Part shown: in pieces, positions 1 through 64,000 of the stretch | Position numbering within the stretch: the first letter of the stretch is position 1 | Layout: every line of letters begins with the position of its first letter | From: Dongia deserti | GTDB taxonomy: Bacteria; Pseudomonadota; Alphaproteobacteria; Dongiales; Dongiaceae | Direction of reading: 5' to 3' | NCBI RefSeq assembly: GCF_003574735.1 | Contig: NZ_QORW01000003.1 | Coordinates: 248,001 to 312,000, forward strand | Length of the DNA stretch: 64,000 bases | Made by a program: the position numbers and the translations under genes | The notes under the pieces: model-generated | The model's input: only the letters and a program-made list of their open reading frames with translations | Told to the model about the DNA's origin: nothing | The model's database searches: none

Positions 1-735
1 AGCGGCTGCGCCGTTTTGACCGGGCGTGTCCAAGAATCCGAAGTTTCCCGGCGAGAGCTGTCCGTTGCCCGACCACTTCTTCAAATTGATGAGCCTTCGG
101 CGATCCGCATTATCAGGATCGTTCCAGTCGTCCAGCTTGTCGAGCAGCGCCTGCTCGTCTGGGTAGGGGTTGCATATGAACAGCGGAGTGAACTTGCAGA
201 CGGCCGAGGTGAAGCCCGCGATGGCGACGGCATTGGCAGGCGCCGTCGTGCCACCACCGATTGCCGGAGCAAAGAGAGTATCGATGGAACGGCTGTTGGC
301 ATCCGTCAGCTTGACCAACACGAATCGCGCTTCGATGGGGTCTGTGGTCGTGTGGGTCGAACTTTCCACAACGCTTATTGGCGTGTCGTCCGACGGCAGA
401 GACTTCAAGAAAATGGGCGTGCTTACGGTGATCTTGGACGTGTTGCTGCTGAAAGTGGGATTGTTGTCGACCAAGTTCGCCATCGCCTGCGTGGCGCGTG
501 TGATGGCGTCACCATTGCCGTCCAGCTCCGCGGCGCCGGCGAGAGCGAGGGCGTCGGCAGCGGATTGCATCTCGGTATCGAGCGTGAACAGGCGTCCGCC
601 GTCGATCACCAGAGCGGCAAACCCCATGAACACCGTCAAGGCGAGCGACACATAGATCAGCACGGCGCCGCGCTCGTCGCGTCCGAGGCGCCGGCCGAAA
701 CCTATTATTCCGATCCTTCCTGACGAGATTCCCAT
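1..735 (-). CDS. TadG-like pilus assembly protein (partial, runs off window start)
   Basis: Reading from 735 toward 1, the product begins MGISSGRIGI, then has a basic stretch containing RDERGAV followed by one hydrophobic segment (about residues 22-45). This is the N-terminal layout of TadE/TadG-like minor pseudopilins and of proteins with a Flp-pilus TadG domain. After the membrane segment comes DGGRLF and a region rich in S/T, D and N, as expected for an exported domain. The 3' end lies outside the window, so length and any C-terminal von Willebrand-type domain cannot be judged. It is the most distal visible gene of a minus-strand tad operon (Flp, CpaB, CpaC, lipoprotein, this gene). Role as a minor pilus or envelope component is inferred from family and context. 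Confidence 0.75.
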   Translation of the reverse strand, partial: MGISSGRIGIIGFGRRLGRDERGAVLIYVSLALTVFMGFAALVIDGGRLFTLDTEMQSAADALALAGAAELDGNGDAITRATQAMANLVDNNPTFSSNTSKITVSTPIFLKSLPSDDTPISVVESSTHTTTDPIEARFVLVKLTDANSRSIDTLFAPAIGGGTTAPANAVAIAGFTSAVCKFTPLFICNPYPDEQALLDKLDDWNDPDNADRRRLINLKKWSGNGQLSPGNFGFLDTPGQNGAAA

Positions 736-772
736 GGCCGAATCTCCGCGTACCTTTCTGTCCAGGCCCCAG

Positions 773-1039
773 CTAGTTCGTGGTGGTCAGGTCCTCCGGT
801 GGAATGACCTGGCCGGTGCGATACCGCTCAATCGCGATGCTGTCCTTCCGCCCGTCGAAATCGATATCCACGTTCGCCGCCGACACCGGCTGCGGATCGA
901 TGATCATGACGGCGTTATTCTGCCGCACCGAATCCCCGTAGCCGACGAACTGTGTTCTCGAATCCTGGTACACGCTGGGGTCGCACGCGGTTACCGCCAT
1001 GCCTACCACCAGCAGACCGAAGCAAAGATGCGCTTTCAT
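773..1039 (-). CDS. Small lipoprotein of the tad locus
   Basis: An 88-residue protein with a lipoprotein signal: MKAHLCF, a hydrophobic core, then VTAC, giving a lipidated Cys at about residue 19. The mature part contains GDSVRQNNAVMIIDPQP, which resembles the 'GDAV..N.AV..IDPWP' pattern I associate with short lipoproteins of Rhizobiales tad loci and, more loosely, with CpaD. It is far shorter than CpaD (about 220 residues). It sits 10 bases after the secretin gene cpaC and before the TadG-like gene on the same strand, so it may help the CpaC secretin assemble in the outer membrane. That role is inference; the lipobox is directly visible. Confidence 0.72.
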   Translation of the reverse strand: MKAHLCFGLLVVGMAVTACDPSVYQDSRTQFVGYGDSVRQNNAVMIIDPQPVSAANVDIDFDGRKDSIAIERYRTGQVIPPEDLTTTN

Positions 1040-1049
1040 CGCTGTGCCC

Positions 1050-2477
1050 TCATTCCAAGATGTAACCGTAGGAGCCGCTGAAGCCGACCTGGTCCTTGCT
1101 CAGCGCATCAGCGCCGCTGGGCACAGCGGACACACCCGGAGCCTGCGGCGTGGTGCCGGAGCCCTTGCCCTCCGTCTGGCCGAACAGGAAGAGCTCGGCA
1201 TCGCTCGGCAGAACGAGGCGATCGACCGGCGTTGCTAGATCGGCCATGGACGGTGCCGGCTTCACCAGCCGCGGCGTCACCAGGATCACCAGCTCCGTCT
1301 CGTTGCGCTGGAAACCGGTGCTGCGGAACAGCGCGCCCAGGATGGGGATGTCCGACAGCCAGGGCAGGCCGGAGATCGCGTTCTGATAATCCTGCTGCAG
1401 CAGGCCGGCAATGGCGAAGCTCTGGCCGTCGCGCAGCTCGACGGTGGTCTTGGCGCGGCGGGTCGACAGGCCCGGTACAGTCACGAGCGTCGTCTGCACG
1501 GAGATTGACGGATCGATGCGGCTGACCTCCGGCGCCACCACCAGGTTGATGAGGTCCTTCCCGATGACCGTGGGCGTGAACCCGAGGCCGACGCCGAACT
1601 CCTTGAACTCAATCGTGATCGTGTCGTCTTCCGATTCGACCGGAATGGGGAACTCGCCGCCGGCCAGGAAGCTGGCCGTGTCGCCTGAGAGCGCGATCAG
1701 CGTGGGTTCGGCCAAGGTCCTGGCCAAGCCATTCTGCTCCAACGTCTGGAAGGTCGTCTGCAAATCCGGATTCCCACCGGTGTCGAGGGCGCCGATCCCG
1801 AACGGCAAGCTGCCGGTCGCTATGGGCAGTGCGGACGAGGTGATGAGACGGAAACCAACATCGCCCGCCACGATCAGGTCGTGCCCGATGCCGAGCTCGC
1901 GCACGACGTTGCGCGAGACCTCGGCGAACTTCACCTGCAGCATGACCTGTTGGCTGCCCTGCACGCTCATCGCGTTGGTCACCGACTGCGGCGCGTATTG
2001 CTGGGCGATCGCCAACGCGTCGCTCAACGAGGTTGCGTTGCTCACAACGCCGCTCAGCAGGATCCCGCCACTGACCGGCCGCACCTCGATCGCCTCGCCC
2101 GGCATCACCTCGTGCAGCTTGGCCTTCAGCGATTCCACGTCATAGGAAACGACCAGATCGAGCACCGCCAGAAGCTGCCGCCGGGGGCCGTAGATCGTCA
2201 GGTTCGTCGTGCCGAGCCGCTTGCCAAGGACATAGACCGTCTGGTTCGTGAGCGCGACGACGTCGGCAATCTCGGGATTCCCGATCAGGAGCTCGGTAAA
2301 AGGCTGATCGACCCGCAGCACCTGCGATTTGTTCACCGGCACCACGAACTCGCCGGCATGAACCACGTCCTCCCCCAGCGGACTGATCGCGACCTGCGCC
2401 TGCGCGGTCGTGAGCGGTGCCGAGAGCGACGCGGCCACGATGAGATGAAGAAACGCCCTCACAAGAAACTTTGCCAT
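1050..2477 (-). CDS. cpaC: Tad pilus outer-membrane secretin CpaC/RcpA
   Basis: 475 residues. A Sec signal peptide (about 1-27, ending TTAQA) is followed by the pilus-type secretin N-terminal domain (about 40-110, with IGNPEIADVV and LGKRLGTTNL), a BON-like stretch (about 112-180) and the secretin domain (about 235-395). Secretin features include the VPGLSTRRAKTTVELRDGQS region and the IPILGALFRS motif close to the end of the domain. The length is normal for CpaC. The protein forms the outer-membrane channel through which Flp fibres leave the cell. Its neighbours are cpaB upstream and a small lipoprotein downstream, all on the minus strand. Confidence 0.95.
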   Translation of the reverse strand: MAKFLVRAFLHLIVAASLSAPLTTAQAQVAISPLGEDVVHAGEFVVPVNKSQVLRVDQPFTELLIGNPEIADVVALTNQTVYVLGKRLGTTNLTIYGPRRQLLAVLDLVVSYDVESLKAKLHEVMPGEAIEVRPVSGGILLSGVVSNATSLSDALAIAQQYAPQSVTNAMSVQGSQQVMLQVKFAEVSRNVVRELGIGHDLIVAGDVGFRLITSSALPIATGSLPFGIGALDTGGNPDLQTTFQTLEQNGLARTLAEPTLIALSGDTASFLAGGEFPIPVESEDDTITIEFKEFGVGLGFTPTVIGKDLINLVVAPEVSRIDPSISVQTTLVTVPGLSTRRAKTTVELRDGQSFAIAGLLQQDYQNAISGLPWLSDIPILGALFRSTGFQRNETELVILVTPRLVKPAPSMADLATPVDRLVLPSDAELFLFGQTEGKGSGTTPQAPGVSAVPSGADALSKDQVGFSGSYGYILE

Positions 2478-2534
2478 TGGCCCCCATTCGCCCCCTTGTT
2501 CATCCCACTCCCCGCGCTGGGATCAGCACCACAG

Positions 2535-3530
2535 TTACGACGATGTCGCGGCCGCTGTCGGCACCGAAGGCGGCACCTGAACTGGCGGCGGCGCCACCGG
2601 CACCTCTTCGGCCTGTTTCTTGGCCGGCGCCTCATACGGCGCATTCGGCTGCAAGACCGTCCCTTCCGGCGTCACCTTGTATTCCTGGCGCGCAGTCCCG
2701 CGCGTGATCCCAATGCTGGGCAAGTTGTTGCCCTTCGGCTTCGGCACCATCTTCACGACCGGTGTCTCCGGCTTCTTCTCATTCGGATTCGGCTCTACTG
2801 TGCCGATCGCCTCGGTGATGCCGAGATCCTTCAGCGTCACCGGCCTCACCCGCGCGAGATCGACATTGCTGACGTCGCGCAAGGCGAGCGACAAGGTGCC
2901 GACCCGAGACGCCAGCGTGATCTTCTGCGCCTGCTCCGTGGTGACCTCGATGGTGACGGCCTTTACGACATCCGGCTTGTTGTTCTGTTGATCGGCTCGC
3001 TGGTCGATGCCGAGCACCTTGACGTTCTGCAGCAGGACGTCCGTGATCGGCTGCTGCTGGACAATCTCGCGCGTCAGCATGATATCGACGCGGTCGCCAG
3101 GCAGCACGAAGCCAGCGACGCCGAGCACGTCGTTCACCCGGATGGTCATGGCCCGCATGCCGGAGGTGATGACGGCCGAGAGCGATGCGCGCTGCCCGGG
3201 GCCGGTCACCTTCGAAACCAGGATGAGTTCATTCGGCTGGACCGCCTGCAGGACCACACGCGGCTGCGGCTCCAGCAATTCGTCGATCGACTTGAAGGTG
3301 CCCTCCGGCACGCTGCCGGCCGGCCAGTCGATGAACCGCAGGTTTTCCTTGGCGAGACGATCGCCGAACTTGAGCGCCGTGCCTGCAACGACCAGCCTCA
3401 CCACCGATGCCTTCTCCACCTCGGCGGTGGGACGCGTCGCCTGATTCTGGATCCAGTTGCGGGCAAGGAACACTGCCGCCAGCGCTAAGAATAGCGCCAG
3501 CGCCAGCACGATCAGTGGACGCACTTTCAT
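2535..3530 (-). CDS. cpaB: Flp pilus assembly protein CpaB/RcpC
   Basis: 331 residues. One N-terminal membrane anchor (about 6-25) is followed by a SAF domain (about 45-110; VVAGTALKFGDRLAKENL) and the RcpC/CpaB region, with GMRAMTIRVNDVLGVAGFV and PGDRVDIML around 125-155. The C-terminal 90 residues are rich in P and K and end in a P/V/A-rich tail, which is variable in this family. CpaB is a periplasmic partner of the CpaC secretin. The stop is 57 bases before the cpaC start, consistent with a tad operon transcribed from upstream of the Flp pilin. Confidence 0.95.
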   Translation of the reverse strand: MKVRPLIVLALALFLALAAVFLARNWIQNQATRPTAEVEKASVVRLVVAGTALKFGDRLAKENLRFIDWPAGSVPEGTFKSIDELLEPQPRVVLQAVQPNELILVSKVTGPGQRASLSAVITSGMRAMTIRVNDVLGVAGFVLPGDRVDIMLTREIVQQQPITDVLLQNVKVLGIDQRADQQNNKPDVVKAVTIEVTTEQAQKITLASRVGTLSLALRDVSNVDLARVRPVTLKDLGITEAIGTVEPNPNEKKPETPVVKMVPKPKGNNLPSIGITRGTARQEYKVTPEGTVLQPNAPYEAPAKKQAEEVPVAPPPVQVPPSVPTAAATSS

Positions 3531-3682
3531 ATGGGCGACCCTCTATGCGACATGGTTCGCCGCAGCGCTTAACCTACGCAACGGCCTACCGCTGGGTCGG
3601 CGCACACCGACCAGCTACGCGATCAACTACGGCAGATCTCTCAGCCGCAGCCAATCACGAGCCGGCCGATGTTAGCCGCTCA

Positions 3683-3886
3683 TTAGCAGGTCAAGGAAAT
3701 GTTGGAAAGCGTGCCCTGGACATCATTGCAGAGATTGCCCCAGGCGCCAGAGACGTAGATCCCCATCTGAAGGATCAACGTAATCGCTGCCGCCGTGATG
3801 ATGCCGATCAGGATCGAATACTCGATCATCGTCGCGCCGTCCTCGCTCTTGCGAAGACGCACGAACATACCCCGTAGCTTCGTCAT
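3683..3886 (-). CDS. Flp/Fap-type pilin (type IVb)
   Basis: 67 residues from the ATG at 3884-3886, chosen because a good ribosome binding site (GAGGAG) lies just upstream and the product then has the standard Flp length. The short leader is MTKLRGMFVRLRKSEDG; processing is expected after Gly17, leaving A-T-M-I-E-Y at the mature N terminus with the required Glu at +5 and the following Tyr. A hydrophobic helix (about 24-45) follows, then a C-terminal tail with two Cys (NLCNDV and the last residue), which could form a disulfide. It is the major subunit of the tad pilus. An in-frame extension upstream to 4006 has no pilin features. Confidence 0.93.
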   Translation of the reverse strand: MTKLRGMFVRLRKSEDGATMIEYSILIGIITAAAITLILQMGIYVSGAWGNLCNDVQGTLSNISLTC

Positions 3887-4205
3887 TTCATGCTCCTCAA
3901 GCCGTAGTTGTCTTGATGGGCCTAGTTTCTGTTTTGATTTGAGCCCCACTACGTTGCTGTGAAATGACCGCCTCGAGCTTTGACGTAAAAACCGGTCGCA
4001 ACGCACTCATACTTTAGTCAAATGCTCTGAAAATTCGCAACATATCCCCATGCACTTTTTAATGCTTAATTAAGCATCTGGGTGTGCGCTTGGGCAGATT
4101 TTTCTCTTGTTCGAAGGATGTCATAGGGATGGAGTAGGCGCAGATCGGCGGCAAGGTGGGGAGCCGGAGTTCGCTCGAAGGACGTCTAGAGGGTCATCGA
4201 CAAAG
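3887..4205. other. Gene-free divergent region between the Flp pilin and the first PAP2 gene
   Basis: About 320 bases with lower GC than the flanks. It should hold the minus-strand promoter of the tad operon and the plus-strand promoter of the PAP2 pair. The only strong element I see is the TTAA-rich palindrome at 4059-4077, listed separately. No coding sequence here looks real. Confidence 0.6.
4059..4077. promoter_or_regulatory. CtrA-like TTAA-N7-TTAA motif overlapping a 16-bp palindrome
   Basis: TTAA at 4059-4062 and TTAA at 4070-4073 are separated by exactly seven bases, the spacing of the alphaproteobacterial CtrA full site. It overlaps the perfect palindrome ATGCTTAATTAAGCAT at 4062-4077. 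It lies about 175 bases upstream of the Flp pilin start. In Caulobacter the pilin gene pilA is CtrA-dependent, which makes a CtrA site here plausible; binding itself is inference. Confidence 0.45.
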
Positions 4206-5318
4206 ATGCTGCTGTTGGCGAACGGTCAGGCCAAGGCTCAGCTGTTTCTATTTGAGCTTGTGGCAGCGATACCGGTTGCGATCCGCCATGTCGCGCCGCT
4301 GCTCGCGATAATAGTCATCTACTGGATCGTTGGGCTCGCAATCGCGTACTCGGTCGGACTTCCGATGGACGCAACGGTCACGGGCTATCTGCCGACCTTC
4401 CTGCGACTGATGCCACTGATGCTAGGGATTCTGGTGGTAGGCCGCGGATTCCAGATCGTTGCCTTCGAACGACCTCAGCGGCCTTTGACTCAGCTGCTGC
4501 ACGAGCTTCGAACAACGTTGGTGACACCGAGCCGCATAGCGCATGCGCTGCCGATACTGCTTGGCATGCTGGTGTTCGGAGGCACATTCACAGTGGTCAA
4601 GACATCGATACCACTGCTGACCTCGTACAGCTGGGATGTGACCTTCGAACAATGGGACCGCTGGCTACATGGCGGCTTGGCACCCTGGCAGATCTTGCAT
4701 CCGCTGGTCGGGCAGGCCCCGGTGACTAAGGCAATCGACGAAATCTATCGTTCGTGGTTCTACCTTCTGAGCCTGATCTGGGTCTGGCAGGCGTTCAGCC
4801 AACGCGACAACCGCCTTCGCCTGCGATTCTTCCTGACGATGATACTCGGATGGATCATCCTGGGGAACGTCGCGGCAACGCTCCTTGCGTCAGCAGGACC
4901 AGTCTATTACGGAAGGATCAGCGGCCTTTCGGACCCCTTCCTTTCCCTGACGGCCTACTTGAGCGATGCAGACCGAACATACTCGATCAGGGCACTCGTC
5001 GCCCAGCGCTACGTGTGGGACAACTTTGTAATGCGGGAGTTCGCGTTGGGCACCGGGATTTCGGCGATGCCGAGCATGCATGTTGCCATCGCGACGTTGC
5101 TCGCACTCGTGTGCTGGCACACGAAGCGGTGGATTGGAGTCCTCATGACAATCTACGCCACGACGATCATGATCGGCTCCGTGCATCTTGGGTGGCACTA
5201 TGCCATCGACGGCTACTTTGGCGCGCTTGGCACAATGGTCATCTGGTGGGCGGTGGGGTGCTTTCTGGACCGTCAGGCGCAGAGCACCTTAAGACGTCCA
5301 ACCGCAGAAACCGTGTGA
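4206..5318 (+). CDS. PAP2-superfamily (PAP2_3/Aur1-type) integral membrane protein, copy A
   Basis: 370 residues from the ATG at 4206 (MLLLANGQAK), chosen because the tandem paralogue at 5354 starts with the same residues. There are several membrane helices (about 28-50, 66-84, 114-132, 184-197, 208-230, 294-325, 336-352). The PAP2 catalytic motifs are present: MPSMH (S290, H292) and GWHYAID (H331, D335), the latter being the C-terminal His-Asp pair. The family includes lipid phosphatases and inositol-phosphoryl transferases, so a phosphatase or phosphotransferase acting on a membrane lipid or polyprenyl phosphate is likely; the substrate is unknown. The next gene is a close tandem duplicate of identical length. 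The ribosome binding site is weak. Confidence 0.85.
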   Translation: MLLLANGQAKAQLFLFELVAAIPVAIRHVAPLLAIIVIYWIVGLAIAYSVGLPMDATVTGYLPTFLRLMPLMLGILVVGRGFQIVAFERPQRPLTQLLHELRTTLVTPSRIAHALPILLGMLVFGGTFTVVKTSIPLLTSYSWDVTFEQWDRWLHGGLAPWQILHPLVGQAPVTKAIDEIYRSWFYLLSLIWVWQAFSQRDNRLRLRFFLTMILGWIILGNVAATLLASAGPVYYGRISGLSDPFLSLTAYLSDADRTYSIRALVAQRYVWDNFVMREFALGTGISAMPSMHVAIATLLALVCWHTKRWIGVLMTIYATTIMIGSVHLGWHYAIDGYFGALGTMVIWWAVGCFLDRQAQSTLRRPTAETV

Positions 5319-5353
5319 AGCGTGATGGCTTCGCGAGAGGGGAGGAAGGCTCG

Positions 5354-6466
5354 ATGATGCTGTTGGCGAACGGCCTGACCACGGCCCAGTTGTTTCTTTC
5401 TGAGTTCGTCAGAGCACTGCCGGCAGCGACGCGCCATCACGCGCTGCCGCTCGCGATCATATTGGTCTACTGGATGGTCGGCTTCGCGATCGCTCACGCG
5501 GTAGAGCTTCCGGCCGGTGCAACGATCACCGCCTACCTGCCGACGTATATGGAGAAGATGCCGGTGATGATCGTGCTGCTTATTGTGGGTCGCGGCTTCC
5601 AGATCGTTATGTTCGAGCGGCCGCACCGGCCTCTAACTCAGCTCGTGCGCGAACTACGAACAACGCTGGCGACGCCTCAGCGCATGGCGCATGCACTACC
5701 GTTACTGCTCGGGATGCTGGTCTTCGGCGGAACATTCACGGTCATAAAAACATCGATACCACTGCTGACCTCGTACAATTGGGATGTGACCTTCGAGCAG
5801 TGGGATCTCTGGCTACATGGCGGCCTCGCGCCGTGGCAGATCATCCACCCGCTGGTCGGACTGCCCTTCGTGACGAAGGCAATCGACGAGATCTACGGTT
5901 CGTGGTTTATGGTCTTGAGCTTTATCTGGGTGTGGCAGGCGTTCAACCAGCGTGACAATCGCCTTCGCCTGCAGTTCTTTCTCACGCTCATGCTCGGATG
6001 GATCATCCTGGGAAATATTGCGGCAACGTTCCTTGCCTCAGCAGGTCCGGTCTACTACGGAAGGATCAGCGGTCTTTCGGATCCATTTCTTCCCCTGACC
6101 GCCTATTTGAACGATGCCAACGAAACATACCCAATCATAGCGCTCCTCGCCCAACAATACCTGTGGGACAACTTCCTGATGCGTGAGTTCGCGTTGGGGG
6201 CCGGCATCTCAGCGATGCCGAGCATGCACGTAGCGATTGCGACCTTGTTCGCGCTCGTGTGCTGGCGCACGAAGCGATGGGTCGGAGTACTCATGACGGT
6301 CTACGCGATGCTCATCATGATCGGCTCCGTGCATCTAGGATGGCACTACGCGATCGATGGCTATGTCGGAGCGTTGGGGATGATTGCGATCTGGTGGATC
6401 GTGGGAGCCGTGCTGGCGCGTCGAGCCGAGAAGATGCCCGGTGGTCTGGTTGCCGGTCCGGCGTAA
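5354..6466 (+). CDS. PAP2-superfamily (PAP2_3/Aur1-type) integral membrane protein, copy B
   Basis: 370 residues from the ATG at 5354 (MMLLANGLTT), preceded by GGGGAGGAAGG. Nearly every segment matches copy A, including FGGTFTVIKTSIPLLTSY, WDVTFEQWD, ASAGPVYYGRISGLSDPF, MPSMHVAIATL and GSVHLGWHYAIDGY, so the catalytic Ser/His and His/Asp residues are kept in both. Divergence is greatest at the N-terminal 60 residues and the C-terminal tail. The genes are 35 bases apart and probably co-transcribed. An apparent in-frame extension back to 4754 runs antisense-frame through copy A and is not real. The stop is one base from that of the convergent gene at 6468. Confidence 0.87.
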   Translation: MMLLANGLTTAQLFLSEFVRALPAATRHHALPLAIILVYWMVGFAIAHAVELPAGATITAYLPTYMEKMPVMIVLLIVGRGFQIVMFERPHRPLTQLVRELRTTLATPQRMAHALPLLLGMLVFGGTFTVIKTSIPLLTSYNWDVTFEQWDLWLHGGLAPWQIIHPLVGLPFVTKAIDEIYGSWFMVLSFIWVWQAFNQRDNRLRLQFFLTLMLGWIILGNIAATFLASAGPVYYGRISGLSDPFLPLTAYLNDANETYPIIALLAQQYLWDNFLMREFALGAGISAMPSMHVAIATLFALVCWRTKRWVGVLMTVYAMLIMIGSVHLGWHYAIDGYVGALGMIAIWWIVGAVLARRAEKMPGGLVAGPA

Positions 6467-6467
6467 G

Positions 6468-7148
6468 CTATTGTGCGCTGCGATCTCGCCGCCGATCGGC
6501 GCGAGTAAATGCGAGCACCGCACGCGACCGGTTGGGCGCTGGGCTGAGCTGCTGGATCATCTCGATGGCGGCGGCTTCGATGTTCGAACGCATGCCGGTG
6601 ATGGAAAGGCCCAAGCGCCGTACCATCCGCGACGACCACGGGTTCCATCCGATGTATTCTGCATGAATCCGCAAGCACAACGTAGCCGCAATCGCCGTGA
6701 GCAAGCCACCAAGCAGAACGTACGTCTCTGATGGCGTACCGATTACCGAACGGGGTTGGATGGGGAGGCCCCTATCGAAGCAGAGCACGGCCAGGGTCGC
6801 GGCGGCGCCGAACAGCAGGTGATATGAAACCGCGCGCGCCAACCTGAGCCGCGACAATGCACCGCCGGCGATCAGCGCTGCTGCCGCGATCACCAGCATG
6901 CTGAAGGCGAAGGGAGACCAAGTGCCCCAATTGAGTTCGGCAAAGTTGTGATACACGGCAATCGGCCGCAGATACTCGAAGCGGATGTGCCAGAGCAGGC
7001 CCCATGTCGGGAACTCTCCGATCAGCCATGCCGCGAAACGGTCGGCCACGGCGAGGCCGGCGAGGATCGTGATGGAGCCCAGTACAAGATAGGACTCCCA
7101 CGGGGTGCCCGCGTGCGCGGGGCTTGTCGAACGGGTGCGTTGGGTCAT
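6468..7148 (-). CDS. Hypothetical integral membrane protein
   Basis: 226 residues with about four hydrophobic segments (about 20-43, 77-100, 108-125, 138-160) and a basic, Arg-rich C terminus. I do not recognise a family. It ends one base from the stop of the PAP2 copy B gene, facing it tail to tail. Codon use looks like that of its neighbours, and the hydrophobic periodicity on the minus strand supports translation in this frame. A link with the PAP2 pair is only positional. Confidence 0.62.
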   Translation of the reverse strand: MTQRTRSTSPAHAGTPWESYLVLGSITILAGLAVADRFAAWLIGEFPTWGLLWHIRFEYLRPIAVYHNFAELNWGTWSPFAFSMLVIAAAALIAGGALSRLRLARAVSYHLLFGAAATLAVLCFDRGLPIQPRSVIGTPSETYVLLGGLLTAIAATLCLRIHAEYIGWNPWSSRMVRRLGLSITGMRSNIEAAAIEMIQQLSPAPNRSRAVLAFTRADRRRDRSAQ

Positions 7149-7225
7149 GCACCCATGGTGACAAACAGCCCTTTAAGGGAGGTTAACGCAGCTACCGTAC
7201 CTTTGTTTCGTGTGTGATGACGAAA

Positions 7226-7260
7226 AAAAGCCGCCGGGCTCGAGGACGCCGGCGGCTTTT
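7226..7260 (-). terminator. Rho-independent terminator (12-bp stem, U7 tail on minus strand)
   Basis: Perfect 12-bp stem 7226-7237 with 7249-7260 and an 11-base loop. Read on the minus strand the stem is followed by a run of seven T. The plus-strand side has only four T, so the minus direction is favoured. It lies about 290 bases past the end of the sugar ABC operon, or could end a small RNA made from 7261-7548. Confidence 0.75.
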
Positions 7261-7298
7261 CTGACAGATGCAATGATGCCCCTGCAGTGACCAAGTTG

Positions 7299-7346
7299 GG
7301 CAATCACTCTGAAACGCTCGCTAAGAGCGTTGCCCTCGTGATTGCC
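7299..7346. repeat. Nested double stem-loop
   Basis: The outer arms GGCAATCAC (7299-7307) and GTGATTGCC (7338-7346) pair perfectly over 9 bp. Inside them AACGCTC (7313-7319) and GAGCGTT (7325-7331) pair over 7 bp with a 5-base loop. Two perfectly nested stems suggest selected RNA structure or a cruciform. Confidence 0.55.
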
Positions 7347-7388
7347 GCGGTCACCGGGACTCTATGAACTGGAGAATGAACAGCACCT

Positions 7389-7412
7389 GAACCGGGCTAG
7401 GAACCGGGCTAT
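7389..7412. repeat. 12-bp tandem direct repeat
   Basis: GAACCGGGCTAG at 7389-7400 is followed immediately by GAACCGGGCTAT, identical in 11 of 12 positions. The second copy overlaps the left arm of a CTATACC/GGTATAG inverted pair (7409-7415, 7440-7446). Confidence 0.5.
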
Positions 7413-7509
7413 ACCGAAGTGGGTAGATGTTCGCTCTTTGGTATAGTTCCCACCACCCCGGGGTGAACTCGATATCGCGGGTGGATTCAGGCACCAGGAA
7501 AGGAAGTTC

Positions 7510-7534
7510 GGGCGGAGCACTGCGGGCTCCGCCC
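7510..7534 (-). terminator. GC-rich hairpin just after the sugar ABC operon
   Basis: The 9-bp stem GGGCGGAGC (7510-7518) with GCTCCGCCC (7526-7534) lies 15 bases beyond the stop of the solute-binding gene on the minus strand. There is no clear U tract in that direction, so it may protect the mRNA 3' end rather than terminate on its own. Confidence 0.45.
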
Positions 7535-7548
7535 TCTTCTCGTGCGTG

Positions 7549-8565
7549 TCAGCTTCCGCCGCCGCCGATGCAGGTATCGACGTTCTCCGGCGTGCAGACA
7601 TCGAGGCCGGTATAGGTCGGATCCTTCGGCGGGGCCTTGCCGTCCTTGATGTCCTTCAGGAAATACATCGACTTGTAACCCATCTCGAACGGCCGCTGCC
7701 CCACCTGGCCGGCGGAGAGGCCTTTCTTCATGAGCTCGATCTGGACCGGCAGCGTGTCGGCGACCACCAGGGCCAGCTTGCCCGACGCGATCTTCTCCTT
7801 GTGCTGGCTCGCGATCTTCTCGTAGGCGTCGGGGAGGAACTGCGGGAATCCGCCGGTCGGGATGAAGGCATCGAGATCCGGATACTTGCCGAGGATGTCC
7901 TCCATCTGCTGCACGGCGCGGGCGAAGTCATCGTCCGTATAGAGGGGGCAGCCATCCACTTCCTTCCAGCCGTTCTGGCCGGTCAGCTTGTCGCCGGGCG
8001 CCTGGGCGCTCTTCTTGCCGGCGAGCGTGTCGCGGATGCCCTGCATGCGCTCGTTGTGGTTGGCGGCCGCCGCGCCGCCCGACTGGATGCAGATCGTTCC
8101 GCCGTCCGGCTTGATCTGCTGGGCGATCTTCGCGAGATTCACGCCGATCTCGTAATTGTGCGTGCCGACATAGGCGAGGCGCAGCCCCTTGTCCTTCTCC
8201 AGCAGGTCGGAGTCCCAGGTCAGGACGGGAATGCCGGCCCCCTCTGCGCCCTGCAAAGCCGCCGCGATCGCGGCCGCGTTGGAGGGCGAAACGGCGATGC
8301 CGTCGACACCCCGGGTGATCAGGTCCTGCACGATCTGCGCCTGCTCGTCACCGCCGCCATGCTCGCCGGGGCCGATATAGAGGCACTCGACGGCGCCGTT
8401 CAGTTCCTTCTCCGCCTTCTTGCATCCGGCGAGCGCCTGGTCGAAGAACGGATTGTTGGTGTTCTTGGGGACGAGGGCGAACGTATAGGTCTCGGCACTG
8501 GCGCTGCCAATGCCAGTCGCCACGCCTGCCGCAGCCAGCGCGGCAATCATCAAATACTTGAGCAT
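7549..8565 (-). CDS. Sugar-type ABC transporter periplasmic solute-binding protein
   Basis: 338 residues from the ATG at 8563-8565, preceded by GGAGGAG. The signal peptide is about 1-24 (MLKYLMIAAL, ending SASA). The mature protein has the ribose/LacI-type binding fold (Peripla_BP_4): FALVPKNTNNPFFDQALAG at the start, RGVDGIAVSPSNAAAI, GIPVLTWDSD and a second lobe with DAFIPTGGFP. The C terminus ends in a Cys-containing Gly-rich tail. It would capture a sugar or related ligand in the periplasm. It is the third gene of an ATPase-permease-binding-protein operon. The ligand cannot be named from sequence, and no sugar catabolic gene lies next to it. Confidence 0.88.
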   Translation of the reverse strand: MLKYLMIAALAAAGVATGIGSASAETYTFALVPKNTNNPFFDQALAGCKKAEKELNGAVECLYIGPGEHGGGDEQAQIVQDLITRGVDGIAVSPSNAAAIAAALQGAEGAGIPVLTWDSDLLEKDKGLRLAYVGTHNYEIGVNLAKIAQQIKPDGGTICIQSGGAAAANHNERMQGIRDTLAGKKSAQAPGDKLTGQNGWKEVDGCPLYTDDDFARAVQQMEDILGKYPDLDAFIPTGGFPQFLPDAYEKIASQHKEKIASGKLALVVADTLPVQIELMKKGLSAGQVGQRPFEMGYKSMYFLKDIKDGKAPPKDPTYTGLDVCTPENVDTCIGGGGS

Positions 8566-8626
8566 GCGTCTCCTCCACTCTCTTGTCTTCTTTGTCGAAC
8601 CACACACGGATGCCCGCTTGTCCGGG

Positions 8627-9733
8627 TCATTCGCGTCTCCTGCCGCGGATCCGCTCGAGCAGAACCGCGAGAACGATGAAGGCGCCGACGAAGATGCCTT
8701 GCCAGTTGGAATCGACGCCGGCCATCAACAGCGAATTCCGGATCACGAAGATCAGCGCCGCGCCCACGAAGGCGCCGAACGCCGTCCCCTCGCCGCCCAT
8801 CAGATTGGCGCCACCGATGACGACAGAGGCGATCGCCAGCAGCTCATAGGTGGCGCCGAGGCTGTTATTCGCCGATCCCGACCAGCCGACGCTGAGGATC
8901 GCGGCGAGCGCTGCCGACAAGGAGCACAGCACATAGGCCTGCACCTTGACGCGTTTCACCGGCACGCCGGTGAGGTTCGCTGCCTGCTCATTGCCGCCGA
9001 CTGCGTAGATGTGACGGCCCCAGGTCGCCATCCGCAGCGCGAGGGCGAGCGCAAGCGTCAGGAGGATCAGGATGATGAACGGGTTGGACAGGCGGAACGG
9101 CAGGTCGAGTCCCAGGTTCCAGCCGCCCCCGATGATCTTGAAACCGTCAGCAGCCGGCACGAAGTCGTAGAGCATGCGATTGCCAGATAGGATCACGCCC
9201 ACGGCGCGCGCGGCCGCCAGCATGCCGAGCGTGACCACGAAGGGCGGCAGCCCGACATAGGCGATCAGCATGCCGTTGATGAACCCGACGATCGCGCCGG
9301 CGGCGAGGCCGGCCAGCACCGCCATCCACCAGGAATGCGCCCAGGCCGCCTCCGGCCACCAGCCCGCCAGCCAGGCCGGCGTTTCCGTCAGCAGGATGGA
9401 TCCGCTGACGATCGCGGTCAGGCCCATCACCGAGCCGACGGAGAGGTCGATGCCGCCCGTGATGATCACCGGCGTCATGCCGAGCGCCATGATGCCGATG
9501 AAGGCGAAGTTGCGCGTGATGTTGTAGAAATTGTCCTCAGTCGCGAAGCGCGGCTCGATCCAACTCATGGCGAGGCAGATGGCGACCAGCGCAACCGTCA
9601 CCCAGAAGGACTGGTTGGCGATGAAGCGCTGATACGCGGATTTCTCCTGCACGTCGAGAACGGACTCGAACGCGACATGCGCCTGGTCCGAACCGGGATT
9701 CGTACGGACTGGTCTTTCGGCTGTATCGGTCAT
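8627..9733 (-). CDS. Sugar-type ABC transporter permease (RbsC family)
   Basis: 368 residues with a roughly 45-residue cytoplasmic N terminus and about nine membrane helices. Family signatures include NITRNFAFIGIMALGMTPVIITGGIDLSVGS compressed around 73-103, the GLPPFVVTLGMLAAARA stretch, the GRHIYAVGGNEQAA motif (about 240-253) that contacts the ATPase, and the GGANLMGGEGT region near the C terminus. It belongs to the BPD_transp_2 carbohydrate group. It lies between its ATPase (6 bases upstream) and its binding protein (61 bases downstream). Confidence 0.92.
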   Translation of the reverse strand: MTDTAERPVRTNPGSDQAHVAFESVLDVQEKSAYQRFIANQSFWVTVALVAICLAMSWIEPRFATEDNFYNITRNFAFIGIMALGMTPVIITGGIDLSVGSVMGLTAIVSGSILLTETPAWLAGWWPEAAWAHSWWMAVLAGLAAGAIVGFINGMLIAYVGLPPFVVTLGMLAAARAVGVILSGNRMLYDFVPAADGFKIIGGGWNLGLDLPFRLSNPFIILILLTLALALALRMATWGRHIYAVGGNEQAANLTGVPVKRVKVQAYVLCSLSAALAAILSVGWSGSANNSLGATYELLAIASVVIGGANLMGGEGTAFGAFVGAALIFVIRNSLLMAGVDSNWQGIFVGAFIVLAVLLERIRGRRRE

Positions 9734-9739
9734 GATAAC

Positions 9740-10477
9740 TCAGGCGGCATGGATGGCACCGGTGATCAGCCCGGTGACTTCTTCGGGCGAACTCTCCTTG
9801 ATGGGCTTGTCCGCGACCTTGCGACCGCGCCGCATGACCACGACCCGCTCGCACACCTCGAACACGTCCGGCATGCGGTGGCTGATGAGAACGACCGTGA
9901 TGCCGCTGTCCTTCAGGCGCCGGATGAGGTCGAGCACTTCCGCCACTTGGCGTACGGAAATGGCAGCCGTCGGCTCGTCCATCAGAACGAGCTTGGCATC
10001 GCTGAGGCGCGTGCGCGCGATCGCGACGGCCTGGCGCTGCCCGCCGGACATCTGGCGCACCAGATCGCGCGGTCGCGTCTCGGATTTCAGTTCCGCGAAG
10101 AGTTCGCCGGCACGCCTGTACATCGCCGGATGATTGAGCCAGCGAATAGGACCGATGCTGCTCTTCACCTCCCGGCCGAGGAACACGTTGGCGGCGGCAG
10201 AGAGATTGTTGCACAGCGCGAGATCCTGATAGACGACCTCGATACCCTTGCCGCGCGCCTCCACGGGCCTGTGGAAGTGCACCACCTCGTCATCGATCAC
10301 GATCTCGCCGGAGGTTGGCGGGAAATTGCCTGCAATCAGCTTGATCATCGTCGACTTGCCGGCGCCGTTGTCGCCCATCAGGCCCACGATCTCGCCCCTG
10401 TCGACCTGCAGATCGACATCGGAGACCGCCTTGATCGCCCCAAAGCTCTTCGACACTTTCCGGAGTTCAAGCAACAT
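9740..10477 (-). CDS. Sugar-type ABC transporter ATP-binding protein (single domain)
   Basis: 245 residues from the ATG at 10475-10477, preceded by GAGGGG. Walker A is GDNGAGKST (35-43), the signature is MSGGQRQAVAIAR, Walker B is LVLMDEPTAA, and the switch His lies in LISHRMPDV. Unlike RbsA-type proteins (about 500 residues with two ATPase halves), it has only one ATPase domain, as in FrcA-like systems, so it should act as a homodimer. An upstream in-frame extension to 10654 lacks family features. It is the first gene of the operon. Confidence 0.9.
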   Translation of the reverse strand: MLLELRKVSKSFGAIKAVSDVDLQVDRGEIVGLMGDNGAGKSTMIKLIAGNFPPTSGEIVIDDEVVHFHRPVEARGKGIEVVYQDLALCNNLSAAANVFLGREVKSSIGPIRWLNHPAMYRRAGELFAELKSETRPRDLVRQMSGGQRQAVAIARTRLSDAKLVLMDEPTAAISVRQVAEVLDLIRRLKDSGITVVLISHRMPDVFEVCERVVVMRRGRKVADKPIKESSPEEVTGLITGAIHAA

Positions 10478-10917
10478 CCCTGACCCCTCAAAATCCCTCA
10501 GCGGCGATGAGTTTCGCGCATCGGCCGGTGACACATCTGTGGCCAGACCTTTCCGGTTGGGGCACCACCATATGCGGCTTGCACCGACAGGACGCACGTC
10601 AGTGATTGAAGATGGCGCCATCGCCTGCGAACGATCGCAGGCGAACTGGCTCAAACCTTAACGCCTGACCTGATCTGCGGCCGGAATTACCTCCCGTATG
10701 TAGGCTGCTGCTGCAGCTCTTAAGTTCCGGCCATTACAGCGATTGTTCGGAGCCCCGTCAATGCCCGCAGGGTCGTGCGGGCGGCACGCCCCGCAGTCCA
10801 TTTGCACACCAACGATGAGAGTGGTCAGCGGCCTGCAGGGAGATCAGATCTTATCCGCTTCTTCGCGTAGCTGCTCCCGTTGCTGGGGCCAGTTCGCGTG
10901 CAGCCGAGAGCATCGGT
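10478..10917. other. 440-base region upstream of the sugar ABC operon
   Basis: It lies between the 3' end of the glutamine-synthetase-like gene and the start of the ABC operon, both minus-strand, and should hold the promoter of the latter. Visible elements are a perfect 10-bp inverted repeat (10621-10644), an 8-bp inverted pair GGCCGGAA/TTCCGGCC (10679-10686 with 10725-10732) and the hairpin GCCCGCA/TGCGGGC (10763-10769 with 10776-10782). No gene is evident. Confidence 0.5.
10621..10644. repeat. Perfect 10-bp inverted repeat upstream of the sugar ABC operon
   Basis: TCGCCTGCGA (10621-10630) and TCGCAGGCGA (10635-10644) are exact inverted copies separated by four bases. It lies about 145 bases before the ATPase start codon. 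It could be a dimeric repressor site; no LacI-type regulator gene is visible nearby. Confidence 0.5.
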
Positions 10918-12231
10918 TCAGTAGACCTGCTCGTACAGTCCGCAGATTTCCGTCTGGTTACGTTCGCCAAGATAGGCCTGCTCGCCCCTCTTGTGCTTGA
11001 CATAGACGTCAGCGAATCCGCTGGGAAACCAGCCCGTGACGACAGCGTTGGTCCGGAAGCGATCGAGTGCCTCCTCCAAGCCTTGCGGCAGGCGAACATA
11101 GCCGCGTGCACGCAATGCCGCGGCATCCAGAAGCGAGAGATCCTCTTCGGTCGCTTGTGGCACCGATAGCCCCTCTTCGATTCCTTGCGCGCCGGCGTGA
11201 ACAATCGCGGCGAGCTGCAGATGCGGGCTGGCGGCTGCGTCGGCAGCGCGGAACTCGAAATTGAACTGCGCGGCCTTGGCGATGTCGCTGAGATCGGAGA
11301 CAGGACAGATGCGCACCGACGCCTCGCGGTCGCGGAAGCCGAGATTGTTGAAAGCAGCACTCCAGCGATGCGGTGTCAGGCGGAGATAGGAGACCACGCT
11401 CGGCGCGGTGATGGCGATGATCGCGTCGAGATATTTGAGGATTCCGGCGATGAACTGGCCCGCGTGGCTGCCGAGGCCATATGGCCCCTTCGGGTCGTAG
11501 GTCGCAGGCTTGCCAGTGCGATCGAGGAAGCTGAGATGGATGTGCACGCCGTTCCCGACGCTGGCGGGATCGCGGATCGGCGTGAAGGTCACCGGCCGCT
11601 CTAGTCTTTCGCCCACCAGCCGCACCAATTCACGCAGGATGGTGGCCTGATCGGCGATCGCGACACCGCGCACCGGTCCGATCGTCGCCTCATATTGGCT
11701 GGCACCGAACTCCTTCATAAAGGTGTCGGGCTCCAGGCCGGCGTTGCGCATCGCCGCAAGCAGCGTCTCTGCAAAGTCCCGCCCTCTTCGGAACCCGTCA
11801 GAGGTATAGGCATCACCCAGCCGGCTCGGCCCATCCCGGAACTGGAACTCGTGCTCGAACGCGCCGTAGAGCGTCAGCCCGGTCAGGCGCTCAAGTCGTT
11901 CGAGTGCCGACTTGAGGATGGAGCGGGTGCAGAACTCCCATGGCCTGCCGTCCGTGTGCTTGATGTCGCCGAGCGCGAAATGCTCGGCGTCCCCGCCATC
12001 TTCGAGCACGACGCGCACGCGCGCCTTTTCGTCCGGAATCAGCACGAGGTCGCCAAGCGCGCCGAACGGGCTCTCGGCGATGGCATCGAAGCAAGTGATC
12101 TGGACGTTGGTCGGCGTCCATCCGACGCCGCGTTTCTTGCGTAGGTCGAACTGGCGGGCCGGAAAGGCCTTGCCGCGGACCTTGCCGGCGAGGTCCGTGC
12201 AGCAGGCGACGATCATCTCCTCACGTATCAT
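10918..12231 (-). CDS. Glutamine-synthetase-family ligase (gamma-glutamyl-amide type)
   Basis: 437 residues. The glutamine synthetase fold is seen from EHEFQF (catalytic-domain start, about 124-129), the metal/ATP segment GNGVHIHLSF (about 228-237), the RLTPHRW...DREASVRI region (about 285-309) and EFRAADAAASPHLQLAAI near 325-343. The N-terminal beta-grasp domain is degenerate. The adenylylation loop of housekeeping GlnA is not visible, and the protein is nearer to the PuuA/GlnT-like ligases that join glutamate to an amine. The start overlaps the upstream RpiR regulator gene by 11 bases. With a nearby formylglutamate-type amidohydrolase and two isochorismatase hydrolases, a role in breakdown of an amine or amide is likely; the substrate is unknown. 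Confidence 0.85.
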   Translation of the reverse strand: MIREEMIVACCTDLAGKVRGKAFPARQFDLRKKRGVGWTPTNVQITCFDAIAESPFGALGDLVLIPDEKARVRVVLEDGGDAEHFALGDIKHTDGRPWEFCTRSILKSALERLERLTGLTLYGAFEHEFQFRDGPSRLGDAYTSDGFRRGRDFAETLLAAMRNAGLEPDTFMKEFGASQYEATIGPVRGVAIADQATILRELVRLVGERLERPVTFTPIRDPASVGNGVHIHLSFLDRTGKPATYDPKGPYGLGSHAGQFIAGILKYLDAIIAITAPSVVSYLRLTPHRWSAAFNNLGFRDREASVRICPVSDLSDIAKAAQFNFEFRAADAAASPHLQLAAIVHAGAQGIEEGLSVPQATEEDLSLLDAAALRARGYVRLPQGLEEALDRFRTNAVVTGWFPSGFADVYVKHKRGEQAYLGERNQTEICGLYEQVY

Positions 12232-13102
12232 CTCTCTCCCCGTTATTGCTGCCGGGCGGCGCTAGGCGCAGCTGGTCCCAATCCTCCAGCCGCTTGCGCG
12301 TTGCCGACCAGTTCTCTTCCGATACCTTTACGATGAGCGCCTCCACGAAGGCGATGGCGCACACCACAGTGTCCCACGCCGTGCCGCTCTCGATCGGAAG
12401 CGCGATCACGATATCGCTGTGCCGCGCGATCGACGACATCCATTTGTCGGTCACCAGCACAATGGTCGACTGGCGCTTCGTCGCCACGATCTGCGCGAGC
12501 CGTGCAAGATCCGCCTGATAGCGCCGGAAATCGAACAGGATAAGCACGTCCTGCTTGCGCATGCGCAGGACATGCTCGGGCCAATGCTCCGGGTTTGACG
12601 GCAGATGCGACACCTTGGGTCGGATCTGCGTCAGGTGGATGGCGAGGAAGGCGGCAATGCCGTCGCTGATCCGGCCACCCAGCAGGAAGATATTGCGCGT
12701 CGGATCGGCGACCAGCTTGAGCACGTGCTCGAACTGTGTCTGCGAAACACTGTCCGCCATTTCGTGCAGGCGCGCGGCGAGGCGGTGCGCATAGTCATTC
12801 AGGAACTCGCCCCCGTCGCCCAGCTGCTCCGTGGCCTTCAAATCAAGCGGCGACCGCCGACCCTCGCGCAGCTCGCCGATCAACTGGCGCTGGAACTCCT
12901 GGTAGCCGGCGAATCCGATCTTGCTGACGAAGCGGGTGATCGAGGGCGCGCTGACGCCGGTTCGGCCGGCGAGCTCGAGGATGGGCTGCAACCCGCCGAA
13001 CGGATAGTCGGCCAGGATCGCATTGGCGACCTTGCGCTCGCTGGCAGTCAGGTTCGGGGCTTCCTGCCTGATGGTCTCGCGCACCGTCATTGACGCAGTC
13101 AC
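12221..13102 (-). CDS. MurR/RpiR-family transcriptional regulator
   Basis: 293 residues. The N-terminal RpiR-type helix-turn-helix (about 15-85) has LTASERKVANAIL and GVSAPSITRFVSKIGFAGYQEFQ. A SIS domain (about 125-260) follows, with FLLGGRISDGIAAFLA and TIVLVTDKWMSSIARHSD. SIS domains usually bind phosphosugars, but RpiR members also control amino-acid and nitrogen catabolism. It is divergent from the amidohydrolase gene at 13268 and overlaps the ligase gene downstream, so it most likely controls the 10.9-21.4 kb catabolic cluster. Confidence 0.92.
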   Translation of the reverse strand: MTASMTVRETIRQEAPNLTASERKVANAILADYPFGGLQPILELAGRTGVSAPSITRFVSKIGFAGYQEFQRQLIGELREGRRSPLDLKATEQLGDGGEFLNDYAHRLAARLHEMADSVSQTQFEHVLKLVADPTRNIFLLGGRISDGIAAFLAIHLTQIRPKVSHLPSNPEHWPEHVLRMRKQDVLILFDFRRYQADLARLAQIVATKRQSTIVLVTDKWMSSIARHSDIVIALPIESGTAWDTVVCAIAFVEALIVKVSEENWSATRKRLEDWDQLRLAPPGSNNGERDDT

Positions 13103-13267
13103 AGCCGGCGATGCTCGTGAATGGGTTTGCAGGACAGGATGATTAGGCCGTGAAAAAAATTAGTCAAACCGAAAAACAACATTGACAATGATCAGAAAGT
13201 TTCTTTGAGTCATGTGGGCAGTTCCGAAAGGCCGAACGAGGGGAACGCCCGAGGCAGTCTGGGACAG
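13103..13267. promoter_or_regulatory. Divergent promoter region of the amide-catabolic cluster
   Basis: 165 bases between the RpiR gene and the amidohydrolase gene. It is AT-richer than the flanks and contains TTGACA at 13182-13187 and the inverted element AGAAAGTTTCT at 13194-13204, of the GAAA-N-TTTC form often bound by RpiR-type proteins. I could not find a second copy, so the operator call is weak. Confidence 0.35.
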
Positions 13268-14074
13268 ATGTTGCAGTCTCTCGAGCACAGTGCGCCGCTG
13301 TTGTCGGAGCGCGACCCCGCGCCGGTCGAGGTCGTGAACCCTGACGGCCGCTCCGTTTTCGTGCTGACGTGCGAGCATGCGGGCCGCCACGTGCCGTCGC
13401 GATTGCGAGACCTCGGCATCGCCGCCACCGAGATGGACCGCCACATCGCCTACGACATCGGCGCGGAGGGGCTGGCGCGAAAACTATCGACTATTCTCGA
13501 CGCGCCATTGATCCTGCAGCGCTTCAGCCGGCTGGTGGTCGACTGCAACCGGCCGTTCGATGCGCCCGATTGCATTCCGGCGGTGAGCGACGGAACGAGG
13601 GTGCCCGTCAATGAGAACCTGACCGAGCACGACCGGCGGCAGCGCTTCGAAGCGATTCATCAGCCCTTTCACCGTGCGGTCACCAAGCTGCTCGATCAGC
13701 GCGCGAACGCGGCTACGCTGACGATCCTAGTTTCGATCCACAGCTTCACCCCGCATCTCACGAATGGCGCACCGCGACCCTGGTTGGTGGGCGCTTTGTC
13801 GAACCGCGACCCGCGCCTCGCGCAGCGCTTCATAGCGATCTTCCAGACGACTCATCCTGGGATTTCGTGCGCCCACAACGAGCCTTACGTGGTCGACGAT
13901 CGCACCGACTATACGATTCCGGTGCATGGCGAGAGGCGCGGCCTTCCGCACTTGCTGCTCGAAGTCCGGAACGACGTCATCGCCGATTACTCAGGCCAGG
14001 AGCGCTGGTCCCGCCTGATTGCGGGCAGCCTAACCACCGCAGCAACCGCTGACATGGAAGAGTTTCCCCGATGA
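13268..14074 (+). CDS. N-formylglutamate amidohydrolase-family protein
   Basis: 268 residues from the ATG at 13268. A longer reading from a TTG at 13205 is possible but has no conserved residues. FGase-family (PF05013) features are LTCEHAGRHVP near the start, FSRLVVDCNRP, the VSIHSFTP stretch with a probable zinc-ligand His, and the C-terminal GLPHLLLEVRND. Members hydrolyse N-formylglutamate in histidine breakdown, but no hut genes are here; the context (ligase, cysteine hydrolases, aminotransferase, amino-acid importer) suggests a different N-acyl substrate. It overlaps the next gene by four bases (ATGA). Confidence 0.85.
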   Translation: MLQSLEHSAPLLSERDPAPVEVVNPDGRSVFVLTCEHAGRHVPSRLRDLGIAATEMDRHIAYDIGAEGLARKLSTILDAPLILQRFSRLVVDCNRPFDAPDCIPAVSDGTRVPVNENLTEHDRRQRFEAIHQPFHRAVTKLLDQRANAATLTILVSIHSFTPHLTNGAPRPWLVGALSNRDPRLAQRFIAIFQTTHPGISCAHNEPYVVDDRTDYTIPVHGERRGLPHLLLEVRNDVIADYSGQERWSRLIAGSLTTAATADMEEFPR

Positions 14075-14727
14075 ACACCGATCACCTGACCACACGCGAA
14101 GTACCGCTTGAACCGAAATCTTCGGCCCTGCTTTTCATCGATGTGCAGAACTTCTCCTGCCGGCGCGACGGCGGCGAGTTCAAAGACGTGCCGGAGTCCG
14201 AGATCACGGGCAAGTTCGGCTACTATTTCGAACGTTTGAGATCGGCTGCGATTCCTAACATGCAGCGGCTGCAGAAGGCGTTCCGCGCCGCCGGCATCGA
14301 AGTGCTGTATACGACGATCGAGAGCTTGACCAAGGACGGCCGCGATCGCAGCCTGGACTATAAGATCACGGGTTTCAACGTTCCCAAAGGGTCCTGGGAT
14401 GGCAAGGTGATCGACGAGATCGCGCCAGGCGAGGACGAGATCGTTCTGCCCAAGGGCTCGTCCAGCGTGTTCGTGTCGACCCACATCGACTACCTCCTGC
14501 GCAATCTCGGCGTGAAGCAGCTGGTGCTCGTGGGCGTCCTGACGGATCAGTGCGTGGAATCGGCGGTTCGCGATGCGTGTGATCTCGGCTACCTCGTGAC
14601 GCTCGTCCCGGACGCCTGCGCGACGATGAGCGAGGAGCGCCACCAGAACACACTCCGCGCGATCAAGGGTTATTGCCGGCAGGTCAAGACCGATGCGCTG
14701 ATCGCCGAGATCGAGAAACGGAATTGA
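14071..14727 (+). CDS. Isochorismatase-family cysteine hydrolase A
   Basis: 218 residues. The catalytic triad of the family is visible: Asp24 in LLFIDVQN, Lys128 in VLPKGSSSVF and Cys161 in LTDQCVES. Members include ureidoacrylate, biuret and N-carbamoylsarcosine amidohydrolases, nicotinamidases and isochorismatases; the segment after the first strand (FSCRRDGGEF) is not diagnostic to me. It is translationally coupled to the upstream amidohydrolase gene (ATGA overlap). A second member of the family lies at 19441 in the same cluster. Hydrolysis of an amide or ureido group is the most likely reaction. Confidence 0.88.
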   Translation: MNTDHLTTREVPLEPKSSALLFIDVQNFSCRRDGGEFKDVPESEITGKFGYYFERLRSAAIPNMQRLQKAFRAAGIEVLYTTIESLTKDGRDRSLDYKITGFNVPKGSWDGKVIDEIAPGEDEIVLPKGSSSVFVSTHIDYLLRNLGVKQLVLVGVLTDQCVESAVRDACDLGYLVTLVPDACATMSEERHQNTLRAIKGYCRQVKTDALIAEIEKRN

Positions 14728-14755
14728 GCAGGCATTGCATGAGCACCGTGCCTGC
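14728..14755 (+). repeat. Inverted repeat directly after the hydrolase A stop codon
   Basis: GCAGGCA (14728-14734) and TGCCTGC (14749-14755) can pair over 7 bp. It starts right after the stop and lies about 90 bases before the solute-binding gene. There is no U tract, so it is at most an attenuator or mRNA-end structure. Confidence 0.35.
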
Positions 14756-14846
14756 CAGTACCGCGGAGGGCCGTTGTCCGCAAATCGGGTGAGAGTTTCA
14801 GGGCAAGGCCGCCGCGGATGAGTTGCTCAGAAGCAAGGGGACTGAC

Positions 14847-16022
14847 ATGAGACGATCGATCCAGAGCATATCGAGCGCAGCGATCGCTGCGCTCGTCTTC
14901 GCAAGCGCTGCAGAGGCGCAGGACGACACCATCATCATCGGCGGGGCCATGTGCCAGACTGGCGTGCAGGCACCGCTCGACACCCCGGGTGTTATGGGCG
15001 CCCAGGTCGCAGTCAAATATATCAACGACAACGGCGGATTGCTGGGCAAAAAGGTCCAGTTCATCAATGTGGACGGCAAGTCCGATCCGGTTACGGTCGG
15101 CAATGCCGCAGTCGAGCTGATCGACAAGGGTGCCGACATCATCATGACGCCGTGCGATTTCGACTTCGGCGGCCCGGCGAGCCGTGAGGCACAGGAGGCC
15201 GGCCTGGTCGGCATCTCCGCCTGCGCCTCCGACCCGCTCTATTCCTCCTGGTCCCTCGGCGACAAGCAGTTCACACTCTCCATGTGGAACACCACGATGG
15301 GAGCGACGGCGGCCGACTTTGCGTTGAAGGAGAAGGGCTGGAAAACGGCCTATGTCGTCACCGACCAGTTCATCGCCTACACCAAGTCGCTGTCCAAGTA
15401 CTTCATCGCCCAGTTCAAGGCGAATGGTGGCGAGATCATCCTCGAGGACACCTACACCAACGGTGACAACGACTTCTCCGCACAGCTCGCGCGCCTGAAG
15501 GCGCTCGGCAAGAAGCCCGACGTGATGTTCATCTCCTCGTACGGCCAGGATATCGCGTTTATCACCCGGGCTTTGCGCGAGGTGGGGTACGATGCACCGG
15601 TACTAGGCGGCGACGCTTACGACGATCCCGCCCTGCATGCTGCGCTGGGAGAGGCCCATGGGAATGAGGTGTATTTCGTCACACATACCTTCATGACGCC
15701 GGAAGCACATCCGGACATGCAGAAGTTCATCGATCTCTACGTCGACATGCACGGGCAGGAGCCCGATACGGCGTTCGTCGCCACCGGATGGGACACTGTC
15801 ATGCTGATGGCTGAGGCCATCAAGGCGGCTGGCACGACCGAGGGCGCTGCCGTGGCCAAGGCGCTCGAAGACGGCCATTTCAAGCTGCTCACCGGAGAAC
15901 TCGACTACGGCACGGCGGAAGAAGGCCACGTTCCGAACAAGGCCGCGGTGATGGTCGAGCTGAAGGGCGGCAAGCCGACCTTCCTCGGCTGGCGCAAGCC
16001 GGAGACGCTGCCGGCTCCCTGA
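14847..16022 (+). CDS. HAAT-type ABC transporter solute-binding protein
   Basis: 391 residues from the ATG at 14847 with AAGGGG upstream. The signal peptide is about 1-25 (MRRSIQSISS, ending AAEA). The mature protein has the Leu/Ile/Val-binding (Peripla_BP_6) fold: IIIGGAMCQTGVQAPLD, AVKYINDNGGLLGKKV, the SREAQEAGLVGISACAS region and DFSAQLARLKALGKKPDV. It delivers substrate to the permeases encoded at 17518 and 18416. Binding-pocket residues cannot be assigned by eye; the surrounding amidohydrolases suggest an amide, ureide or unusual amino acid. Confidence 0.9.
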   Translation: MRRSIQSISSAAIAALVFASAAEAQDDTIIIGGAMCQTGVQAPLDTPGVMGAQVAVKYINDNGGLLGKKVQFINVDGKSDPVTVGNAAVELIDKGADIIMTPCDFDFGGPASREAQEAGLVGISACASDPLYSSWSLGDKQFTLSMWNTTMGATAADFALKEKGWKTAYVVTDQFIAYTKSLSKYFIAQFKANGGEIILEDTYTNGDNDFSAQLARLKALGKKPDVMFISSYGQDIAFITRALREVGYDAPVLGGDAYDDPALHAALGEAHGNEVYFVTHTFMTPEAHPDMQKFIDLYVDMHGQEPDTAFVATGWDTVMLMAEAIKAAGTTEGAAVAKALEDGHFKLLTGELDYGTAEEGHVPNKAAVMVELKGGKPTFLGWRKPETLPAP

Positions 16023-16031
16023 TTGTGCGAT

Positions 16032-16060
16032 AGCGCCGGGACCCGCCCGGTCCCGGCGCT
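16032..16060 (+). terminator. Hairpin between the binding-protein gene and the ABC ATPase genes
   Basis: A perfect 12-bp stem (16032-16043 with 16049-16060) with a 5-base loop is followed by TCTCTTT. Its position right after the binding-protein gene is typical of partial terminators or mRNA-stabilising hairpins that keep binding-protein levels above those of the membrane components. Confidence 0.6.
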
Positions 16061-16078
16061 TCTCTTTGCGGAACTTTC

Positions 16079-16813
16079 ATGGCCAGTTCGTCGCTGAAGG
16101 CAGTTAACATCTCGGTCGAGTTCTCCGGGCTGCGCGCCCTGGATGACGTCACGCTAACCGTTGATCCGGAGGAGATCGTCGGCCTCATCGGCCCCAACGG
16201 TTCCGGCAAGACGACGTTGGTCAACGCGATCACCGGCGAAGTGCCCCTAGTCCACGGCAGCGTCTCGCTGCGCGAAGAGGCAATCACGTCTCTGCCACCC
16301 TGGAAGATCGCTCTCAAAGGAATCAGCCGTTCCTTCCAGATCGTGCGACTGTTCAACAACCTGACCGTGATCGAGAACATCGAGAGCGCTTCCCTTGCCC
16401 ACGGCGACAGCCTGCGCGTTGCACGCGGCAAGAGCGAACGCCTGCTTGATGAATTTGGCCTGTCGAACAGGGCCGAGGAACTGGGAGGCGCGCTCAGTTA
16501 TGGCGACAAGCGCCGGGTGGAGATCGCGCGCGCTTTGGCCGCGGATCCGTCCTTCCTCCTGCTCGACGAGCCGGCGGCCGGCATGAACGAAGCCGAGACC
16601 GACGCCCTTCTCCATACCCTCTCGAGGATCCCACGCGATCGCAAGCTTGGCCTGTTGATCATCGATCATGACATGAGCCTGATCATGCGGCTGTGCCATC
16701 GGCTGCACGTTCTGGCTTCCGGCCGCACCATCGCAGCCGGCAAGGCCGACGAGATCCGCCGCGACCCGGCTGTGATCGAAGCCTATCTCGGAGCGAAAGC
16801 CGCGCATGCTTGA
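16079..16813 (+). CDS. HAAT-type ABC transporter ATP-binding protein (LivG-like)
   Basis: 244 residues. Walker A is GPNGSGKTT (about 38-46), the Q-loop region is GISRSFQIVRLF, the signature is LSYGDKRRVEIAR (a Y in place of the usual G at the third position, as in many LivG proteins), Walker B is FLLLDEPAAGM and the switch is IIDHDMSLIM. It ends within the start of the next ATPase gene (8-base overlap), so the two are translated together and probably form a heterodimer. Confidence 0.92.
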   Translation: MASSSLKAVNISVEFSGLRALDDVTLTVDPEEIVGLIGPNGSGKTTLVNAITGEVPLVHGSVSLREEAITSLPPWKIALKGISRSFQIVRLFNNLTVIENIESASLAHGDSLRVARGKSERLLDEFGLSNRAEELGGALSYGDKRRVEIARALAADPSFLLLDEPAAGMNEAETDALLHTLSRIPRDRKLGLLIIDHDMSLIMRLCHRLHVLASGRTIAAGKADEIRRDPAVIEAYLGAKAAHA

Positions 16814-17513
16814 GGTGACGGATCTGGAGGTGCGGTATGGCGCGATCCGGGCGGTGCGCGGCATCTCCTTTTCGGTATCCAGCGGCGAACTGGTCACTTT
16901 GCTCGGCGCCAATGGCGCCGGCAAGTCTTCGACCCTGCGATGCATTGCGGGCGCGTTGAAGTCGGCCGGTGGTTCCATTCGCCTGGATGGAGAGAACGTC
17001 ACGTCCGCAAAGCCGGAGATCATGGTGCGCAAAGGCGTGGCCACAGTGCCAGAGACCCGCGACGTTTTCCCCGATCTGACGGTGGACGAGAACCTGAGGC
17101 TCGGCAGCTACACCCGCCGCGCAGACAGATCCGGCGTCAATGCCGATCGCGAGCGGATGTTCGAGCTATTCCCGCGCCTGGCGGAGCGTCTGAGCCAGCC
17201 GGCGGGAACCCTCTCCGGTGGCGAGCAGCAGATGCTGGTCATCGCGCGCGCCATGATGTCGCGGCCGAAGGTGCTGCTGCTCGATGAGCCGTCCCTGGGC
17301 CTGGCACCGGTAATCGTCGACCAGATATTCGAGTTGATCGCGAAGCTCAAGCAAACAGGCGTCACCATTCTGCTGGTGGAGCAGAATGTCACGGAAGCGC
17401 TTGCCGTCGCCGACCGTGCCTATGTGATGCGGCTTGGCAAGGTTGCGGCGGCCGGCACCGCAGCGGAGATCAGTGCCGCGACCGATATCGACGCGCTGTA
17501 TCTGGGAGGCTGA
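16806..17513 (+). CDS. HAAT-type ABC transporter ATP-binding protein (LivF-like)
   Basis: 235 residues. Walker A is GANGAGKSS (about 33-41), the signature is LSGGEQQMLVIARA, Walker B is VLLLDEPSLGL and the switch is LVEQNVTEAL. VATVPETRDVFPDLTVDENL is the LivF-type segment after the first lobe. It is followed by the permease gene after 4 bases. It energises import together with the LivG-like partner. Confidence 0.93.
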   Translation: MLEVTDLEVRYGAIRAVRGISFSVSSGELVTLLGANGAGKSSTLRCIAGALKSAGGSIRLDGENVTSAKPEIMVRKGVATVPETRDVFPDLTVDENLRLGSYTRRADRSGVNADRERMFELFPRLAERLSQPAGTLSGGEQQMLVIARAMMSRPKVLLLDEPSLGLAPVIVDQIFELIAKLKQTGVTILLVEQNVTEALAVADRAYVMRLGKVAAAGTAAEISAATDIDALYLGG

Positions 17514-17517
17514 GGCC

Positions 17518-18408
17518 ATGACCTTCGCAATCCAGTTCTTGATCAACGTGCTCAGCCTAGGCGGCGCCTATGCGCTCATGGCGCTCGGGCTCGTCATTGT
17601 CTACGGCATCCTGCGCCTGGTGAACTTCGCCTACGGCGAGCTGATCATGGTCACGGGCTACACGTTGTTCCTGATCAGCGGATCCGCGCTGCCGTGGTTC
17701 GTGATGGCGGCAGCGGCCGTTGCGATGGCGGTGGTGACCGGCATCGCAACCGACTACATCGCGTTCAGGCCAGTGCGGGCGAAGTCGGTGACGGCGGTGC
17801 TCATCACCTCCTTTGCCTTCTCGACCCTGCTGCAGAACGCGGCGTTGCTCTTCATCTCGCCGCGCCCACGGGTCATTCCGCTGCCGGAGATCTTCTCCCG
17901 CACCGTCGAGATCGGCGGCGCCATCACGCCGATGCGGAATCTTCTCACCATTGCCGCAGCCGTGATCCTGCTCGCATTGTTCGCGTTCCTCATGCGCCGC
18001 ACGGTACTCGGCATTGCCATGCGCGCGGCCGCGACCAACTTCACCATGGCGCGCATGCTGGGAGTGCCGGCGAACCTCATCATCTCCTCCGCCTTCGCGA
18101 TTTCCGGCTTCATTGCCGGCGTGGTGGGCCTGCTATGGATGGGCAGGATCGGAACCGTGGTTCCCGGCATCGGGCTGGAGCCGCTGCTGGTGGCGTTCAT
18201 CGCGACTATCATCGGCGGCATGCGGAGCCTCACCGGCGCGGTCATCGGCGGTTTCGTGCTGGCCTTCATCGACACCAGTCTGAACTACACGCTGCCGCAG
18301 GAGTTGCTGAAGTTCCGCGACGCTTTCACCTTCAGCCTGGTCATCCTGATCCTGCTGTGGCGTCCGGAAGGCCTGATGCGCGGCCCGGCGACCGGCCAAC
18401 GGACATGA
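17518..18408 (+). CDS. HAAT-type ABC transporter permease (LivH-like)
   Basis: 296 residues from the ATG at 17518, preceded by GGGAGG and starting MTFAIQFLIN. An earlier in-frame start lies inside the ATPase gene and is not used. There are about eight membrane helices. Family motifs are GGAYALMALGLVIVYGILR and VNFAYGELIMV near the N terminus, GIAMRAAATN and FIATIIGGMRSLTGAV toward the C terminus, and the final LLWRPEGLMRG. It forms one half of the transmembrane channel. Confidence 0.93.
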   Translation: MTFAIQFLINVLSLGGAYALMALGLVIVYGILRLVNFAYGELIMVTGYTLFLISGSALPWFVMAAAAVAMAVVTGIATDYIAFRPVRAKSVTAVLITSFAFSTLLQNAALLFISPRPRVIPLPEIFSRTVEIGGAITPMRNLLTIAAAVILLALFAFLMRRTVLGIAMRAAATNFTMARMLGVPANLIISSAFAISGFIAGVVGLLWMGRIGTVVPGIGLEPLLVAFIATIIGGMRSLTGAVIGGFVLAFIDTSLNYTLPQELLKFRDAFTFSLVILILLWRPEGLMRGPATGQRT

Positions 18409-18415
18409 GAACAAG

Positions 18416-19444
18416 ATGAAGCGCAACCTGCTCACCTTTTTCATCCTGGGCGGATTGATCCTGCTGGCCGTGGTGGCGAGCCAGGTTGTCGGCATCCGAC
18501 TCTATGATCGCGTTGCCACGAACCTCTGCATCTCGCTCACGCTGGTTCTGGGCCTGCAGGTCTTCATGGGAAATTCCGGCATCCTGTCGTTCGCGCACAT
18601 AGGCTTCATGGGCATCGGCGCGTATGCCAGTGCTTTGCTCACCATTCCCACCATGATGAAGGGAATGGCGCTACCGGATCTGTATCCCTTCCTCAAAGAC
18701 GTGCAGCTATCGCCCTATATCGCCATCGCAGTCAGCGGCCTGGTTGCCGCGTTGGTGGCGGCGATCGTCTCCTATCCGCTGATGCGCCTATCCGACGCAG
18801 CGGCAGTCATCACCTCTTTCGCCCTCCTGGTCGTGCTCCATACGGTCATGACCCACTGGAGCGCGCTGACCAACGGCCCGCGGACTCTGTTCGGTGTTCC
18901 CAAGGCGACCGACGTCAAGCTTGCTGCGCTGGTGGCGCTCCTCGCCCTTGTCACCGCCCTTGCCTTCAAGGAATCCCGCACCGGCAAGCTTCTGCGCGCC
19001 AGCCGCGACGACGAGCGCGCCGCGGCGGCCGTCGGGGCGCGCATCCCGCAGTTGCGCTGGCGCGCCTTTATCCTGGCCGCGCTTTTTACCGGCATCGGCG
19101 GCGCGTTGTGGGGGCACTTCATCACCTCGTTCTCGCCGCGCGCCTTCTATCTCAAGGAAACCTTCCTCATCCTCTCGATGTTGGTGATCGGCGGCGCGAA
19201 CACGGTGACGGGCGCGGTCATCGGCACCTTCATCGTGACGGCCGCCTATGAATCGCTGCGTGGCATTGAAGGGCTGCTGAACGAGGCCAAGGTCTCCAGC
19301 CAGCCGGTGATCGGCCTGACCGAGATCGTTCTGGCCCTTGCCATGATGGCGATACTGGTGCTGCGGCCGGGCGGCCTGTTCCCGACACGGGAGATCGGCG
19401 CCCTGCTGGCGCGCCGCTTTGGAAGACCGGAGAAGAGCGGATGA
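18416..19444 (+). CDS. HAAT-type ABC transporter permease (LivM-like)
   Basis: 342 residues with about nine membrane helices. LivM features are LGLQVFMGNSGILSFAHIGF (about 44-63), MGIGAYASALL, the cytoplasmic loop GKLLRASRDDERAAAAVG that contacts the ATPase, and VIGGANTVTGAVIGT with a C-terminal LRPGGLFP. It overlaps the next gene by four bases (ATGA at 19441-19444), tying transport to the second cysteine hydrolase. Confidence 0.93.
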   Translation: MKRNLLTFFILGGLILLAVVASQVVGIRLYDRVATNLCISLTLVLGLQVFMGNSGILSFAHIGFMGIGAYASALLTIPTMMKGMALPDLYPFLKDVQLSPYIAIAVSGLVAALVAAIVSYPLMRLSDAAAVITSFALLVVLHTVMTHWSALTNGPRTLFGVPKATDVKLAALVALLALVTALAFKESRTGKLLRASRDDERAAAAVGARIPQLRWRAFILAALFTGIGGALWGHFITSFSPRAFYLKETFLILSMLVIGGANTVTGAVIGTFIVTAAYESLRGIEGLLNEAKVSSQPVIGLTEIVLALAMMAILVLRPGGLFPTREIGALLARRFGRPEKSG

Positions 19445-20109
19445 GCTGGAAGACTTCCTATCGTTCCTTCTACTACGCCAATGCCGAGGAGCCCGCGGAC
19501 ATCAGGCTGGATCCCGCAACGACTGCACTCCTGGTCATTGATATCCAGAACACGTATCTGGAGGACAAGGACACGCCGGAAGAGACCGCGCGCTGGCAAC
19601 CCTTCTACCGCCGCATGCGCGAGATCCTGATACCCAATACGGCCAAGTTGATCGCCGCGTGCCGCAAGCGGGGCGTGGAGGTTATCTTCGCGCGCATCGC
19701 TTGCCTGAAGAACGATGGCCGTGACCGGTCGCTGAGCCAGAAGAAGCCTGGATTCAACTATCTGCTGTTGCCCAGGGATCGCGCGGACGGGCAGATCGTG
19801 TCTGATCTCGCGCCGCAGGCCGACGAGATCGTGGTGTTGAAGACCACCGATAGCGCGCTGACTGGGACGAATCTGCGCCTCATCCTCCACAACATGGGTA
19901 TCAAGGACGTGATCTGCGCCGGCATTTTCACCGACCAGTGCGTGTCCTCCACGGTGCGCAGCCTGGCCGACGAAAGCTACGGCGTGGTGGTGGTCGAGGA
20001 TTGCTGCGCGGCTGCCACAGATGCGCTTCACCGGCATGAGCTGGAGGTCATCAACATGATCTATTGCCATGTTGTTCAACTTGATGAGGTGCTGGGCTTT
20101 TTTGCGTGA
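19441..20109 (+). CDS. Isochorismatase-family cysteine hydrolase B
   Basis: 222 residues. The triad is Asp34 (LLVIDIQN), Lys134 (VVLKTTDS) and Cys167 (FTDQCVSS). The sequence is clearly related to hydrolase A at 14071 (shared NDGRDRSL/KDGRDRSL, GIFTDQC/GVLTDQC), so the cluster holds two homologous but diverged hydrolases that probably act on successive or different amides. It lies between the LivM-like permease (4-base overlap) and the aminotransferase (8-base gap). Confidence 0.88.
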   Translation: MSWKTSYRSFYYANAEEPADIRLDPATTALLVIDIQNTYLEDKDTPEETARWQPFYRRMREILIPNTAKLIAACRKRGVEVIFARIACLKNDGRDRSLSQKKPGFNYLLLPRDRADGQIVSDLAPQADEIVVLKTTDSALTGTNLRLILHNMGIKDVICAGIFTDQCVSSTVRSLADESYGVVVVEDCCAAATDALHRHELEVINMIYCHVVQLDEVLGFFA

Positions 20110-20117
20110 GGTGAGCG

Positions 20118-21434
20118 ATGGCCGGCCTCTATGATCGCGACGCCAAAGCGTTGTCACGCATGTCCTTCCTGCGGTTCTTCCCGCAGGCCGTGATCGGCGG
20201 GGATGGCGCCCACCTCATCGGCGACGATGGCCGCAGGCTGCTCGACTTCTCCGCATCGTGGGGTGCCGCCAGCTTGGGCCATTCGCATCCGGCGCTCCGG
20301 GATGCAGTCACGCGGGCTCTGGAGAGCCAGGCCGGCGCCAGTCACCTCTCCAGTGCCAACTTGCCGGCAGTCGAACTCGCGGAGAAGCTGCTATCGATCG
20401 CCCCCAAGCGCGCGACAGGCCGCGTGTGGCTCGGCCATTCGGGATCGGATGCCAGCGAGACCGTGGCGCGCGCCGTGGTAGCGGCAACCGGCCGGCCGCG
20501 CATCATCTCCTTCAAGGGTGCCTATCACGGTGGCAGCGTTGGATCGATGGCGGTGTCAGGTCACCCCGTGCAGGAAGGCGTGCCGAAGGCGCCCGGCTTG
20601 GCACTCATCCCCTACCCGGATCCGTATCGCGATGGCGGCGAGGAGGCCGCTGCCAATTCTGCCATCACGCAGCTCGAAAGCCTGCTCTCGGGTCCGGTGC
20701 CGCCGCAGGACGTCGCGGCCTTGTTCCTCGAACCGATCCAGTCCGATGGGGGCATGGTGGTACCGCCCGCTGGCTATTTCGAGAAAGTCGAAGAAATCTG
20801 CCGGCGTCACGGAATCCTGCTCGTTGCCGACGAGGTGAAGGTCGGTCTCGGTCGCACTGGATCCCTGCATGCGTTCGAGCAGTTGGGTATCGAGCCCGAT
20901 GTCATCATCTTCGGAAAGGGACTGGGCGGTGGCTTGCCAGTCTCCGCTGCAGTCGGCCCTGAAGCGATCATGGATCACAAGCCGGCCTTCTCCTTTCAGA
21001 CCGTACACGGCAACCCGGTCTGCGCCGCCGCCGGCCTTGCAGTCCTGCAGACGATCGAGCGTGAGCGACTGACCGAGAACGCGGCAACAGTTGGTCGGCA
21101 TCTGCTGGAGCGACTGTTGAGATTGAAGGACAAGCACGCCATCATCGGCGATGCCCGCGGCCGAGGATTGTCGATCGGCGTCGAACTGGTTGTCGACCGC
21201 GCGAACAAGGAGCCGGCGAAAACAGAGGCCGCGCTCATCGTCTACCGCGCGTTCGAACTCGGCCTCGTGCTCTACTACGTCGGCATCAATTCCAACGTTC
21301 TGGAGTTCACGCCGCCGCTGACCTTGACCAAGGAGCAGGCCGATGAGGGCGTGGCTCTGCTCGACCAGGCGATTTGCGACGTGGCGGCCGGACGGGTGGA
21401 CCGTTCTGCACTCGCCGCCTTCGCTGGCTGGTAG
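20118..21434 (+). CDS. Class III PLP-dependent aminotransferase
   Basis: 438 residues with a GTG-AGC-type spacer and GAGGTGAG ribosome binding site. The PLP lysine is Lys267 in IIFGKGLGGG, and Asp238 in LLVADEVKVG contacts the pyridine nitrogen. GHSGSDASETVARAV and FKGAYHGGSVG are the phosphate-binding segments. ADEVKVG replaces the more common DEVQTG, so substrate preference may differ from GABA aminotransferases. It is the last gene of the cluster and would remove an amino group freed by the hydrolases. Function beyond amine transfer cannot be stated. Confidence 0.9.
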   Translation: MAGLYDRDAKALSRMSFLRFFPQAVIGGDGAHLIGDDGRRLLDFSASWGAASLGHSHPALRDAVTRALESQAGASHLSSANLPAVELAEKLLSIAPKRATGRVWLGHSGSDASETVARAVVAATGRPRIISFKGAYHGGSVGSMAVSGHPVQEGVPKAPGLALIPYPDPYRDGGEEAAANSAITQLESLLSGPVPPQDVAALFLEPIQSDGGMVVPPAGYFEKVEEICRRHGILLVADEVKVGLGRTGSLHAFEQLGIEPDVIIFGKGLGGGLPVSAAVGPEAIMDHKPAFSFQTVHGNPVCAAAGLAVLQTIERERLTENAATVGRHLLERLLRLKDKHAIIGDARGRGLSIGVELVVDRANKEPAKTEAALIVYRAFELGLVLYYVGINSNVLEFTPPLTLTKEQADEGVALLDQAICDVAAGRVDRSALAAFAGW

Positions 21435-21538
21435 CCTCGCTATCTGCCTGATGGCACTCGGCTGGGCTGCTGTCCGTCCCCGCGGGAGCAAATTACCCCT
21501 GCAGCCGTTCTCAGTTCGTGTTTCCGAAGGAACCGGAC

Positions 21539-22621
21539 ATGCGAAGCCGTCTGACAACTGTGCTGCTGATCGCGCTAACCGTTCTGCTGGCGATCAATAT
21601 CACGCGGCCGTACGTGGATCGTCTCCTGTTCGCGGCCACGGAACCGCGCGCGATCACGCCGCGCGGAACCCTCGCCGAGTTCGAGCAGACCGCCAAGCAG
21701 ATCTTCGAGACGGTGAGCCCCTCGGTCGTACATGTCGTCGTCCAGGTGCCAGGCGGCCTGCGCGGCGACCCGGGCGCGGCGCAATCGGGCACTGGTTTCG
21801 TCTGGGATAAGGCAGGGCACATCGTCACCAACGCGCACGTCGCGAGCGGCGAAGGCGCGATCGCGGTCCGGCTCGCTTCTGGAGAGGTCGTGCGCGCGAA
21901 GCGCGTTGGCGCAGCCGCGAACTACGATCTCGCTGTCCTGCGGCTTGACCGGCCGCAGAGCCTACCGGCTCCGATTTTGGTTGGGCGATCCGGCAATCTC
22001 AGCATCGGGCAGGCGGCATTCGCGATCGGCAACCCATTCGGCCTCGAGCAGACACTGACCACGGGCGTGATCAGCGCATTGAAGCGACGCCTGCCGACTA
22101 GCGGTGGGCGCGAGATCGCCGACGTGATCCAGACCGACGCCGCGATCAACCCCGGCAACTCGGGTGGCCCACTCCTGGATTCGGCAGGCCGCCTGATTGG
22201 CGTGAATACCGCTATCTTTTCACCGTCGGGCGCCAATGTCGGCATCGGTTTCGCGATTCCGATCGACGTGGTGAACCGCATTGTCCCGGAACTGATCCGA
22301 AGCGGGCGCGTGCCGACGCCCGGCGTCGGCATTCTGGCCGCGGACGAGGCCATCGCTGCACAGCTCGGCGTCAACGGTGTGATCGTCGCAGACGTGGTGC
22401 CGGGATCGCCAGCAGACCGCGCGGGCCTGTCCGGCATCGATCCATCCACCGGCGCAGTCGGAGACGTGATCATCGAGGCCGATGACAAGCCGGTGCGCCG
22501 GTTGTCGGACCTGACGGAAAGGCTTGAAAGCGTGGGGCTTGGCGGCTCAGTCGAATTGACGGTGCTGCGCGATGGAAACCGCCGCACCCTCGACGTCTCG
22601 GTCGTCGACGTCGGCCAGTGA
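21539..22621 (+). CDS. HtrA/DegP-like periplasmic serine protease with one PDZ domain
   Basis: 360 residues from the ATG at 21539, preceded by GAAGGA. One N-terminal membrane anchor (about 5-22) replaces a cleaved signal. The trypsin-like triad is His100 (VTNAHV), Asp130 (YDLAVL) and Ser208 (GNSGGP). A single PDZ domain (about 265-355) follows, with GVIVADVVPGSPADRAGL. A single PDZ and an N-terminal anchor match the DegS-like layout more than DegP, which has two PDZ domains. Neighbours on either side are functionally unrelated. Confidence 0.9.
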   Translation: MRSRLTTVLLIALTVLLAINITRPYVDRLLFAATEPRAITPRGTLAEFEQTAKQIFETVSPSVVHVVVQVPGGLRGDPGAAQSGTGFVWDKAGHIVTNAHVASGEGAIAVRLASGEVVRAKRVGAAANYDLAVLRLDRPQSLPAPILVGRSGNLSIGQAAFAIGNPFGLEQTLTTGVISALKRRLPTSGGREIADVIQTDAAINPGNSGGPLLDSAGRLIGVNTAIFSPSGANVGIGFAIPIDVVNRIVPELIRSGRVPTPGVGILAADEAIAAQLGVNGVIVADVVPGSPADRAGLSGIDPSTGAVGDVIIEADDKPVRRLSDLTERLESVGLGGSVELTVLRDGNRRTLDVSVVDVGQ

Positions 22622-22927
22622 CTGCAAGTGGCATTGGCCTAGAGCACGAAGCGAGAGTGGTGGAGCAAGCCGTGACATAGTGATGACATGAAAGAGCAGA
22701 GCCATTATGCAGCAATCGTAATGACGACGAAGTTAACGCGCGCCGATGCGTTGGTCATCATGATATTGGTGGCGCTGCGCAACGCTCTGTTGTAGAGTTG
22801 CCAATCAATATACCGGAAGCAGTGATATTTTGGGGATACTTGTTCCGGCGCGCATGGCTGAGAGCCGTCGCAATTTTCCTTGCGGAGAGGGCCTTCGCAG
22901 ATAGCGATACCGTGGAAGGATTGCAGC
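22622..22927. other. 306-base intergenic stretch before the glycosyltransferase gene
   Basis: The composition is AT-richer than the flanks, especially around 22790-22850, where the glycosyltransferase promoter probably lies. I see no reliable promoter hexamers, hairpin or coding sequence. Confidence 0.4.
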
Positions 22928-23938
22928 ATGGCCAGTGTCTTTGCAGTCGTCCTGACGTTCAATCGTAAAGAACTGCTTCGGCGGTGCCTCGATTGCATCT
23001 TCACGCAGTCCCGCGCATGTGATCGCGTGGTCGTCATCGACAATTGCAGCTCCGACGGCACGTCGCAGATGCTCCGCGACGAGTGGGCCGGACGTGTGGA
23101 GGTTCACACGCTCTCGCGGAACGTCGGGGCATCCGGCGGATTCAATGTCGCCATTCGCGTGGCCTATCAGGCCGGTGCCGATTTCGTTTGGCTGATGGAC
23201 GACGACGTCTTGCCCGACAAAGATGCATTGGCCAAGCTGATCGAAGCCGATCAATACCTCGCGGACAAGAGCGTGGAACGCGCCTTCGTCCTATCAACGG
23301 CGTGGACCGAAGATGGCCGCGTAACGAACGTCCCGAAGGTCGACACGCGGCCGAGCGACAGAGGATATGAGAATTGGCCCTTGTTCTTGGAACGAAGGCT
23401 TGTGCCGGTGACACGGGCAACGTTCGTCTCAATCCTTCTCCCGCGCTCCACAATCGCTGCATACGGATTGCCTCTCGCGCCGATGTTCATCTGGGGTGAG
23501 GATTCCGAGTACACGTTGCGGATTACCGGCAAATGCCCCGGCTTTCTGGTGTCGGAAAGCAAGGTCGTGCATCTGCGGCAGGTGAGCGGTACCGTCAACA
23601 TCCTGACGGAAACCAATGACACCAGGCTGAAATACCACCGCCACTACATTCGAAATCACTTGTACATAGCGCGCGTCTACAGCACTAAGTTTGATTATGT
23701 CCGGTATGCGATCCGGCAGCTTCAAATGCTTTTTACATTGCTTGGGAAGCGCGACCTCAAGAGAGCCCGGATTGTCGTGACCGGCATTCTCGAGAGCCTG
23801 TGGTTCAGGCCACCGATCGAAACGGCAGATACCGCGCCGGAGCAGCTTGGTGTCGCAATCAAGAGCGACCGGGCGGCTGCCGCTGTCTTGCCAAGGGGGT
23901 TGGAGTCGCTCCGCCGGTCTGCGGGACCCTCCACTTAG
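22928..23938 (+). CDS. Family 2 glycosyltransferase
   Basis: 336 residues from the ATG at 22928 (GGAAGGA upstream). The GT-A fold begins at once: FAVVLTFNRKELLRRCL, then VIDNCSSDGT and NVGASGGFNVAIR. The metal-binding acidic motif is MDDDV (about 91-95) and the acceptor-side motif GEDSEYTLR lies near 190. There is no membrane anchor, so it acts at the cytoplasmic face. It resembles rhamnosyl- and galactofuranosyl-type transferases. It is convergent with the sugar-nucleotide operon, whose stop is 3 bases away, and probably adds a sugar to the same surface glycan. Confidence 0.9.
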   Translation: MASVFAVVLTFNRKELLRRCLDCIFTQSRACDRVVVIDNCSSDGTSQMLRDEWAGRVEVHTLSRNVGASGGFNVAIRVAYQAGADFVWLMDDDVLPDKDALAKLIEADQYLADKSVERAFVLSTAWTEDGRVTNVPKVDTRPSDRGYENWPLFLERRLVPVTRATFVSILLPRSTIAAYGLPLAPMFIWGEDSEYTLRITGKCPGFLVSESKVVHLRQVSGTVNILTETNDTRLKYHRHYIRNHLYIARVYSTKFDYVRYAIRQLQMLFTLLGKRDLKRARIVVTGILESLWFRPPIETADTAPEQLGVAIKSDRAAAAVLPRGLESLRRSAGPST

Positions 23939-23941
23939 CTC

Positions 23942-24490
23942 TCAGAAAGGTGCCCCTGCCCCTTCCTGCAGCAACGGCCAGGACGCATCCTTGTTCGAGA
24001 TGACGGTCACGGGCAGCGGCCACGTGATGCCGAGCCTCGGATCGCTGTATCGCACACCGCGCTCGGCCGAAGGCGTGTACGGCGCCGAAACAAGGTAACT
24101 CACTTCGGCATCGTCGCTCACCGTCTGAAATGCATGCGCAAAGCCCCGCGGCACGTACAGTTGCAGGCGATTTCGGTCGTTCAGCTCAAACCGCTCGTGC
24201 TTCATGAATGTCGGCGACTGCCGCCGCAGATCGACAATGACATCGACGATCGCGCCGGCGATGCAGCGAACCAGCTTGGCCTCGGTATAGGGCGGTAGCT
24301 GATAGTGCATTCCCCGAAGTGTCCCCTTGTGAGCGGAAAACGACGTGTTCTGCTGAACATAGTCGGTGTCCAGGCCATGAGCGGCAAATTCCTCCCGACA
24401 CATGGTGCGCGCGAAGAAGCCGCGATCGTCGCCCTTCTTCTCGAGCTCGATCAGATACGCATCCTGCAGACTGGTCTTGTGAAAGATCAT
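23942..24490 (-). CDS. rfbC: dTDP-4-dehydrorhamnose 3,5-epimerase-family protein (RmlC/RfbC)
   Basis: 182 residues from the ATG at 24488-24490, which overlaps the stop of the upstream gene (ATGA). RmlC features are DDRGFFART, QQNTSFSAHKGTLRGMHYQ with the catalytic-type His62, the FAHAFQ turn and SAERGVRYSDP with LPVTVISNKD near the C terminus. In this operon the other enzymes handle CDP-sugars, so it may epimerise a CDP- rather than a dTDP-4-keto sugar. It is the last gene of the four-gene nucleotide-sugar operon. Confidence 0.9.
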   Translation of the reverse strand: MIFHKTSLQDAYLIELEKKGDDRGFFARTMCREEFAAHGLDTDYVQQNTSFSAHKGTLRGMHYQLPPYTEAKLVRCIAGAIVDVIVDLRRQSPTFMKHERFELNDRNRLQLYVPRGFAHAFQTVSDDAEVSYLVSAPYTPSAERGVRYSDPRLGITWPLPVTVISNKDASWPLLQEGAGAPF

Positions 24491-25845
24491 GCCCCGCCCA
24501 TCTCTCTGCTCAAATCTGGTGAGGAACTGGATCTGCTGCCGCAAAAATACCGCTCCTGCTCCGCGTAAAGAGAATCGACAAGCCGGTCGGGCGGACGCAC
24601 GACGTCCTCGACCGTCAGGACGGCATCCTTGGCAATAGAACGCGCCAGCCGACAGCCGAGGCTTAACCCAATCGGTAACAGCTGTTCCCGACGGATAGCA
24701 TCCATGTTCTCCGCGACGCCGTAGACCTGATACCCGCCAAACTCTTCGATCAGCTCGCCGGCGGCGAGGTCCTTCTTTGCAGTTGCGATTACTCCAACCG
24801 TTGGCGGACCGGCTGGCGCAAGGGTTGCGTCATCGAAGAGCACGGCGCGCGCGACCGAAGTTGGAACCTCGAAGTGACACAGGTGGTACGGCGTGTAGAA
24901 GCAATAGTACGGACCTGTGCCAAGCTTGTAGAGATTTAGGTAATGCTTCTGCACCGGATGGTCGGTCGCGCCCAGCACGAACACCCCGGGCCCGGGCCGC
25001 GCCCCGACCACATAATCGACCAGGCCCGGCCCAGCCGGATCCAGGTAGGGCAGGAATTTCGAGACCGTCATTTCTATCGGCGTCAGTGGCGCATCGGGAT
25101 CGCCGCCCGAGAAGTCGGGACCGATCATTCCGCGCTTCGCAACCCGCATCCCGGTGCCGTTTGCCACGATTGCCTGTTCAAAGGAGATCTTCGTGCCATC
25201 CGCGAACGACGCCACCATTGCCGGCTTTTGCCCCCATTTCCAGGCAAAGGCTTCCTGCGTCGTCGGATTGCGATAGGGATCGTGCAATCCCTTGATGTTT
25301 CCGCAGAGGACCGGCTTCAATCCCAGCCCGGCGACGAAGCGGTAGAGATTCATCTGTACGCCGGGCTGATCTCCGTCCGAGAAGGTGTAGATGACGCCGG
25401 CATGGTCCGCTTTCACCTTCAGTATCGGACCGACTGTTCCATCCAGCTCCGCATTCATGTGCACGACATGTTTGCCTGCATTGATGGCGGCCAGAACTGC
25501 CTGAGCCGCGTATTCGACGGAGCCTGTGACCTCGATGATGGCGTCCAGCCCGGCAGCCGTGGCGAGAGCCAGCGCATCTTCGGTGACCGCCGGCCGGCCG
25601 GCTGAGATAGCGTCTTCCAGTGCTGCTTGCGCATCGCAGACGATTGCTTCGCGACCAGCCTGGCGGAAGGCATCGACTGCCTGCTCCAATCGCCGGCAAG
25701 CGATCGCGCAAAGCTCCATTCCGGACGTCGAATCCAGGATCTGGAGCGCAATGCCCTTCCCCTGGAATCCGGCTCCGACCATGCCCACCTTGATCGGCCG
25801 GCCTTCCGCCTCACGGCGTCGCAATGCAGTGTCGACGATGATCAT
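24487..25845 (-). CDS. NAD(P)-dependent oxidoreductase with C-terminal SAF-like domain
   Basis: 452 residues. A Rossmann motif VGMVGAGFQGKG (about 20-31) is followed by a homoserine-dehydrogenase/Gfo-like substrate region (HVVHMNAELDGTVGP, about 134-148; GNIKGLHDPYRN, about 182-193). The C-terminal part (about 350-430; AKKDLAAGELIEEFGGYQVYG) looks like a SAF domain. Such proteins are often annotated as SAF-domain oxidoreductases and occur in surface-polysaccharide loci. The reaction is unknown; oxidation or reduction of a sugar nucleotide or of a branching group is plausible from context. It overlaps the epimerase gene by four bases. Confidence 0.78.
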   Translation of the reverse strand: MIIVDTALRRREAEGRPIKVGMVGAGFQGKGIALQILDSTSGMELCAIACRRLEQAVDAFRQAGREAIVCDAQAALEDAISAGRPAVTEDALALATAAGLDAIIEVTGSVEYAAQAVLAAINAGKHVVHMNAELDGTVGPILKVKADHAGVIYTFSDGDQPGVQMNLYRFVAGLGLKPVLCGNIKGLHDPYRNPTTQEAFAWKWGQKPAMVASFADGTKISFEQAIVANGTGMRVAKRGMIGPDFSGGDPDAPLTPIEMTVSKFLPYLDPAGPGLVDYVVGARPGPGVFVLGATDHPVQKHYLNLYKLGTGPYYCFYTPYHLCHFEVPTSVARAVLFDDATLAPAGPPTVGVIATAKKDLAAGELIEEFGGYQVYGVAENMDAIRREQLLPIGLSLGCRLARSIAKDAVLTVEDVVRPPDRLVDSLYAEQERYFCGSRSSSSPDLSREMGGA

Positions 25846-25888
25846 TGGAAGCTCGACGGCTGGCGGCGCCCGCCCATGGCAGCACTCT

Positions 25889-26665
25889 TCAATCCGACCA
25901 CACCTTCCAAGGCGGCCCCTCTTTCCAGGTTCGCTCCAAGAGCTCCTTGTCGCGCAAGGAATCCATGCTCTGCCAATAGCCCGTGTGATGATAGCTCGAC
26001 AATTGTCCGGCCTCGATCATGCGCGACATCGGCTCGTTCTCCCAGATAGTGTCGTCGCCGTCGATCAGATCGAAGATCGCGGGCTCGCAAACGAAGAACC
26101 CGCCATTGATCAGGCCGCCATCTGTGATGCCTTTTTCGCGAAACCCGTCGACGCGTGAGCGCTCTCGATTCAGTCGAAGCGCACCATAGCGCCCAGGCTG
26201 CGTGACTGCTGTCAACGTGCACCACCGCCCCAGCCGCCGATGCGTGTCGATGAGCTTGCCAATATCGACATTGCTGACGCCATCACCATAGGTCAGGCAG
26301 AACGCTCCATCGGACAGCAGGTGCCGCGCTCGTTTCAGCCGACCGCCGGTCATGGTATTGATGCCGGTGTCGACAACGGTCACGCGCCAATCCTCCTTCA
26401 CTTGGCCCAGCCATTCGACGCGCCCTGTCTTGAGGTCGATGGTGAAATCGGTGGTGTCCATCTGATATCGCATGAAGTACTCGCGGATCATCTGGACCTT
26501 GTAGCCCCCGATAACCACGAAGTCCTTCAATCCATGGTGAGCATAGAGCTTCATGATGTGCCACATGATGGGCCGCCCGCCTATCTCCACCAGCGGCTTG
26601 GGACGAATAATTGTCTCCTCGCTCAGCCGCGTCCCCAATCCGCCTGCCAACAGCGCCACTTTCAT
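25889..26665 (-). CDS. rfbF: Glucose-1-phosphate cytidylyltransferase
   Basis: 258 residues from the ATG at 26663-26665, which overlaps the upstream stop (ATGA). The nucleotidyltransferase signature is LLAGGLGTRLSEE (about 5-17), followed by RPKPLVEIGGRPIMWHIM. TYGDGVSNVD (about 115-124) holds the metal-binding Asp. The RfbF-specific WHIMKLYAHHG and the C-terminal WKVWSD region fit. It makes CDP-glucose, the entry point to CDP-dideoxy and branched CDP-sugars. CDP-glucose 4,6-dehydratase is not in the window and must be encoded elsewhere if the usual route is used. Confidence 0.92.
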   Translation of the reverse strand: MKVALLAGGLGTRLSEETIIRPKPLVEIGGRPIMWHIMKLYAHHGLKDFVVIGGYKVQMIREYFMRYQMDTTDFTIDLKTGRVEWLGQVKEDWRVTVVDTGINTMTGGRLKRARHLLSDGAFCLTYGDGVSNVDIGKLIDTHRRLGRWCTLTAVTQPGRYGALRLNRERSRVDGFREKGITDGGLINGGFFVCEPAIFDLIDGDDTIWENEPMSRMIEAGQLSSYHHTGYWQSMDSLRDKELLERTWKEGPPWKVWSD

Positions 26666-27744
26666 TGAACCAGCTCCTTCGGCAGGCCAGAGGTTACGCG
26701 TGATGAGAGCCATTCCAGATTCGCAGAGAGCCGCCGTTCCTCAATATGCCGCCGCAAAACCTGCAGGCGCATGAACTGCGACTGCCTGAACTCCCCGTCC
26801 TTGAATCCCATGTCCCGCAGCCCATCGATCAGTCGGAAAATGGACTGAGAAAGCGTGACCTGAGGCCGATAATTGGGGGCCAAGGACTCGAACAGACTGA
26901 AGTCCACGCGGTATGACCGACTGTCCACCGGCGCCTTGGAATTGATGTTGATCGTGGTGCCGGGGAGCGCCTCAGCCACTGCTCGAGCAAGATCTCGCAC
27001 CTGGTAGTTACGATCGTTGGATCCCGTGTTGACAACCAGGTAACGGCCACCGTCTTCCGGCGATCGCAGGATCGCCCAGTCGATCGCGCGCGCCATGTCG
27101 GCGACGTCAATCAGCGGCCGCCAGGGCGATCCGTCGCTCAGGACCGTTATTTCGCCACGTGCAAGCGCGCAGGCGACGAAGTCATTCAACACGAGATCGA
27201 GCCGCAGCCGATCAGACATGCCGCAAGCCGTGGCAAACCGCAGACACGTGATTGTCATACGTGTGTCGAGGCGCCCGAGGTCCTCCTCGGCGCCGACTTT
27301 CGATTTGGCATAAGCCGTGACCGGACCGAGTGGATCACTTTCCCGTCTCGGTGTACTGTCCGCTACGCCATACACGCTGCAGCTCGAAGCAAACACGAAG
27401 TTTCGGACACCGGCGCTTGCTGCCGCTTTCGCGGCGAGTATGGTTGCCGCGCGATTTATGTCCGCCGTCACGCGGGCGAATTGCTCGCCCATCGGGTCAT
27501 TCGATATCGCCGCCAGCTGAACAACAGCTGAATAACCCTCGAACATGCGCGGACTGATCGACCGCACGTCTCCGAAGAACTGTTCGTCGAGCAACTGTTC
27601 GGGAAGCGACTTGGCGCCGGTCAGACAGTGAGCGAAATAACTGTTGTCGAAACCGTGAAGCACGGCACTGGGATGTTGGGCGCGCAGGTGGCGCACGACC
27701 GCCGGCCCGACATAACCCATGTTGCCTAGGACTAGGATTCTCAC
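26662..27744 (-). CDS. NAD-dependent epimerase/dehydratase (extended SDR)
   Basis: 360 residues. The cofactor motif is LVLGNMGYVG (5-13 region), close to the extended-SDR GxxGxxG pattern. The active site has FASSCSVYG (about 118-126) and YAKSK (Tyr145, Lys149). TCLRFATACG and SDGSPWRPLIDVADMARAI are typical of sugar-nucleotide SDRs. It is the first gene of the operon and overlaps rfbF. It likely converts a CDP-sugar (4-reduction, epimerisation or dehydration); which one cannot be read from the sequence. Confidence 0.88.
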   Translation of the reverse strand: MRILVLGNMGYVGPAVVRHLRAQHPSAVLHGFDNSYFAHCLTGAKSLPEQLLDEQFFGDVRSISPRMFEGYSAVVQLAAISNDPMGEQFARVTADINRAATILAAKAAASAGVRNFVFASSCSVYGVADSTPRRESDPLGPVTAYAKSKVGAEEDLGRLDTRMTITCLRFATACGMSDRLRLDLVLNDFVACALARGEITVLSDGSPWRPLIDVADMARAIDWAILRSPEDGGRYLVVNTGSNDRNYQVRDLARAVAEALPGTTININSKAPVDSRSYRVDFSLFESLAPNYRPQVTLSQSIFRLIDGLRDMGFKDGEFRQSQFMRLQVLRRHIEERRLSANLEWLSSRVTSGLPKELVQ

Positions 27745-28348
27745 TCGCCTCCTCCAACATGGCGGACCAGGTGTCCCGCAAACGAGCGTGTACCCTCTGC
27801 ACGGCTATCGGATCCGACAGGGGCACTTGATTCACATTCAGTCTTGAGCGACACAGGGGAGAAAAGATGTGCTCGCGCGGTTTGACTGATAGCCAGGCAG
27901 TCCGTCACAGTGCCCTCCGCCTGCCGCTCAAAGCGACGGATCCCCAAAGCCGCCGACCCTGTATTGCCCGTTTTCAACGATCAAAGGCGCGTGGCCGTCC
28001 GGCAGATCACGCCCGACCCCAAATTGGCTCGCGAATGGCGCCTATGCGCTCATACCCAAAAGGGATCCACAGACGCAAACATTCCGCAGCTGCAGGTCCG
28101 CCGCTTCCACTTCTACACCGCAACTTTCTCGACGATCACTCATTTTTGCGCTTGACCGTTTCGTTGTTTCTGAATTGTCGCAGGAAAAACTATTAAACCG
28201 TGCGTTAGTAAGGGAGACGATCGAAGCGCAGTGCCTCGACAGGCAGGCACGCAGATGGCTGTTTGCGCTTGTGGCACCAGGGAACGCAAACCAACCCGTC
28301 ACCTTGGGGAGCGAAGGAGGGGGACAAGACGCTGGCAAGAGGGCCCTG
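27745..28348. other. 604-base divergent region between the nucleotide-sugar operon and the acylation cassette
   Basis: It should hold both divergent promoters. The part from about 28060 to 28200 is AT-richer. Short open frames here on both strands show no recognisable features or ribosome binding sites. I see no strong inverted repeat. Confidence 0.45.
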
Positions 28349-29962
28349 ATGCTCTTTAACTCATCATCATTTCTCTTTGGTTTTTTTCCTGTCGTCCTGG
28401 CAGGGTTTTTTGTGTTGTCCAGACTTGGGCACCAGCGGTTGGTGGGCATCTGGCTCACCGGGGCGTCGCTCTTTTTCTATGCGTGGTGGAACCCGATTTA
28501 CCTGCCACTGCTCCTGGGCAGCATGATTTTCAACTACGTCCTCGGAGGCTTGCTGTTGAGCAAGCCGAGCCGGACGCTCCTGGCTTTGGGTGTCGCGGCC
28601 AATCTGGCGCTCCTTGGCTATTACAAATACGCCGGCTTTCTGGTGCAGACGGTCGATCAGCTTGCGGGTCTGGACTGGGCGATTCCGAATATCGTCCTGC
28701 CGCTGGCCATATCATTCTTCACGTTCCAGCAGATCGCCTATTTGGTTGACGCGCGCGATGGTGCGGTCGTCGAGCATGACTTCCTCAACTATTGCCTCTT
28801 CATAACCTTCTTTCCGCATCTGATCGCGGGGCCGATCACGCATCACCGAGAGATGTTCCCGCAGTTCAACGACCCCAACCTGTTCCGGCCAAAGATGGAG
28901 AATATCGCTGTCGGCCTGACGCTGTTTCTGATCGGGCTGGCCAAGAAGGTGGCGATCGCCGACACAATGGGCACCTTTGCGCGGCCGGTATACGAGGCCG
29001 CCGCGGACGGTGTGCCGGTCACCTTTCTCGAGGCGTGGAGTGGCGCCGTGTCATACACGCTGCAGATCTATTTCGATTTCTCCGGATACACTGACATGGC
29101 CATCGGCCTCGGCCTCATGTTCGGTATCAGCCTGCCGCCGAATTTCGACAGCCCTTTGAAGGCGCGCAACATCATCGAGTTCTGGTCGCGTTGGCACATG
29201 ACCCTTACCAGGTTTGTGACAGCCTACATCTACAATCCCGTCGTGGTCCGCATGACGCGGCGGCGCGCGAGCAAGGGTTTGCCGCTGCCCAAGCGCAGCA
29301 TCATGCCGGCGGGCGCCTTCATGAGCTTGGTGGCATTCCCGACAATCCTGTCCATGTTCGTGATCGGGGTCTGGCATGGAGCCGGATGGCAGTTCGCTGT
29401 ATTCGGCCTGGTCCATGGAGCGTATCTGACGATCAACCATGCGTGGCGCGCTGTCAAAGTGCGCCTCGGCTTCCCGATCGACAGCAATCGCCCTGTCGCG
29501 GTCGTGGCGTCGGTGCTGCTGACTTTCGTTTGCGTCGTCATAGCGCTGGTGTTCTTCCGGGCCGATAACGTGCCGGCAGCGTTGAACCTGTTGACCGGAA
29601 TGACCGGCGGGCACGGCATTGTTCTTCCGGAACCGGCCATCTCGCTGCCTGGCGCCGCGGCCATCGCCGACGCACTCAACCTGTCGATAGCCAGCCTGGA
29701 GTATTTCGGCCCTGCGCAGATGATGTGGATCGTCGGCTTGCTCGCCATCGTCTGGACCATGCCCAACTCCCAGCAGCTCATGCGCCACTACCGCACGGCA
29801 CTCACGGCACAGCCAAAGCCGAGTTCGTTGCAGATCGCGTTCCCGGCCGTGGTTTGGCGCCCGAACGCAATCGTCGGCCTTGCTGTCGGCTGGCTCGGGT
29901 TCTTCCTGATTATCCGCGCCATCTCGGCTGCGCCGATGGAATTCCTGTATTTCCAGTTCTGA
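28349..29962 (+). CDS. MBOAT-family O-acyltransferase
   Basis: 537 residues from the ATG at 28349 (MLFNSSSFLF, the standard start of AlgI-like proteins). It has about ten to twelve membrane helices. The family's conserved histidines are visible: His283 in FWSRWHMTL and the likely catalytic His343 in GVWHGAGWQF. YFDFSGYTDMAIG (241-253) is another AlgI hallmark. Proteins of this type pass an acyl group across the inner membrane to a polysaccharide, usually with an SGNH partner. It begins a four-gene cassette (MBOAT, FkbH, ACP, SGNH) with gaps of 9, -4 and -4 bases, divergent from the nucleotide-sugar operon. Confidence 0.93.
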   Translation: MLFNSSSFLFGFFPVVLAGFFVLSRLGHQRLVGIWLTGASLFFYAWWNPIYLPLLLGSMIFNYVLGGLLLSKPSRTLLALGVAANLALLGYYKYAGFLVQTVDQLAGLDWAIPNIVLPLAISFFTFQQIAYLVDARDGAVVEHDFLNYCLFITFFPHLIAGPITHHREMFPQFNDPNLFRPKMENIAVGLTLFLIGLAKKVAIADTMGTFARPVYEAAADGVPVTFLEAWSGAVSYTLQIYFDFSGYTDMAIGLGLMFGISLPPNFDSPLKARNIIEFWSRWHMTLTRFVTAYIYNPVVVRMTRRRASKGLPLPKRSIMPAGAFMSLVAFPTILSMFVIGVWHGAGWQFAVFGLVHGAYLTINHAWRAVKVRLGFPIDSNRPVAVVASVLLTFVCVVIALVFFRADNVPAALNLLTGMTGGHGIVLPEPAISLPGAAAIADALNLSIASLEYFGPAQMMWIVGLLAIVWTMPNSQQLMRHYRTALTAQPKPSSLQIAFPAVVWRPNAIVGLAVGWLGFFLIIRAISAAPMEFLYFQF

Positions 29963-29971
29963 GGCGCTCAA

Positions 29972-31891
29972 ATGGAGCAGCTCGCCTGGCTACCCATCCA
30001 CCCCGATTTCGCCGGCGCGCTAAAGGCGGCGCGCCTTGTGGCCGATCCGGAAGAAAAACTGTCTCGGTTGGTGGAGCTGGCCAACTACCGCCGGAACTTC
30101 GTCGCGACCGAAAAGCTGGATCGCACAGCAGCGCAGCACCTGAGTAGCGCGCCCAATCTTCTGTCGGCGCTGCAGTTGCGGCAGGCTCGCCTGGCAGTCC
30201 TCTCGTCTCACACGGTTGACCACTTGGTGCCGGCAATTCGCATTGCCGGTCTGGGGCGCCGTACTACCTTGTCCACACACGTGGGTCCCTATGGGCTCTA
30301 TCGGCAAGCGCTGCTGGACTCCAATCCCGATCTCGTTGCCTTCGCGCCACAGTTCCTGCTGCTGGCGCTTGATGCACGCGACTACACATCGGACATCGCG
30401 CTGAGCGCGTCAGAAGCGGAGGTCACTGAAGCGATCGTTAAGCACATTGACGAGTTGCGGGTACTCTGGCGCGCGGGGCGGGAAAGATATGCCGCCCAAG
30501 TGATCCAGCAGACGTTCGTTGCAAGCTCCCCAACCCTCTTTGGCTCTTATGACGGCCTTGTCCCCGCTTCCCCGGGCGCCTTCGTTGAGCGGCTGAACGA
30601 TGCCGTTCGGTCTGCAGCACGCGAGGAAGGCGTCCTGCTGCTCGATGTAGCGTGGCTCGGGCGGCGTTGGGGCAACGAGGCGATTGGAGATCCCGTTCGG
30701 TGGCACCAGGCAAAACAGCTGGTGGCGCCGCACTTCGCTCCCCAATACGGCGACTGGGTGGCGCGAATCATTGCGGCATCGCTTGGCCTGTCTCGCAAGT
30801 GCCTCGTGCTTGATCTGGACAATACGATCTGGGGCGGCGTGGTCGGGGATGACGGGGTCGAAGGCATCCGACTGGGTCAAGGCGACCCGCTCGGGGAGGC
30901 CTATCTGGAATTCCAGCGCTATGTTGCGGCGCTCGGCAAACGTGGGATCGCGCTCGCAATCTGCAGCAAGAACGATCCTGCCACCGCCGAGGCTGCGTTC
31001 TCGGAGCACCCGGAAATGGTGCTGCACCGTACGGATATTGCGAGCTTCGTCGCGAATTGGGACGACAAAGCCAGCAATTTGCGGCGGATCGCGCAAGAGC
31101 TCGGCCTCGGGCTCGACAGTTTCGTCTTTGTCGACGACAACCCCGCCGAGCGCCACATCGTCCGTCGCGAGCTGCCGATGGTCGCCGTTCCCGAGCTGCC
31201 GGATGATGTCGCCAACTACCCAGGCAGCTTGGCTGATGCAGGGTATTTCGAGGCAGCCTCCTTCACATCCGATGACGTGATGAGGGCTCGCGCCTATCAG
31301 GCGAACGTAGAGCGGCAGGCAGTTCTGGCGCGCACGACCGACATGGAAGGATATCTCAAGAACCTGTCCATGACACTGATCGCTTCGGAGATCAGGCCAG
31401 TCGATCTGCCGCGCGCCTCGCAACTGATCAACAAGAGCAATCAGTTCAACCTGACGACACGTCGCTACACGGAAGCCGAGCTCCAGCGTCTGGTCGACGA
31501 TCCTGCGATCCTGGCCATGTGCTTCAGGCTGAAGGATCGCTTCGGCGACAACGGCCTGATCAGTGTCATCCTCGCGCGGCCCGATGTGCACTGGGGCAAG
31601 AACGCGTTCCTAATTGACACATGGCTCATGAGCTGCCGGGTGCTCGGTCGGCAGGTTGAGGCGGCTGCCCTCGAAGTGCTGGCAAACGAAGCGGCCAATC
31701 GCGGCGCGCAGTCGCTGATCGGCGAATATCGTCCGACCCCGCGGAATGGACTGGTGTCCGACCACTATGCGAAGCTGGGTTTCGCGCCGGCGTCAGCGCC
31801 ACGGGACGAGTCCAATAGTGCGAGCTTCTGGCGCTTTGACATCCAAACGCCTCCGCCGCGCCACTTCATAACGGTGGAAAGACTGTCATGA
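29972..31891 (+). CDS. FkbH-like HAD-superfamily protein (HAD-IIIC)
   Basis: 639 residues in three parts: an N-terminal region of about 265 residues of SGNH-like appearance, a HAD domain (about 275-420) with the nucleophile motif LVLDLDNTIWGG (Asp281, Asp283), AICSKND and FVFVDDNPAER, and a C-terminal GNAT-like part (about 505-620; RFGDNGLISVIL, DTWLMSCRVLGR). FkbH-type enzymes load a glyceryl group from 1,3-bisphosphoglycerate onto an acyl carrier protein. The ACP gene follows with a 4-base overlap, so the pair should produce a glyceryl-ACP or a related acyl-ACP for the MBOAT protein. Confidence 0.9.
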   Translation: MEQLAWLPIHPDFAGALKAARLVADPEEKLSRLVELANYRRNFVATEKLDRTAAQHLSSAPNLLSALQLRQARLAVLSSHTVDHLVPAIRIAGLGRRTTLSTHVGPYGLYRQALLDSNPDLVAFAPQFLLLALDARDYTSDIALSASEAEVTEAIVKHIDELRVLWRAGRERYAAQVIQQTFVASSPTLFGSYDGLVPASPGAFVERLNDAVRSAAREEGVLLLDVAWLGRRWGNEAIGDPVRWHQAKQLVAPHFAPQYGDWVARIIAASLGLSRKCLVLDLDNTIWGGVVGDDGVEGIRLGQGDPLGEAYLEFQRYVAALGKRGIALAICSKNDPATAEAAFSEHPEMVLHRTDIASFVANWDDKASNLRRIAQELGLGLDSFVFVDDNPAERHIVRRELPMVAVPELPDDVANYPGSLADAGYFEAASFTSDDVMRARAYQANVERQAVLARTTDMEGYLKNLSMTLIASEIRPVDLPRASQLINKSNQFNLTTRRYTEAELQRLVDDPAILAMCFRLKDRFGDNGLISVILARPDVHWGKNAFLIDTWLMSCRVLGRQVEAAALEVLANEAANRGAQSLIGEYRPTPRNGLVSDHYAKLGFAPASAPRDESNSASFWRFDIQTPPPRHFITVERLS

Positions 31892-32160
31892 CCGAGCAAG
31901 AGATCTTTTCCGAGTTGTCGAGCGTGTTTCATGACGTCTTCGACGACGAGACGATCACACTCCGTCCCGAGACAACGGCCGATGACATCGATGGGTGGGA
32001 CAGTCAGGCTCATGTTACTCTCGTCGTGGCGACGGAGATGCACTTCGGAATCAGGTTCCGCACTGCGGAACTGGAGTCGCTCCGCAATGTCGGCGATTTC
32101 GTGCAGCTGATTCAATCTCGTCTAGTCGATTCAAAGGCTGCTGGGAAGGATGGGGGATGA
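31888..32160 (+). CDS. Acyl carrier protein
   Basis: 90 residues, acidic, with the phosphopantetheine attachment motif at DGWDSQAHV (Ser39). The helix after it (VTLVVATEMHFGIRF) matches helix II of ACPs. It overlaps both the FkbH gene and the SGNH gene by ATGA junctions, so all three are translationally coupled. Its partner would be the FkbH-like loader on one side and the MBOAT protein on the other. Confidence 0.92.
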   Translation: MTEQEIFSELSSVFHDVFDDETITLRPETTADDIDGWDSQAHVTLVVATEMHFGIRFRTAELESLRNVGDFVQLIQSRLVDSKAAGKDGG

Positions 32161-33164
32161 GGCTTGAAAGGCAAGCAGCGGGTGTCTCGTTCGGCGGCCA
32201 CAAAGCTCTTGTGGCGAGCCCTGTGAGATACATGATCGCGATCCTTGGCGGCGCGATTGCCGCCCTGGCGGTGTTCTGCGCCACCTATGGCGCCCTATAC
32301 GTCACCGGCTATCTCCCGCCGCCGCCATTGTCAAACAACATATGCACCGATGAGAAGCTGCTCTTCTTTCGCAGGAATCCACCCGCAGAGCCGAATTTTG
32401 TGGTGATCGGTTCATCCATCGCCTGGCGCAACATCGATAGCGCCGCCATCGCCAGCGGGATTCCCGGCGCACAACCGCTGAACGGTGGTTTCTGCGGATT
32501 GATGGTGCATCAGTCGGCCTTCGTCGCGGATTGGATGATAAGCCGTTGGCCTGCCATTCGGGGCGTCCTGCTGATCGTGTCTCCCATGGACTTCAAGGCC
32601 TGCAAGGGCACCGGGCAGATATTCGACCCAGTCGATGCCAACGAGTTCACATTCGAAGGCGCGCCAATGTGGAGCTTCTACCTGCGATACTTCGATCCGA
32701 TATCGCTTCATCACAACGTCATGAGGGAGATGTCGGAGCGCGAACAGGAGCGTATTCTGAAGGTGAGTAGACGATTCACCAAATACGGCGACAAGCCGTT
32801 TGATACGAAAGAGGATCGGGGCCTGTTCTATGGCCGAATGCGCGATCCGGATCCAGCTTGCCTCACCGCCCTTCGCTCCTTGGCCACGACGCTCGCTGAG
32901 CAGGGCCGATCCTTCATGGTCGTCGTCACACCGATTCATCCCGATTGGCACGCTCAGTACGATGCCGACCGCCGTTTCACGAAGCACGTTGTGTGGCAGC
33001 TCACCGATGCGCTAACCGGTACGCGTGCGCGAATTTGGGATGCAGACGCTGCGCGCGTCATTGACTCATCAGGATTCATCGATGCCGTCCATCTCCGCTG
33101 GTCTGCAGCGACGATCCTAACCAGCGCGATTGTCGAGCACTTTCGTGCCAATAGAGGTCTATGA
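32157..33164 (+). CDS. Membrane-anchored SGNH-like acyl-transfer protein
   Basis: 335 residues from the ATG at 32157 (ATGA overlap with the ACP stop). One membrane anchor (about 22-50) precedes a periplasmic domain. VVIGSSIAWR (about 82-91) carries the SGNH nucleophile-type Ser86/Ser87, LIVSPMDF is a middle strand, and Asp309-x-x-His312 in FIDAVHLRW matches the C-terminal D-x-x-H dyad of SGNH/DltD-like proteins. It probably accepts the acyl group moved by the MBOAT protein and passes it to the glycan, or finishes an acylation. No family name is certain. Confidence 0.75.
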   Translation: MRLERQAAGVSFGGHKALVASPVRYMIAILGGAIAALAVFCATYGALYVTGYLPPPPLSNNICTDEKLLFFRRNPPAEPNFVVIGSSIAWRNIDSAAIASGIPGAQPLNGGFCGLMVHQSAFVADWMISRWPAIRGVLLIVSPMDFKACKGTGQIFDPVDANEFTFEGAPMWSFYLRYFDPISLHHNVMREMSEREQERILKVSRRFTKYGDKPFDTKEDRGLFYGRMRDPDPACLTALRSLATTLAEQGRSFMVVVTPIHPDWHAQYDADRRFTKHVVWQLTDALTGTRARIWDADAARVIDSSGFIDAVHLRWSAATILTSAIVEHFRANRGL

Positions 33165-33225
33165 CATCGCGGAGAAGACGGGCGCATCATCCGCGGCATT
33201 TTGGATAATGATCCAGCTTTGATCG

Positions 33226-34080
33226 TCAGGCCGTCCGATTCCAGGCCGCGCGCAGCTCGTTAGCGGTTGCGGCGAGCAGGCCGCATGTGCCGATGGCCGC
33301 CTGCGCGCCGGCAACGAGGGCGGCATTGTCGGGAGCGATCGAACCGTCCGGCAGCAAAAGATTGTTTTCGAAGCCCACCCTGACATGGCCGCCGAGTAAG
33401 GCGCCGGCGGTGACGCACGCGTTCTCGCGAACGCCGAACGCACACACGCTCCAGTGGGCGAAACGCGGGATCTCGGCCGCAAGGAAAGGCAACAGGTCGG
33501 CAGGAGTCGATCGCTGCCGAGCCGTGTAGCGGCCCAGGACATAGAGCACCGGCACGTCCTCGAACGGCACCAGACCGCGCGCCTTGAGTGCAGCGAGCTT
33601 CACCGCTTCTTCCGGCGAATAAAGGATGATCTGAGGAATCACCCTCTCGGTCCTCAGCCAGGCGAGAAAGCCGGCAAAGGAGGACTCGTGGCTCGCATCC
33701 GGCACGAGCTCCCTCAGTGCCAGCGAGACCGCTTCGGGGCGCACGTCACGAACGACCGCCATCTGCTCGTCCGATCTGTAGATGCCCAGGGCCTCGCTCG
33801 TGATCTGAACGACCATCCGCTCCCCGACTGCGGCGCGAATTGCCGCGATTGCGGTCCGGTAGGCATCCGCGTTCAGGAGGTGGCCGCCGCTTCGATCGCG
33901 AACATGGACGTGGATCATGCAGGCGCCGGCATCGAGACACGCGCTCGCTGTCGCCGCGATTTCCTCCTGGGTCAGCGGCAGGGCCGGATGATCGGCCTTG
34001 GTGCGCCTGCCGCCATTCGGAGCGACGGCAATCGCGACCGGCAAGGTGCCATTCGGATCGATCGGATCATGGGTGGCCAT
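33226..34080 (-). CDS. Beta-keto acid cleavage enzyme (BKACE, DUF849 family), copy 1
   Basis: 284 residues. The metal-binding motif is MIHVHVRD (His57, His59), following AVAPNGGRRTKADHPALPLTQEE. Other family features are the QITSEALG strand, FAHWSVCAFG, and GGHVRVGFENNLLLPDG near the C terminus with the conserved R-x-G-x-E. BKACE enzymes react a beta-keto acid with acetyl-CoA to give acetoacetate and a new acyl-CoA; 3-keto-5-aminohexanoate is the founding substrate. It is divergent from a class III aminotransferase with likely shared RpiR sites between them, so an aminotransferase product may be its substrate. Confidence 0.9.
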   Translation of the reverse strand: MATHDPIDPNGTLPVAIAVAPNGGRRTKADHPALPLTQEEIAATASACLDAGACMIHVHVRDRSGGHLLNADAYRTAIAAIRAAVGERMVVQITSEALGIYRSDEQMAVVRDVRPEAVSLALRELVPDASHESSFAGFLAWLRTERVIPQIILYSPEEAVKLAALKARGLVPFEDVPVLYVLGRYTARQRSTPADLLPFLAAEIPRFAHWSVCAFGVRENACVTAGALLGGHVRVGFENNLLLPDGSIAPDNAALVAGAQAAIGTCGLLAATANELRAAWNRTA

Positions 34081-34083
34081 CAG

Positions 34084-34129
34084 TCAACTCAATTGTTTCA
34101 ATTTCTAACGCAGTGTAACACATGTTGCA
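34084..34129. promoter_or_regulatory. Candidate RpiR operator pair between BKACE and aminotransferase genes
   Basis: Two elements lie in the 106-base divergent gap: the minus-strand 11-mer TGAAACAATTG (34090-34100) and the imperfect palindrome TGTAACACATGTTGCA (34114-34129). The 11-mer recurs exactly at 36410-36420, and TGTAACA-C/A-AT recurs at 36380-36389 upstream of the rpiR-type gene. Sharing between two promoters of one module supports binding by that regulator; this is inference. Confidence 0.5.
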
Positions 34130-34186
34130 TAGCCAGGGTGAAGCGCCTATCGTGCATCTTGAGCACAGTTGCTGCCGGAGTGTCAC

Positions 34187-35509
34187 ATGACCCGCATCCT
34201 GCACCGCCAGATCGGCATGAATCTGCCGACAGCAGTCGGCGGCAGAGGCATTTACCTGTTCGATCAGGATGGACGATCCTATATCGACGCCTCCGGTGGC
34301 GCGGCAGTGTCCTGCCTTGGCCATGGCCACCCGGATGTCACTGCTGCAATCCATGCTCAGGCCGATCGGCTGGCCTATGCCCATACGAGCTTCTTCACCA
34401 ATGATCCGGCGGAAGCGCTCGCCGAGCGGCTAATCGCCGGCGCGCCGCAAGGGATCAGCCATGTCTATTTCGTTTCCGGCGGATCGGAAGCGGTGGAAGC
34501 AGCGCTCAAGATGGCGCGGCAGTATTTTGTGGAACTGGGGCAGCCGCAAAGGCGCAACATCATCGCCCGCCGGCAGAGCTATCACGGCAACACGCTTGGC
34601 GCGCTCGCGACCGGCGGCAACGAGATGCGGCGCGCTCAGTTCCGGCCGCTGCTGATCGAGACGCACCATATCGCGCCCTGTTTTGCCTACCGATACCAGG
34701 AGCCTGGGGAAACCGACAAAGGCTACGCCGCGCGCGCCGCGCAGGCACTGGAGGACAAGATCCTGGAGCTCGGTGCTGAAACGGTGCTGGCCTTCGTGGC
34801 CGAGCCGGTCGTGGGCGCGACGGCCGGTGCGGTGCCGCCGGTCGCGGACTATTTCAAGCACATCCGCGCGATCTGCGATCGCTACGGCATTCTTCTGATC
34901 CTGGATGAGGTGATGTGCGGGATGGGGCGCACTGGCACGCTTCATGCTTCCGAGCAGGATGGCATCGCCCCTGACCTGATGACCATCGCAAAAGGGCTCG
35001 GCGGCGGCTATCAGCCGATTGGCGCGGTCCTGCTCAGCGAACGCATCTTCAAGGCCTTTGCCGATGGGTCCGGCGCGTTCCAGCACGGTCACACCTATAT
35101 TTGCCATCCGATGGCATGTGCAGCTGCGCTGGCTGTGCAGGAAGCGATCGTGCGGGATGATCTGTTGGCCAACGTCAGGACGATGGGCGCCCATCTCACG
35201 CGGCGTTTGCGCGAGCGCTTCGGCAATCATGCTCACGTCGGCGACGTTCGCGGCCGGGGACTGCTGATGGGAGTGGAACTGGTCGAGGACCGCTCGATGA
35301 AAACGCCCTTTGACCCGAAACGCAAAGTGAACGCCCGGGTCAAGCAGGAGGCGATGGCGCGCGGACTGGTGATCTATCCCGGTGGCGGCACGATCGATGG
35401 CGTGCGCGGCGACCACGTGCTGCTTGCGCCGCCTTTCATCATTGATCAGACCGCGATCGACCTGGTGGTGGAACGTCTCGGCGATGCGATCGATGCCGCG
35501 ACTGCGTGA
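34187..35509 (+). CDS. Class III PLP-dependent aminotransferase
   Basis: 440 residues from the ATG at 34187, chosen for the CCGGAG six bases upstream. The PLP lysine is Lys269 (MTIAKGLGGG), and Asp240 (LILDEVMCG) is the pyridine-nitrogen partner. SGGSEAVEAALKMARQY and RRQSYHGNTLGAL are the phosphate-binding parts. A substrate of omega-amino or beta-amino acid type would give the keto acid used by the divergent BKACE; that link is inference. Its stop lies three bases from that of the convergent RpiR gene. Confidence 0.92.
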   Translation: MTRILHRQIGMNLPTAVGGRGIYLFDQDGRSYIDASGGAAVSCLGHGHPDVTAAIHAQADRLAYAHTSFFTNDPAEALAERLIAGAPQGISHVYFVSGGSEAVEAALKMARQYFVELGQPQRRNIIARRQSYHGNTLGALATGGNEMRRAQFRPLLIETHHIAPCFAYRYQEPGETDKGYAARAAQALEDKILELGAETVLAFVAEPVVGATAGAVPPVADYFKHIRAICDRYGILLILDEVMCGMGRTGTLHASEQDGIAPDLMTIAKGLGGGYQPIGAVLLSERIFKAFADGSGAFQHGHTYICHPMACAAALAVQEAIVRDDLLANVRTMGAHLTRRLRERFGNHAHVGDVRGRGLLMGVELVEDRSMKTPFDPKRKVNARVKQEAMARGLVIYPGGGTIDGVRGDHVLLAPPFIIDQTAIDLVVERLGDAIDAATA

Positions 35510-35512
35510 CGG

Positions 35513-36364
35513 TCAGTCAGGCAGATAGGCACCCAGCGCGCGGAGCACCGCTTCAGCCTCTCTCACGCGCACCGCGGCAGCAGGTCCTCGGCGCGCGAGC
35601 ATGGTGGCGGCCAGGGCCTCGACGATTGCGACGGCCGCCGCGATCGACGGAAAGAATGACGGGCTCTCCGTCGAGAAGCGCAGGGTGACGTCGGCATGTC
35701 GGGCAATCGGTGCGGCCATGCTGTCGGCAAGGGCGACAACGGGCGCGCGATGCCGACGGGCAGTCTCCACCACCGGCCCAAGCTCCCGCGAATAAGGCGT
35801 AAACCCGATCACCACCACGGCATCTTTCTTGCCGATGGTGGCAAGCTCCGCCTCCAGCGCACCGCCATCCCCGCCCAGCAGCGCGACATCCCGGCAGAAC
35901 ATGCGGCACAGGTAGACCAGCGTATGCGCGGGCGCGCGGCAGCTTCGGAAACCGGCAACCCGTATCCGTTCCGCCCGTTCCAAGATGGAACAGGCCTTGC
36001 CAACCTCCCTGCTTCCATTGCCGGCTGCCGCCAGATTGGCCGCGGCCGCTTTCAGCGAATCCACGAAGACCGCCTGCGAGCCCCGCTGGACCAGGGCGTC
36101 GGCCCTGATGGCAAAGGGCATGCTGCCGGAGCGGAGCCGACTCTCGAATGGTCGCCGCAGTGCTGCCCAGTCCTCAAACCCCAGGCGCCGTGCCAGCCTC
36201 ACGAAGGTTGTCGGCGTCGCACCCGAACGGGAGGCGAGGACGCGCATCGAAACCAGCGCCACGTCGTCCGGATGATCGACCAGAAACCGCGCGGCCTTGC
36301 GCAGCTCTGCGCTCAGTTCCGGGAGCTGCGCAAGGATACGTGACTGGACCGTCTCATAGTTCAT
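35513..36364 (-). CDS. MurR/RpiR-family transcriptional regulator
   Basis: 283 residues from the ATG at 36362-36364 (MNYETVQSRI). Helix-turn-helix about 15-75 (LRKAARFLVDHP, SRSGATPTTFVRLARRLGFEDW); SIS domain about 115-255 (RIRVAGFRSCRAPAHTLVYL, AVVVIGFTPYSRE, VVALADSMAAPIARHADV). It is convergent with the aminotransferase and divergent from the TRAP binding-protein gene. Matching candidate operators lie upstream of it and between the BKACE and aminotransferase genes, which suggests control of the whole module and of itself. Confidence 0.92.
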   Translation of the reverse strand: MNYETVQSRILAQLPELSAELRKAARFLVDHPDDVALVSMRVLASRSGATPTTFVRLARRLGFEDWAALRRPFESRLRSGSMPFAIRADALVQRGSQAVFVDSLKAAAANLAAAGNGSREVGKACSILERAERIRVAGFRSCRAPAHTLVYLCRMFCRDVALLGGDGGALEAELATIGKKDAVVVIGFTPYSRELGPVVETARRHRAPVVALADSMAAPIARHADVTLRFSTESPSFFPSIAAAVAIVEALAATMLARRGPAAAVRVREAEAVLRALGAYLPD

Positions 36365-36379
36365 GGGTCTCGTCCGCCA

Positions 36380-36425
36380 TGTAACAAATATTCCTCTACG
36401 TTGACTTTCTGAAACAATTGTATCA
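36380..36425. promoter_or_regulatory. Candidate RpiR operators between the regulator and TRAP genes
   Basis: TGTAACAAAT (36380-36389) and the near-perfect 16-bp palindrome TGAAACAATTGTATCA (36410-36425; 7 of 8 half-site pairs match). Both resemble elements at 34084-34129. They lie 16-61 bases before the regulator start and about 75-120 before the TAXI gene start. Confidence 0.55.
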
Positions 36426-36498
36426 TAGGTTGGAGAACCGTTGACACAAAGATCAAGGGCCGGCCCAATGGCCCGCGAGAGCACCAAGGGAGGATAAG

Positions 36499-37482
36499 AT
36501 GAAGCACAACCGAATGATCGGTCGTGGCGCGCAGATTGCTGCCTTGTCGGCCGCGCTTCTGCTTACAGATGGCGCAGTCGCGCAGGAGCAGCAGTTCGTG
36601 ACGATCGGCACCGGTGGCGTTACCGGCGTCTATTACGCCGCAGGGGGCGCCATCTGCCGGCTGCTCAACAAGGATCGCAAGACGCATGGCATCCGCTGCT
36701 CGGTCGAATCGACCGGCGGATCGTCGTTCAACGTCAACACCATCAAGGCCGGCGAGCTCGACTTCGGCATGGCCCAGTCGGACGTGCAGTACAACGCCTA
36801 CAACGGCGAGGAGAGCTTCAAGGAGGGCGGTGCCCACACCGATCTGCGTGCGGTGTTCTCCGTTCATCCGGAGCCGTTCACGGTCCTCGCGCACCCCGAT
36901 TCTGGCGTAACCAAGTTCGAGGACTTCAAGGGCAAGCGCTTCAATGTCGGCAATCCCGGATCGGGCACACGCGCCTCGATGGAACGCTTGCTTGCGGCCA
37001 TGGGCTGGTCGCTCAAGGACTTCTCGCTCGCCTCGGAACTGAAGGCGGATGAACATGGGCCGGCTCTGTGCGACCGCAAGATCGACGGCTTCTTCTATGG
37101 TGTCGGCCACCCCTCGGCCAACATCCAGGACCCGACCACGACCTGCGCTGCGAAGCTCATTCCGCTGACCGGCCCGGCCATCGACAAGCTGGTGGACGAA
37201 AACCCGTACTACGCCAAGGCGACCATCCCGGGCGGTCTCTACAAGAACAACCCCGACGATACCCAGACCTTCGGCGTGCTTGCGACCCTGGTCACCTCAG
37301 CGAATACGTCCGAAGAATCCGTCTATCAGCTCGTCAAAGCGGTGTTCGAGAATTTCGACGAGTTCAAGGCGCTGCATCCGGCCTTTGCCAATCTCGATCC
37401 CGCCAAGATGATCAAGGATGGCCTCTCTGCGCCGCTGCATCCCGGCGCAGAGAAATATTACAAGGAGAAGGGCTGGCTGTAA
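36499..37482 (+). CDS. TRAP transporter solute-binding protein, TAXI family
   Basis: 327 residues with GGGAGG upstream. The signal peptide is about 1-28 (ending GAVAQ). TAXI features are [49 protein letters not shown] compressed across about 72-99, [14 protein letters not shown] and the C-terminal [17 protein letters not shown] proteins pair with fused DctQM permeases, which is what follows at 37552. The ligand is unknown; a beta-keto/amino acid or precursor fits the BKACE-aminotransferase context. Confidence 0.94.
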
Positions 37483-37497
37483 GCTGCGCGATCCGAC

Positions 37498-37532
37498 CGG
37501 GACCGGCGGGCTGGAGCGGCCCGCCGGTCCCG
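37498..37532 (+). terminator. Strong hairpin between TAXI binding-protein and permease genes
   Basis: A perfect 14-bp GC-rich stem (37498-37511 with 37519-37532) with a 7-base loop, 15 bases after the stop. There is no U tract, so it probably stabilises the upstream mRNA and lowers read-through into the permease gene, similar to the hairpin at 16032 in the other importer operon. Confidence 0.5.
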
Positions 37533-37551
37533 TCCGGCTTTGGGAGGCCTC

Positions 37552-40146
37552 ATGAGCGGATCCAGGCAGCAGCCGGCCGACGTCGATCTTGAGCAACTGG
37601 TCGCGGATGTCGATGCCGGCGGCCGCGCGCCCAAAGGAGCCGTCGGGACTCTCCTGCTCTGCATCGCGCTTGCCTGGGCGCTGTTCCAGCTCTGGTACGC
37701 ATCGCCCCTGCCCTTCGTCGTCGGGTTCGGGGTCTTCAATGACACGGAAGCGCGGGCCATTCATCTCGGCTTCGCGTTGTTTCTGGCCTTCACTGCCTAC
37801 CCGGCCCTGAAATCCTCGCCGCGCGACAAAGTGCCCGTGCAGGATTGGATCCTGGCGGTGCTGGGTGCCTTCGCGGGCGCCTATCTGTTCCTGTTCTATA
37901 ACGCGCTCGCCGGGCGGCCCGGCCAGCCGACGACGCTCGACCTCCTCGCCGGCGGCGCCGGGATCCTTCTGCTGCTGGAGGCGACGCGCCGCACGCTCGG
38001 CCTGCCGATGGTGGTCGTCGCCAGCGTGTTCATCTTCTTCACCTTCGCCGGGCCCTGGATGCCGGACGTCATCCAGCACAAGGGCGCCTCGGTCACCAAG
38101 TTCCTCAATCACCAATGGCTGACGACGGAGGGCGTGTTCGGCATCGCACTCGGGGTATCGACCAGCTTCGTGTTCCTGTTCGTGCTGTTCGGCACGCTGT
38201 TGGAAAAGGCCGGCGGCGGGAACTGGATGATGCAGATCTCGATCGCGCTGCTTGGCCACCTGCGCGGCGGCCCGGCCAAGGTGGCGGTTGTTTCCTCCGC
38301 TTTGAACGGCGTCGTCTCCGGCTCCTCCGTTTCCAATGTCGTCTCCGGCGGCATCTTCACAATCCCGCTCATGAAGCGGACCGGCCTTTCGGGCGTGAAA
38401 GCGGGCGCGATCGAGGCCTCCGCCTCGATCAACGGCCAGATCATGCCGCCTGTCATGGGCGCGGCCGCCTTCCTGATGGTCGAGTATGTCGGCGTGCCCT
38501 ACGCGGAGATCGTCAAGCACGCCGTGCTGCCCGCCATCTTCTCGTATCTGGCGCTGCTCTACATGGTCCATCTCGAGGCAGTGAAGATCGGCCTCAAGCC
38601 GATTCCTCAGGCCGTGGCGCCAAGGAAAGAGCGGCTCCTGCGAATGGGCCTGGGCCTTTCCGGCACGATCGCGACCATCTGCATCCTCTATTACGGCATT
38701 CTGGCCATCGAAGCCCTGTTCGGCGCCGCGGCACCGTGGTTGCTGAGTGCTGCAGGCATCGCGCTCTATGTGGCGACGATCTGGTATGCCGCGCGGTTTC
38801 CGGATCTCGCCCTCGATGATCCGGACACGCCGATCGAGCATTTGCCGCGCGCCTGGGACGTCACGCGCACGGGTCTCGACTTCCTCATTCCCATCGCCGT
38901 GCTGCTGTGGTGCCTGATGGTGGCACAGTTATCTCCTGGCCTGTCGGCCTTCTGGGCAACGGTATCCATCATCGGCATTCTCGTGACGCGCAAGCCGCTG
39001 ATGGCGCTCTTCCGCAAGCAGTCGCTTGCACCCGCCATCCGGGCGGCGGCCGCCGATCTGGTGGACGGCCTGGCGCTTGGCTCCCGCAACATGACCGGCA
39101 TTGCGGTCGCGACCGCAACTGCCGGCATCGTCGTCGGCACCATCACGCTGACCGGGCTTGGCCTGATGATGACGGAGTTCGTCGAGTTTATCTCGGGCGG
39201 CAATGTCATCCTGATGCTGATCCTGATCGCGGCCATCAGCCTCGTGCTCGGGATGGGCATTCCGACCACCGCCAACTACATTCTGGTCGCGACCCTGATG
39301 GCGCCGGTCGTGGTCGATCTCGGGGCGCAGGCCGGACTGGCGATCCCGCTGATCGCGGTCCATCTTTTCGTGTTCTATTTCGGCATCATGGCCGACATCA
39401 CGCCGCCGGTCGGGCTCGCGGCCTTCGCCGCGGCCGCGATCTCGAAGGAGGATCCGATCGCCACCGCCTTCCAGGGCGGCTTCTACTCGTTGCGCACCGC
39501 GATCTTGCCTTTCGTCTTCATCTTCAATCCGGCGATGCTGCTGATCGACAACGAGGGCTGGATTCATACGGCTTTCGTTGCCACGGCGTCGCTGATCGCC
39601 ATCCTGCTGTTCTCCGCTGCTGCCATGAACTGGTTCGTGACGAAATCGCGCTTGTGGGAAAGCGCGGTTCTGCTGCTGGTCTGCTTCACGCTGTTCCGGC
39701 CGGACTGGTGGCTCAACCAGTTCTCTCCACCGTACGAGGAGGTGCCCGCCTCCGAGTTCCTCGCCGCAGTCGAGCAGGCGCCGCCCAAGGGCAGGATCTC
39801 CTTCGTCGTCGAAGGCATCAACCTGATGGGCGATGATGTCCGCAAGACCGTCAACGTCCGGCTCGACGAGGCCGGCGATCCGATGCAACGGCTGCAGGAA
39901 GCGGGCCTCAGCGTCACGCCGGCGGGCGACACGCTAGTGATCACGAACGTCGCCTTCGGATCCTATGCCAAGCGCATCGGGCTCGAGGTCGGATACGATA
40001 TCGTGGCCGTCGTGAAGAAGGCCGACCAGCCCTCCATCGCCATCCCCATCGGGATCAGTCTCGCCATCGCCGGGGCGATCGCGGCGCTGCAATTTGCTCG
40101 ACGGCGAGCCAGAACGGCGGAGCCCGTGCGCACGCCCAGCCGGTGA
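37552..40146 (+). CDS. TRAP transporter fused permease (4TM+12TM) with C-terminal DUF3394-like domain
   Basis: 864 residues from the ATG at 37552 (GGGAGG upstream). The first half has small-subunit (DctQ-like) helices, and the DctM-like large subunit follows from about 110. TRAP motifs include SGSSVSNVVSGGIFTIPLMKR, EASASINGQIMPPVMGAAAF and LGMGIPTTANYILVATLMAPV, plus FYFGIMADITPPVGLAAFAA. The last 150 residues hold a soluble region (about 725-835, starting EEVPASEFLAAVEQ) of DUF3394 type, often found at the end of TAXI-linked permeases, then one final helix. Import is driven by an ion gradient. Confidence 0.93.
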   Translation: MSGSRQQPADVDLEQLVADVDAGGRAPKGAVGTLLLCIALAWALFQLWYASPLPFVVGFGVFNDTEARAIHLGFALFLAFTAYPALKSSPRDKVPVQDWILAVLGAFAGAYLFLFYNALAGRPGQPTTLDLLAGGAGILLLLEATRRTLGLPMVVVASVFIFFTFAGPWMPDVIQHKGASVTKFLNHQWLTTEGVFGIALGVSTSFVFLFVLFGTLLEKAGGGNWMMQISIALLGHLRGGPAKVAVVSSALNGVVSGSSVSNVVSGGIFTIPLMKRTGLSGVKAGAIEASASINGQIMPPVMGAAAFLMVEYVGVPYAEIVKHAVLPAIFSYLALLYMVHLEAVKIGLKPIPQAVAPRKERLLRMGLGLSGTIATICILYYGILAIEALFGAAAPWLLSAAGIALYVATIWYAARFPDLALDDPDTPIEHLPRAWDVTRTGLDFLIPIAVLLWCLMVAQLSPGLSAFWATVSIIGILVTRKPLMALFRKQSLAPAIRAAAADLVDGLALGSRNMTGIAVATATAGIVVGTITLTGLGLMMTEFVEFISGGNVILMLILIAAISLVLGMGIPTTANYILVATLMAPVVVDLGAQAGLAIPLIAVHLFVFYFGIMADITPPVGLAAFAAAAISKEDPIATAFQGGFYSLRTAILPFVFIFNPAMLLIDNEGWIHTAFVATASLIAILLFSAAAMNWFVTKSRLWESAVLLLVCFTLFRPDWWLNQFSPPYEEVPASEFLAAVEQAPPKGRISFVVEGINLMGDDVRKTVNVRLDEAGDPMQRLQEAGLSVTPAGDTLVITNVAFGSYAKRIGLEVGYDIVAVVKKADQPSIAIPIGISLAIAGAIAALQFARRRARTAEPVRTPSR

Positions 40147-40348
40147 TCCGATCGCGCTTCCCGCCACTCTTGCCGATGCGATGGACACTCAAGCTGTGTC
40201 GCATGCAGTAGCATTGCAACAATGCACCCGCCCTTGGCGAAATCGCAATAAGCTCTGCGTTCGCTGCTGACTTACACTCCGTCCTGCAGATGCTTGACCC
40301 GTCGCCAGGGGATCGCTGGATTTGACCCTCAAAAAGCGGAGACTCTCC

Positions 40349-40774
40349 ATGGGCGCTCCATCTCCCGAACTCTGTAATCTCTGGCTTGCGCGCGCCTTCA
40401 ACGCGCACGACGTCGAAGCCGCAGCGGCGATGTATCATCCGAGGCCTCGATCGTTCAGGTCGACGCGGTTCACGGCGAGACCACAGTTGCGCGCGGCGCG
40501 GACGGCATCCGGAAGACGATGGCTGCCTATATCGGCCTCAGGCCGCACATGGATGTGATCACGCACCATACGACGGTGGCCGGCGACTTCGCCATGACGA
40601 GGTCGCAGTGGCTAATCAAGGGCGTCGACAAGGACGGCAAGCCAACCGAAGTGCATCACCACGGCATGGAGGTTCACCGCCGGCTGTCCGATGGAACCTG
40701 GGTATTCTTCATGGATCATCCATTCGGAGCCGATCCAAGCTGGGCCGTCGGGGGCACCCCCGCACACCGAGTAG
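40349..40774 (+). pseudogene. SnoaL-like (NTF2-fold) protein gene with frameshift
   Basis: From the ATG at 40349 the product reads MGAPSPELCNLWLARAFNAHD up to AAMYHP. At 40440/40441 one base is missing: shifting frame gives EASIVQVDAVHGETTVARGADG and continues smoothly into KTMAAYIGLRPHMDVITHH, then HHGMEVHRRLSDGTWVFFMDHPFG. Together these form a normal SnoaL/DUF4440-type domain of about 140 residues. The second frame has no stop before 41280 and would run antisense through the cupin gene; another slip near the G5/C5 runs at 40750-40761 would reach the TAG at 40772-40774. Either it is a decaying gene or there are sequencing errors in homopolymers. Confidence 0.7.
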
Positions 40775-40791
40775 TGATGGCGGTAACCGGC

Positions 40792-41319
40792 TCAGGCTGC
40801 TTGCCAGAGCGAGGTGAGCGGCCCACCCGTCCCAGCGACGGGGTCGGAGGGCGGAAATGGCAGGCGCGCGATACGCGCAACCATCTCTGGCGTTGGCGCC
40901 TCACGGCAGAGGTCCGGGCTCTGGTCGGGTGGATAAGCCCCGACCACCAGGAAGTCTGCGGTCGCTTCCAGCCGACAATGCGCCGTGCCGACGGGCAGCA
41001 GCGCAACATCACCGGCACTGACCGCAACCTCGCGACCATTTGGACCGCCGAGCATGAGCCGGGCGGCTCCAGCAGCGAAGCCAAGCACCTCGTGTGCGGT
41101 GGTGTGATAGTGATGATACGAATAGACTCCGTTGCGCCATGCGGCGGGCCAGCCGTTGCGATTGAATGTGGCTTCAAACCTGGCCGCGGGATCTTGGTCG
41201 GAGATGTCGAAGACATTTCGATAAAGGAGGACCGGCAAGCGCGTGTTGTTCGGTACCCAGCCGTTTGGTCCCAACCGTAACGCCTCCGGCTTCGGCGCCG
41301 TAGCGATGGCGTCAGTCAT
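40792..41319 (-). CDS. Cupin-domain protein
   Basis: 175 residues. The cupin metal motif is [15 protein letters not shown] (about 67-81), followed by [11 protein letters not shown] and [16 protein letters not shown] (about 101-116) as the second motif with its His. The tail, from [16 protein letters not shown], resembles the 'YP..q..D' ending of small cupins of unknown role. No membrane or signal segment. The neighbouring SnoaL-like gene is convergent. Function unknown. Confidence 0.85.
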
Positions 41320-41529
41320 CGGATTCTCCCTCCAATAGCGGACTGGACAACCTCTTGAACATCATGCGCCTGCTCGGGATGCCATGCGGAACAAGGGTCA
41401 ACATCCTATTCGGGCTGCCGGTTCCCGGCAGCCCCTTCTGTGTTGCAGCAAACGCAGAACAACGCAACTATAGGTGTGGCTTATGGAGCCATCCGGGGGA
41501 TCCCGGCTCACTGGATAGGATGGATCTGC

Positions 41530-42366
41530 ATGTCGCCTCTCGTTTCCTTGCTCGCCGAAGTGCCGTTGTTCCAGCTGCTGGATACCGACGAGCGCGCCGC
41601 CCTGGCGCAAATGATGGAACAAGCCAGTTTTCCCACCGGCTACATGATCTTCCAGGAAGGGGAGCCCGGTGAGCGGATGTATGTCGTCTGCTCCGGCCAG
41701 GTGGAACTGGCGACGACGGACAAGCTGGGCCAGAAGCTTGTGCTGACCACAGCCTCGCGCGGTGACCTGTTCGGCGAATTGTCGTTGCTGGACCACGGCG
41801 CCCGCAACGCCCACGCCACGGTCCTTGAGGATGCCGAGTTGCTCGTCCTCGACCGCGCTGCGCTGATCGATTTCGTCCGCCGCCGCCCTGAAGCGGCACT
41901 CGACATGATGGCAGTCATGGGCGGCCGCATGCGTGCCACCACCAACCGCCTGCGGCAGATGGCGACCCGCAACGCGAACGAGGAGACGGAAACGAAGCTG
42001 ACCATGCTGGAGCGCATCACCGATGCCATCGCCGCCTTCAGCGGCAGCCTCTCGTTCCTCGCCCTTCATGCCGTCTGGTTCTCCATCTGGATCGGCATCA
42101 ATACGATACCGGGCCTGCCCGACTTCGACCCATATCCATTCGGCTTTCTGACGATGTGTGTTTCGCTTGAGGCGATCTTCCTTGCGGTCATCGTGCTGCT
42201 CAGCCAGAACCGGCAGTCGGCCAAGGACCGCATCCGCGCCGACGTCGATTTTGAGGTCAATTTGAAGGCCGAGCTCGAGGTCTCGCACCTGCACGACAAG
42301 GTCGATCACCTGCACACTGTGCTGCTCAGCCGTCTGCACCAGCTGGAAGCAGGTTTGCGCCGCTGA
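41530..42366 (+). CDS. Cyclic-nucleotide-binding domain fused to DUF1003 membrane protein
   Basis: 278 residues from the ATG at 41530. Residues 8-125 form a cNMP-binding (CRP-type) sensor with FQEGEPGERMYVVCSGQVEL and the cassette GDLFGELSLLDHGARNAHATV. Instead of a DNA-binding domain, a DUF1003 region (about 160-275) follows, with two membrane helices (about 174-192 and 205-225) around DFDPYPFGFLTM, then QNRQSAKDRIRADVDFEVNLK compressed over 227-247 and a coiled C terminus. It is therefore a membrane protein gated by or sensing a nucleotide. The cassette has an extra spacing after the Arg, so cAMP binding is not certain. No operon partner. Confidence 0.87.
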   Translation: MSPLVSLLAEVPLFQLLDTDERAALAQMMEQASFPTGYMIFQEGEPGERMYVVCSGQVELATTDKLGQKLVLTTASRGDLFGELSLLDHGARNAHATVLEDAELLVLDRAALIDFVRRRPEAALDMMAVMGGRMRATTNRLRQMATRNANEETETKLTMLERITDAIAAFSGSLSFLALHAVWFSIWIGINTIPGLPDFDPYPFGFLTMCVSLEAIFLAVIVLLSQNRQSAKDRIRADVDFEVNLKAELEVSHLHDKVDHLHTVLLSRLHQLEAGLRR

Positions 42367-42440
42367 GATCCTGATCGAGATTCCTCTCAAGCGCCGTACA
42401 TCGGGGCCGCGCTCGCGCGTGAATCGAGCTATGAAACCGC

Positions 42441-43136
42441 TCAGTGTGCCAGCATGTAATCCGCCAAGCTGTAGCAATGGCTGGCCTGGTAAGCGTTCCG
42501 GCCTCGGTTCATGTGCGTCAGATTGAAAGCCCGGATGGCGCGCAAGACGCGGCGCGTCGCGAGGAACTTGCCGATCGAGCGGCAGCCGCGAACCTTGATG
42601 CCGAAGATATCCTCGCCGCGCGGGAAGAAATACCCGACGTCTTCCGGCATCGCGGCGGAGCGCTCAAGAAAGGATATGTCCACCTGAGCCCGCTCGAGCG
42701 AATGGTCCGTGGTGAAATCCGAAAGATGCACCAGGAATTTCGCACGGATGCCCTCGCCGTCCGCGTAGAGTGCGAAAAGCTCCATCCAGTTCGCATTGAC
42801 GCGAACAAGCGCCTTGCCTGGGGTCGACGGCAAGCAGGAGACTGACCAGTACTGCCGCTCGGTCTTGCGCGGAATCGGGATGCAGTCGCGGCCGTAGCGT
42901 CGAAGAATCTCCAGGACCTCTTGCGCCTGCGGCCGGCGGAGCAGCTTCTCAAAGCGCGCGACGTACTTGAGACGCAACTCCGGGGAATCCGCGCGCTCGT
43001 CGGTGTCGCGCAAGATCGTCCGGCTCTGCATCCAATCGCGTTGCTCCTGGAGGTCCACCAATCGGCGAAGACCGGTAGTGCTCTGGCGACGGGTCGCGTT
43101 CACGTCAAATACCTGTAACAAGGAATCCGTGCCCAT
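42441..43136 (-). CDS. Hypothetical protein downstream of DUF763 gene
   Basis: 231 residues, no signal peptide or membrane helix. It is basic with many Arg. Segments such as ILRRYGRDCIPIPRKTERQYWSV, DISFLERSAAMPEDVGYFFP and a C-terminal ARRVLRAIRAFNLTH-like stretch (RRVLRAIRAFNLTHMNR) look ordered, but I do not recognise a family. It starts 18 bases after the DUF763 stop on the same strand, so it is probably the third gene of the dinB operon. Confidence 0.68.
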   Translation of the reverse strand: MGTDSLLQVFDVNATRRQSTTGLRRLVDLQEQRDWMQSRTILRDTDERADSPELRLKYVARFEKLLRRPQAQEVLEILRRYGRDCIPIPRKTERQYWSVSCLPSTPGKALVRVNANWMELFALYADGEGIRAKFLVHLSDFTTDHSLERAQVDISFLERSAAMPEDVGYFFPRGEDIFGIKVRGCRSIGKFLATRRVLRAIRAFNLTHMNRGRNAYQASHCYSLADYMLAH

Positions 43137-43154
43137 AAATCGGCATTCGTGTAG

Positions 43155-44414
43155 TCACAACGCGCGACTGCGGACCGCAAAAACGGCACTTGGTGGAAGT
43201 TCGTCACCAAACACACTGCGACCTCCGTATTCATGCGAGTGCGCGCGCTCATCGGCGAGAAGCGTCTCGAGAGATGGTCCCGATGCACGCCGTTCCAAGT
43301 AACGCGCCTGATCATCAAGACGCCTGAGCGCCGCCAGCTCTTCGGCATGTCCGAGCTTCGCGCGCCGCACCGCAAGTTTCATGACTTCGATCGTGCGATC
43401 GTAAACCTTCAGTGGCACCGGATACGGATGTCGATCCTTGCCGCCATGTGCCAGGGAGAACCGAGCTGGGTCGCTGAACCGATACGGTGCGCCATGGATC
43501 ACCTCAGCCACCATCGCCAACGCGCGAACAGTACGCGCGCCGACGCCAAGTACGAGCAGGAGTTCGGAAAAGTCCTTCGGCCCGCAATCGGCTGCAGCGG
43601 CCAGATTGCCGTGCAAGCGACGGGCGACCACGTCCTTGGCGCGAACGTCATGATGATCGGGCATGACCAGATGTGGCAGCACAGGTTGCGCGGCCGGCAT
43701 ACCCTTGCCCTCGGCTTTGCCGAATTCGCGGACGATCGCGTCGGGGCCGAGGTTCCGGAGAAGGTCGAGTTGGCTGTGCCGCGACAGTTCGGCTCGTCGA
43801 TCGGTGAGATTGACGATCACGCCCTGATCGACGCCGTCGATGGCGGCATGGGGCGCATCGACGAAACTCTGCAGGCCTTCGGAGAGCCAATGATACCGCC
43901 GTGCTTGCCTGCGGTCCCCGTTCATGCCCTGCTGGACGACTACCCAGCGCCCATCATCCGTCACGATGAAACCATGCAGGTAGAGATCAAAACCGTCCTG
44001 AACCGCGGCACTATCGACCTTGGCGATGAGCCGGCTCGCTTTGGCGAGCGCGGCGCCATCGACTCCCACACGATCACCGACGGCCATGAGTTCGCCCGGC
44101 GTATCGCGCGAATACCTGCCGCGGCCGCCGCAGACGTGGATGCCGAGCTCGCCGGACAGCGGCGTGAGGCCTCGCTTCAATGCGCCGAGCACGCTCGTCG
44201 TGATACCGGATGAATGCCAGTCCATGCCCATGACGGCGCCGAACGACTGGAACCAAAAGGGATGAGCGAGCCGACGGAGCAGTTCATCGCGGCCATATTC
44301 GATGACGATCGCTTCGCTGATGACGGCGCCAAGGCGCGTCATGCGATCGCCCAGCCATTTGGGCACACGACCGCCGTGAAGCGGGAGATCGGCGCTGCCG
44401 GCACGGCTGGCCAT
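43155..44414 (-). CDS. DUF763-domain protein
   Basis: 419 residues starting MASRAGSADLPLHGGRVPKWL, the conserved opening of DUF763 (PF05559). Conserved stretches include FQSFGAVMGMDWHSSGITTSV, GIHVCGGRGRYSRDTP, HHWL-type RRYHWLSE and the C-terminal AHGGKDRHPYPVPLKVYDRTI. Residues about 284-302 (ELLLVLGVGARTVRALAMV) read like the helix-hairpin-helix of base-excision glycosylases. The start overlaps the dinB stop by one base (TGATG), so the two are translationally coupled. Family function is unknown; a nucleic-acid or repair role is inferred from the motif and from dinB. Confidence 0.9.
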   Translation of the reverse strand: MASRAGSADLPLHGGRVPKWLGDRMTRLGAVISEAIVIEYGRDELLRRLAHPFWFQSFGAVMGMDWHSSGITTSVLGALKRGLTPLSGELGIHVCGGRGRYSRDTPGELMAVGDRVGVDGAALAKASRLIAKVDSAAVQDGFDLYLHGFIVTDDGRWVVVQQGMNGDRRQARRYHWLSEGLQSFVDAPHAAIDGVDQGVIVNLTDRRAELSRHSQLDLLRNLGPDAIVREFGKAEGKGMPAAQPVLPHLVMPDHHDVRAKDVVARRLHGNLAAAADCGPKDFSELLLVLGVGARTVRALAMVAEVIHGAPYRFSDPARFSLAHGGKDRHPYPVPLKVYDRTIEVMKLAVRRAKLGHAEELAALRRLDDQARYLERRASGPSLETLLADERAHSHEYGGRSVFGDELPPSAVFAVRSRAL

Positions 44415-45538
44415 CAGGTGGCCTCCGCCAGCACAGGGGCCGTCCGGCGGTGCTCGTCCCTGGCGAACAGGGGCAAATCGTCGCCAGAAAACTCTTGCTC
44501 CTCTGGGAAATTCGACACCGTGACGCCCACAAGCCGGATACCCTGAGACGGAGGTAACAGCGATCGGATCAGGTCGAGACTTGTCTGTCGCAGCAGATCG
44601 CGGTTGGTCACGGGCGCGCTGAAACTGCGGCTGCGCGTGACCTGGTGGAAATCGGCGAACTTGACCTTGACGGTCACTGTTCGGCCGAACGCCTTAGCCT
44701 TCGCACACCAGGCCCAGACCTCGTCCGCCATCGCCAGGACGCCGGCTTCGATTGGCCCTGGTTCTGTCAGGTCATCCTGGAACGTAGTCTCCGACCCGGA
44801 TGATTTGCGCGGGCGATCGGCCACCACGGGGCGATCGTCCTCGCCATGCGCAATGGCGCGATACCAAGCTGCCGACTTTCCGAAATGCTGCTGCAATAAA
44901 GACAGCGGCGCCGACCGGAGATCCGCGCCGGTCTCGATGCCGAGCTTCTGCATCTTCATCGCGGTCACGGGCCCCACGCCATGAAACTTCGCGACCGGCA
45001 ACGTTTCGACAAACGCACTGCCCATTTCCGGTGCGATCACGAACTGACCATTCGGCTTGCGGTGGTCGGAGGCGAGCTTGGCGAGGAACTTGTTGTACGA
45101 AATCCCGGCCGACGCCGTGAGCTGCGTCTCTTCAAGGATACGCGCGCGAATCTCCTTAGCAGTGGCGGAAGCGCTCGGCAGGCCGCGTCGATTTTCGGTG
45201 ACGTCGAGATAGGCTTCATCGAGCGACAGCGGCTCGACGAGGGACGTGTACTCGGCAAAGATCTGCTGAATCTGGCTCGAGACGGCCCGATAGATCTCGA
45301 AGCGCGGGGGCACGAACACGAGATCGGCGCAGAGGCGTAGTGCACTGGTCGATGGCATCGCCGAGCGGACTCCGAAAGCCCGCGCCTCATAACTTGCCGC
45401 GAGCACGACGCCGCGCTTCGCGCCGTGGCCGACCGCAACAGGCCGGCCGCGCAGCGTGGAATCGTCGCGCTGTTCGACCGACGCATAGAACGCGTCCATG
45501 TCGATGTGAATGATCTTGCGGACGGCGGTTGCGGACAT
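44414..45538 (-). CDS. dinB: DNA polymerase IV (Y-family, translesion)
   Basis: 374 residues from the ATG at 45536-45538. Y-family motifs: IIHIDMDAFYASVEQRDD with the first metal-binding Asp, VLAASYEARAFGVRSAMPS, and LSLDEAYLDVTEN with the catalytic Asp-Glu. TASAGISYNKFLAKLASDHRK and GVGPVTAMKMQKLGI (helix-hairpin-helix) follow, then the little-finger domain from about 240. No clear beta-clamp motif of QxxLF type at the very end; FARDEHRRTAPVLAE is the terminus. It performs error-prone synthesis past lesions. First gene of the operon with DUF763. Confidence 0.95.
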   Translation of the reverse strand: MSATAVRKIIHIDMDAFYASVEQRDDSTLRGRPVAVGHGAKRGVVLAASYEARAFGVRSAMPSTSALRLCADLVFVPPRFEIYRAVSSQIQQIFAEYTSLVEPLSLDEAYLDVTENRRGLPSASATAKEIRARILEETQLTASAGISYNKFLAKLASDHRKPNGQFVIAPEMGSAFVETLPVAKFHGVGPVTAMKMQKLGIETGADLRSAPLSLLQQHFGKSAAWYRAIAHGEDDRPVVADRPRKSSGSETTFQDDLTEPGPIEAGVLAMADEVWAWCAKAKAFGRTVTVKVKFADFHQVTRSRSFSAPVTNRDLLRQTSLDLIRSLLPPSQGIRLVGVTVSNFPEEQEFSGDDLPLFARDEHRRTAPVLAEAT

Positions 45539-45597
45539 GAACGAAATGTAGCAGGATGAGAACGGAAGGTGAACTACTTTTCCCGGAGCCGTGTATC

Positions 45598-46062
45598 GTG
45601 CCACGCGTAGGTCTCATCTCTGACACTCACGGTCTGTTGCGGCCCGAGGCAGTGACGTTTCTGCGCGGAAGCGATTACATCGTCCACGCCGGCGATATTG
45701 GAGAGGCCAACGTACTAGGAGAGCTCAATGCTTTGGCGCCGGTTACGGCGGTACGAGGCAACAACGACAGGGGGTCCTGGGCGGCAGCGATCCCCGAATC
45801 GCAAGTTCTCCAGGTGGACGACGTCTTTATATACGTCCTCCACAACGTGGCGGAGCTGGACCTCGATCCTGTTGCAGCCGGATTCAAGGTCGTTGTGTCG
45901 GGGCATTCGCACCAGCCGTCGGTGGAGGAGCGAGACGGAGTGTTCTATGTCAACCCCGGCAGTTCCGGTCCCCGCCGGTTCAAATTGCCGATTACGGTAG
46001 CGGAACTCGATATTGCGGGCCATTCCGTTAGAGCGCGGGTGGTGGAACTCCAAATGGCATGA
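45598..46062 (+). CDS. YfcE/MJ0936-type metallophosphoesterase
   Basis: 154 residues from the GTG at 45598, preceded by CGGAG at good spacing; an ATG at 45556 would add 14 unconserved residues and leave only 17 bases to the divergent dinB start. Motifs: LISDTHG (metal ligands Asp, His), HAGDIGE, RGNND and SGHSHQP, then NPGSSGPRRF, which is the family ending. The family comprises metal-dependent phosphodiesterases that act on small substrates; the natural substrate is unclear. It is divergent from dinB. Confidence 0.9.
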   Translation: MPRVGLISDTHGLLRPEAVTFLRGSDYIVHAGDIGEANVLGELNALAPVTAVRGNNDRGSWAAAIPESQVLQVDDVFIYVLHNVAELDLDPVAAGFKVVVSGHSHQPSVEERDGVFYVNPGSSGPRRFKLPITVAELDIAGHSVRARVVELQMA

Positions 46063-46065
46063 GCG

Positions 46066-46384
46066 GATGGCTCCGGCCAGACGTCGCCCTAGGTGCGACC
46101 GAGCCGGTTCGTAAGCCCAACAGCGTCTTGAGGCCGGGCCGGCGACGGTTGACTTCATACGACAGCTGGCGACCGGTCATGCCGCAGGGCATGATGACAT
46201 CAGTTAGCAGCAGATCGATGGCTGTTGGCTCCTCAAGAGTACCCAATGCCGATGGTCGTCCTGATTTTGCCAAGCCCTCGACGGAGTCGCCGCGAACGCA
46301 AAGTGCCGGCACACGAAGGCGCGACACTGCGTCAGCCAGCCGCGCCTTCCCTCGCGGCGTGGACCCTCGATTGCAACAGATCAA
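46066..46384 (-). pseudogene. Remnant of a response-regulator receiver domain
   Basis: Read on the minus strand, the segment gives AIDLLLTDVIMPCGMTGRQL and NRRRPGLKTLL, which match the phosphorylation-site region of receiver domains (compare [18 protein letters not shown] in the kinase at 60005). The parts before it (RLADAVSRLRVPALCVRGDS) and after it are degenerate and lack the conserved Lys segment. There is no proper start or ribosome binding site. It looks like the eroded C-terminal receiver of a hybrid kinase or stand-alone regulator, lying just beyond the GH13 gene stop. Confidence 0.55.
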
Positions 46385-48216
46385 TGCTCCTGGGTAAGGA
46401 CCAGTGCGGTATAGGGGCCGATTCCGATCGCGCCATGAAAATCCAGGCCATCGTACCTGCCCGGCTTAGCGACCATGTGATAGCCGGGATGGTTGGAGAA
46501 ATCTGAGCTGTATCCGGACCAGTCGCTGTTGAAGCGCACGCGCCAGTCGCCAGGGCGCGGAAAGCCGATCGTGTAGCTGTCGTAAGCGCGGTTGGCGAGA
46601 TTGAGCACGACAATCACGTCATCGCCAGCGCCGCCGCGGTCCCAGCGGTGAAAGGCGATCACCTTATCCGCATCATTGCAGTGGAAAACATTGACGCTGT
46701 GTCCTTGGAGGCCTGCGAACCGCGCGCGATCTCGCCGCATCCGAACCAGATCCTGATACAGTCGAAAGATCCCCACAAACCGCTGCTTCTTCGACCAGTC
46801 GAGAGGGTCTATATCCCGGAACCACTCATCCTCGAGGAACTCCTGCCCCTGGAAGATCATCGGAATTCCGGGCGCCGTAAAGACCAACACCGCACCGAGG
46901 GCCGATCGCTTCCGTGCGAACCAGCCGCCAGGGTCCTGCGACGCGATATCCTGCGGCAGACGGGCACGGCCGTTGGCGACCTCGTCGTGCGATTCTGTGT
47001 AAATCACGCGCTCGAAGGCATCACCATTGTAGCGGCTGCTGATCGCCTCACGCAGGTCCGCCATGCTTCGATCCTCATCTCGGCCGGCGATCAGGGCGCG
47101 GCGCACCGGATGAACAAAGTTTGCCGCCCACTGCGATCCAAAGCCCGCACCACCAGCATCCACATCCCGCGTCAGCCACGGATTGTCCTGCAGATCCTCC
47201 GCGATGCTGATCTTCCAGGGCCAGCGCGTGCCGATCTCGCGGTTGATCCACTGCATCAGGCTGAAACCGTCGGGCAGGGCTTGGCCCGGGTCGCCCTGGT
47301 CTCCGAAGACGGTGCGGATGTAGAGCGTCATATCCCAACGCAGACCGTCAGCGTGAAATTCATCTAGCCAGTAAAGCCCATTGTCGCGCAGGTACTGGCG
47401 AACCTCACCGCGCCCGTAATCTGGCCTGCCAGTCTCGCTCCACGGCGTCCAAGATCGCCAATCATTGTAGAAGTAGATGCCACCCTTTCCGGGCTCAAGC
47501 TCGCCGTCGAACTGCCACGTGGTCAGATCGTTCGGCCCCAGGTGGTTGTAGACGACATCGATGATGACCGCGAGTCCGAGGCCATGTGCGCCCTTGATGA
47601 AGGCCTTCAGATCATTTGCGCCGGCGTACTTGCTTTCCACGGCAAAGATGTCGCTGGGATTGTAACCCCATGAAAAGTCACCGGGGAACTCCGTGAGCGG
47701 CATAATCTGAACGGCATTCGCGCCGAGCTCGGCAACATGGGGCAAGCGCTCGATCGCCATTGCGAGATTTCCCGGTTCTCCGCCTTGCACGTCATTGAAG
47801 GTGCCGAGATGCATTTCGTAGATGACAAGTTCATTCCAGGCCGGCATCCAGAAGGCGTCGCCGGCCCAGTCAAAGCTATCGACATCGACGATGACGGAAG
47901 GCCCATTCGAATGATCAACGTCGCGCGCATAGGGATCCTTACGCTCGAGGCGCTGCGAACCATTCCAGATGACATAGCCGTATCGCTGGCCCGCGCGGGC
48001 ACCGGTGACCTCACCCGACCAATAGCCCCCGCCCTCGTGAACAAGCCGGTTACGATCATCCCCCCAATCATTAAAGTCGCCGACAACGGCGATGGCATCG
48101 GCGTTCGGGGCCCACACACGGAAGGACACCCCGCCGGGGAACAGCCGCGACCCCATTCCTGGTCTTGACGACGGCGCACCGCGCACGGGCTCAGTTGTCT
48201 CCATCATATCAAGCAT
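46381..48216 (-). CDS. GH13-family alpha-glucan enzyme with N-terminal CBM48-like domain
   Basis: 611 residues. A CBM48/E-set domain (about 20-110; VSFRVWAPNADAIAVVGDFND) precedes the GH13 barrel. Catalytic residues: nucleophile Asp295 in DGLRWDMT, acid/base Glu340 in ISIAEDLQ, and the His410-Asp411 pair in YTESHDEV. DVVYNHLGPND (220-230) is conserved region I. The domain order is that of glycogen-branching and glycosyltrehalose-hydrolase (TreZ) enzymes; the ESHDE and GIPMIFQGQEFLED motifs favour a GlgB-like enzyme, but it is shorter than typical GlgB (about 730). A second start at 48204 is possible. No glycogen or trehalose partner gene is nearby. Confidence 0.87.
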   Translation of the reverse strand: MLDMMETTEPVRGAPSSRPGMGSRLFPGGVSFRVWAPNADAIAVVGDFNDWGDDRNRLVHEGGGYWSGEVTGARAGQRYGYVIWNGSQRLERKDPYARDVDHSNGPSVIVDVDSFDWAGDAFWMPAWNELVIYEMHLGTFNDVQGGEPGNLAMAIERLPHVAELGANAVQIMPLTEFPGDFSWGYNPSDIFAVESKYAGANDLKAFIKGAHGLGLAVIIDVVYNHLGPNDLTTWQFDGELEPGKGGIYFYNDWRSWTPWSETGRPDYGRGEVRQYLRDNGLYWLDEFHADGLRWDMTLYIRTVFGDQGDPGQALPDGFSLMQWINREIGTRWPWKISIAEDLQDNPWLTRDVDAGGAGFGSQWAANFVHPVRRALIAGRDEDRSMADLREAISSRYNGDAFERVIYTESHDEVANGRARLPQDIASQDPGGWFARKRSALGAVLVFTAPGIPMIFQGQEFLEDEWFRDIDPLDWSKKQRFVGIFRLYQDLVRMRRDRARFAGLQGHSVNVFHCNDADKVIAFHRWDRGGAGDDVIVVLNLANRAYDSYTIGFPRPGDWRVRFNSDWSGYSSDFSNHPGYHMVAKPGRYDGLDFHGAIGIGPYTALVLTQEH

Positions 48217-48468
48217 GGAGCCGCTCCCGCCTCAAGTCGGAGATCGGCTATCATCGCATTTTGTCAGGATCGCGTCCATCCGGGTCGGATTGAAGAGGCC
48301 GCGACTATGCACAGCTGCGAAGCTGCTGGTCGCGCCATTGCTCAATAACTACTATGGTACGTTCTCTTTGCGGAGGAGGGATACCTAAGGGTGGTGGCAG
48401 TACGGCCTGCTCTTTTTTCGGACCGATAGGTTCTTGCCAACCATTTTCGGGACGCAGAGGAAAAGACG

Positions 48469-48927
48469 ATGACCCAATCGAAATGGAAGCATGACGGCGT
48501 TCGGGTAGTTCCTGGTGATTCGCTCGATGCGAATACAGCCCAAACTCCGGGCATGGATCGCCGCGCGGCCATTAATTACGCACGTGTCGGTGCTCAGAAA
48601 TTGTGGGTTGGCACCGTTCACATTCATCCGAATGCCAAGACGGGCGCGCACCACCACGGGCCCCTCGAAAGCGTCATTTATGTGGTACGCGGCAGGGCTC
48701 GCATGCGGTGGGGCGAGCAACTCGAATTCGTCGCTGAAGCCGGGCCCGGGGATTTCATCTATGTTCCTCCCTACGTCCCCCATCAGGAGATCAACGCCTC
48801 CCCCAACGAAGAGCTGGAATGCGTCCTGGTCCGGAGCGACGGCGAAGCAGTGGTGGTCAATCTCGACGTGGAACCGGTCGAGCGTCCAGAAACCGTCAAG
48901 TGGATTGACCCAATCCACAAGGACTGA
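48469..48927 (+). CDS. Cupin-domain protein
   Basis: 152 residues with GAGG upstream. Cupin motifs: GAHHHGPLESVIYVVRGRAR (about 59-78, with three His and Glu as metal ligands) and GPGDFIYVPPYVPHQEIN (about 93-110). The end, VVVNLDVEPVERPETVKWIDP, is not diagnostic. It is a monodomain cytoplasmic protein of unknown function; small-molecule binding or isomerase activity is usual for the fold. It is divergent from the GH13 gene, and no operon partner follows. Confidence 0.88.
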   Translation: MTQSKWKHDGVRVVPGDSLDANTAQTPGMDRRAAINYARVGAQKLWVGTVHIHPNAKTGAHHHGPLESVIYVVRGRARMRWGEQLEFVAEAGPGDFIYVPPYVPHQEINASPNEELECVLVRSDGEAVVVNLDVEPVERPETVKWIDPIHKD

Positions 48928-49011
48928 CACGACGCATCTTCTTTATGACGACTCTGCATGCCTTGCTCCGTCTGCTTGTTCCAGCAGATGAAGTTGCCGC
49001 TTTTCAATCTA

Positions 49012-50181
49012 TCAAGCGACCCTTAGTCGCCGCTCGACGAGACGGACCCAGAGGCTTGCGCCGATCGACAACAGAGCGTCATTGAAATCATAGCGCGGAT
49101 CGTGGGCGCATGCCTGATGACCGGTGTCACCTTGTCCCAGCAAGAAGTAGCAACCCGGCTTCACCTGCAGCATGTAGGAGAAATCCTCCGAGCCCATCTC
49201 AGGCGGCGGATTGCGCAAGACGTTTTCGTCTCCCACGACATCGTCGGCTACCGAGGCCATGAAATCGGCCTGTGGCGCGCTATTGATGGTTGGCGGAAAG
49301 ATCCGGTTGTACGAGCAGGTGGCGGTGGCGCCGAAGGCGGCGGCCAGCCCGTTAGCCGTGCGGCGGATGGCCGCTTCGAGGCGATCGCGCACCTCTGGAT
49401 CGAAGGTCCGGACGGTTCCGGCGATCACGGCCTGCTCGGGAATGACATTGAAGGTGCGGCCCGCACGCATCTGTGTGACTGAAACGACCGCTGGCTTGGC
49501 GGCTTCGATCTCGCGGCCGGGAATCGCTTCGAGCGCAAGGATAAGACGCGCCGCGATCGGGATAGGGTCGATAGCGAAGTGCGGCGTCGCCGCGTGGCCG
49601 CCGCGTCCGGTGATCGCGATTTCAAACTGGTCGGCACTGGCGGCCACCGCTCCGTCATAGATCACGACCTGCCCGAATGGCCGCTCGGAGTTGTGCAGCG
49701 CATAGACCTCATCCGCAGGGAAGCGCGTGAACAGTCCTTCCTCCAGCATCGCCTTCGCTCCGCCGAGCCCTTCCTCCGCGGGCTGGAACACGAAATGTAC
49801 CGTGCCCTTGAACTTCGGCTGCAAAGCGAGGCAACGGGCAGCGCCCAGCAGCATGGCGACGTGGCCATCGTGGCCACACGCATGCATCCGGCCCGGATGT
49901 CGGGATGCATAGGGATGGTCCTGCAGCTCGGTCATCGGCAGTGCATCCATGTCCGCACGGATCGTGATGGCGTCGCCAGGTCCAAGAGCACCGCGGAGCG
50001 TGCCAACCACGCCTGTGCCAGCGATCCCCGTCACCGTATCGATGCCCCAGCCGCGCAGCCTTTCGGCAATGAAGTGCGCGGTCGCATGCTCCTCGAACCC
50101 CAGCTCAGGATGGGCATGGAGGTGCCGCCGCCACTCGGTCATCTCGCTTTGAATGCCCTGGACAGACTCATTGATCTGCAT
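49012..50181 (-). CDS. M20-family amidohydrolase/aminoacylase
   Basis: 389 residues from the ATG at 50179-50181. M20D features: RRHLHAHPELGFEEHATA at the start, IRADMDALPM (metal Asp), HACGHDGHVAML (Cys102, His104), FQPAEEGLGGAKAML with Glu136/Glu137, and the dimerisation-domain GRGGHAATPH. The final MGSEDFSYMLQ supplies another ligand. It resembles hippurate hydrolases and N-acyl amino acid hydrolases. It is downstream of the PotDBC-like importer genes (32-base gap), so it may release an amino acid from an N-acyl compound taken up by that importer. Confidence 0.93.
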   Translation of the reverse strand: MQINESVQGIQSEMTEWRRHLHAHPELGFEEHATAHFIAERLRGWGIDTVTGIAGTGVVGTLRGALGPGDAITIRADMDALPMTELQDHPYASRHPGRMHACGHDGHVAMLLGAARCLALQPKFKGTVHFVFQPAEEGLGGAKAMLEEGLFTRFPADEVYALHNSERPFGQVVIYDGAVAASADQFEIAITGRGGHAATPHFAIDPIPIAARLILALEAIPGREIEAAKPAVVSVTQMRAGRTFNVIPEQAVIAGTVRTFDPEVRDRLEAAIRRTANGLAAAFGATATCSYNRIFPPTINSAPQADFMASVADDVVGDENVLRNPPPEMGSEDFSYMLQVKPGCYFLLGQGDTGHQACAHDPRYDFNDALLSIGASLWVRLVERRLRVA

Positions 50182-50213
50182 ATGGCCCCTGACGTTCCAT
50201 GGATGAATGGGCA

Positions 50214-51020
50214 CTATAACCTGGCGCCGCGCTTGCTTCGCGACTGAATCCAGCCGACGAGCCCCAGCAGGCAGGCAGAGAACGCGATGAGCAGAATGGC
50301 AGCGGCGGCTATGGCGGGGCTGACCGATTCCCGTACGCCGCTAAAGATTAGCCGCGGCAACGTGCGCTGCTCGGCCACCGACAGGAAGCTCGCCACCACC
50401 ACCTCGTCGAAAGAAATGATGAAGGCGATCAACGCTCCGGTTGCCACGCCCGGCGCGATCAGCGGCAGCAGCACGCGGACCACGGCTTGAGCATGGCCGG
50501 CGCCGAGTGAGGCGGCAGCACGCATCAAGGTGCGATCGAAGCCAGCGAGGCTGGCGGTAACCGTGGTGAGCACGACCGGAACGGCGAGCGCGGCATGGGT
50601 CAGCACCAACGACAGCCGATTTCCAACCAAGCCCAGGGTCGCATAGAACGAAAAGGATGCCACGCCGACGATGACAATCGGCGCGACCAGCGGCGCGGCG
50701 GCGACGGCATAGATCAGCTTGCGGCCTGGAAATGAGCCCCAGGCGAGGCCGATCGCCGCTAGTACGCCCATGATGGTGGCCAGCATCGTCGAGGAGACGC
50801 CGACCAGTAGCGAGTTCCACAACGCACCGACCCAGCGGGGATCGGTCACGACTTCCTCGTACCACCGCAAGGAGACCCCGGGCGTTGGAAATATCAGCGT
50901 GTTCCCGCTGGTGAGGGAAACCGGGACTATGACCAGCAAGGGCAGAAGCAGGAATGCCAGCACCAACAGGGTATGGGAATACATCGCCCAGCGCCGGACG
51001 CGTTCCGCGCGGAAGGTCAT
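50214..51020 (-). CDS. PotC-like ABC transporter permease
   Basis: 268 residues from the ATG at 51018-51020 (MTFRAERVRR), which overlaps the upstream permease stop (ATGA). Six membrane helices. The ATPase-contact EAA loop is LMRAAASLGAGHAQAVVRVLLPLIAPGV (about 165-192 of the product). ISLTSGNTLIFPTPGVSLRWYEE-type text after the first helix (VSLTSGNTLIFPTPGVSLRW) marks the PotC group. It forms one half of the channel of a polyamine-type importer whose ATPase is encoded at 55578 on the other strand. Confidence 0.92.
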   Translation of the reverse strand: MTFRAERVRRWAMYSHTLLVLAFLLLPLLVIVPVSLTSGNTLIFPTPGVSLRWYEEVVTDPRWVGALWNSLLVGVSSTMLATIMGVLAAIGLAWGSFPGRKLIYAVAAAPLVAPIVIVGVASFSFYATLGLVGNRLSLVLTHAALAVPVVLTTVTASLAGFDRTLMRAAASLGAGHAQAVVRVLLPLIAPGVATGALIAFIISFDEVVVASFLSVAEQRTLPRLIFSGVRESVSPAIAAAAILLIAFSACLLGLVGWIQSRSKRGARL

Positions 51021-52264
51021 GCTGCGCTCCTCCGCGCCACCAGGCCCCGGCCCAGCATCAGGGCGCACCACGTCAGCACCAGAAGAAGCAGGAGCTGGAT
51101 GGAGAGAGCTGCCGCCAACCCCCAGTTCAACGTGTTGTTGGTATAGAAGGCGATGAAGGAGGAGATCATCTGCTCCTTCGGCCCGCCGATCAGCGCCGGC
51201 GTGATGTAGTAGCCGAGCGAAAACACGAAGACGATGCCGCATCCGGCCAGGATTCCCGGCATGATCAGGGGCAGTTGCACGCGCCGCCAGGCCGTGAACC
51301 AGGGCGCCCCGAGGGACAGGGCCGCCTTCATGTAGTCCTTCGGCGTGCGTCGCATCACGGCCACGATCGAGAGGATCATCATGGGCAGCAGCACCTGCAC
51401 CATGGCGATGTAGAGCGATGTCCGCGTGTAGATCAGGTCCAGCGGCTCGACGATGATGCCAAGAAACTGCAGTCCGCCATTCACTGGCCCGTTGGCCTGC
51501 AGCAGGATGATCCAGATGACCGTCCGAATCAGAAGCGACGTCCACAGCGGAAACAGGATGAGGGCGATCAACACCCTGCTCGCCGTCGGGCCGACCGCCA
51601 CAATGGCATGCGCTACTGGAAGCGCCACGACGGCGCAGACGAGGGTGACGACGACGCTGATCCAGATCGTCCGCAGCAGCACTTGCACGAACACTGCCTG
51701 ACCCGCCGGTGCCGGCGCGACCGACCCCTCGGCGGTCCTGCGCAGATCAAGGCTGGAGAGCAGGTAGAAATCAGTCAACCGGGCGGAATCGTCGGCGATC
51801 GTCGACCAGACCTCGACCCGGTTCCATTCCGGAAAGTGCTGCAGCATGGCCGCGCGTGGCGCCGTCTCGAAAGCGCCCTCCTCGGCGAGCTTCGCGGTCT
51901 TCAAGATCAGGTAGCGGGTGCCGACCAGCCGCTGATTGATCAGCTGCGCGACAATGCCATCGGTCTTCCGGCTGCGTGCATCGGCCAGATCCTGCGCCAG
52001 GGCGCCAAAGACGTCTTCCCCCGGCACACCGTCCGCACGCTGCCACGTGGCCAGCGCGGCGACCGTTCTTGGCAGGTTGTCGACAATGTCGGAATTATCG
52101 ACCGCCAGGTACAGGAACCTGCCCAGCGGCCACAAGAAGGTTAGCACGAGGAAAATCACCAGCGGAGCGACGCAGGCCGCGTATCCCCAGCCGCGGAATC
52201 GACGCGCGAAAGGACGAGCGCGCAATGCAGATGGCGCGCCCGTCCAGACGGCCGTGCCGGTCAC
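51017..52264 (-). CDS. PotB-like ABC transporter permease with large periplasmic insertion
   Basis: 415 residues from a GTG at 52262-52264 that overlaps the binding-protein stop (GTGA); a TTG at 52276 is the alternative. The usual length for PotB is about 285-300. The extra sequence is a soluble segment of about 125 residues (about 48-172) between the first and second membrane helices, containing VWDLFALAQ-like helices (GEDVFGALAQDLADARS) and LINQRLVGTRYLIL. The EAA loop (YMKAALSLGAPWFTAWRRVQLPLIMPG) and six helices are normal. The insertion may contact the binding protein. Confidence 0.88.
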   Translation of the reverse strand: MTGTAVWTGAPSALRARPFARRFRGWGYAACVAPLVIFLVLTFLWPLGRFLYLAVDNSDIVDNLPRTVAALATWQRADGVPGEDVFGALAQDLADARSRKTDGIVAQLINQRLVGTRYLILKTAKLAEEGAFETAPRAAMLQHFPEWNRVEVWSTIADDSARLTDFYLLSSLDLRRTAEGSVAPAPAGQAVFVQVLLRTIWISVVVTLVCAVVALPVAHAIVAVGPTASRVLIALILFPLWTSLLIRTVIWIILLQANGPVNGGLQFLGIIVEPLDLIYTRTSLYIAMVQVLLPMMILSIVAVMRRTPKDYMKAALSLGAPWFTAWRRVQLPLIMPGILAGCGIVFVFSLGYYITPALIGGPKEQMISSFIAFYTNNTLNWGLAAALSIQLLLLLVLTWCALMLGRGLVARRSAA

Positions 52265-53316
52265 TGCGCCAGCCAAGCCTTGAACCGTTCCTCGAGCGAC
52301 TCCTTGTTCTCCACCCAGAAGGCGTCGTCGTAGCTTGCGCCATGCTTGATGTGGTGCGGCGCGGTCGGCAACTGATCGAGCTTTTCCTTCGCCACGAAAT
52401 CAGCGGCCTCTTTGCGCCCGGTACCATAGGCGTAGAGGTTGGAGAAGCCGGCCTGGTTCTGCGGTTCCGAGAACCAGGTGAGGAGCTTGAGCGTCGCCTC
52501 GCGGTGCGGCGCGCCCTTCACCAGCGCCCACAGATCGGTGCCGTAGAAGAAACCGGCCTCCCACACGATGACGTAGTTCTTGCCTTCTTTCTCGATGTCG
52601 TTGGACACGCGCGCATTGTATTGATCGGTCATCACGACCTCGCCGGACGCAAGGTTCTGCATCGCTTGCGTCGAAGTATTCCACCAGACGACATGGGGCC
52701 GGATCTGGTCCAGCTTCGCGAACGCCCTGTCCACGCCACCAGGCTTGCGCAACTCGTTATAGACCTCCGAAGGCGGCACGCCGTCGGCCATCATGACATT
52801 CTCCAGCGTGTACTGCGCCTGCGCCAGCATGCCCCGCTTGCCGGGAAACTTCTCGACGTTCCAATAGTCCGCCCAGCTCTTCGGCCCCTCGCCCTTAATC
52901 CGATCGGCATTGTAGGCGAGAATGGTCGCCCAGGTGTCGGAGGCGACGCCGCACTCATGGATCGTGCCGGGCAGATAGCTGGCCGGATCACCTGTCACCG
53001 ACGCCGGCAGCGGTTCGAACAGCCCTTCGGCACAGCCGATCTCGACGCTGGGTGCTTCCGCGGCCACCAGATCCCACACGACATTTCCGCTCTGCACCTG
53101 TGCGCGCACCTTTGCGATCTCGCCGGCCCATTCCTCGATCACGATCTTCGTGCCGGTCTTCTCGGTGTAGCGATCCCAGACGCCTTCCTTATAGGCCTTG
53201 TCCCAGTTCCCGCCCCACCCGACGACGGTGATCGGCCCCTCCTCCGCCCACGTCACGGAGACCGCCGGAACTGCCAGCATCAACATCGCCGCGCCTAGCG
53301 CACATCTCATCCTCAT
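52261..53316 (-). CDS. PotD-like ABC transporter solute-binding protein
   Basis: 351 residues. Signal peptide about 1-24 (ending VTWA). The mature protein opens with ITVVGWGGNWDKAYKEGV, then TKIVIEEWAGEIAKV, VWDLVAAEAPSVEIGC, a hinge, and FYGTDLWALVKGAPHRE in the second lobe, as in spermidine/putrescine-type binding proteins. The polyamine-binding acidic residues cannot be confirmed by eye. It leads a minus-strand operon (binding protein, PotB-like, PotC-like, M20 hydrolase) divergent from the aminotransferase, with paired operators between. Confidence 0.92.
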   Translation of the reverse strand: MRMRCALGAAMLMLAVPAVSVTWAEEGPITVVGWGGNWDKAYKEGVWDRYTEKTGTKIVIEEWAGEIAKVRAQVQSGNVVWDLVAAEAPSVEIGCAEGLFEPLPASVTGDPASYLPGTIHECGVASDTWATILAYNADRIKGEGPKSWADYWNVEKFPGKRGMLAQAQYTLENVMMADGVPPSEVYNELRKPGGVDRAFAKLDQIRPHVVWWNTSTQAMQNLASGEVVMTDQYNARVSNDIEKEGKNYVIVWEAGFFYGTDLWALVKGAPHREATLKLLTWFSEPQNQAGFSNLYAYGTGRKEAADFVAKEKLDQLPTAPHHIKHGASYDDAFWVENKESLEERFKAWLAQ

Positions 53317-53352
53317 GATCCTGCTCCCTTCCGCTGATTAACATCGCTATTA

Positions 53353-53364
53353 TTTGATCAAATC
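53353..53364. promoter_or_regulatory. Operator copy 1, palindrome TTTGATCAAATC
   Basis: TTTGATCAAA is a perfect palindrome, flanked here as ATTTGATCAAAT. The same 12-mer occurs 88 bases away at 53441. It lies 37 bases upstream of the binding-protein start on the minus strand. GntR (FadR-type) regulators commonly bind such short palindromes, and a GntR gene is encoded at 54787. Confidence 0.6.
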
Positions 53365-53440
53365 TATTCTCACGTTTTTCCCTGGTGAGCAAGAATTAAA
53401 TAAGCTATAGCTGCCGTTGCATTGCCCAGCGACGCGAGGG

Positions 53441-53452
53441 TTTGATCAAATC
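53441..53452. promoter_or_regulatory. Operator copy 2, palindrome TTTGATCAAATC, adjoining the aminotransferase start
   Basis: Exact repeat of the element at 53353-53364. It ends one base before the ATG at 53453 and lies between a GAGGG and the start codon, so a bound repressor would block transcription or translation initiation. The 88-base spacing (about eight turns) would allow looping between the two sites. Confidence 0.6.
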
Positions 53453-54790
53453 ATGTCAACAATCCAGTCTCGACGAAGCAACATCGATTTGGACGCCAGC
53501 CTCGCCGAAAGCCGGGAACGCTTCGTGGCGGCGAATCCGAAGAGCCGTTCGCGGCAGGCCGACGCGTCGCACGCGCTGCCCGGCGGCAGCACGCGCGCCG
53601 TCCTATGGTATCCGCCCTTTCCTCTCGCGATCGCGCGGGGCGAAGGCTGCTATGTCGAGGACCTGGACGGACATCGATATGCGGATCTCGTGTCCGAATA
53701 CAGTGCGGGTCTCTATGGACATTCCGACCCCGCGATCGCGGATGCCTTGTGCCGCGCCATCCGCGAGGGGATCTCCCTCGGCGCTCCCAACGTCTACGAG
53801 GCTCGCCTTGCCGCGGCCATCGTGGAGCGTTTCCCGGCGATCGAGCGGGTCAGGTTCTGCAATTCGGGAACCGAAGCCAACATCATGGCGCTATCGACCG
53901 CGCGAGCCCTGACGCGGCGCGAGAAGGTGCTGGTCTTCCACGAGGGTTATCACGGCGGTGTCCTGACCTTCGCCCATGGCGGCTCTCGGCTCAATCTGCC
54001 GTTCCCCTATGTCCTTGGCGAATACAACAAGGTTGAGAGCACGGACCGAGCCATTCGGCGCGAAGCATCCAACCTTGCAGCCGTCATCGTCGAGCCGATG
54101 ATGGGCGGCGGCGGCTGCATTCCCGCCACTCCGGAGTTCCTTTCGATATTGCGTAGCGCCACACGTGACATTGGCGCGCTGCTGATCTTTGACGAGGTCA
54201 TGACATCACGCCTGTCCTATCGCGGCCTTCACGGGGAGCTCGGAATACATCCGGACCTGGTGACGCTCGGAAAGTATATTGGCGGAGGGTCAAGCTTCGG
54301 CGCATTCGGCGGCCGGGCGGACATCATGGACCGCTTCGATCCGTCCACACCCGAGGCATTCCCGCACGGCGGCACCTTCAACAACAATATCCTCAGCATG
54401 GTCGCCGGTCTCACCGGCCTCGAGAAGGTCCTGACGCGCGAGGCCAGCGCGCGGATGAACGATCTGGGGGACCGCTTGCGCGCGAAGCTCCAGCACCTGC
54501 TCGACCGCCATCAGATATCCGCCGTCCTCCTTGGCCGCGGGTCGCTGATGAACCTGCATTTCGTGTCCGGCCCTGTCACCCAGCCACAGCAACTCGCCCA
54601 CGCCGATCGTCGCCATCTGCAGCTCTGGCACCTCGAGATGCTCGCCCGCGGCCAGCATGTGACGCCGCGCGGACTTCTCGCCCTGTCGTTGCCATTCGGC
54701 GAGGACGAGGCCGACGCGTTCACTGAAGCGATGGAGGACTTTGTCGTGACGCACAAAGCGGTCCTGCCGCGCACGGAGAGCAGGGCATGA
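53453..54790 (+). CDS. Class III aminotransferase of the beta-amino acid (beta-phenylalanine) type
   Basis: 445 residues from the ATG at 53453; an upstream in-frame TTG would place the operator inside the gene. The PLP lysine is Lys274 (TLGKYIGGG) and Asp247 (FDEVMTSRL). The N-terminal motif LPGGSTRAVLWYPPFPLAIA (with Arg48), EYSAGLYGHS, NSGTEANIMAL, HEGYHGGVL, FGAFGGRADIM and HGGTFNNNI match what I recall of the beta-phenylalanine aminotransferase of Variovorax, including the Arg that binds the substrate carboxylate. Its product would be a beta-keto acid, the substrate class of the BKACE encoded at 56736. It overlaps the GntR gene (ATGA). Confidence 0.87.
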   Translation: MSTIQSRRSNIDLDASLAESRERFVAANPKSRSRQADASHALPGGSTRAVLWYPPFPLAIARGEGCYVEDLDGHRYADLVSEYSAGLYGHSDPAIADALCRAIREGISLGAPNVYEARLAAAIVERFPAIERVRFCNSGTEANIMALSTARALTRREKVLVFHEGYHGGVLTFAHGGSRLNLPFPYVLGEYNKVESTDRAIRREASNLAAVIVEPMMGGGGCIPATPEFLSILRSATRDIGALLIFDEVMTSRLSYRGLHGELGIHPDLVTLGKYIGGGSSFGAFGGRADIMDRFDPSTPEAFPHGGTFNNNILSMVAGLTGLEKVLTREASARMNDLGDRLRAKLQHLLDRHQISAVLLGRGSLMNLHFVSGPVTQPQQLAHADRRHLQLWHLEMLARGQHVTPRGLLALSLPFGEDEADAFTEAMEDFVVTHKAVLPRTESRA

Positions 54791-55581
54791 GGCAAGGCGC
54801 GCATTCCACACGGCCGGAAGCCGATCTGGCGGGGGACGGCCAGCACGGCACGGCGCATGAGCGAATCTACGAATCACTCAAGGCCGCGTTGATGAACGGC
54901 GCCTTCTGGCCGGGCGAACGCCTGGTCGTGCGGGATCTCGCCGAGCGATTCAGCACCAGCCCGATGCCGGTCCGGGAGGCCCTGCGCCGTTTGGTGAGTG
55001 AGCAGGCGCTGTCCAATCACCCCAATCGCGGCGTGATCGTCCCGCCGGCGACGGTCGAGAGCATCGCGGATCTGCAGCGGGTGCGCTGCTCGATCGAGGG
55101 TGCGGCGACGGAGTGGGCCGCCGCGACCATCACCGCCGCGGAAATCAAGAAGCTCAAGAGCCTCAACGATCGCATGCTTGCGTGCACGCGGCAGCGCGAT
55201 CCTTCCGACTATCTCGCGCTGAATACCGAGTTCCACTTCACGATCTACAAAGCGGCCCGCTCCGGCATCCTGATCCCGATCATCGAAGGATTGTGGCTGC
55301 AGGCCGGCCCGCGCCTCAACATCATGCGCGGCGAGGCGACGATCGGCATGGGGATGGATCATCACCAGGAAATTGTCGCCGCCCTGCTCGAGGGAGATGG
55401 CGCGCGCGCTCGCAGGGCTCTGGTGCGCGACATTTCCGACGCGGCCGACATCATGCTGCGCGCAGCCGCTGCCGATGGCGGGCAGATCTCCATGGAACGA
55501 CCCCGTGTGGGCCGCAAACCGGCGAGCGGACGCAAGGTCGCGGCTGCGGAGCGACCCAGGCTCCGCAAGGCGCAGCGATGA
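54787..55581 (+). CDS. GntR-family (FadR/FCD-type) transcriptional regulator
   Basis: 264 residues. The winged helix-turn-helix (about 24-90) contains HERIYESLKAALMNGAFWPGERL compressed over 24-46, LAERFSTSPMPVREALRRL and NRGVIVPP. The FCD-type sensor domain (about 95-225) has LNTEFHFTIYKAA and the metal-ligand-like HH in MDHHQEIVAAL. A basic, Arg/Lys-rich tail (about 235-264) is unusual. It overlaps both the aminotransferase and ATPase genes by four bases. The paired palindromes at 53353 and 53441 are its likely targets. Confidence 0.93.
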   Translation: MRQGAHSTRPEADLAGDGQHGTAHERIYESLKAALMNGAFWPGERLVVRDLAERFSTSPMPVREALRRLVSEQALSNHPNRGVIVPPATVESIADLQRVRCSIEGAATEWAAATITAAEIKKLKSLNDRMLACTRQRDPSDYLALNTEFHFTIYKAARSGILIPIIEGLWLQAGPRLNIMRGEATIGMGMDHHQEIVAALLEGDGARARRALVRDISDAADIMLRAAAADGGQISMERPRVGRKPASGRKVAAAERPRLRKAQR

Positions 55582-56693
55582 TCGGGCAGGCGACGGCCCC
55601 CCGTGGCCACCAGGATGTCCACGTCACCTTCGCCGGCGTCGGCAAGATGTTCGATGCCAAGAACTGGGCGGTCAGGGACCTGAATCTCGACGTCGTCCGG
55701 GGCGAGTTCCTCACGCTGCTCGGCCCATCCGGCTCCGGCAAGACCACCTCGCTGATGATGCTGGCGGGCTTCGAGGCACCGACCACCGGCGAGATCCGCA
55801 TGGATGGTCGCCGGATAGACCAGATCCCAGCCAATCGCCGCGGCATCGGCCTGGTGTTCCAGAACTACGCGCTCTTTCCGCACATGACGGTCGCCGAGAA
55901 TTTGGCATTTCCGCTTCAGGTCCGGCGCCAGTCCCGCGCCGAAGTGGAGAGCCGCGTGCGAAGGGTTCTGGAGATGGTGCAGCTGCGTGGCAAGGAATTG
56001 CGCCGGCCGGACCAGCTTTCGGGCGGCCAGCAGCAGCGGGTGGCGGTCGCGCGCGCCCTTATATTCGAACCGAAGCTGGTGCTTATGGACGAGCCACTCG
56101 GCGCGCTCGACAAGCAGCTGCGCGAGCAGATGCAGCTCGAGATCAAGCACATCCACGAGCGGCTCGGCGTAACCTTTGTCTACGTCACGCACGATCAGGC
56201 CGAAGCCTTGACCATGTCGACGCGCATTGCTGTGTTCAATCAGGGTGCCGTGCAGCAACTGGCCACTCCGGCGGAACTGTATGAGCGGCCGGCAACCAGC
56301 TTCGTCGCCAGCTTCATCGGCGAGAACAACCGCCTGACCGGACAGATCGTGGGTGATGAAGGCGCCGCTGTCCTGGTGCGCCTCGAGACCGGGGCAATGA
56401 TCAGGGCCCACACTCATGAGCATCTGAGGCGCACCGGCGCCAGGACCTCGCTATCGATCCGCCCAGAGCGAGCGGACATCGTGCAGGGCGAACGCTCCTG
56501 CGACAATGAGCTGACCGCCAAGGTGGCGGAGGTCGTCTATGCCGGCGATCACCTGCGAATCGTTCTGGACGCGCCGGAAATGCGCGGCTTCGTGGTGAAG
56601 AAACCGAACACCGCCGGATTGACCGCAATGGCCCCGGGGCAGATCGTCCGCGTGGGTTGGCGGGCGGACGATTGCCTGGCCCTGGACGCCTGA
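55578..56693 (+). CDS. PotA-like ABC transporter ATP-binding protein
   Basis: 371 residues from the ATG at 55578 (ATGA overlap). Walker [10 protein letters not shown] (about 49-57), Q-loop [15 protein letters not shown], signature [15 protein letters not shown], Walker [13 protein letters not shown], switch [10 protein letters not shown], then a C-terminal TOBE-type regulatory domain (about 260-365) with [12 protein letters not shown] and [10 protein letters not shown]. It is the ATPase of the PotDBC-like permease genes, which lie on the opposite strand at 50214-53316. Confidence 0.94.
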
Positions 56694-56735
56694 GGGCACC
56701 GGTGAAAAGTCGAACGCGTCAAGGGGAGGACGAGC

Positions 56736-57695
56736 ATGCAGGACAACACGGGCAAGCCCACCAAGACCGGCCGCAAGGTGATCATCACCTGCGCAGTGAC
56801 CGGTTCTGTCCACACGCCGACGATGACGCCATACCTGCCCATCACGCCGGATCAGATCGCGCGCGATTCGATCGCGGCAGCCGAAGCTGGCGCCGCGATC
56901 ATCCATCTTCACGCGCGCAATCCTGAAGACGGCCGACCGACCGCCGAGCCCGCCGTGTTCATGCAATTCTTGCCGCGCATCAAGCAATCCTGCGACGCCG
57001 TCATCAACATTACCACCGGCGGCTCGCTGGGCATGAGCATGGAGGATCGCTTGGCGGCGCCGCTGCGCGCGCAGCCCGAGCTCTGCTCGCTGAACATGGG
57101 GTCGATGAATTTCGGGATCTATCACGTCACCGATAAGATCGCGGACTGGAAGTACGACTGGGAGCGGCCCTATGTCGAGAAAACAAAGGACCTGATCGTC
57201 AGCAATACGTTCGGTCAGATCGAGCGGTTCATTCGCGAACTCGGCGAGGGATGCGGCACGCGCTTCGAGTGTGAATGCTATGATGTCGGCCACCTCTACA
57301 CGCTCGCGCATTTCTTGGATCGCAAGCTCCTGCAGCCACCCTTATTGGTGCAGACGATCTTCGGCGTCCTCGGCGGCATCGGGGCCCATCCGGAGGACCT
57401 TCAGCACATGCGTCGCACCGCCGATCGACTGTTCGGGGCCGACTACCAGTGGTCGATCCTGGCGGCGGGCAGGCATCAGATCAATCTCGCCACCATGGGG
57501 GCCGTCATGGGCGGCAACGTGCGGGTCGGCCTGGAGGACAGCATCTATCTCGGCCCGGGCAACCTGGCGAAGAGCAATGCCGAACAAGTGGCGAAGATCC
57601 GCCGCATTCTCGAGGAGCTGTCCCTGGAGGTCGCAACCGCCGAGGACGCCCGCCAGCTGCTGCGCCTCAAGGGTGGCGATCGGGTCGCATTCTGA
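56736..57695 (+). CDS. Beta-keto acid cleavage enzyme (BKACE, DUF849 family), copy 2
   Basis: 319 residues. KVIITCAVTGSVHTPTMTPYLPITPDQI precedes the metal motif IIHLHARN (His57, His59). Further motifs are NITTGGSLGMSMEDRL, LCSLNMGSMNFG, ECECYDVGHLY and GGNVRVGLEDSIYLGPG with the conserved R-x-G-x-E. It is longer than copy 1 (319 against 284) and closer to the canonical Kce length. It would convert the beta-keto acid made by the aminotransferase at 53453 plus acetyl-CoA into acetoacetate and an acyl-CoA. Substrate side chain unknown. Confidence 0.94.
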   Translation: MQDNTGKPTKTGRKVIITCAVTGSVHTPTMTPYLPITPDQIARDSIAAAEAGAAIIHLHARNPEDGRPTAEPAVFMQFLPRIKQSCDAVINITTGGSLGMSMEDRLAAPLRAQPELCSLNMGSMNFGIYHVTDKIADWKYDWERPYVEKTKDLIVSNTFGQIERFIRELGEGCGTRFECECYDVGHLYTLAHFLDRKLLQPPLLVQTIFGVLGGIGAHPEDLQHMRRTADRLFGADYQWSILAAGRHQINLATMGAVMGGNVRVGLEDSIYLGPGNLAKSNAEQVAKIRRILEELSLEVATAEDARQLLRLKGGDRVAF

Positions 57696-57711
57696 GGCGG
57701 GCGAGGCGGAC

Positions 57712-59130
57712 ATGCAGCATCAGACCAGGATTGCCGGACGTTGCGCCTGGCTACGTGAAGCGATCGCGCCGGGCGAGATTGATGCGCCGGCGCTGGAGGG
57801 CGAGCAGCGGGCTGACGTCTGCATCGTCGGCGGTGGCTATGCCGGGATGTGGACGGCTCTCGAAATCAAGAGACGCGCGCCGGCGACCGACGTCGCCATC
57901 GTGGAAGCAGACATATGCGGCGGTGGTGCCAGCGGGCGGAACTCCGGCATGGTGCTGTCGCAATGGGCGAAGTTTGCCGCGCTCGAGAATTTCTGCGGAA
58001 CCGCGGATGCCATCCGCCTGGGTCACCTCTTCGGGAACTCCGCCGGCGACCTGGATGCCTTCTGCCGAGCGCAAGGTATTGAAGCGGAATTCCGGCGCGA
58101 CGGCTGGATCTGGGGCGCGTCCTGCGAACGCCATGTCGGATCGTGGAACGGCATTCTTGCCGCGCTCGCCAAGCACAACCTGGCGCCCTTCACGCCCATG
58201 TCCGCCGAGGAGATTGCAGCCCGCACCGGCAGCCGGTCCTTCCTGGCAGGGATCTTTGATCCGACAGCAGCGACAGTTCATCCGGGCAAGCTGGCCAGGG
58301 GCTTGCGCCGCGTTGCGCTGCAAGCCGGCATCCGCATCTATGAGAACTCGCCGATGGTTCGGCTCGAGTCCCGCCCGTCTCCTCTCGTGCACACGCCCGC
58401 CGGCCGCATCGCGGCGCAGCGCGTCGTGCTGACACTGAATGCCTGGTCGACGCTGCTCCCCCAACTCCGTCCTGCCATCCTGGTGATCGCAAGCGACGAT
58501 GCGGTCACGGCACCGCGCCCGGACCTGATCGAACGTGCCGGCTACAAGGCGAAGCCGCTGATCAGCGATTCCCAGGTCTTCGTTACGGGGTTCCGCACCA
58601 CGGGCGATCATCGCCTCAATGCCGGCGTCACCGGCGGGATCATCGGCTACGGCAGTCTGGGTGGCGCACGCTTCGAAGGCCGATCACCGCGAGAGGATGC
58701 CATCCGCGCCGCGCTGCGGCGCTGTCATCCCACCCTTGCCGATCTGCCCTTCGCTGATTCCTGGTACGGTCCGATCGACCGCACGCGCAGCGGCCTGCCG
58801 CTCTTCGGCGCACTGCCGCGTAGCCCCGATATCTTCTACGGGTACGGATTTTCCGGGAATGGAATCGCGACCACACCGATAGCCGGCCGCATTCTGGCAT
58901 CCCTCGCCCTGGGCCAGAAGGACGAATGGTCGGGTTGCGGCCTGGTGCGGCCGGTGGAGCGCTGGCTGCCCCCGGAACCTATCCGTTATATCGGAGCGCA
59001 CCTTGTCCGCGCCGCCATCAGGCGCCAGGACGCGCTCGCTCACCAGGGCCGCATGCCCGGCCTTCTGGTGCGCAGCCTCGCCGCCCTGGCGCCCGGCGGT
59101 ATCACCAGCTCGCGGATTGCGCGCAATTGA
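57712..59130 (+). CDS. FAD-dependent amino-acid oxidase-type oxidoreductase (DAO family)
   Basis: 472 residues from the ATG at 57712. FAD motif VCIVGGGYAGMWTALEIKRR (about 37-56) with the acidic residue VEAD, then GGGASGRNSGMVLSQWAKF. The C-terminal part has YGPIDRTRSGLPLFGALP and the FAD-closing YGYGFSGNGIATTPIAGRIL. It resembles PuuB-type gamma-glutamylputrescine oxidases and other DAO enzymes. It follows the BKACE gene (16-base gap). It may oxidise an amine or imino acid before or after the aminotransferase step. Confidence 0.9.
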   Translation: MQHQTRIAGRCAWLREAIAPGEIDAPALEGEQRADVCIVGGGYAGMWTALEIKRRAPATDVAIVEADICGGGASGRNSGMVLSQWAKFAALENFCGTADAIRLGHLFGNSAGDLDAFCRAQGIEAEFRRDGWIWGASCERHVGSWNGILAALAKHNLAPFTPMSAEEIAARTGSRSFLAGIFDPTAATVHPGKLARGLRRVALQAGIRIYENSPMVRLESRPSPLVHTPAGRIAAQRVVLTLNAWSTLLPQLRPAILVIASDDAVTAPRPDLIERAGYKAKPLISDSQVFVTGFRTTGDHRLNAGVTGGIIGYGSLGGARFEGRSPREDAIRAALRRCHPTLADLPFADSWYGPIDRTRSGLPLFGALPRSPDIFYGYGFSGNGIATTPIAGRILASLALGQKDEWSGCGLVRPVERWLPPEPIRYIGAHLVRAAIRRQDALAHQGRMPGLLVRSLAALAPGGITSSRIARN

Positions 59131-59147
59131 AAGCCTGGGAGGAAGCC

Positions 59148-59513
59148 ATGGCCGATGTGATGCATTTCTTGTTCGACCGGATGCCCTTCATTCCCTGCAA
59201 AGTGCCGGGTGGAGAGACGCGCATCGCCCGAGTCGTAAACGGACAGATCAGCCGGCATATGGGCGGCGGACTGGAGATCGGCGAGAACGTCCGCTACGAC
59301 TGGACCACGCTGTATGACGAGATCCTGTTCATCCACGAAGGCAGCATGATCATGCGCACCGATCGGCGCGCGTTCGAATGCCGTGCCGGAGACATCGTCT
59401 GGCTACCGGAGGGCGCGACCGTCCACTACGACATGACCGGACGGCGATGTTCCTATTTCTATGCACTCTATCCATTCGACTGGGCGGAACGACATGGTAT
59501 GGCCGAGCCCTAG
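59148..59513 (+). CDS. EutQ-like small cupin protein
   Basis: 121 residues from the ATG at 59148 (GGGAGG upstream). The cupin core is TTLYDEILFIHEGSMIMRTD (about 47-66), then CRAGDIVWLPEGATVHYD (about 73-90), ending in FYALYPFDW. The order and the YDEILFI...LPEG arrangement resemble the cupin of EutQ (ethanolamine utilisation). It is the last gene of the BKACE operon. It has fewer His ligands than typical metal cupins. A supporting or signalling role is inferred. Confidence 0.85.
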   Translation: MADVMHFLFDRMPFIPCKVPGGETRIARVVNGQISRHMGGGLEIGENVRYDWTTLYDEILFIHEGSMIMRTDRRAFECRAGDIVWLPEGATVHYDMTGRRCSYFYALYPFDWAERHGMAEP

Positions 59514-60004
59514 TCTTCTTCAAATTCTTGAGTTTGGCACCTGCCTTGTGCCGGCAGCTATCGTGCGCTGAACTAACGCCAACGCCGCCTCGGACGGCGC
59601 GAGTCGCTTGTGAACTGCTGCCAATTGGCCTGCCAAGCCGACCTCGTCTGCTACGTCTCAAATACCGGTTGGCATGTCAGTATGGCAATTCAGTGCCAAG
59701 CTCGGACGCTGTTTCGGCCAATCGGCAAGACAGCTCAGTGCAGGACCAAACCGCTTGCGCGGTGTATGGGGCGACGGGCCGGCGGGCGCATCAGGAGAAT
59801 GGGATGGGTGCGCCTGCCGGTGCCATCCGTCGGCGGCACACGTTCGAGAACCCCTTAACAGAAGCTGCCTTTCAGTGGATTTGTGGCAAAAGTCTTGTGA
59901 CCACTGCTCCTGCACTTGGCAGGTCAAGACGCCAAATCGTCAAGCGGAAACATGAATGCGTCACGTTTAGCCGGCACGCGGACCCAGGGTGCCGGCTTAT
60001 CCCC
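59514..60004. other. 491-base convergent intergenic region
   Basis: It lies between the end of the BKACE operon and the end of the hybrid-kinase gene, so no promoter is needed. Short open frames show no recognisable features. The only structure I see is the hairpin at 59969-59997, listed separately. Confidence 0.5.
59969..59997 (-). terminator. Hairpin after the hybrid-kinase gene
   Basis: AGCCGGCAC (59969-59977) pairs with GTGCCGGCT (59989-59997) over 9 bp with an 11-base loop, starting 8 bases beyond the kinase stop on the minus strand. The following bases are AAACG rather than a U run, so termination efficiency is doubtful. Confidence 0.4.
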
Positions 60005-62668
60005 TCAGCGGCTCCGCAAGGTGTCCCGGAGCTTTCGGGCCAGCTGCTGGCGCTGGTAGGGCTTGCTGAGAAGCTCCAGGTCGTCATGCGCATCGCCCTC
60101 GTTCCGCGCCCCCATATTGCTGAAACCGGAGGTCAGGAGCACCTTGAGTCCCGGGCAGAGCTTCTTCGCCTGCCGCGCCAGATCCAGCCCCGTCATTCCG
60201 CCAGGCATGACGACATCCGTGAACAGCAGATCAATCGCCCGATCCTCCCGTAGAATCGCCAGAGCCTTGGTGCCATTCTCCGCCTGCTGCACGCGATGGC
60301 CCATCTCGGTGAGCTGACGGACCACGACGTTGCGGACCTCGCTGTTGTCCTCGACGACCAGGACTCGCACCTTCGGTGTTTCGGAGAGCACCTCGTCAAT
60401 GTCCGGCTCCGCGGCGCTTGCCGACTCGCCGCTGGCACAGGGCAGATAGATCCGAACCGTCGTGCCATGGCCAACCTCGCTGTAGATCTTCACATGGCCA
60501 CCGGAATGCCGCACAAATCCATAAACCATGCTGAGGCCTAGACCCGTTCCCTTGCCCGCTTCCTTGGTCGTGAAGAACGGCTCGAACACCCGATGGAGGA
60601 TGTCGGCCGGAATGCCGGTGCCCGTATCGGAGACCGCTACCATCGCATATTCGCCTGGTGTCACGCCCGGATTTGCTGCGGCATAAGCGGCGTCGAGGTA
60701 CGTGTTGTCGGTTTCCACCGTCAGGACGCCGCCCGACGGCATGGCGTCCCGCGCGTTGATCGCGAGGTTGGCCAATGCCGACTCAAGCTGTGCAGGATCT
60801 GCGACAGCCGTTTTCAGTTCCTCGTGGAGCCGGAGTCTCACGGTGATTGTTTCGCCGAGGGTGCGCTTCAGGAGCTTGGTTGTGGATGAGACGATCGTAT
60901 TAAGGTCGACCTCCTTCGGCTGCAGGGCCTGCTTGTGCGAGAAGGCAAGCAGCTGCCGGGTCAGCTCGGCGCCCCGGAGGCTTGCATGAAGTGCGGCCGC
61001 GGCCACCTCGCTAGCCTTTGGATCTGCGGTCAAGGGTCCATCAAGCAATTCGAGGTTGCCGATGATGACCGTCAGAAGATTGTTGAAGTCGTGCGCTATG
61101 CCGCCGGTGAGCTGCCCCACCGCTTCCATCTTCTGCGCTTGCACCAGCTGACGTTCGGTAGCACGCTGCTCGGTGACATCATCCGCGATATAGAGAACCC
61201 TCGGAATCTCGCCTGGCCTTCCGTGCAGCGGCGCCATCGACAGGCGCAGCTCAATGTTTTTTCCGTCCGGCCGACGGTATGGCAGTTCGATGTTCTGCCG
61301 CTGCTTTCCCGCCTGCACTTCGTCGATCGCGACGGCCAGCACACGTGGGTCTCGTTCGAGAATGTCCAGGAGGGAGCGTCCCAGCACCCCGTCGGATGGG
61401 ATGCCGAAGATGCGCTCCGCCGATGCATTCCAAAGGTCGACTTTTCCCTCCCGGTCCTCGGCAAAGATCGCCAGCGGCGAGGAATCGATCACGGTCCGCA
61501 GCGAGTCTTGGGCCTGCTGGAGGTTGTCCTGCGCTTGCCGGCGGACCTGAACTTCCCGGCCGAGCTGCTGAATGGCTTCCGTCAGTTCGAGCGTCCGTTC
61601 TTCGACCCTTCGTTCCAGATTCTGGTGCAGCTGCGCGCGATCAAGGGCCGCAGCTACCTGATTGCCGATCCCATCCAGAACCTTCAGCGCGTCCTGGTCG
61701 AGCGAGCCGTCTCCGTATCCGATAGCATTCATCACGCCAATGGTGCGTCCGCTGATGATGAGCGGAACGCAAGCATGGTATCTGGACTCCAGTTCTCCGA
61801 TCGCGGTGGCTTTCATCCGCTCGCAATCACCGATGTTGACGGCACCGCTGAGCACACCATCGGCGAGCTTCCGCTGGCAGCTGCACGGGCCGGCGAAAGC
61901 GTCCGCCGCGCTCAGCCACGCCGGCAGATCTCTGCACGCGACGGTGCGAAACTCGCCGGCCGCATCGATCAAGCGGATCCAGCCCGACCTGACGTTGGGC
62001 AGCTCGAGTATCCGTTCCAGGGCGGCATCCGCCACCTCTACCTCCGATACGGCGCGATTGAGGCTTTCTGCGATGCGGTAGAGCTCGGCCAGCAGGTGGT
62101 TCGAGCGCGCAAGCTCCTGCTCCCGCTGCTTGAGATCTTGATTGATCTGCACCGCCTGTTCATAGGTCGAAATCAGCAGATCCAGAATCTGCTGGCGTTC
62201 CGCTGTGATGAACTGGCGGCGACCGCCAATGTTGATCTCCACACCGAGGCGCATCTTCTGGCTCTTACGCAGCTCCCGGTTCATCAATATGTAGTCGATG
62301 CGGGACAGCAAGTACTGCTGGTCGACGGGCTTGCGGAGGAAATTGTCGGCACCCGACTCGAGACCGCGGATCACGTCCTGGGGATCCGTGAGCGTGGTAA
62401 CCAGGATGACCGGTATCTCCTTCAGACCATCGTCGCTCTTGATCGCTGCGCAGAGGCCATACCCGTCCAGCTTTGGCATGACGACATCGCTGACGATAAG
62501 TGCCGGCTTGCTCCGGCGTGCAAGAGTGAGGGCCTGCTCCCCATCGCCCGCCACCACCACGCTGTAGCCACGTCCCTCGAGTGTGCTTTGCAGCTGCATG
62601 GCCTGCGTGGCGCTGTCCTCTGCGATGAGGATCTCGACGTGGCCATTGCTTGCTTCTCGCCCGATCAT
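60005..62668 (-). CDS. Hybrid sensor histidine kinase (REC-GAF-PAS-HisKA-HATPase-REC)
   Basis: 887 residues, no signal peptide or membrane helix. N-terminal receiver about 12-128 (phospho-acceptor Asp61 in VSDVVMP, Lys in LRKPVD); coiled linker about 155-200; GAF about 205-345, with a Cys pair in PCSCQRK; PAS about 385-500; HisKA with His526 in GGIAHDFNN; HATPase with N box [17 protein letters not shown] and [14 protein letters not shown]-terminal receiver about 766-885 (Asp818 in FTDVVMPGG). It is a cytoplasmic phosphorelay protein. It overlaps the cheB gene by four bases (ATGA), so it probably integrates with a chemosensory-type pathway. Confidence 0.95.
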
Positions 62669-63771
62669 GTGGTGCGCTCCGCTCTGATTGCTCCGCCGCT
62701 GGTCATGGTGAGCAGCATGGCCGCGATCTTTTCCGGCGGGAGGACGAACATCGCGGCGTCAAGCTTGATTGCCTCACCCGGCATGCCGTGAACGGCGGAA
62801 CTATCCTTGTCTTGCACAAAGGTCACGGCGCCCGCTTCCTTGAGCAGCCGCAACTCCTCGGCGCCATCCCTGCCCATTCCCGTCAGCAGCCCCGCAATGG
62901 CATCTCCCCCATACGTTTCTGCCACCGACCGGAAGAGCGCAGAGACCGCCGGTCTTATTCCGTTCATGGGCGGCTTGGTGGTCAGGACAATCGTGCCGTC
63001 CTTGGCGACCGTCATGTGGCGCTCGTCGGGCGCAACATAGACGCGGCCTGGAGCCAAGACTTCACCGTGTATGCCGACGCGAATGTCAAGGCGGCAGGCT
63101 CCACGGAGCCAGTCTACGAATCCGCCGATGAAGCCGCTGGCCATGTGCTGCACGATGACGATGGGAAGCGGGAACGTCTTCGGTAGACTCGACAAGATCG
63201 TGTGCAGGGCCGGCGGACCGCCGGTCGAGGCGCCGATCGCGACCAGCCTCGGAACGCCCTCCTTGCCGGCGCTGGCTGATGCCCGGCCGCCTGCCGCGCG
63301 GGGGCGGCTTACAGACCAACGCCGGACGACCTTCACTTCCGACATCAGCTTCACCGTTTGAATCAATTCGCGCGCCATGGCCGCGTGATCCGGATGGCCC
63401 AGACCAGTCGGACGCGGCAGGACGGTCAGTGCCCCTGCCTCCATCGCGTCGAAGGTGACGGCGACCGACTCCGGCTCACTGCTCCCAGTGATGATCACGA
63501 TCGGGACCGGCGCCGTCTCCATGATCTGACGGGTCGCAGTGAGCCCATTCATCCTGGGCATGTGAATGTCCATGGTTACGACATCAGGCCGGTGCTGGAG
63601 GACGGCGGCCAGCGCCTCGTCGCCATCGCTGACGACTCCGACAACGCGCAGGCTAGGATCCGAACTGAAAAGCTCGACGAGAAGCGCGCGAACTGTGGGC
63701 GAGTCCTCCACCACCAGTACCTTGACGGCACCAGCGCGTGTGCGCCTCTCTTTATCCTCCGTCTCGCCCAT
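62665..63771 (-). CDS. cheB: CheB-type receiver-methylesterase
   Basis: 368 residues. A receiver domain (about 16-135; Asp68 in TMDIHMP, IIITGSSEP-type IVIITGSS) is followed by a linker and the methylesterase domain (about 174-355). The catalytic triad is Ser182 (GASTGGPP), His209 (IVQHMASG) and Asp302 (GMGRDGAEE). It would demethylate receptor glutamates in response to phosphorylation. No methyl-accepting receptor or CheR gene is in the window. Downstream it is coupled to the hybrid-kinase gene; upstream lies a receiver-containing protein. Confidence 0.95.
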   Translation of the reverse strand: MGETEDKERRTRAGAVKVLVVEDSPTVRALLVELFSSDPSLRVVGVVSDGDEALAAVLQHRPDVVTMDIHMPRMNGLTATRQIMETAPVPIVIITGSSEPESVAVTFDAMEAGALTVLPRPTGLGHPDHAAMARELIQTVKLMSEVKVVRRWSVSRPRAAGGRASASAGKEGVPRLVAIGASTGGPPALHTILSSLPKTFPLPIVIVQHMASGFIGGFVDWLRGACRLDIRVGIHGEVLAPGRVYVAPDERHMTVAKDGTIVLTTKPPMNGIRPAVSALFRSVAETYGGDAIAGLLTGMGRDGAEELRLLKEAGAVTFVQDKDSSAVHGMPGEAIKLDAAMFVLPPEKIAAMLLTMTSGGAIRAERTT

Positions 63772-63797
63772 GATGCCTTTCCGTTCTGATGAGACGA

Positions 63798-64000
63798 TCA
63801 GATCAAGCGACGGATCGCCTCCACGAGGTTGCTCTGATCGAAGCTGCTCTTCACAATGTATGCGTTGGCGCCGCTATCGACGCCGCGTTCCCGGTCTTCG
63901 CGCGATTCGAGCGCTGTCACGAGCACGACCGGTGTCTCGAGCAGGCGCTTGTCGGCACGGATCTTGGCCGTGAGGTCGAAACCATTCATACGCGGCATGT
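63798..64000 (-). CDS. C-terminal receiver domain, probably of a CheA-type hybrid kinase (partial)
   Basis: Only the last 66 or so residues are visible. MPRMNGFDLTAKIRADKRLL and VVLVTALESREDRERGVDSG are the alpha3-alpha4 part of a receiver. GANAYIVKSSFDQSNLVEAIRRL is the C-terminal receiver ending that I associate with CheA-receiver hybrids of alternative chemosensory systems. The gene continues past the window end, so kinase domains cannot be seen. The stop is 26 bases before the cheB start, consistent with one operon. Confidence 0.8.
   Translation of the reverse strand, partial: MPRMNGFDLTAKIRADKRLLETPVVLVTALESREDRERGVDSGANAYIVKSSFDQSNLVEAIRRLI

Follow-up and report, generated by a model that had tools for sequence, protein, structure and literature searches.

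An MBOAT gene, an FkbH (HAD-IIIC) gene, an acyl carrier protein (ACP) gene, and a gene for an SGNH-fold protein lie in tandem on the same strand at positions 28349-33164 of the window, the whole 64-kb stretch of DNA that was analysed (open reading frame calls; Table 1). The MBOAT and FkbH genes are separated by 9 nt, and the FkbH/ACP and ACP/SGNH junctions each overlap by 4 nt. A sequence-only reading of this DNA had proposed four tightly coupled genes with candidate functional residues (FkbH D281/D283, ACP S39, MBOAT H343, and SGNH S86/S87, D309, and H312). The open reading frames were found at this place and on this strand, and each of the residues was borne out. We did not observe a family-model match to adenylating enzymes of the DltA type in the four-gene operon. 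An Rfam scan of the 64-kb window gave no match, and a promoter and terminator scan gave the same counts as shuffled sequence.

Table 1. Features of the four-gene cassette and its divergent flank, in window positions
Feature	Coordinates	Strand	Length	Description
Divergent nucleotide-sugar genes (RfbC-like, DRL, RfbF, SDR)	23942-27744	-		Assigned with family models
MBOAT gene	28349-29962	+	537 aa	DltB/AlgI superfamily acyltransferase/channel
Proposed ACP-docking stretch, MBOAT residues 296-331	29234-29341	+		Between His283 and His343
MBOAT catalytic His343 (WHG, in VWHGA)	29375-29377	+		19/19 aligned rows; aligns with the WHG His of DltB
FLYFQF (F532, Y534, F537), FXYXXF acyl-shuttle motif	29942-29959	+		MBOAT C-terminus
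FkbH (HAD-IIIC) gene	29972-31891	+	639 aa	Proposed glyceryl loader onto ACP
ACP gene	31888-32160	+	90 aa	Ser39 codon at 32002-32004
SGNH-fold protein gene	32157-33164	+	335 aa	

We surveyed other genomes for the four-gene order, as the sequence-only reading had suggested, and observed that the four genes do co-occur elsewhere. The exact order was present in 19 of 68 FkbH relatives, and one further locus was cut by its contig. Another 15 of the 68 carried a same-strand MBOAT within ~5 kb in shuffled orders, mostly together with an SGNH-like gene; gene calls in these public loci relied on open frames, and, apart from the proteins in alignments A1 and A5, SGNH assignments were motif-based. Because the same family gave a sample of only 17 genomes and the same order only 16, we used a class sample of 289 genomes chosen independently of the cassette. 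Here, 10/29 FkbH matches had an MBOAT within 5 kb, compared to 0.087 expected under uniform placement. A chance neighbourhood of the four genes was rejected on these two counts. For the other 19 class FkbHs, some of them on short contigs, PF03062 matched nothing within 5 kb, so FkbH-ACP has other uses too. FkbH was found in only 4 of 17 genomes of the window's own family. The four-gene order and its tight spacing are kept across alpha-, beta-, and gammaproteobacteria. These genomic comparisons support the view that the four genes act as one system.

The FkbH protein scored 286.9 bits against TIGR01686 (cut-off 146.65). Its residues D281 and D283, the HAD DXD motif in LDLDNT, were conserved in 20/20 aligned rows, as were C331, C555, D388, and D389. 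Characterised members of the FkbH family load glyceryl from 1,3-bisphosphoglycerate onto an ACP, and this known family activity is our reason for proposing glyceryl as the cargo. The phosphopantetheine site of the ACP, Ser39 in GWDS, was invariant (21/21). This ACP matched ACP family models only below their cut-offs and did not match the DltC model. Its profile found the ACP structure 2lml as closest solved relative (1.3e-25), which we take to be GmACP3 of Geobacter metallireducens, with a "putative role in lipopolysaccharide biosynthesis". With natural-product FkbH loaders (suomilide-type clusters), the window shares an FkbH above the curated cut-off, the HAD DXD motif, and an ACP partner. 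Unlike them, it has no PKS or NRPS, and its ACP is placed with a membrane acyltransferase.

In natural-product clusters, FkbH domains supply glycerate that is later methylated or sulfonated, according to excerpts of two papers (PMC13122637, PMC10143770). This favours a system in which transfer proceeds as we propose below but with a cargo other than plain D-glyceryl, the product being epimerised, reduced, or methylated, or another acyl phosphate being used. So does a VOC gene in four other FkbH neighbourhoods that matched the methylmalonyl-CoA epimerase model, below its cut-off; one of the four also matched an epimerase by PDB sequence. The window cassette, however, consists of four genes only, and open reading frames and family models revealed no epimerase, dehydratase, or methyltransferase inside it. 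We consider a departure from D-glyceryl unlikely here, and plain D-glyceryl is the cargo we prefer.

The MBOAT scored 72 bits against PF03062 (cut-off 27). DltB (6bug) was both its best PDB sequence match (1.1e-29) and the top Foldseek match of its predicted model (pLDDT 77; E 3.6e-10, TM 0.54 by query length). Against the DltB equivalog TIGR04091 it reached 184.8 bits, under the cut-off of 375, and membership in Dlt proper was rejected on this score and on the lack of a DltA. The cassette alignment held 19 MBOATs, L002 being omitted because its start was unclear. In the window MBOAT, His283 and His343 are 60 residues apart. This spacing was 46-60 in 46/46 readable FkbH-linked or near rows and 47 in DltB, compared to 40 in 38 of 42 readable unlinked MBOATs (8 rows lacked a readable histidine pair). 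The proposed docking stretch contains the signature residues N296, R304, R306, and P331; it was seen in the FkbH-linked clade, and 41/43 unlinked MBOATs were gapped at R304/R306. Its DltB counterpart is helix HC, which binds DltC (excerpt of PMC11035591).

An 84-row MBOAT tree contained a clade of 39 (SH-aLRT 99), made up of 38 FkbH-linked MBOATs and one with FkbH on the opposite strand. None of the 33 unlinked MBOATs fell inside this clade, and 9/47 linked MBOATs fell outside, seven of them on long branches. The unlinked MBOATs were mostly best PF03062 scorers, and because of this selection bias we made a second tree and a class survey. The second tree added 12 high-scoring unlinked MBOATs (one a repeat) and dropped 11 long-branch rows (6 linked, 3 near on the opposite strand, and 2 unlinked). 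It recovered a clade with 35 linked and no unlinked rows (support 96), which takes 35/42 linked or near rows. The next wider group (support 86) held 40 linked or near rows and two unlinked MBOATs, L142 and L146. Because L024/L080 are the same contig twice and L113/L150 are the same MBOAT, the linked and unlinked row counts each contain one repeat.

The class survey covered 141 MBOATs made distinct by their His-His stretch, 14 of which, some of them fragments, had no readable pair. We reassigned L086 manually to the long-spacing MBOATs; a first pattern had caught a false pair, and a stricter pattern gave 60. FkbH/ACP lay within 3.5 kb of 0/108 short-spacing MBOATs, compared to 10/19 long-spacing MBOATs. 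The flanks of the short-spacing MBOATs reached at least 2.5 kb on both sides in 77 and less than 1.5 kb on one side in 26, so an FkbH/ACP neighbour could be missed. Within the same 3.5 kb, the other 9 long-spacing MBOATs lacked both FkbH and an ACP of this kind, which counts against our reading. Because FkbH-linked MBOATs such as that of the window mostly form a separate clade, with a DltB-like carrier-docking stretch and recurrent linkage, the data support an MBOAT type that points to an ACP donor, not CoA.

The MBOATs of the cassette terminate in EFLYFQF (19/19 aligned, window included). The FXYXXF motif and its acyl-shuttle role are described in excerpts of PMC12148441. We observed an FXYXXF C-terminus in 46/51 linked or near MBOATs, and one more was cut off. 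Three of the four linked MBOATs that lack it (L077, L082, and L088) have a TM-like microprotein of 36-50 aa in the same gene run that itself ends in FXYXXF; for the fourth, L042, neither a fused motif nor a microprotein was found. The shuttle tyrosine of Dlt is on the separate DltX, which the three microproteins resemble, whereas in the window FXYXXF is fused to the MBOAT. The motif is unspecific, as a looser form of it matches 96/108 short-spacing MBOATs.

We also assessed the SGNH protein. GSS (S86/S87) was conserved in 20/20 aligned rows and D309 and H312 in 19/20, the remaining row being cut by a contig end. The protein had no Pfam or NCBIfam family match, and its N-terminal helix (22-50) is a probable membrane anchor. 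Its AlphaFold2 model (pLDDT 85) has an SGNH fold by VIA-align (Z 15.4). The six best Foldseek rows by E-value were DltD or 3bma, a D-alanyl-lipoteichoic acid synthetase (best E 5.8e-5, TM only 0.36-0.42), and the sequence profile matched DltD weakly (E 0.074). VIA-align ranked other SGNH proteins first, PatB among them, with DltD absent from the best 50 rows. The two commonest architectures have SGNH partners that showed no detectable profile relationship to each other, only a D-x-x-H patch (E 0.098). The window genome carries a second SGNH copy elsewhere. The SGNH protein is also separable, as a Skermanella plasmid has a same-family SGNH-MBOAT pair without FkbH, in which the MBOAT is short-spaced.

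The Skermanella pair would fit ordinary O-acetylation, in which MBOAT and SGNH work on acetyl-CoA and FkbH-ACP is a separate pathway alongside; MBOAT/SGNH pathways except Dlt are described as using acyl-CoA (excerpt of PMC12148441). Against this stand the FkbH-linked MBOATs, most of which group in a separate clade and have a stretch missing in AlgI-like MBOATs, and the order and tight spacing kept across the three proteobacterial classes. We regard O-acetylation as very improbable and favour an ACP-fed MBOAT.

The sequence-only reading had taken the divergent nucleotide-sugar operon as a sign that the target is a surface glycan. RfbF and SDR were near the cassette in 6/20 other loci and were not found in the stretch covered for the remaining 14. 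The operon does recur, but it is no constant neighbour, and we rejected it as a fixed component of the system; it is possible that its genes supply the acceptor sugar. For nine cassettes without the sugar set, neighbours were judged by eye, with a family scan of ten chosen proteins. Several type-A cassettes have, partly as judged by eye, neighbours with no obvious glycan function, and an excerpted description of a suomilide-type cluster proposes that an MBOAT acylates a peptide's hexose. Such cases could point to a lipid or a small secreted metabolite as the acceptor, which we consider improbable. Described MBOAT-SGNH pairs work on envelope polymers (excerpt of PMC12148441), glycosyltransferase, nucleotide-sugar, or export genes lie near several cassettes, and the S. 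meliloti locus is followed by genes that look exporter-like by eye. The acceptor of the SGNH protein is probably a polysaccharide.

The Dlt pathway (DltA, DltB, DltC, DltD, and DltX) carries out teichoic acid D-alanylation in Gram-positive cell walls. It shares with the window a dedicated Ser-phosphopantetheine carrier, an MBOAT, an SGNH protein, and an FXYXXF shuttle; by Foldseek E-value the MBOAT is nearest to DltB and the SGNH protein to DltD. In contrast to Dlt, the window has FkbH and not the adenylating ligase DltA, and its ACP is unmatched by the DltC model. We think it likely that the cassette encodes a Dlt-like, carrier-fed envelope acylation relay in which FkbH replaces DltA, because of the FLYFQF shuttle motif and the long His-His stretch, both absent from the sequence-only reading. 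Judging by its family, FkbH would draw its acyl group from an acyl phosphate of glycolysis (D-1,3-bisphosphoglycerate being the likeliest) and form what is probably D-glyceryl on the Ser39 phosphopantetheine of the ACP. By comparison with DltB-DltC, the long His283-His343 stretch would be where the acyl-ACP docks on the MBOAT, from the cytoplasmic side. The MBOAT (His343) would then pass the acyl to Tyr534 of FLYFQF on the outer side, a chemistry proposed by analogy with PatA and DltX. Finally, the GSS serine of the SGNH protein would receive the acyl and use it to esterify a hydroxyl group on an extracytoplasmic polymer. Of the earlier interpretation, the single four-gene system and the MBOAT type pointing to an ACP donor have held up; the glyceryl cargo and the glycan target are what we infer.

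O-acetylation systems of the PatA-PatB/AlgI type share with the window a C-terminal fused FXYXXF and an SGNH partner (excerpt of PMC12148441), whereas the window operon includes an ACP and FkbH. The His-His stretch is 40 in most of the surveyed MBOATs that we label AlgI-like, whereas the window MBOAT and its clade have 60. MBOAT/SGNH pathways besides Dlt are described as lacking a carrier protein in the excerpted 2025 paper (PMC12148441), and the window system speaks against this as a counter-example. Searches of open-licence PMC found no paper combining MBOAT, SGNH, DltB, and "acyl carrier protein"; FkbH together with MBOAT was found there in two natural-product papers.

More tentatively, and with somewhat less than even confidence, we suggest that FkbH-ACP-MBOAT-SGNH may be a general second class of carrier-fed envelope acylation beside Dlt, with glyceryl cargo and five phyla so far. 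One chassis would combine a fused or separate (DltX-like) tyrosine shuttle with varied SGNH hands, and the epimerase-like VOC near FkbH would flip D-glyceryl-ACP to L-glyceryl-ACP. If true, VOC epimerisation could explain L-glyceryl esters such as those of gellan; the available passages on gellan name no gellan glyceryltransferase. The His-His spacing, FXYXXF, and an FkbH/ACP neighbour are simple marks that might help in telling carrier-fed and CoA-fed MBOATs apart. The cassette also provides testable candidate enzymes for glyceryl esters on bacterial polysaccharides. Overall, our data suggest how bacteria could export acyl groups from glycolytic intermediates to the envelope.

The sequence-only reading had described four tightly coupled genes in the window, and ORF coordinates bore this out: they lie head to tail on one strand. 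We found all the residues that it had named in the encoded proteins, and they were conserved in our alignments.

Genes of the MBOAT-FkbH-ACP-SGNH cassette (window positions 28349-33164)
Gene	Position	Strand	Remark
MBOAT	28349-29962	+	first of four head-to-tail genes
FkbH	29972-31891	+	second of four head-to-tail genes
ACP	31888-32160	+	third; 4 nt overlap with FkbH
SGNH	32157-33164	+	fourth; 4 nt overlap with ACP

The 6.13 Mb genome contains one MBOAT (PF03062), one FkbH and two genes of the cassette's SGNH family. The second SGNH gene (contig C7, locus L072:8073-9068) starts where a glycosyltransferase gene ends, and formyl and pyruvyl transferase genes lie nearby; the sole MBOAT and the sole FkbH are not located there. 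Within the Dongiaceae, FkbH was present in 4 of 17 genomes and the SGNH family in 3 of 17 (one cut by a contig end). Distribution of the system within the family is patchy.

We used the FkbH protein to scan named genomes and obtained 68 loci. The earlier reading had asked for a survey of the four-gene order, and the same order and strand recurred in 19 of these loci, in genera including Belnapia, Roseomonas, Siccirubricoccus, Acetobacter, Polaromonas, Stutzerimonas, Pseudomonas and Coralloluteibacterium. One further locus, L018, starts inside FkbH and holds the remainder of the cassette. Another 15 loci were arranged differently, with an MBOAT on the FkbH strand no more than ~5 kb away: SGNH-FkbH-ACP-MBOAT (L020, L021, L032, L034, L047), FkbH-ACP-MBOAT-SGNH (L025, L040, L042, L044, L045) and SGNH-MBOAT-FkbH-ACP (L024), among others. 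All four parts occurred in five phyla (Pseudomonadota, Cyanobacteriota, Acidobacteriota, Gemmatimonadota and Planctomycetota), with looser forms in Bacillota; SGNH assignments outside alignments A1 and A5 are motif-based. Thus 34 of the 68 loci had a linked MBOAT and 34 had none; several of the latter are short contigs and nine are from Methylobacterium or Methylorubrum.

We also assessed a cassette-independent sample of 289 alphaproteobacterial genomes. Of these, 26 contained FkbH (TIGR01686; 30 matches in total) and 96 contained an MBOAT match. With the window genome set aside, 29 FkbH matches remained, and 10 of them had an MBOAT within 5 kb on the same contig (8 on the same strand), compared to 0.087 expected under uniform placement; none of our counts, here or elsewhere, corrects for relatedness of the genomes. 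The other 19 had no MBOAT within 5 kb at the PF03062 cut-off, and two of them (loci L097 and L101) had a distant, opposite-strand MBOAT by a purpose-built MBOAT profile. FkbH-ACP was also found without MBOAT. The cassette is a real, recurrent system.

In an 84-row MBOAT tree, the window protein fell inside a clade of 39 rows (SH-aLRT 99), comprising 38 FkbH-linked MBOATs, one with an opposite-strand FkbH and none of 33 unlinked MBOATs. Nine of the 47 linked rows fell outside, seven of them on long branches. Since the unlinked set consisted mainly of the best PF03062 scorers, we searched the class with a cassette MBOAT profile and obtained 11 stretches around high-scoring MBOATs without a nearby FkbH (12 MBOATs, one repeat). 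A second tree, with these added and 11 long-branch rows removed, gave a clade of 35 linked and no unlinked rows (support 96). One step further out (support 86), the group comprised 40 linked or near rows plus two that are unlinked; an ACP gene lies close to one of these two, L146. The cassette MBOAT is of a special kind, and its clade is set apart from ordinary MBOATs by a single region.

Two histidines frame this region: H283 of RWH and the catalytic H343 of WHG in the window protein. They are 60 residues apart in every clade member with a readable pair (34 of 34). The spacing is 46-59 in the remaining 12 linked or near rows that could be read, and 40 in 38 of the 42 unlinked rows that could be read. 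The four unlinked exceptions were L062 (FkbH ~6 kb off), L146 (ACP gene), L142 and L148. The spacing is 47 in DltB, the MBOAT of teichoic acid D-alanylation (Dlt). Passages of PMC11035591 describe this stretch of DltB as horizontal helix HC, the seat of the carrier DltC (Met302, Val305, Ile306, Met309, Lys312, Arg317). The predicted window MBOAT has a continuous helix at 271-308, with low confidence over about 261-290. Clade members almost always have R304 and R306, positions at which 41 of 43 unlinked MBOATs show a gap. With the remaining class-sample matches added, 141 MBOATs were distinct in the stretch, 14 of them with an unreadable histidine pair. None of the 108 with short spacing (36-41) had FkbH or such an ACP within 3.5 kb of available sequence; 10 of the 19 with long spacing did (L086 assigned long by hand). 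Long spacing looks necessary but not sufficient as a mark of carrier linkage, since nine long-spacing MBOATs had neither neighbor within 3.5 kb.

All 19 aligned cassette MBOATs, including that of the window, end in EFLYFQF. The C-terminal FXYXXF motif, a putative acyl shuttle, was present in 46 of 51 linked or near MBOATs; one was cut by its contig and four lacked the motif. This fused motif is not specific, as a looser form occurred in 96 of the 108 short-spacing MBOATs. Three motif-less MBOATs (loci L077, L082 and L088; 402-443 aa) are about the length of DltB, and each shares its gene run and strand with a 36-50 aa microprotein that has a TM-like stretch and an FXYXXF end. This separate microprotein corresponds to DltX of Dlt, and the L077 run reads MBOAT, DltX-like, SGNH-like, ACP, FkbH. 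We counted 11 such small ORFs across 2.75 Mb of locus sequence, which is enriched in MBOAT loci. None of the three microproteins reached a Pfam family, and no microprotein was found for the fourth motif-less MBOAT (L042). DltX-like FXYXXF ORFs also lie near MBOATs not linked to FkbH (L224, L225 with two, L226, L230 and L194).

The window SGNH protein matched no Pfam or NCBIfam family. Its structural model (pLDDT 85, N-terminal helix 22-50) indicates an SGNH fold, with VIA-align Z up to 15.4; PatB was among the matches listed and DltD was not. Ranked by E-value, the first six Foldseek matches were DltD (four chains) and 3bma (two), a D-alanyl-lipoteichoic acid synthetase; the best E-value was 5.8e-5, but query-length TM reached just 0.36-0.42 and rmsd was at least 12 Å. 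An SGNH profile compared to the PDB retrieved only DltD up to E 5, at 0.074 and 0.19. By profile comparison, the SGNH proteins of the second frequent architecture showed no detectable kinship to the window SGNH, so different SGNH lineages seem to serve the last step. On Skermanella mucosa plasmid pSM-2 (L107:6881-9347), a cassette-family SGNH is paired with a short-spacing MBOAT, and no FkbH or ACP is annotated in that stretch.

Gene neighborhoods suggest that the acceptor is likely a glycan. The RfbF and SDR genes of the window recurred near 6 of 20 other cassette loci, in varying arrangements, five with a strong match to DRL, which we take to be a DXR-like isomeroreductase family. The window set (23942-27744, minus strand) encodes an RfbC-like epimerase, DRL, a glucose-1-phosphate cytidylyltransferase (above the TIGR02623 cut-off) and an SDR; it also occurs in L002, L003, L010, L012 and L015, and partly in L019. 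It possibly specifies a CDP-linked branched-chain sugar route, because a DXR-type enzyme could rearrange and reduce a keto-sugar. A glycosyltransferase lies near L002 (with a polysaccharide export protein) and L004, and an LpxR gene near L014; in Belnapia-type loci, genes for a glycosyltransferase and for an acyltransferase lie a few kilobases downstream. The neighbors of nine cassette loci were otherwise judged by eye or from a few scanned proteins, which included transporters, an esterase and a reductase. On a plasmid from Rhodobacteraceae, ACP-FkbH-MBOAT-hypothetical-VOC is found next to sulfotransferase genes, and the hypothetical protein contains GSSR and D-x-x-H. On Sinorhizobium meliloti 1021 pSymB (L105, about 619-645 kb), MBOAT, a possible SGNH and FkbH lie upstream of ABC-exporter genes, KpsM/KpsT-like by eye; the 1021 record splits this FkbH over two frames, and most strains listed have it in one piece. 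Adjoining the window cassette, 33226-40146 encodes a beta-keto acid cleavage enzyme, a class III aminotransferase, an RpiR/SIS-type regulator, an NMT1-like (TAXI) protein and a DctM-type transporter, a set that looks catabolic.

The cassette is not Dlt proper: there is no DltA, and the DltB cut-off is missed. It differs from PatAB/AlgI systems by its own carrier protein. We observed the linkage of the genes, the conservation of residues, the clade and long stretch of the MBOAT, its shuttle motif and the folds, and by analogy we propose that the system works like Dlt. We infer a glyceryl cargo because FkbH domains in suomilide-type clusters load glycerate, likely from 1,3-BPG, according to passages of PMC13122637 and PMC10143770; docking and acceptor are likewise inferred.

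Glyceryl drawn from D-1,3-BPG would have the D configuration. Gellan carries L-glycerate, according to passages of PMC9104527 and PMC9737242. VOC proteins in four other FkbH neighborhoods (L074, L105, L108 and L109) are related to methylmalonyl-CoA epimerase and match its model at 21.6-58.3 bits, below the cut-off of 114.95; one also matches by PDB sequence. They are possible acyl-thioester epimerases, and because of these sub-threshold matches an epimerizing branch of the relay is conceivable. The four-gene window cassette has no VOC gene. In the proposed relay, FkbH would form D-glyceryl-ACP, which would dock on the MBOAT; His343 chemistry would pass the acyl group to Tyr534 of the shuttle, and the SGNH serine would accept it and yield an ester on a polymer outside.
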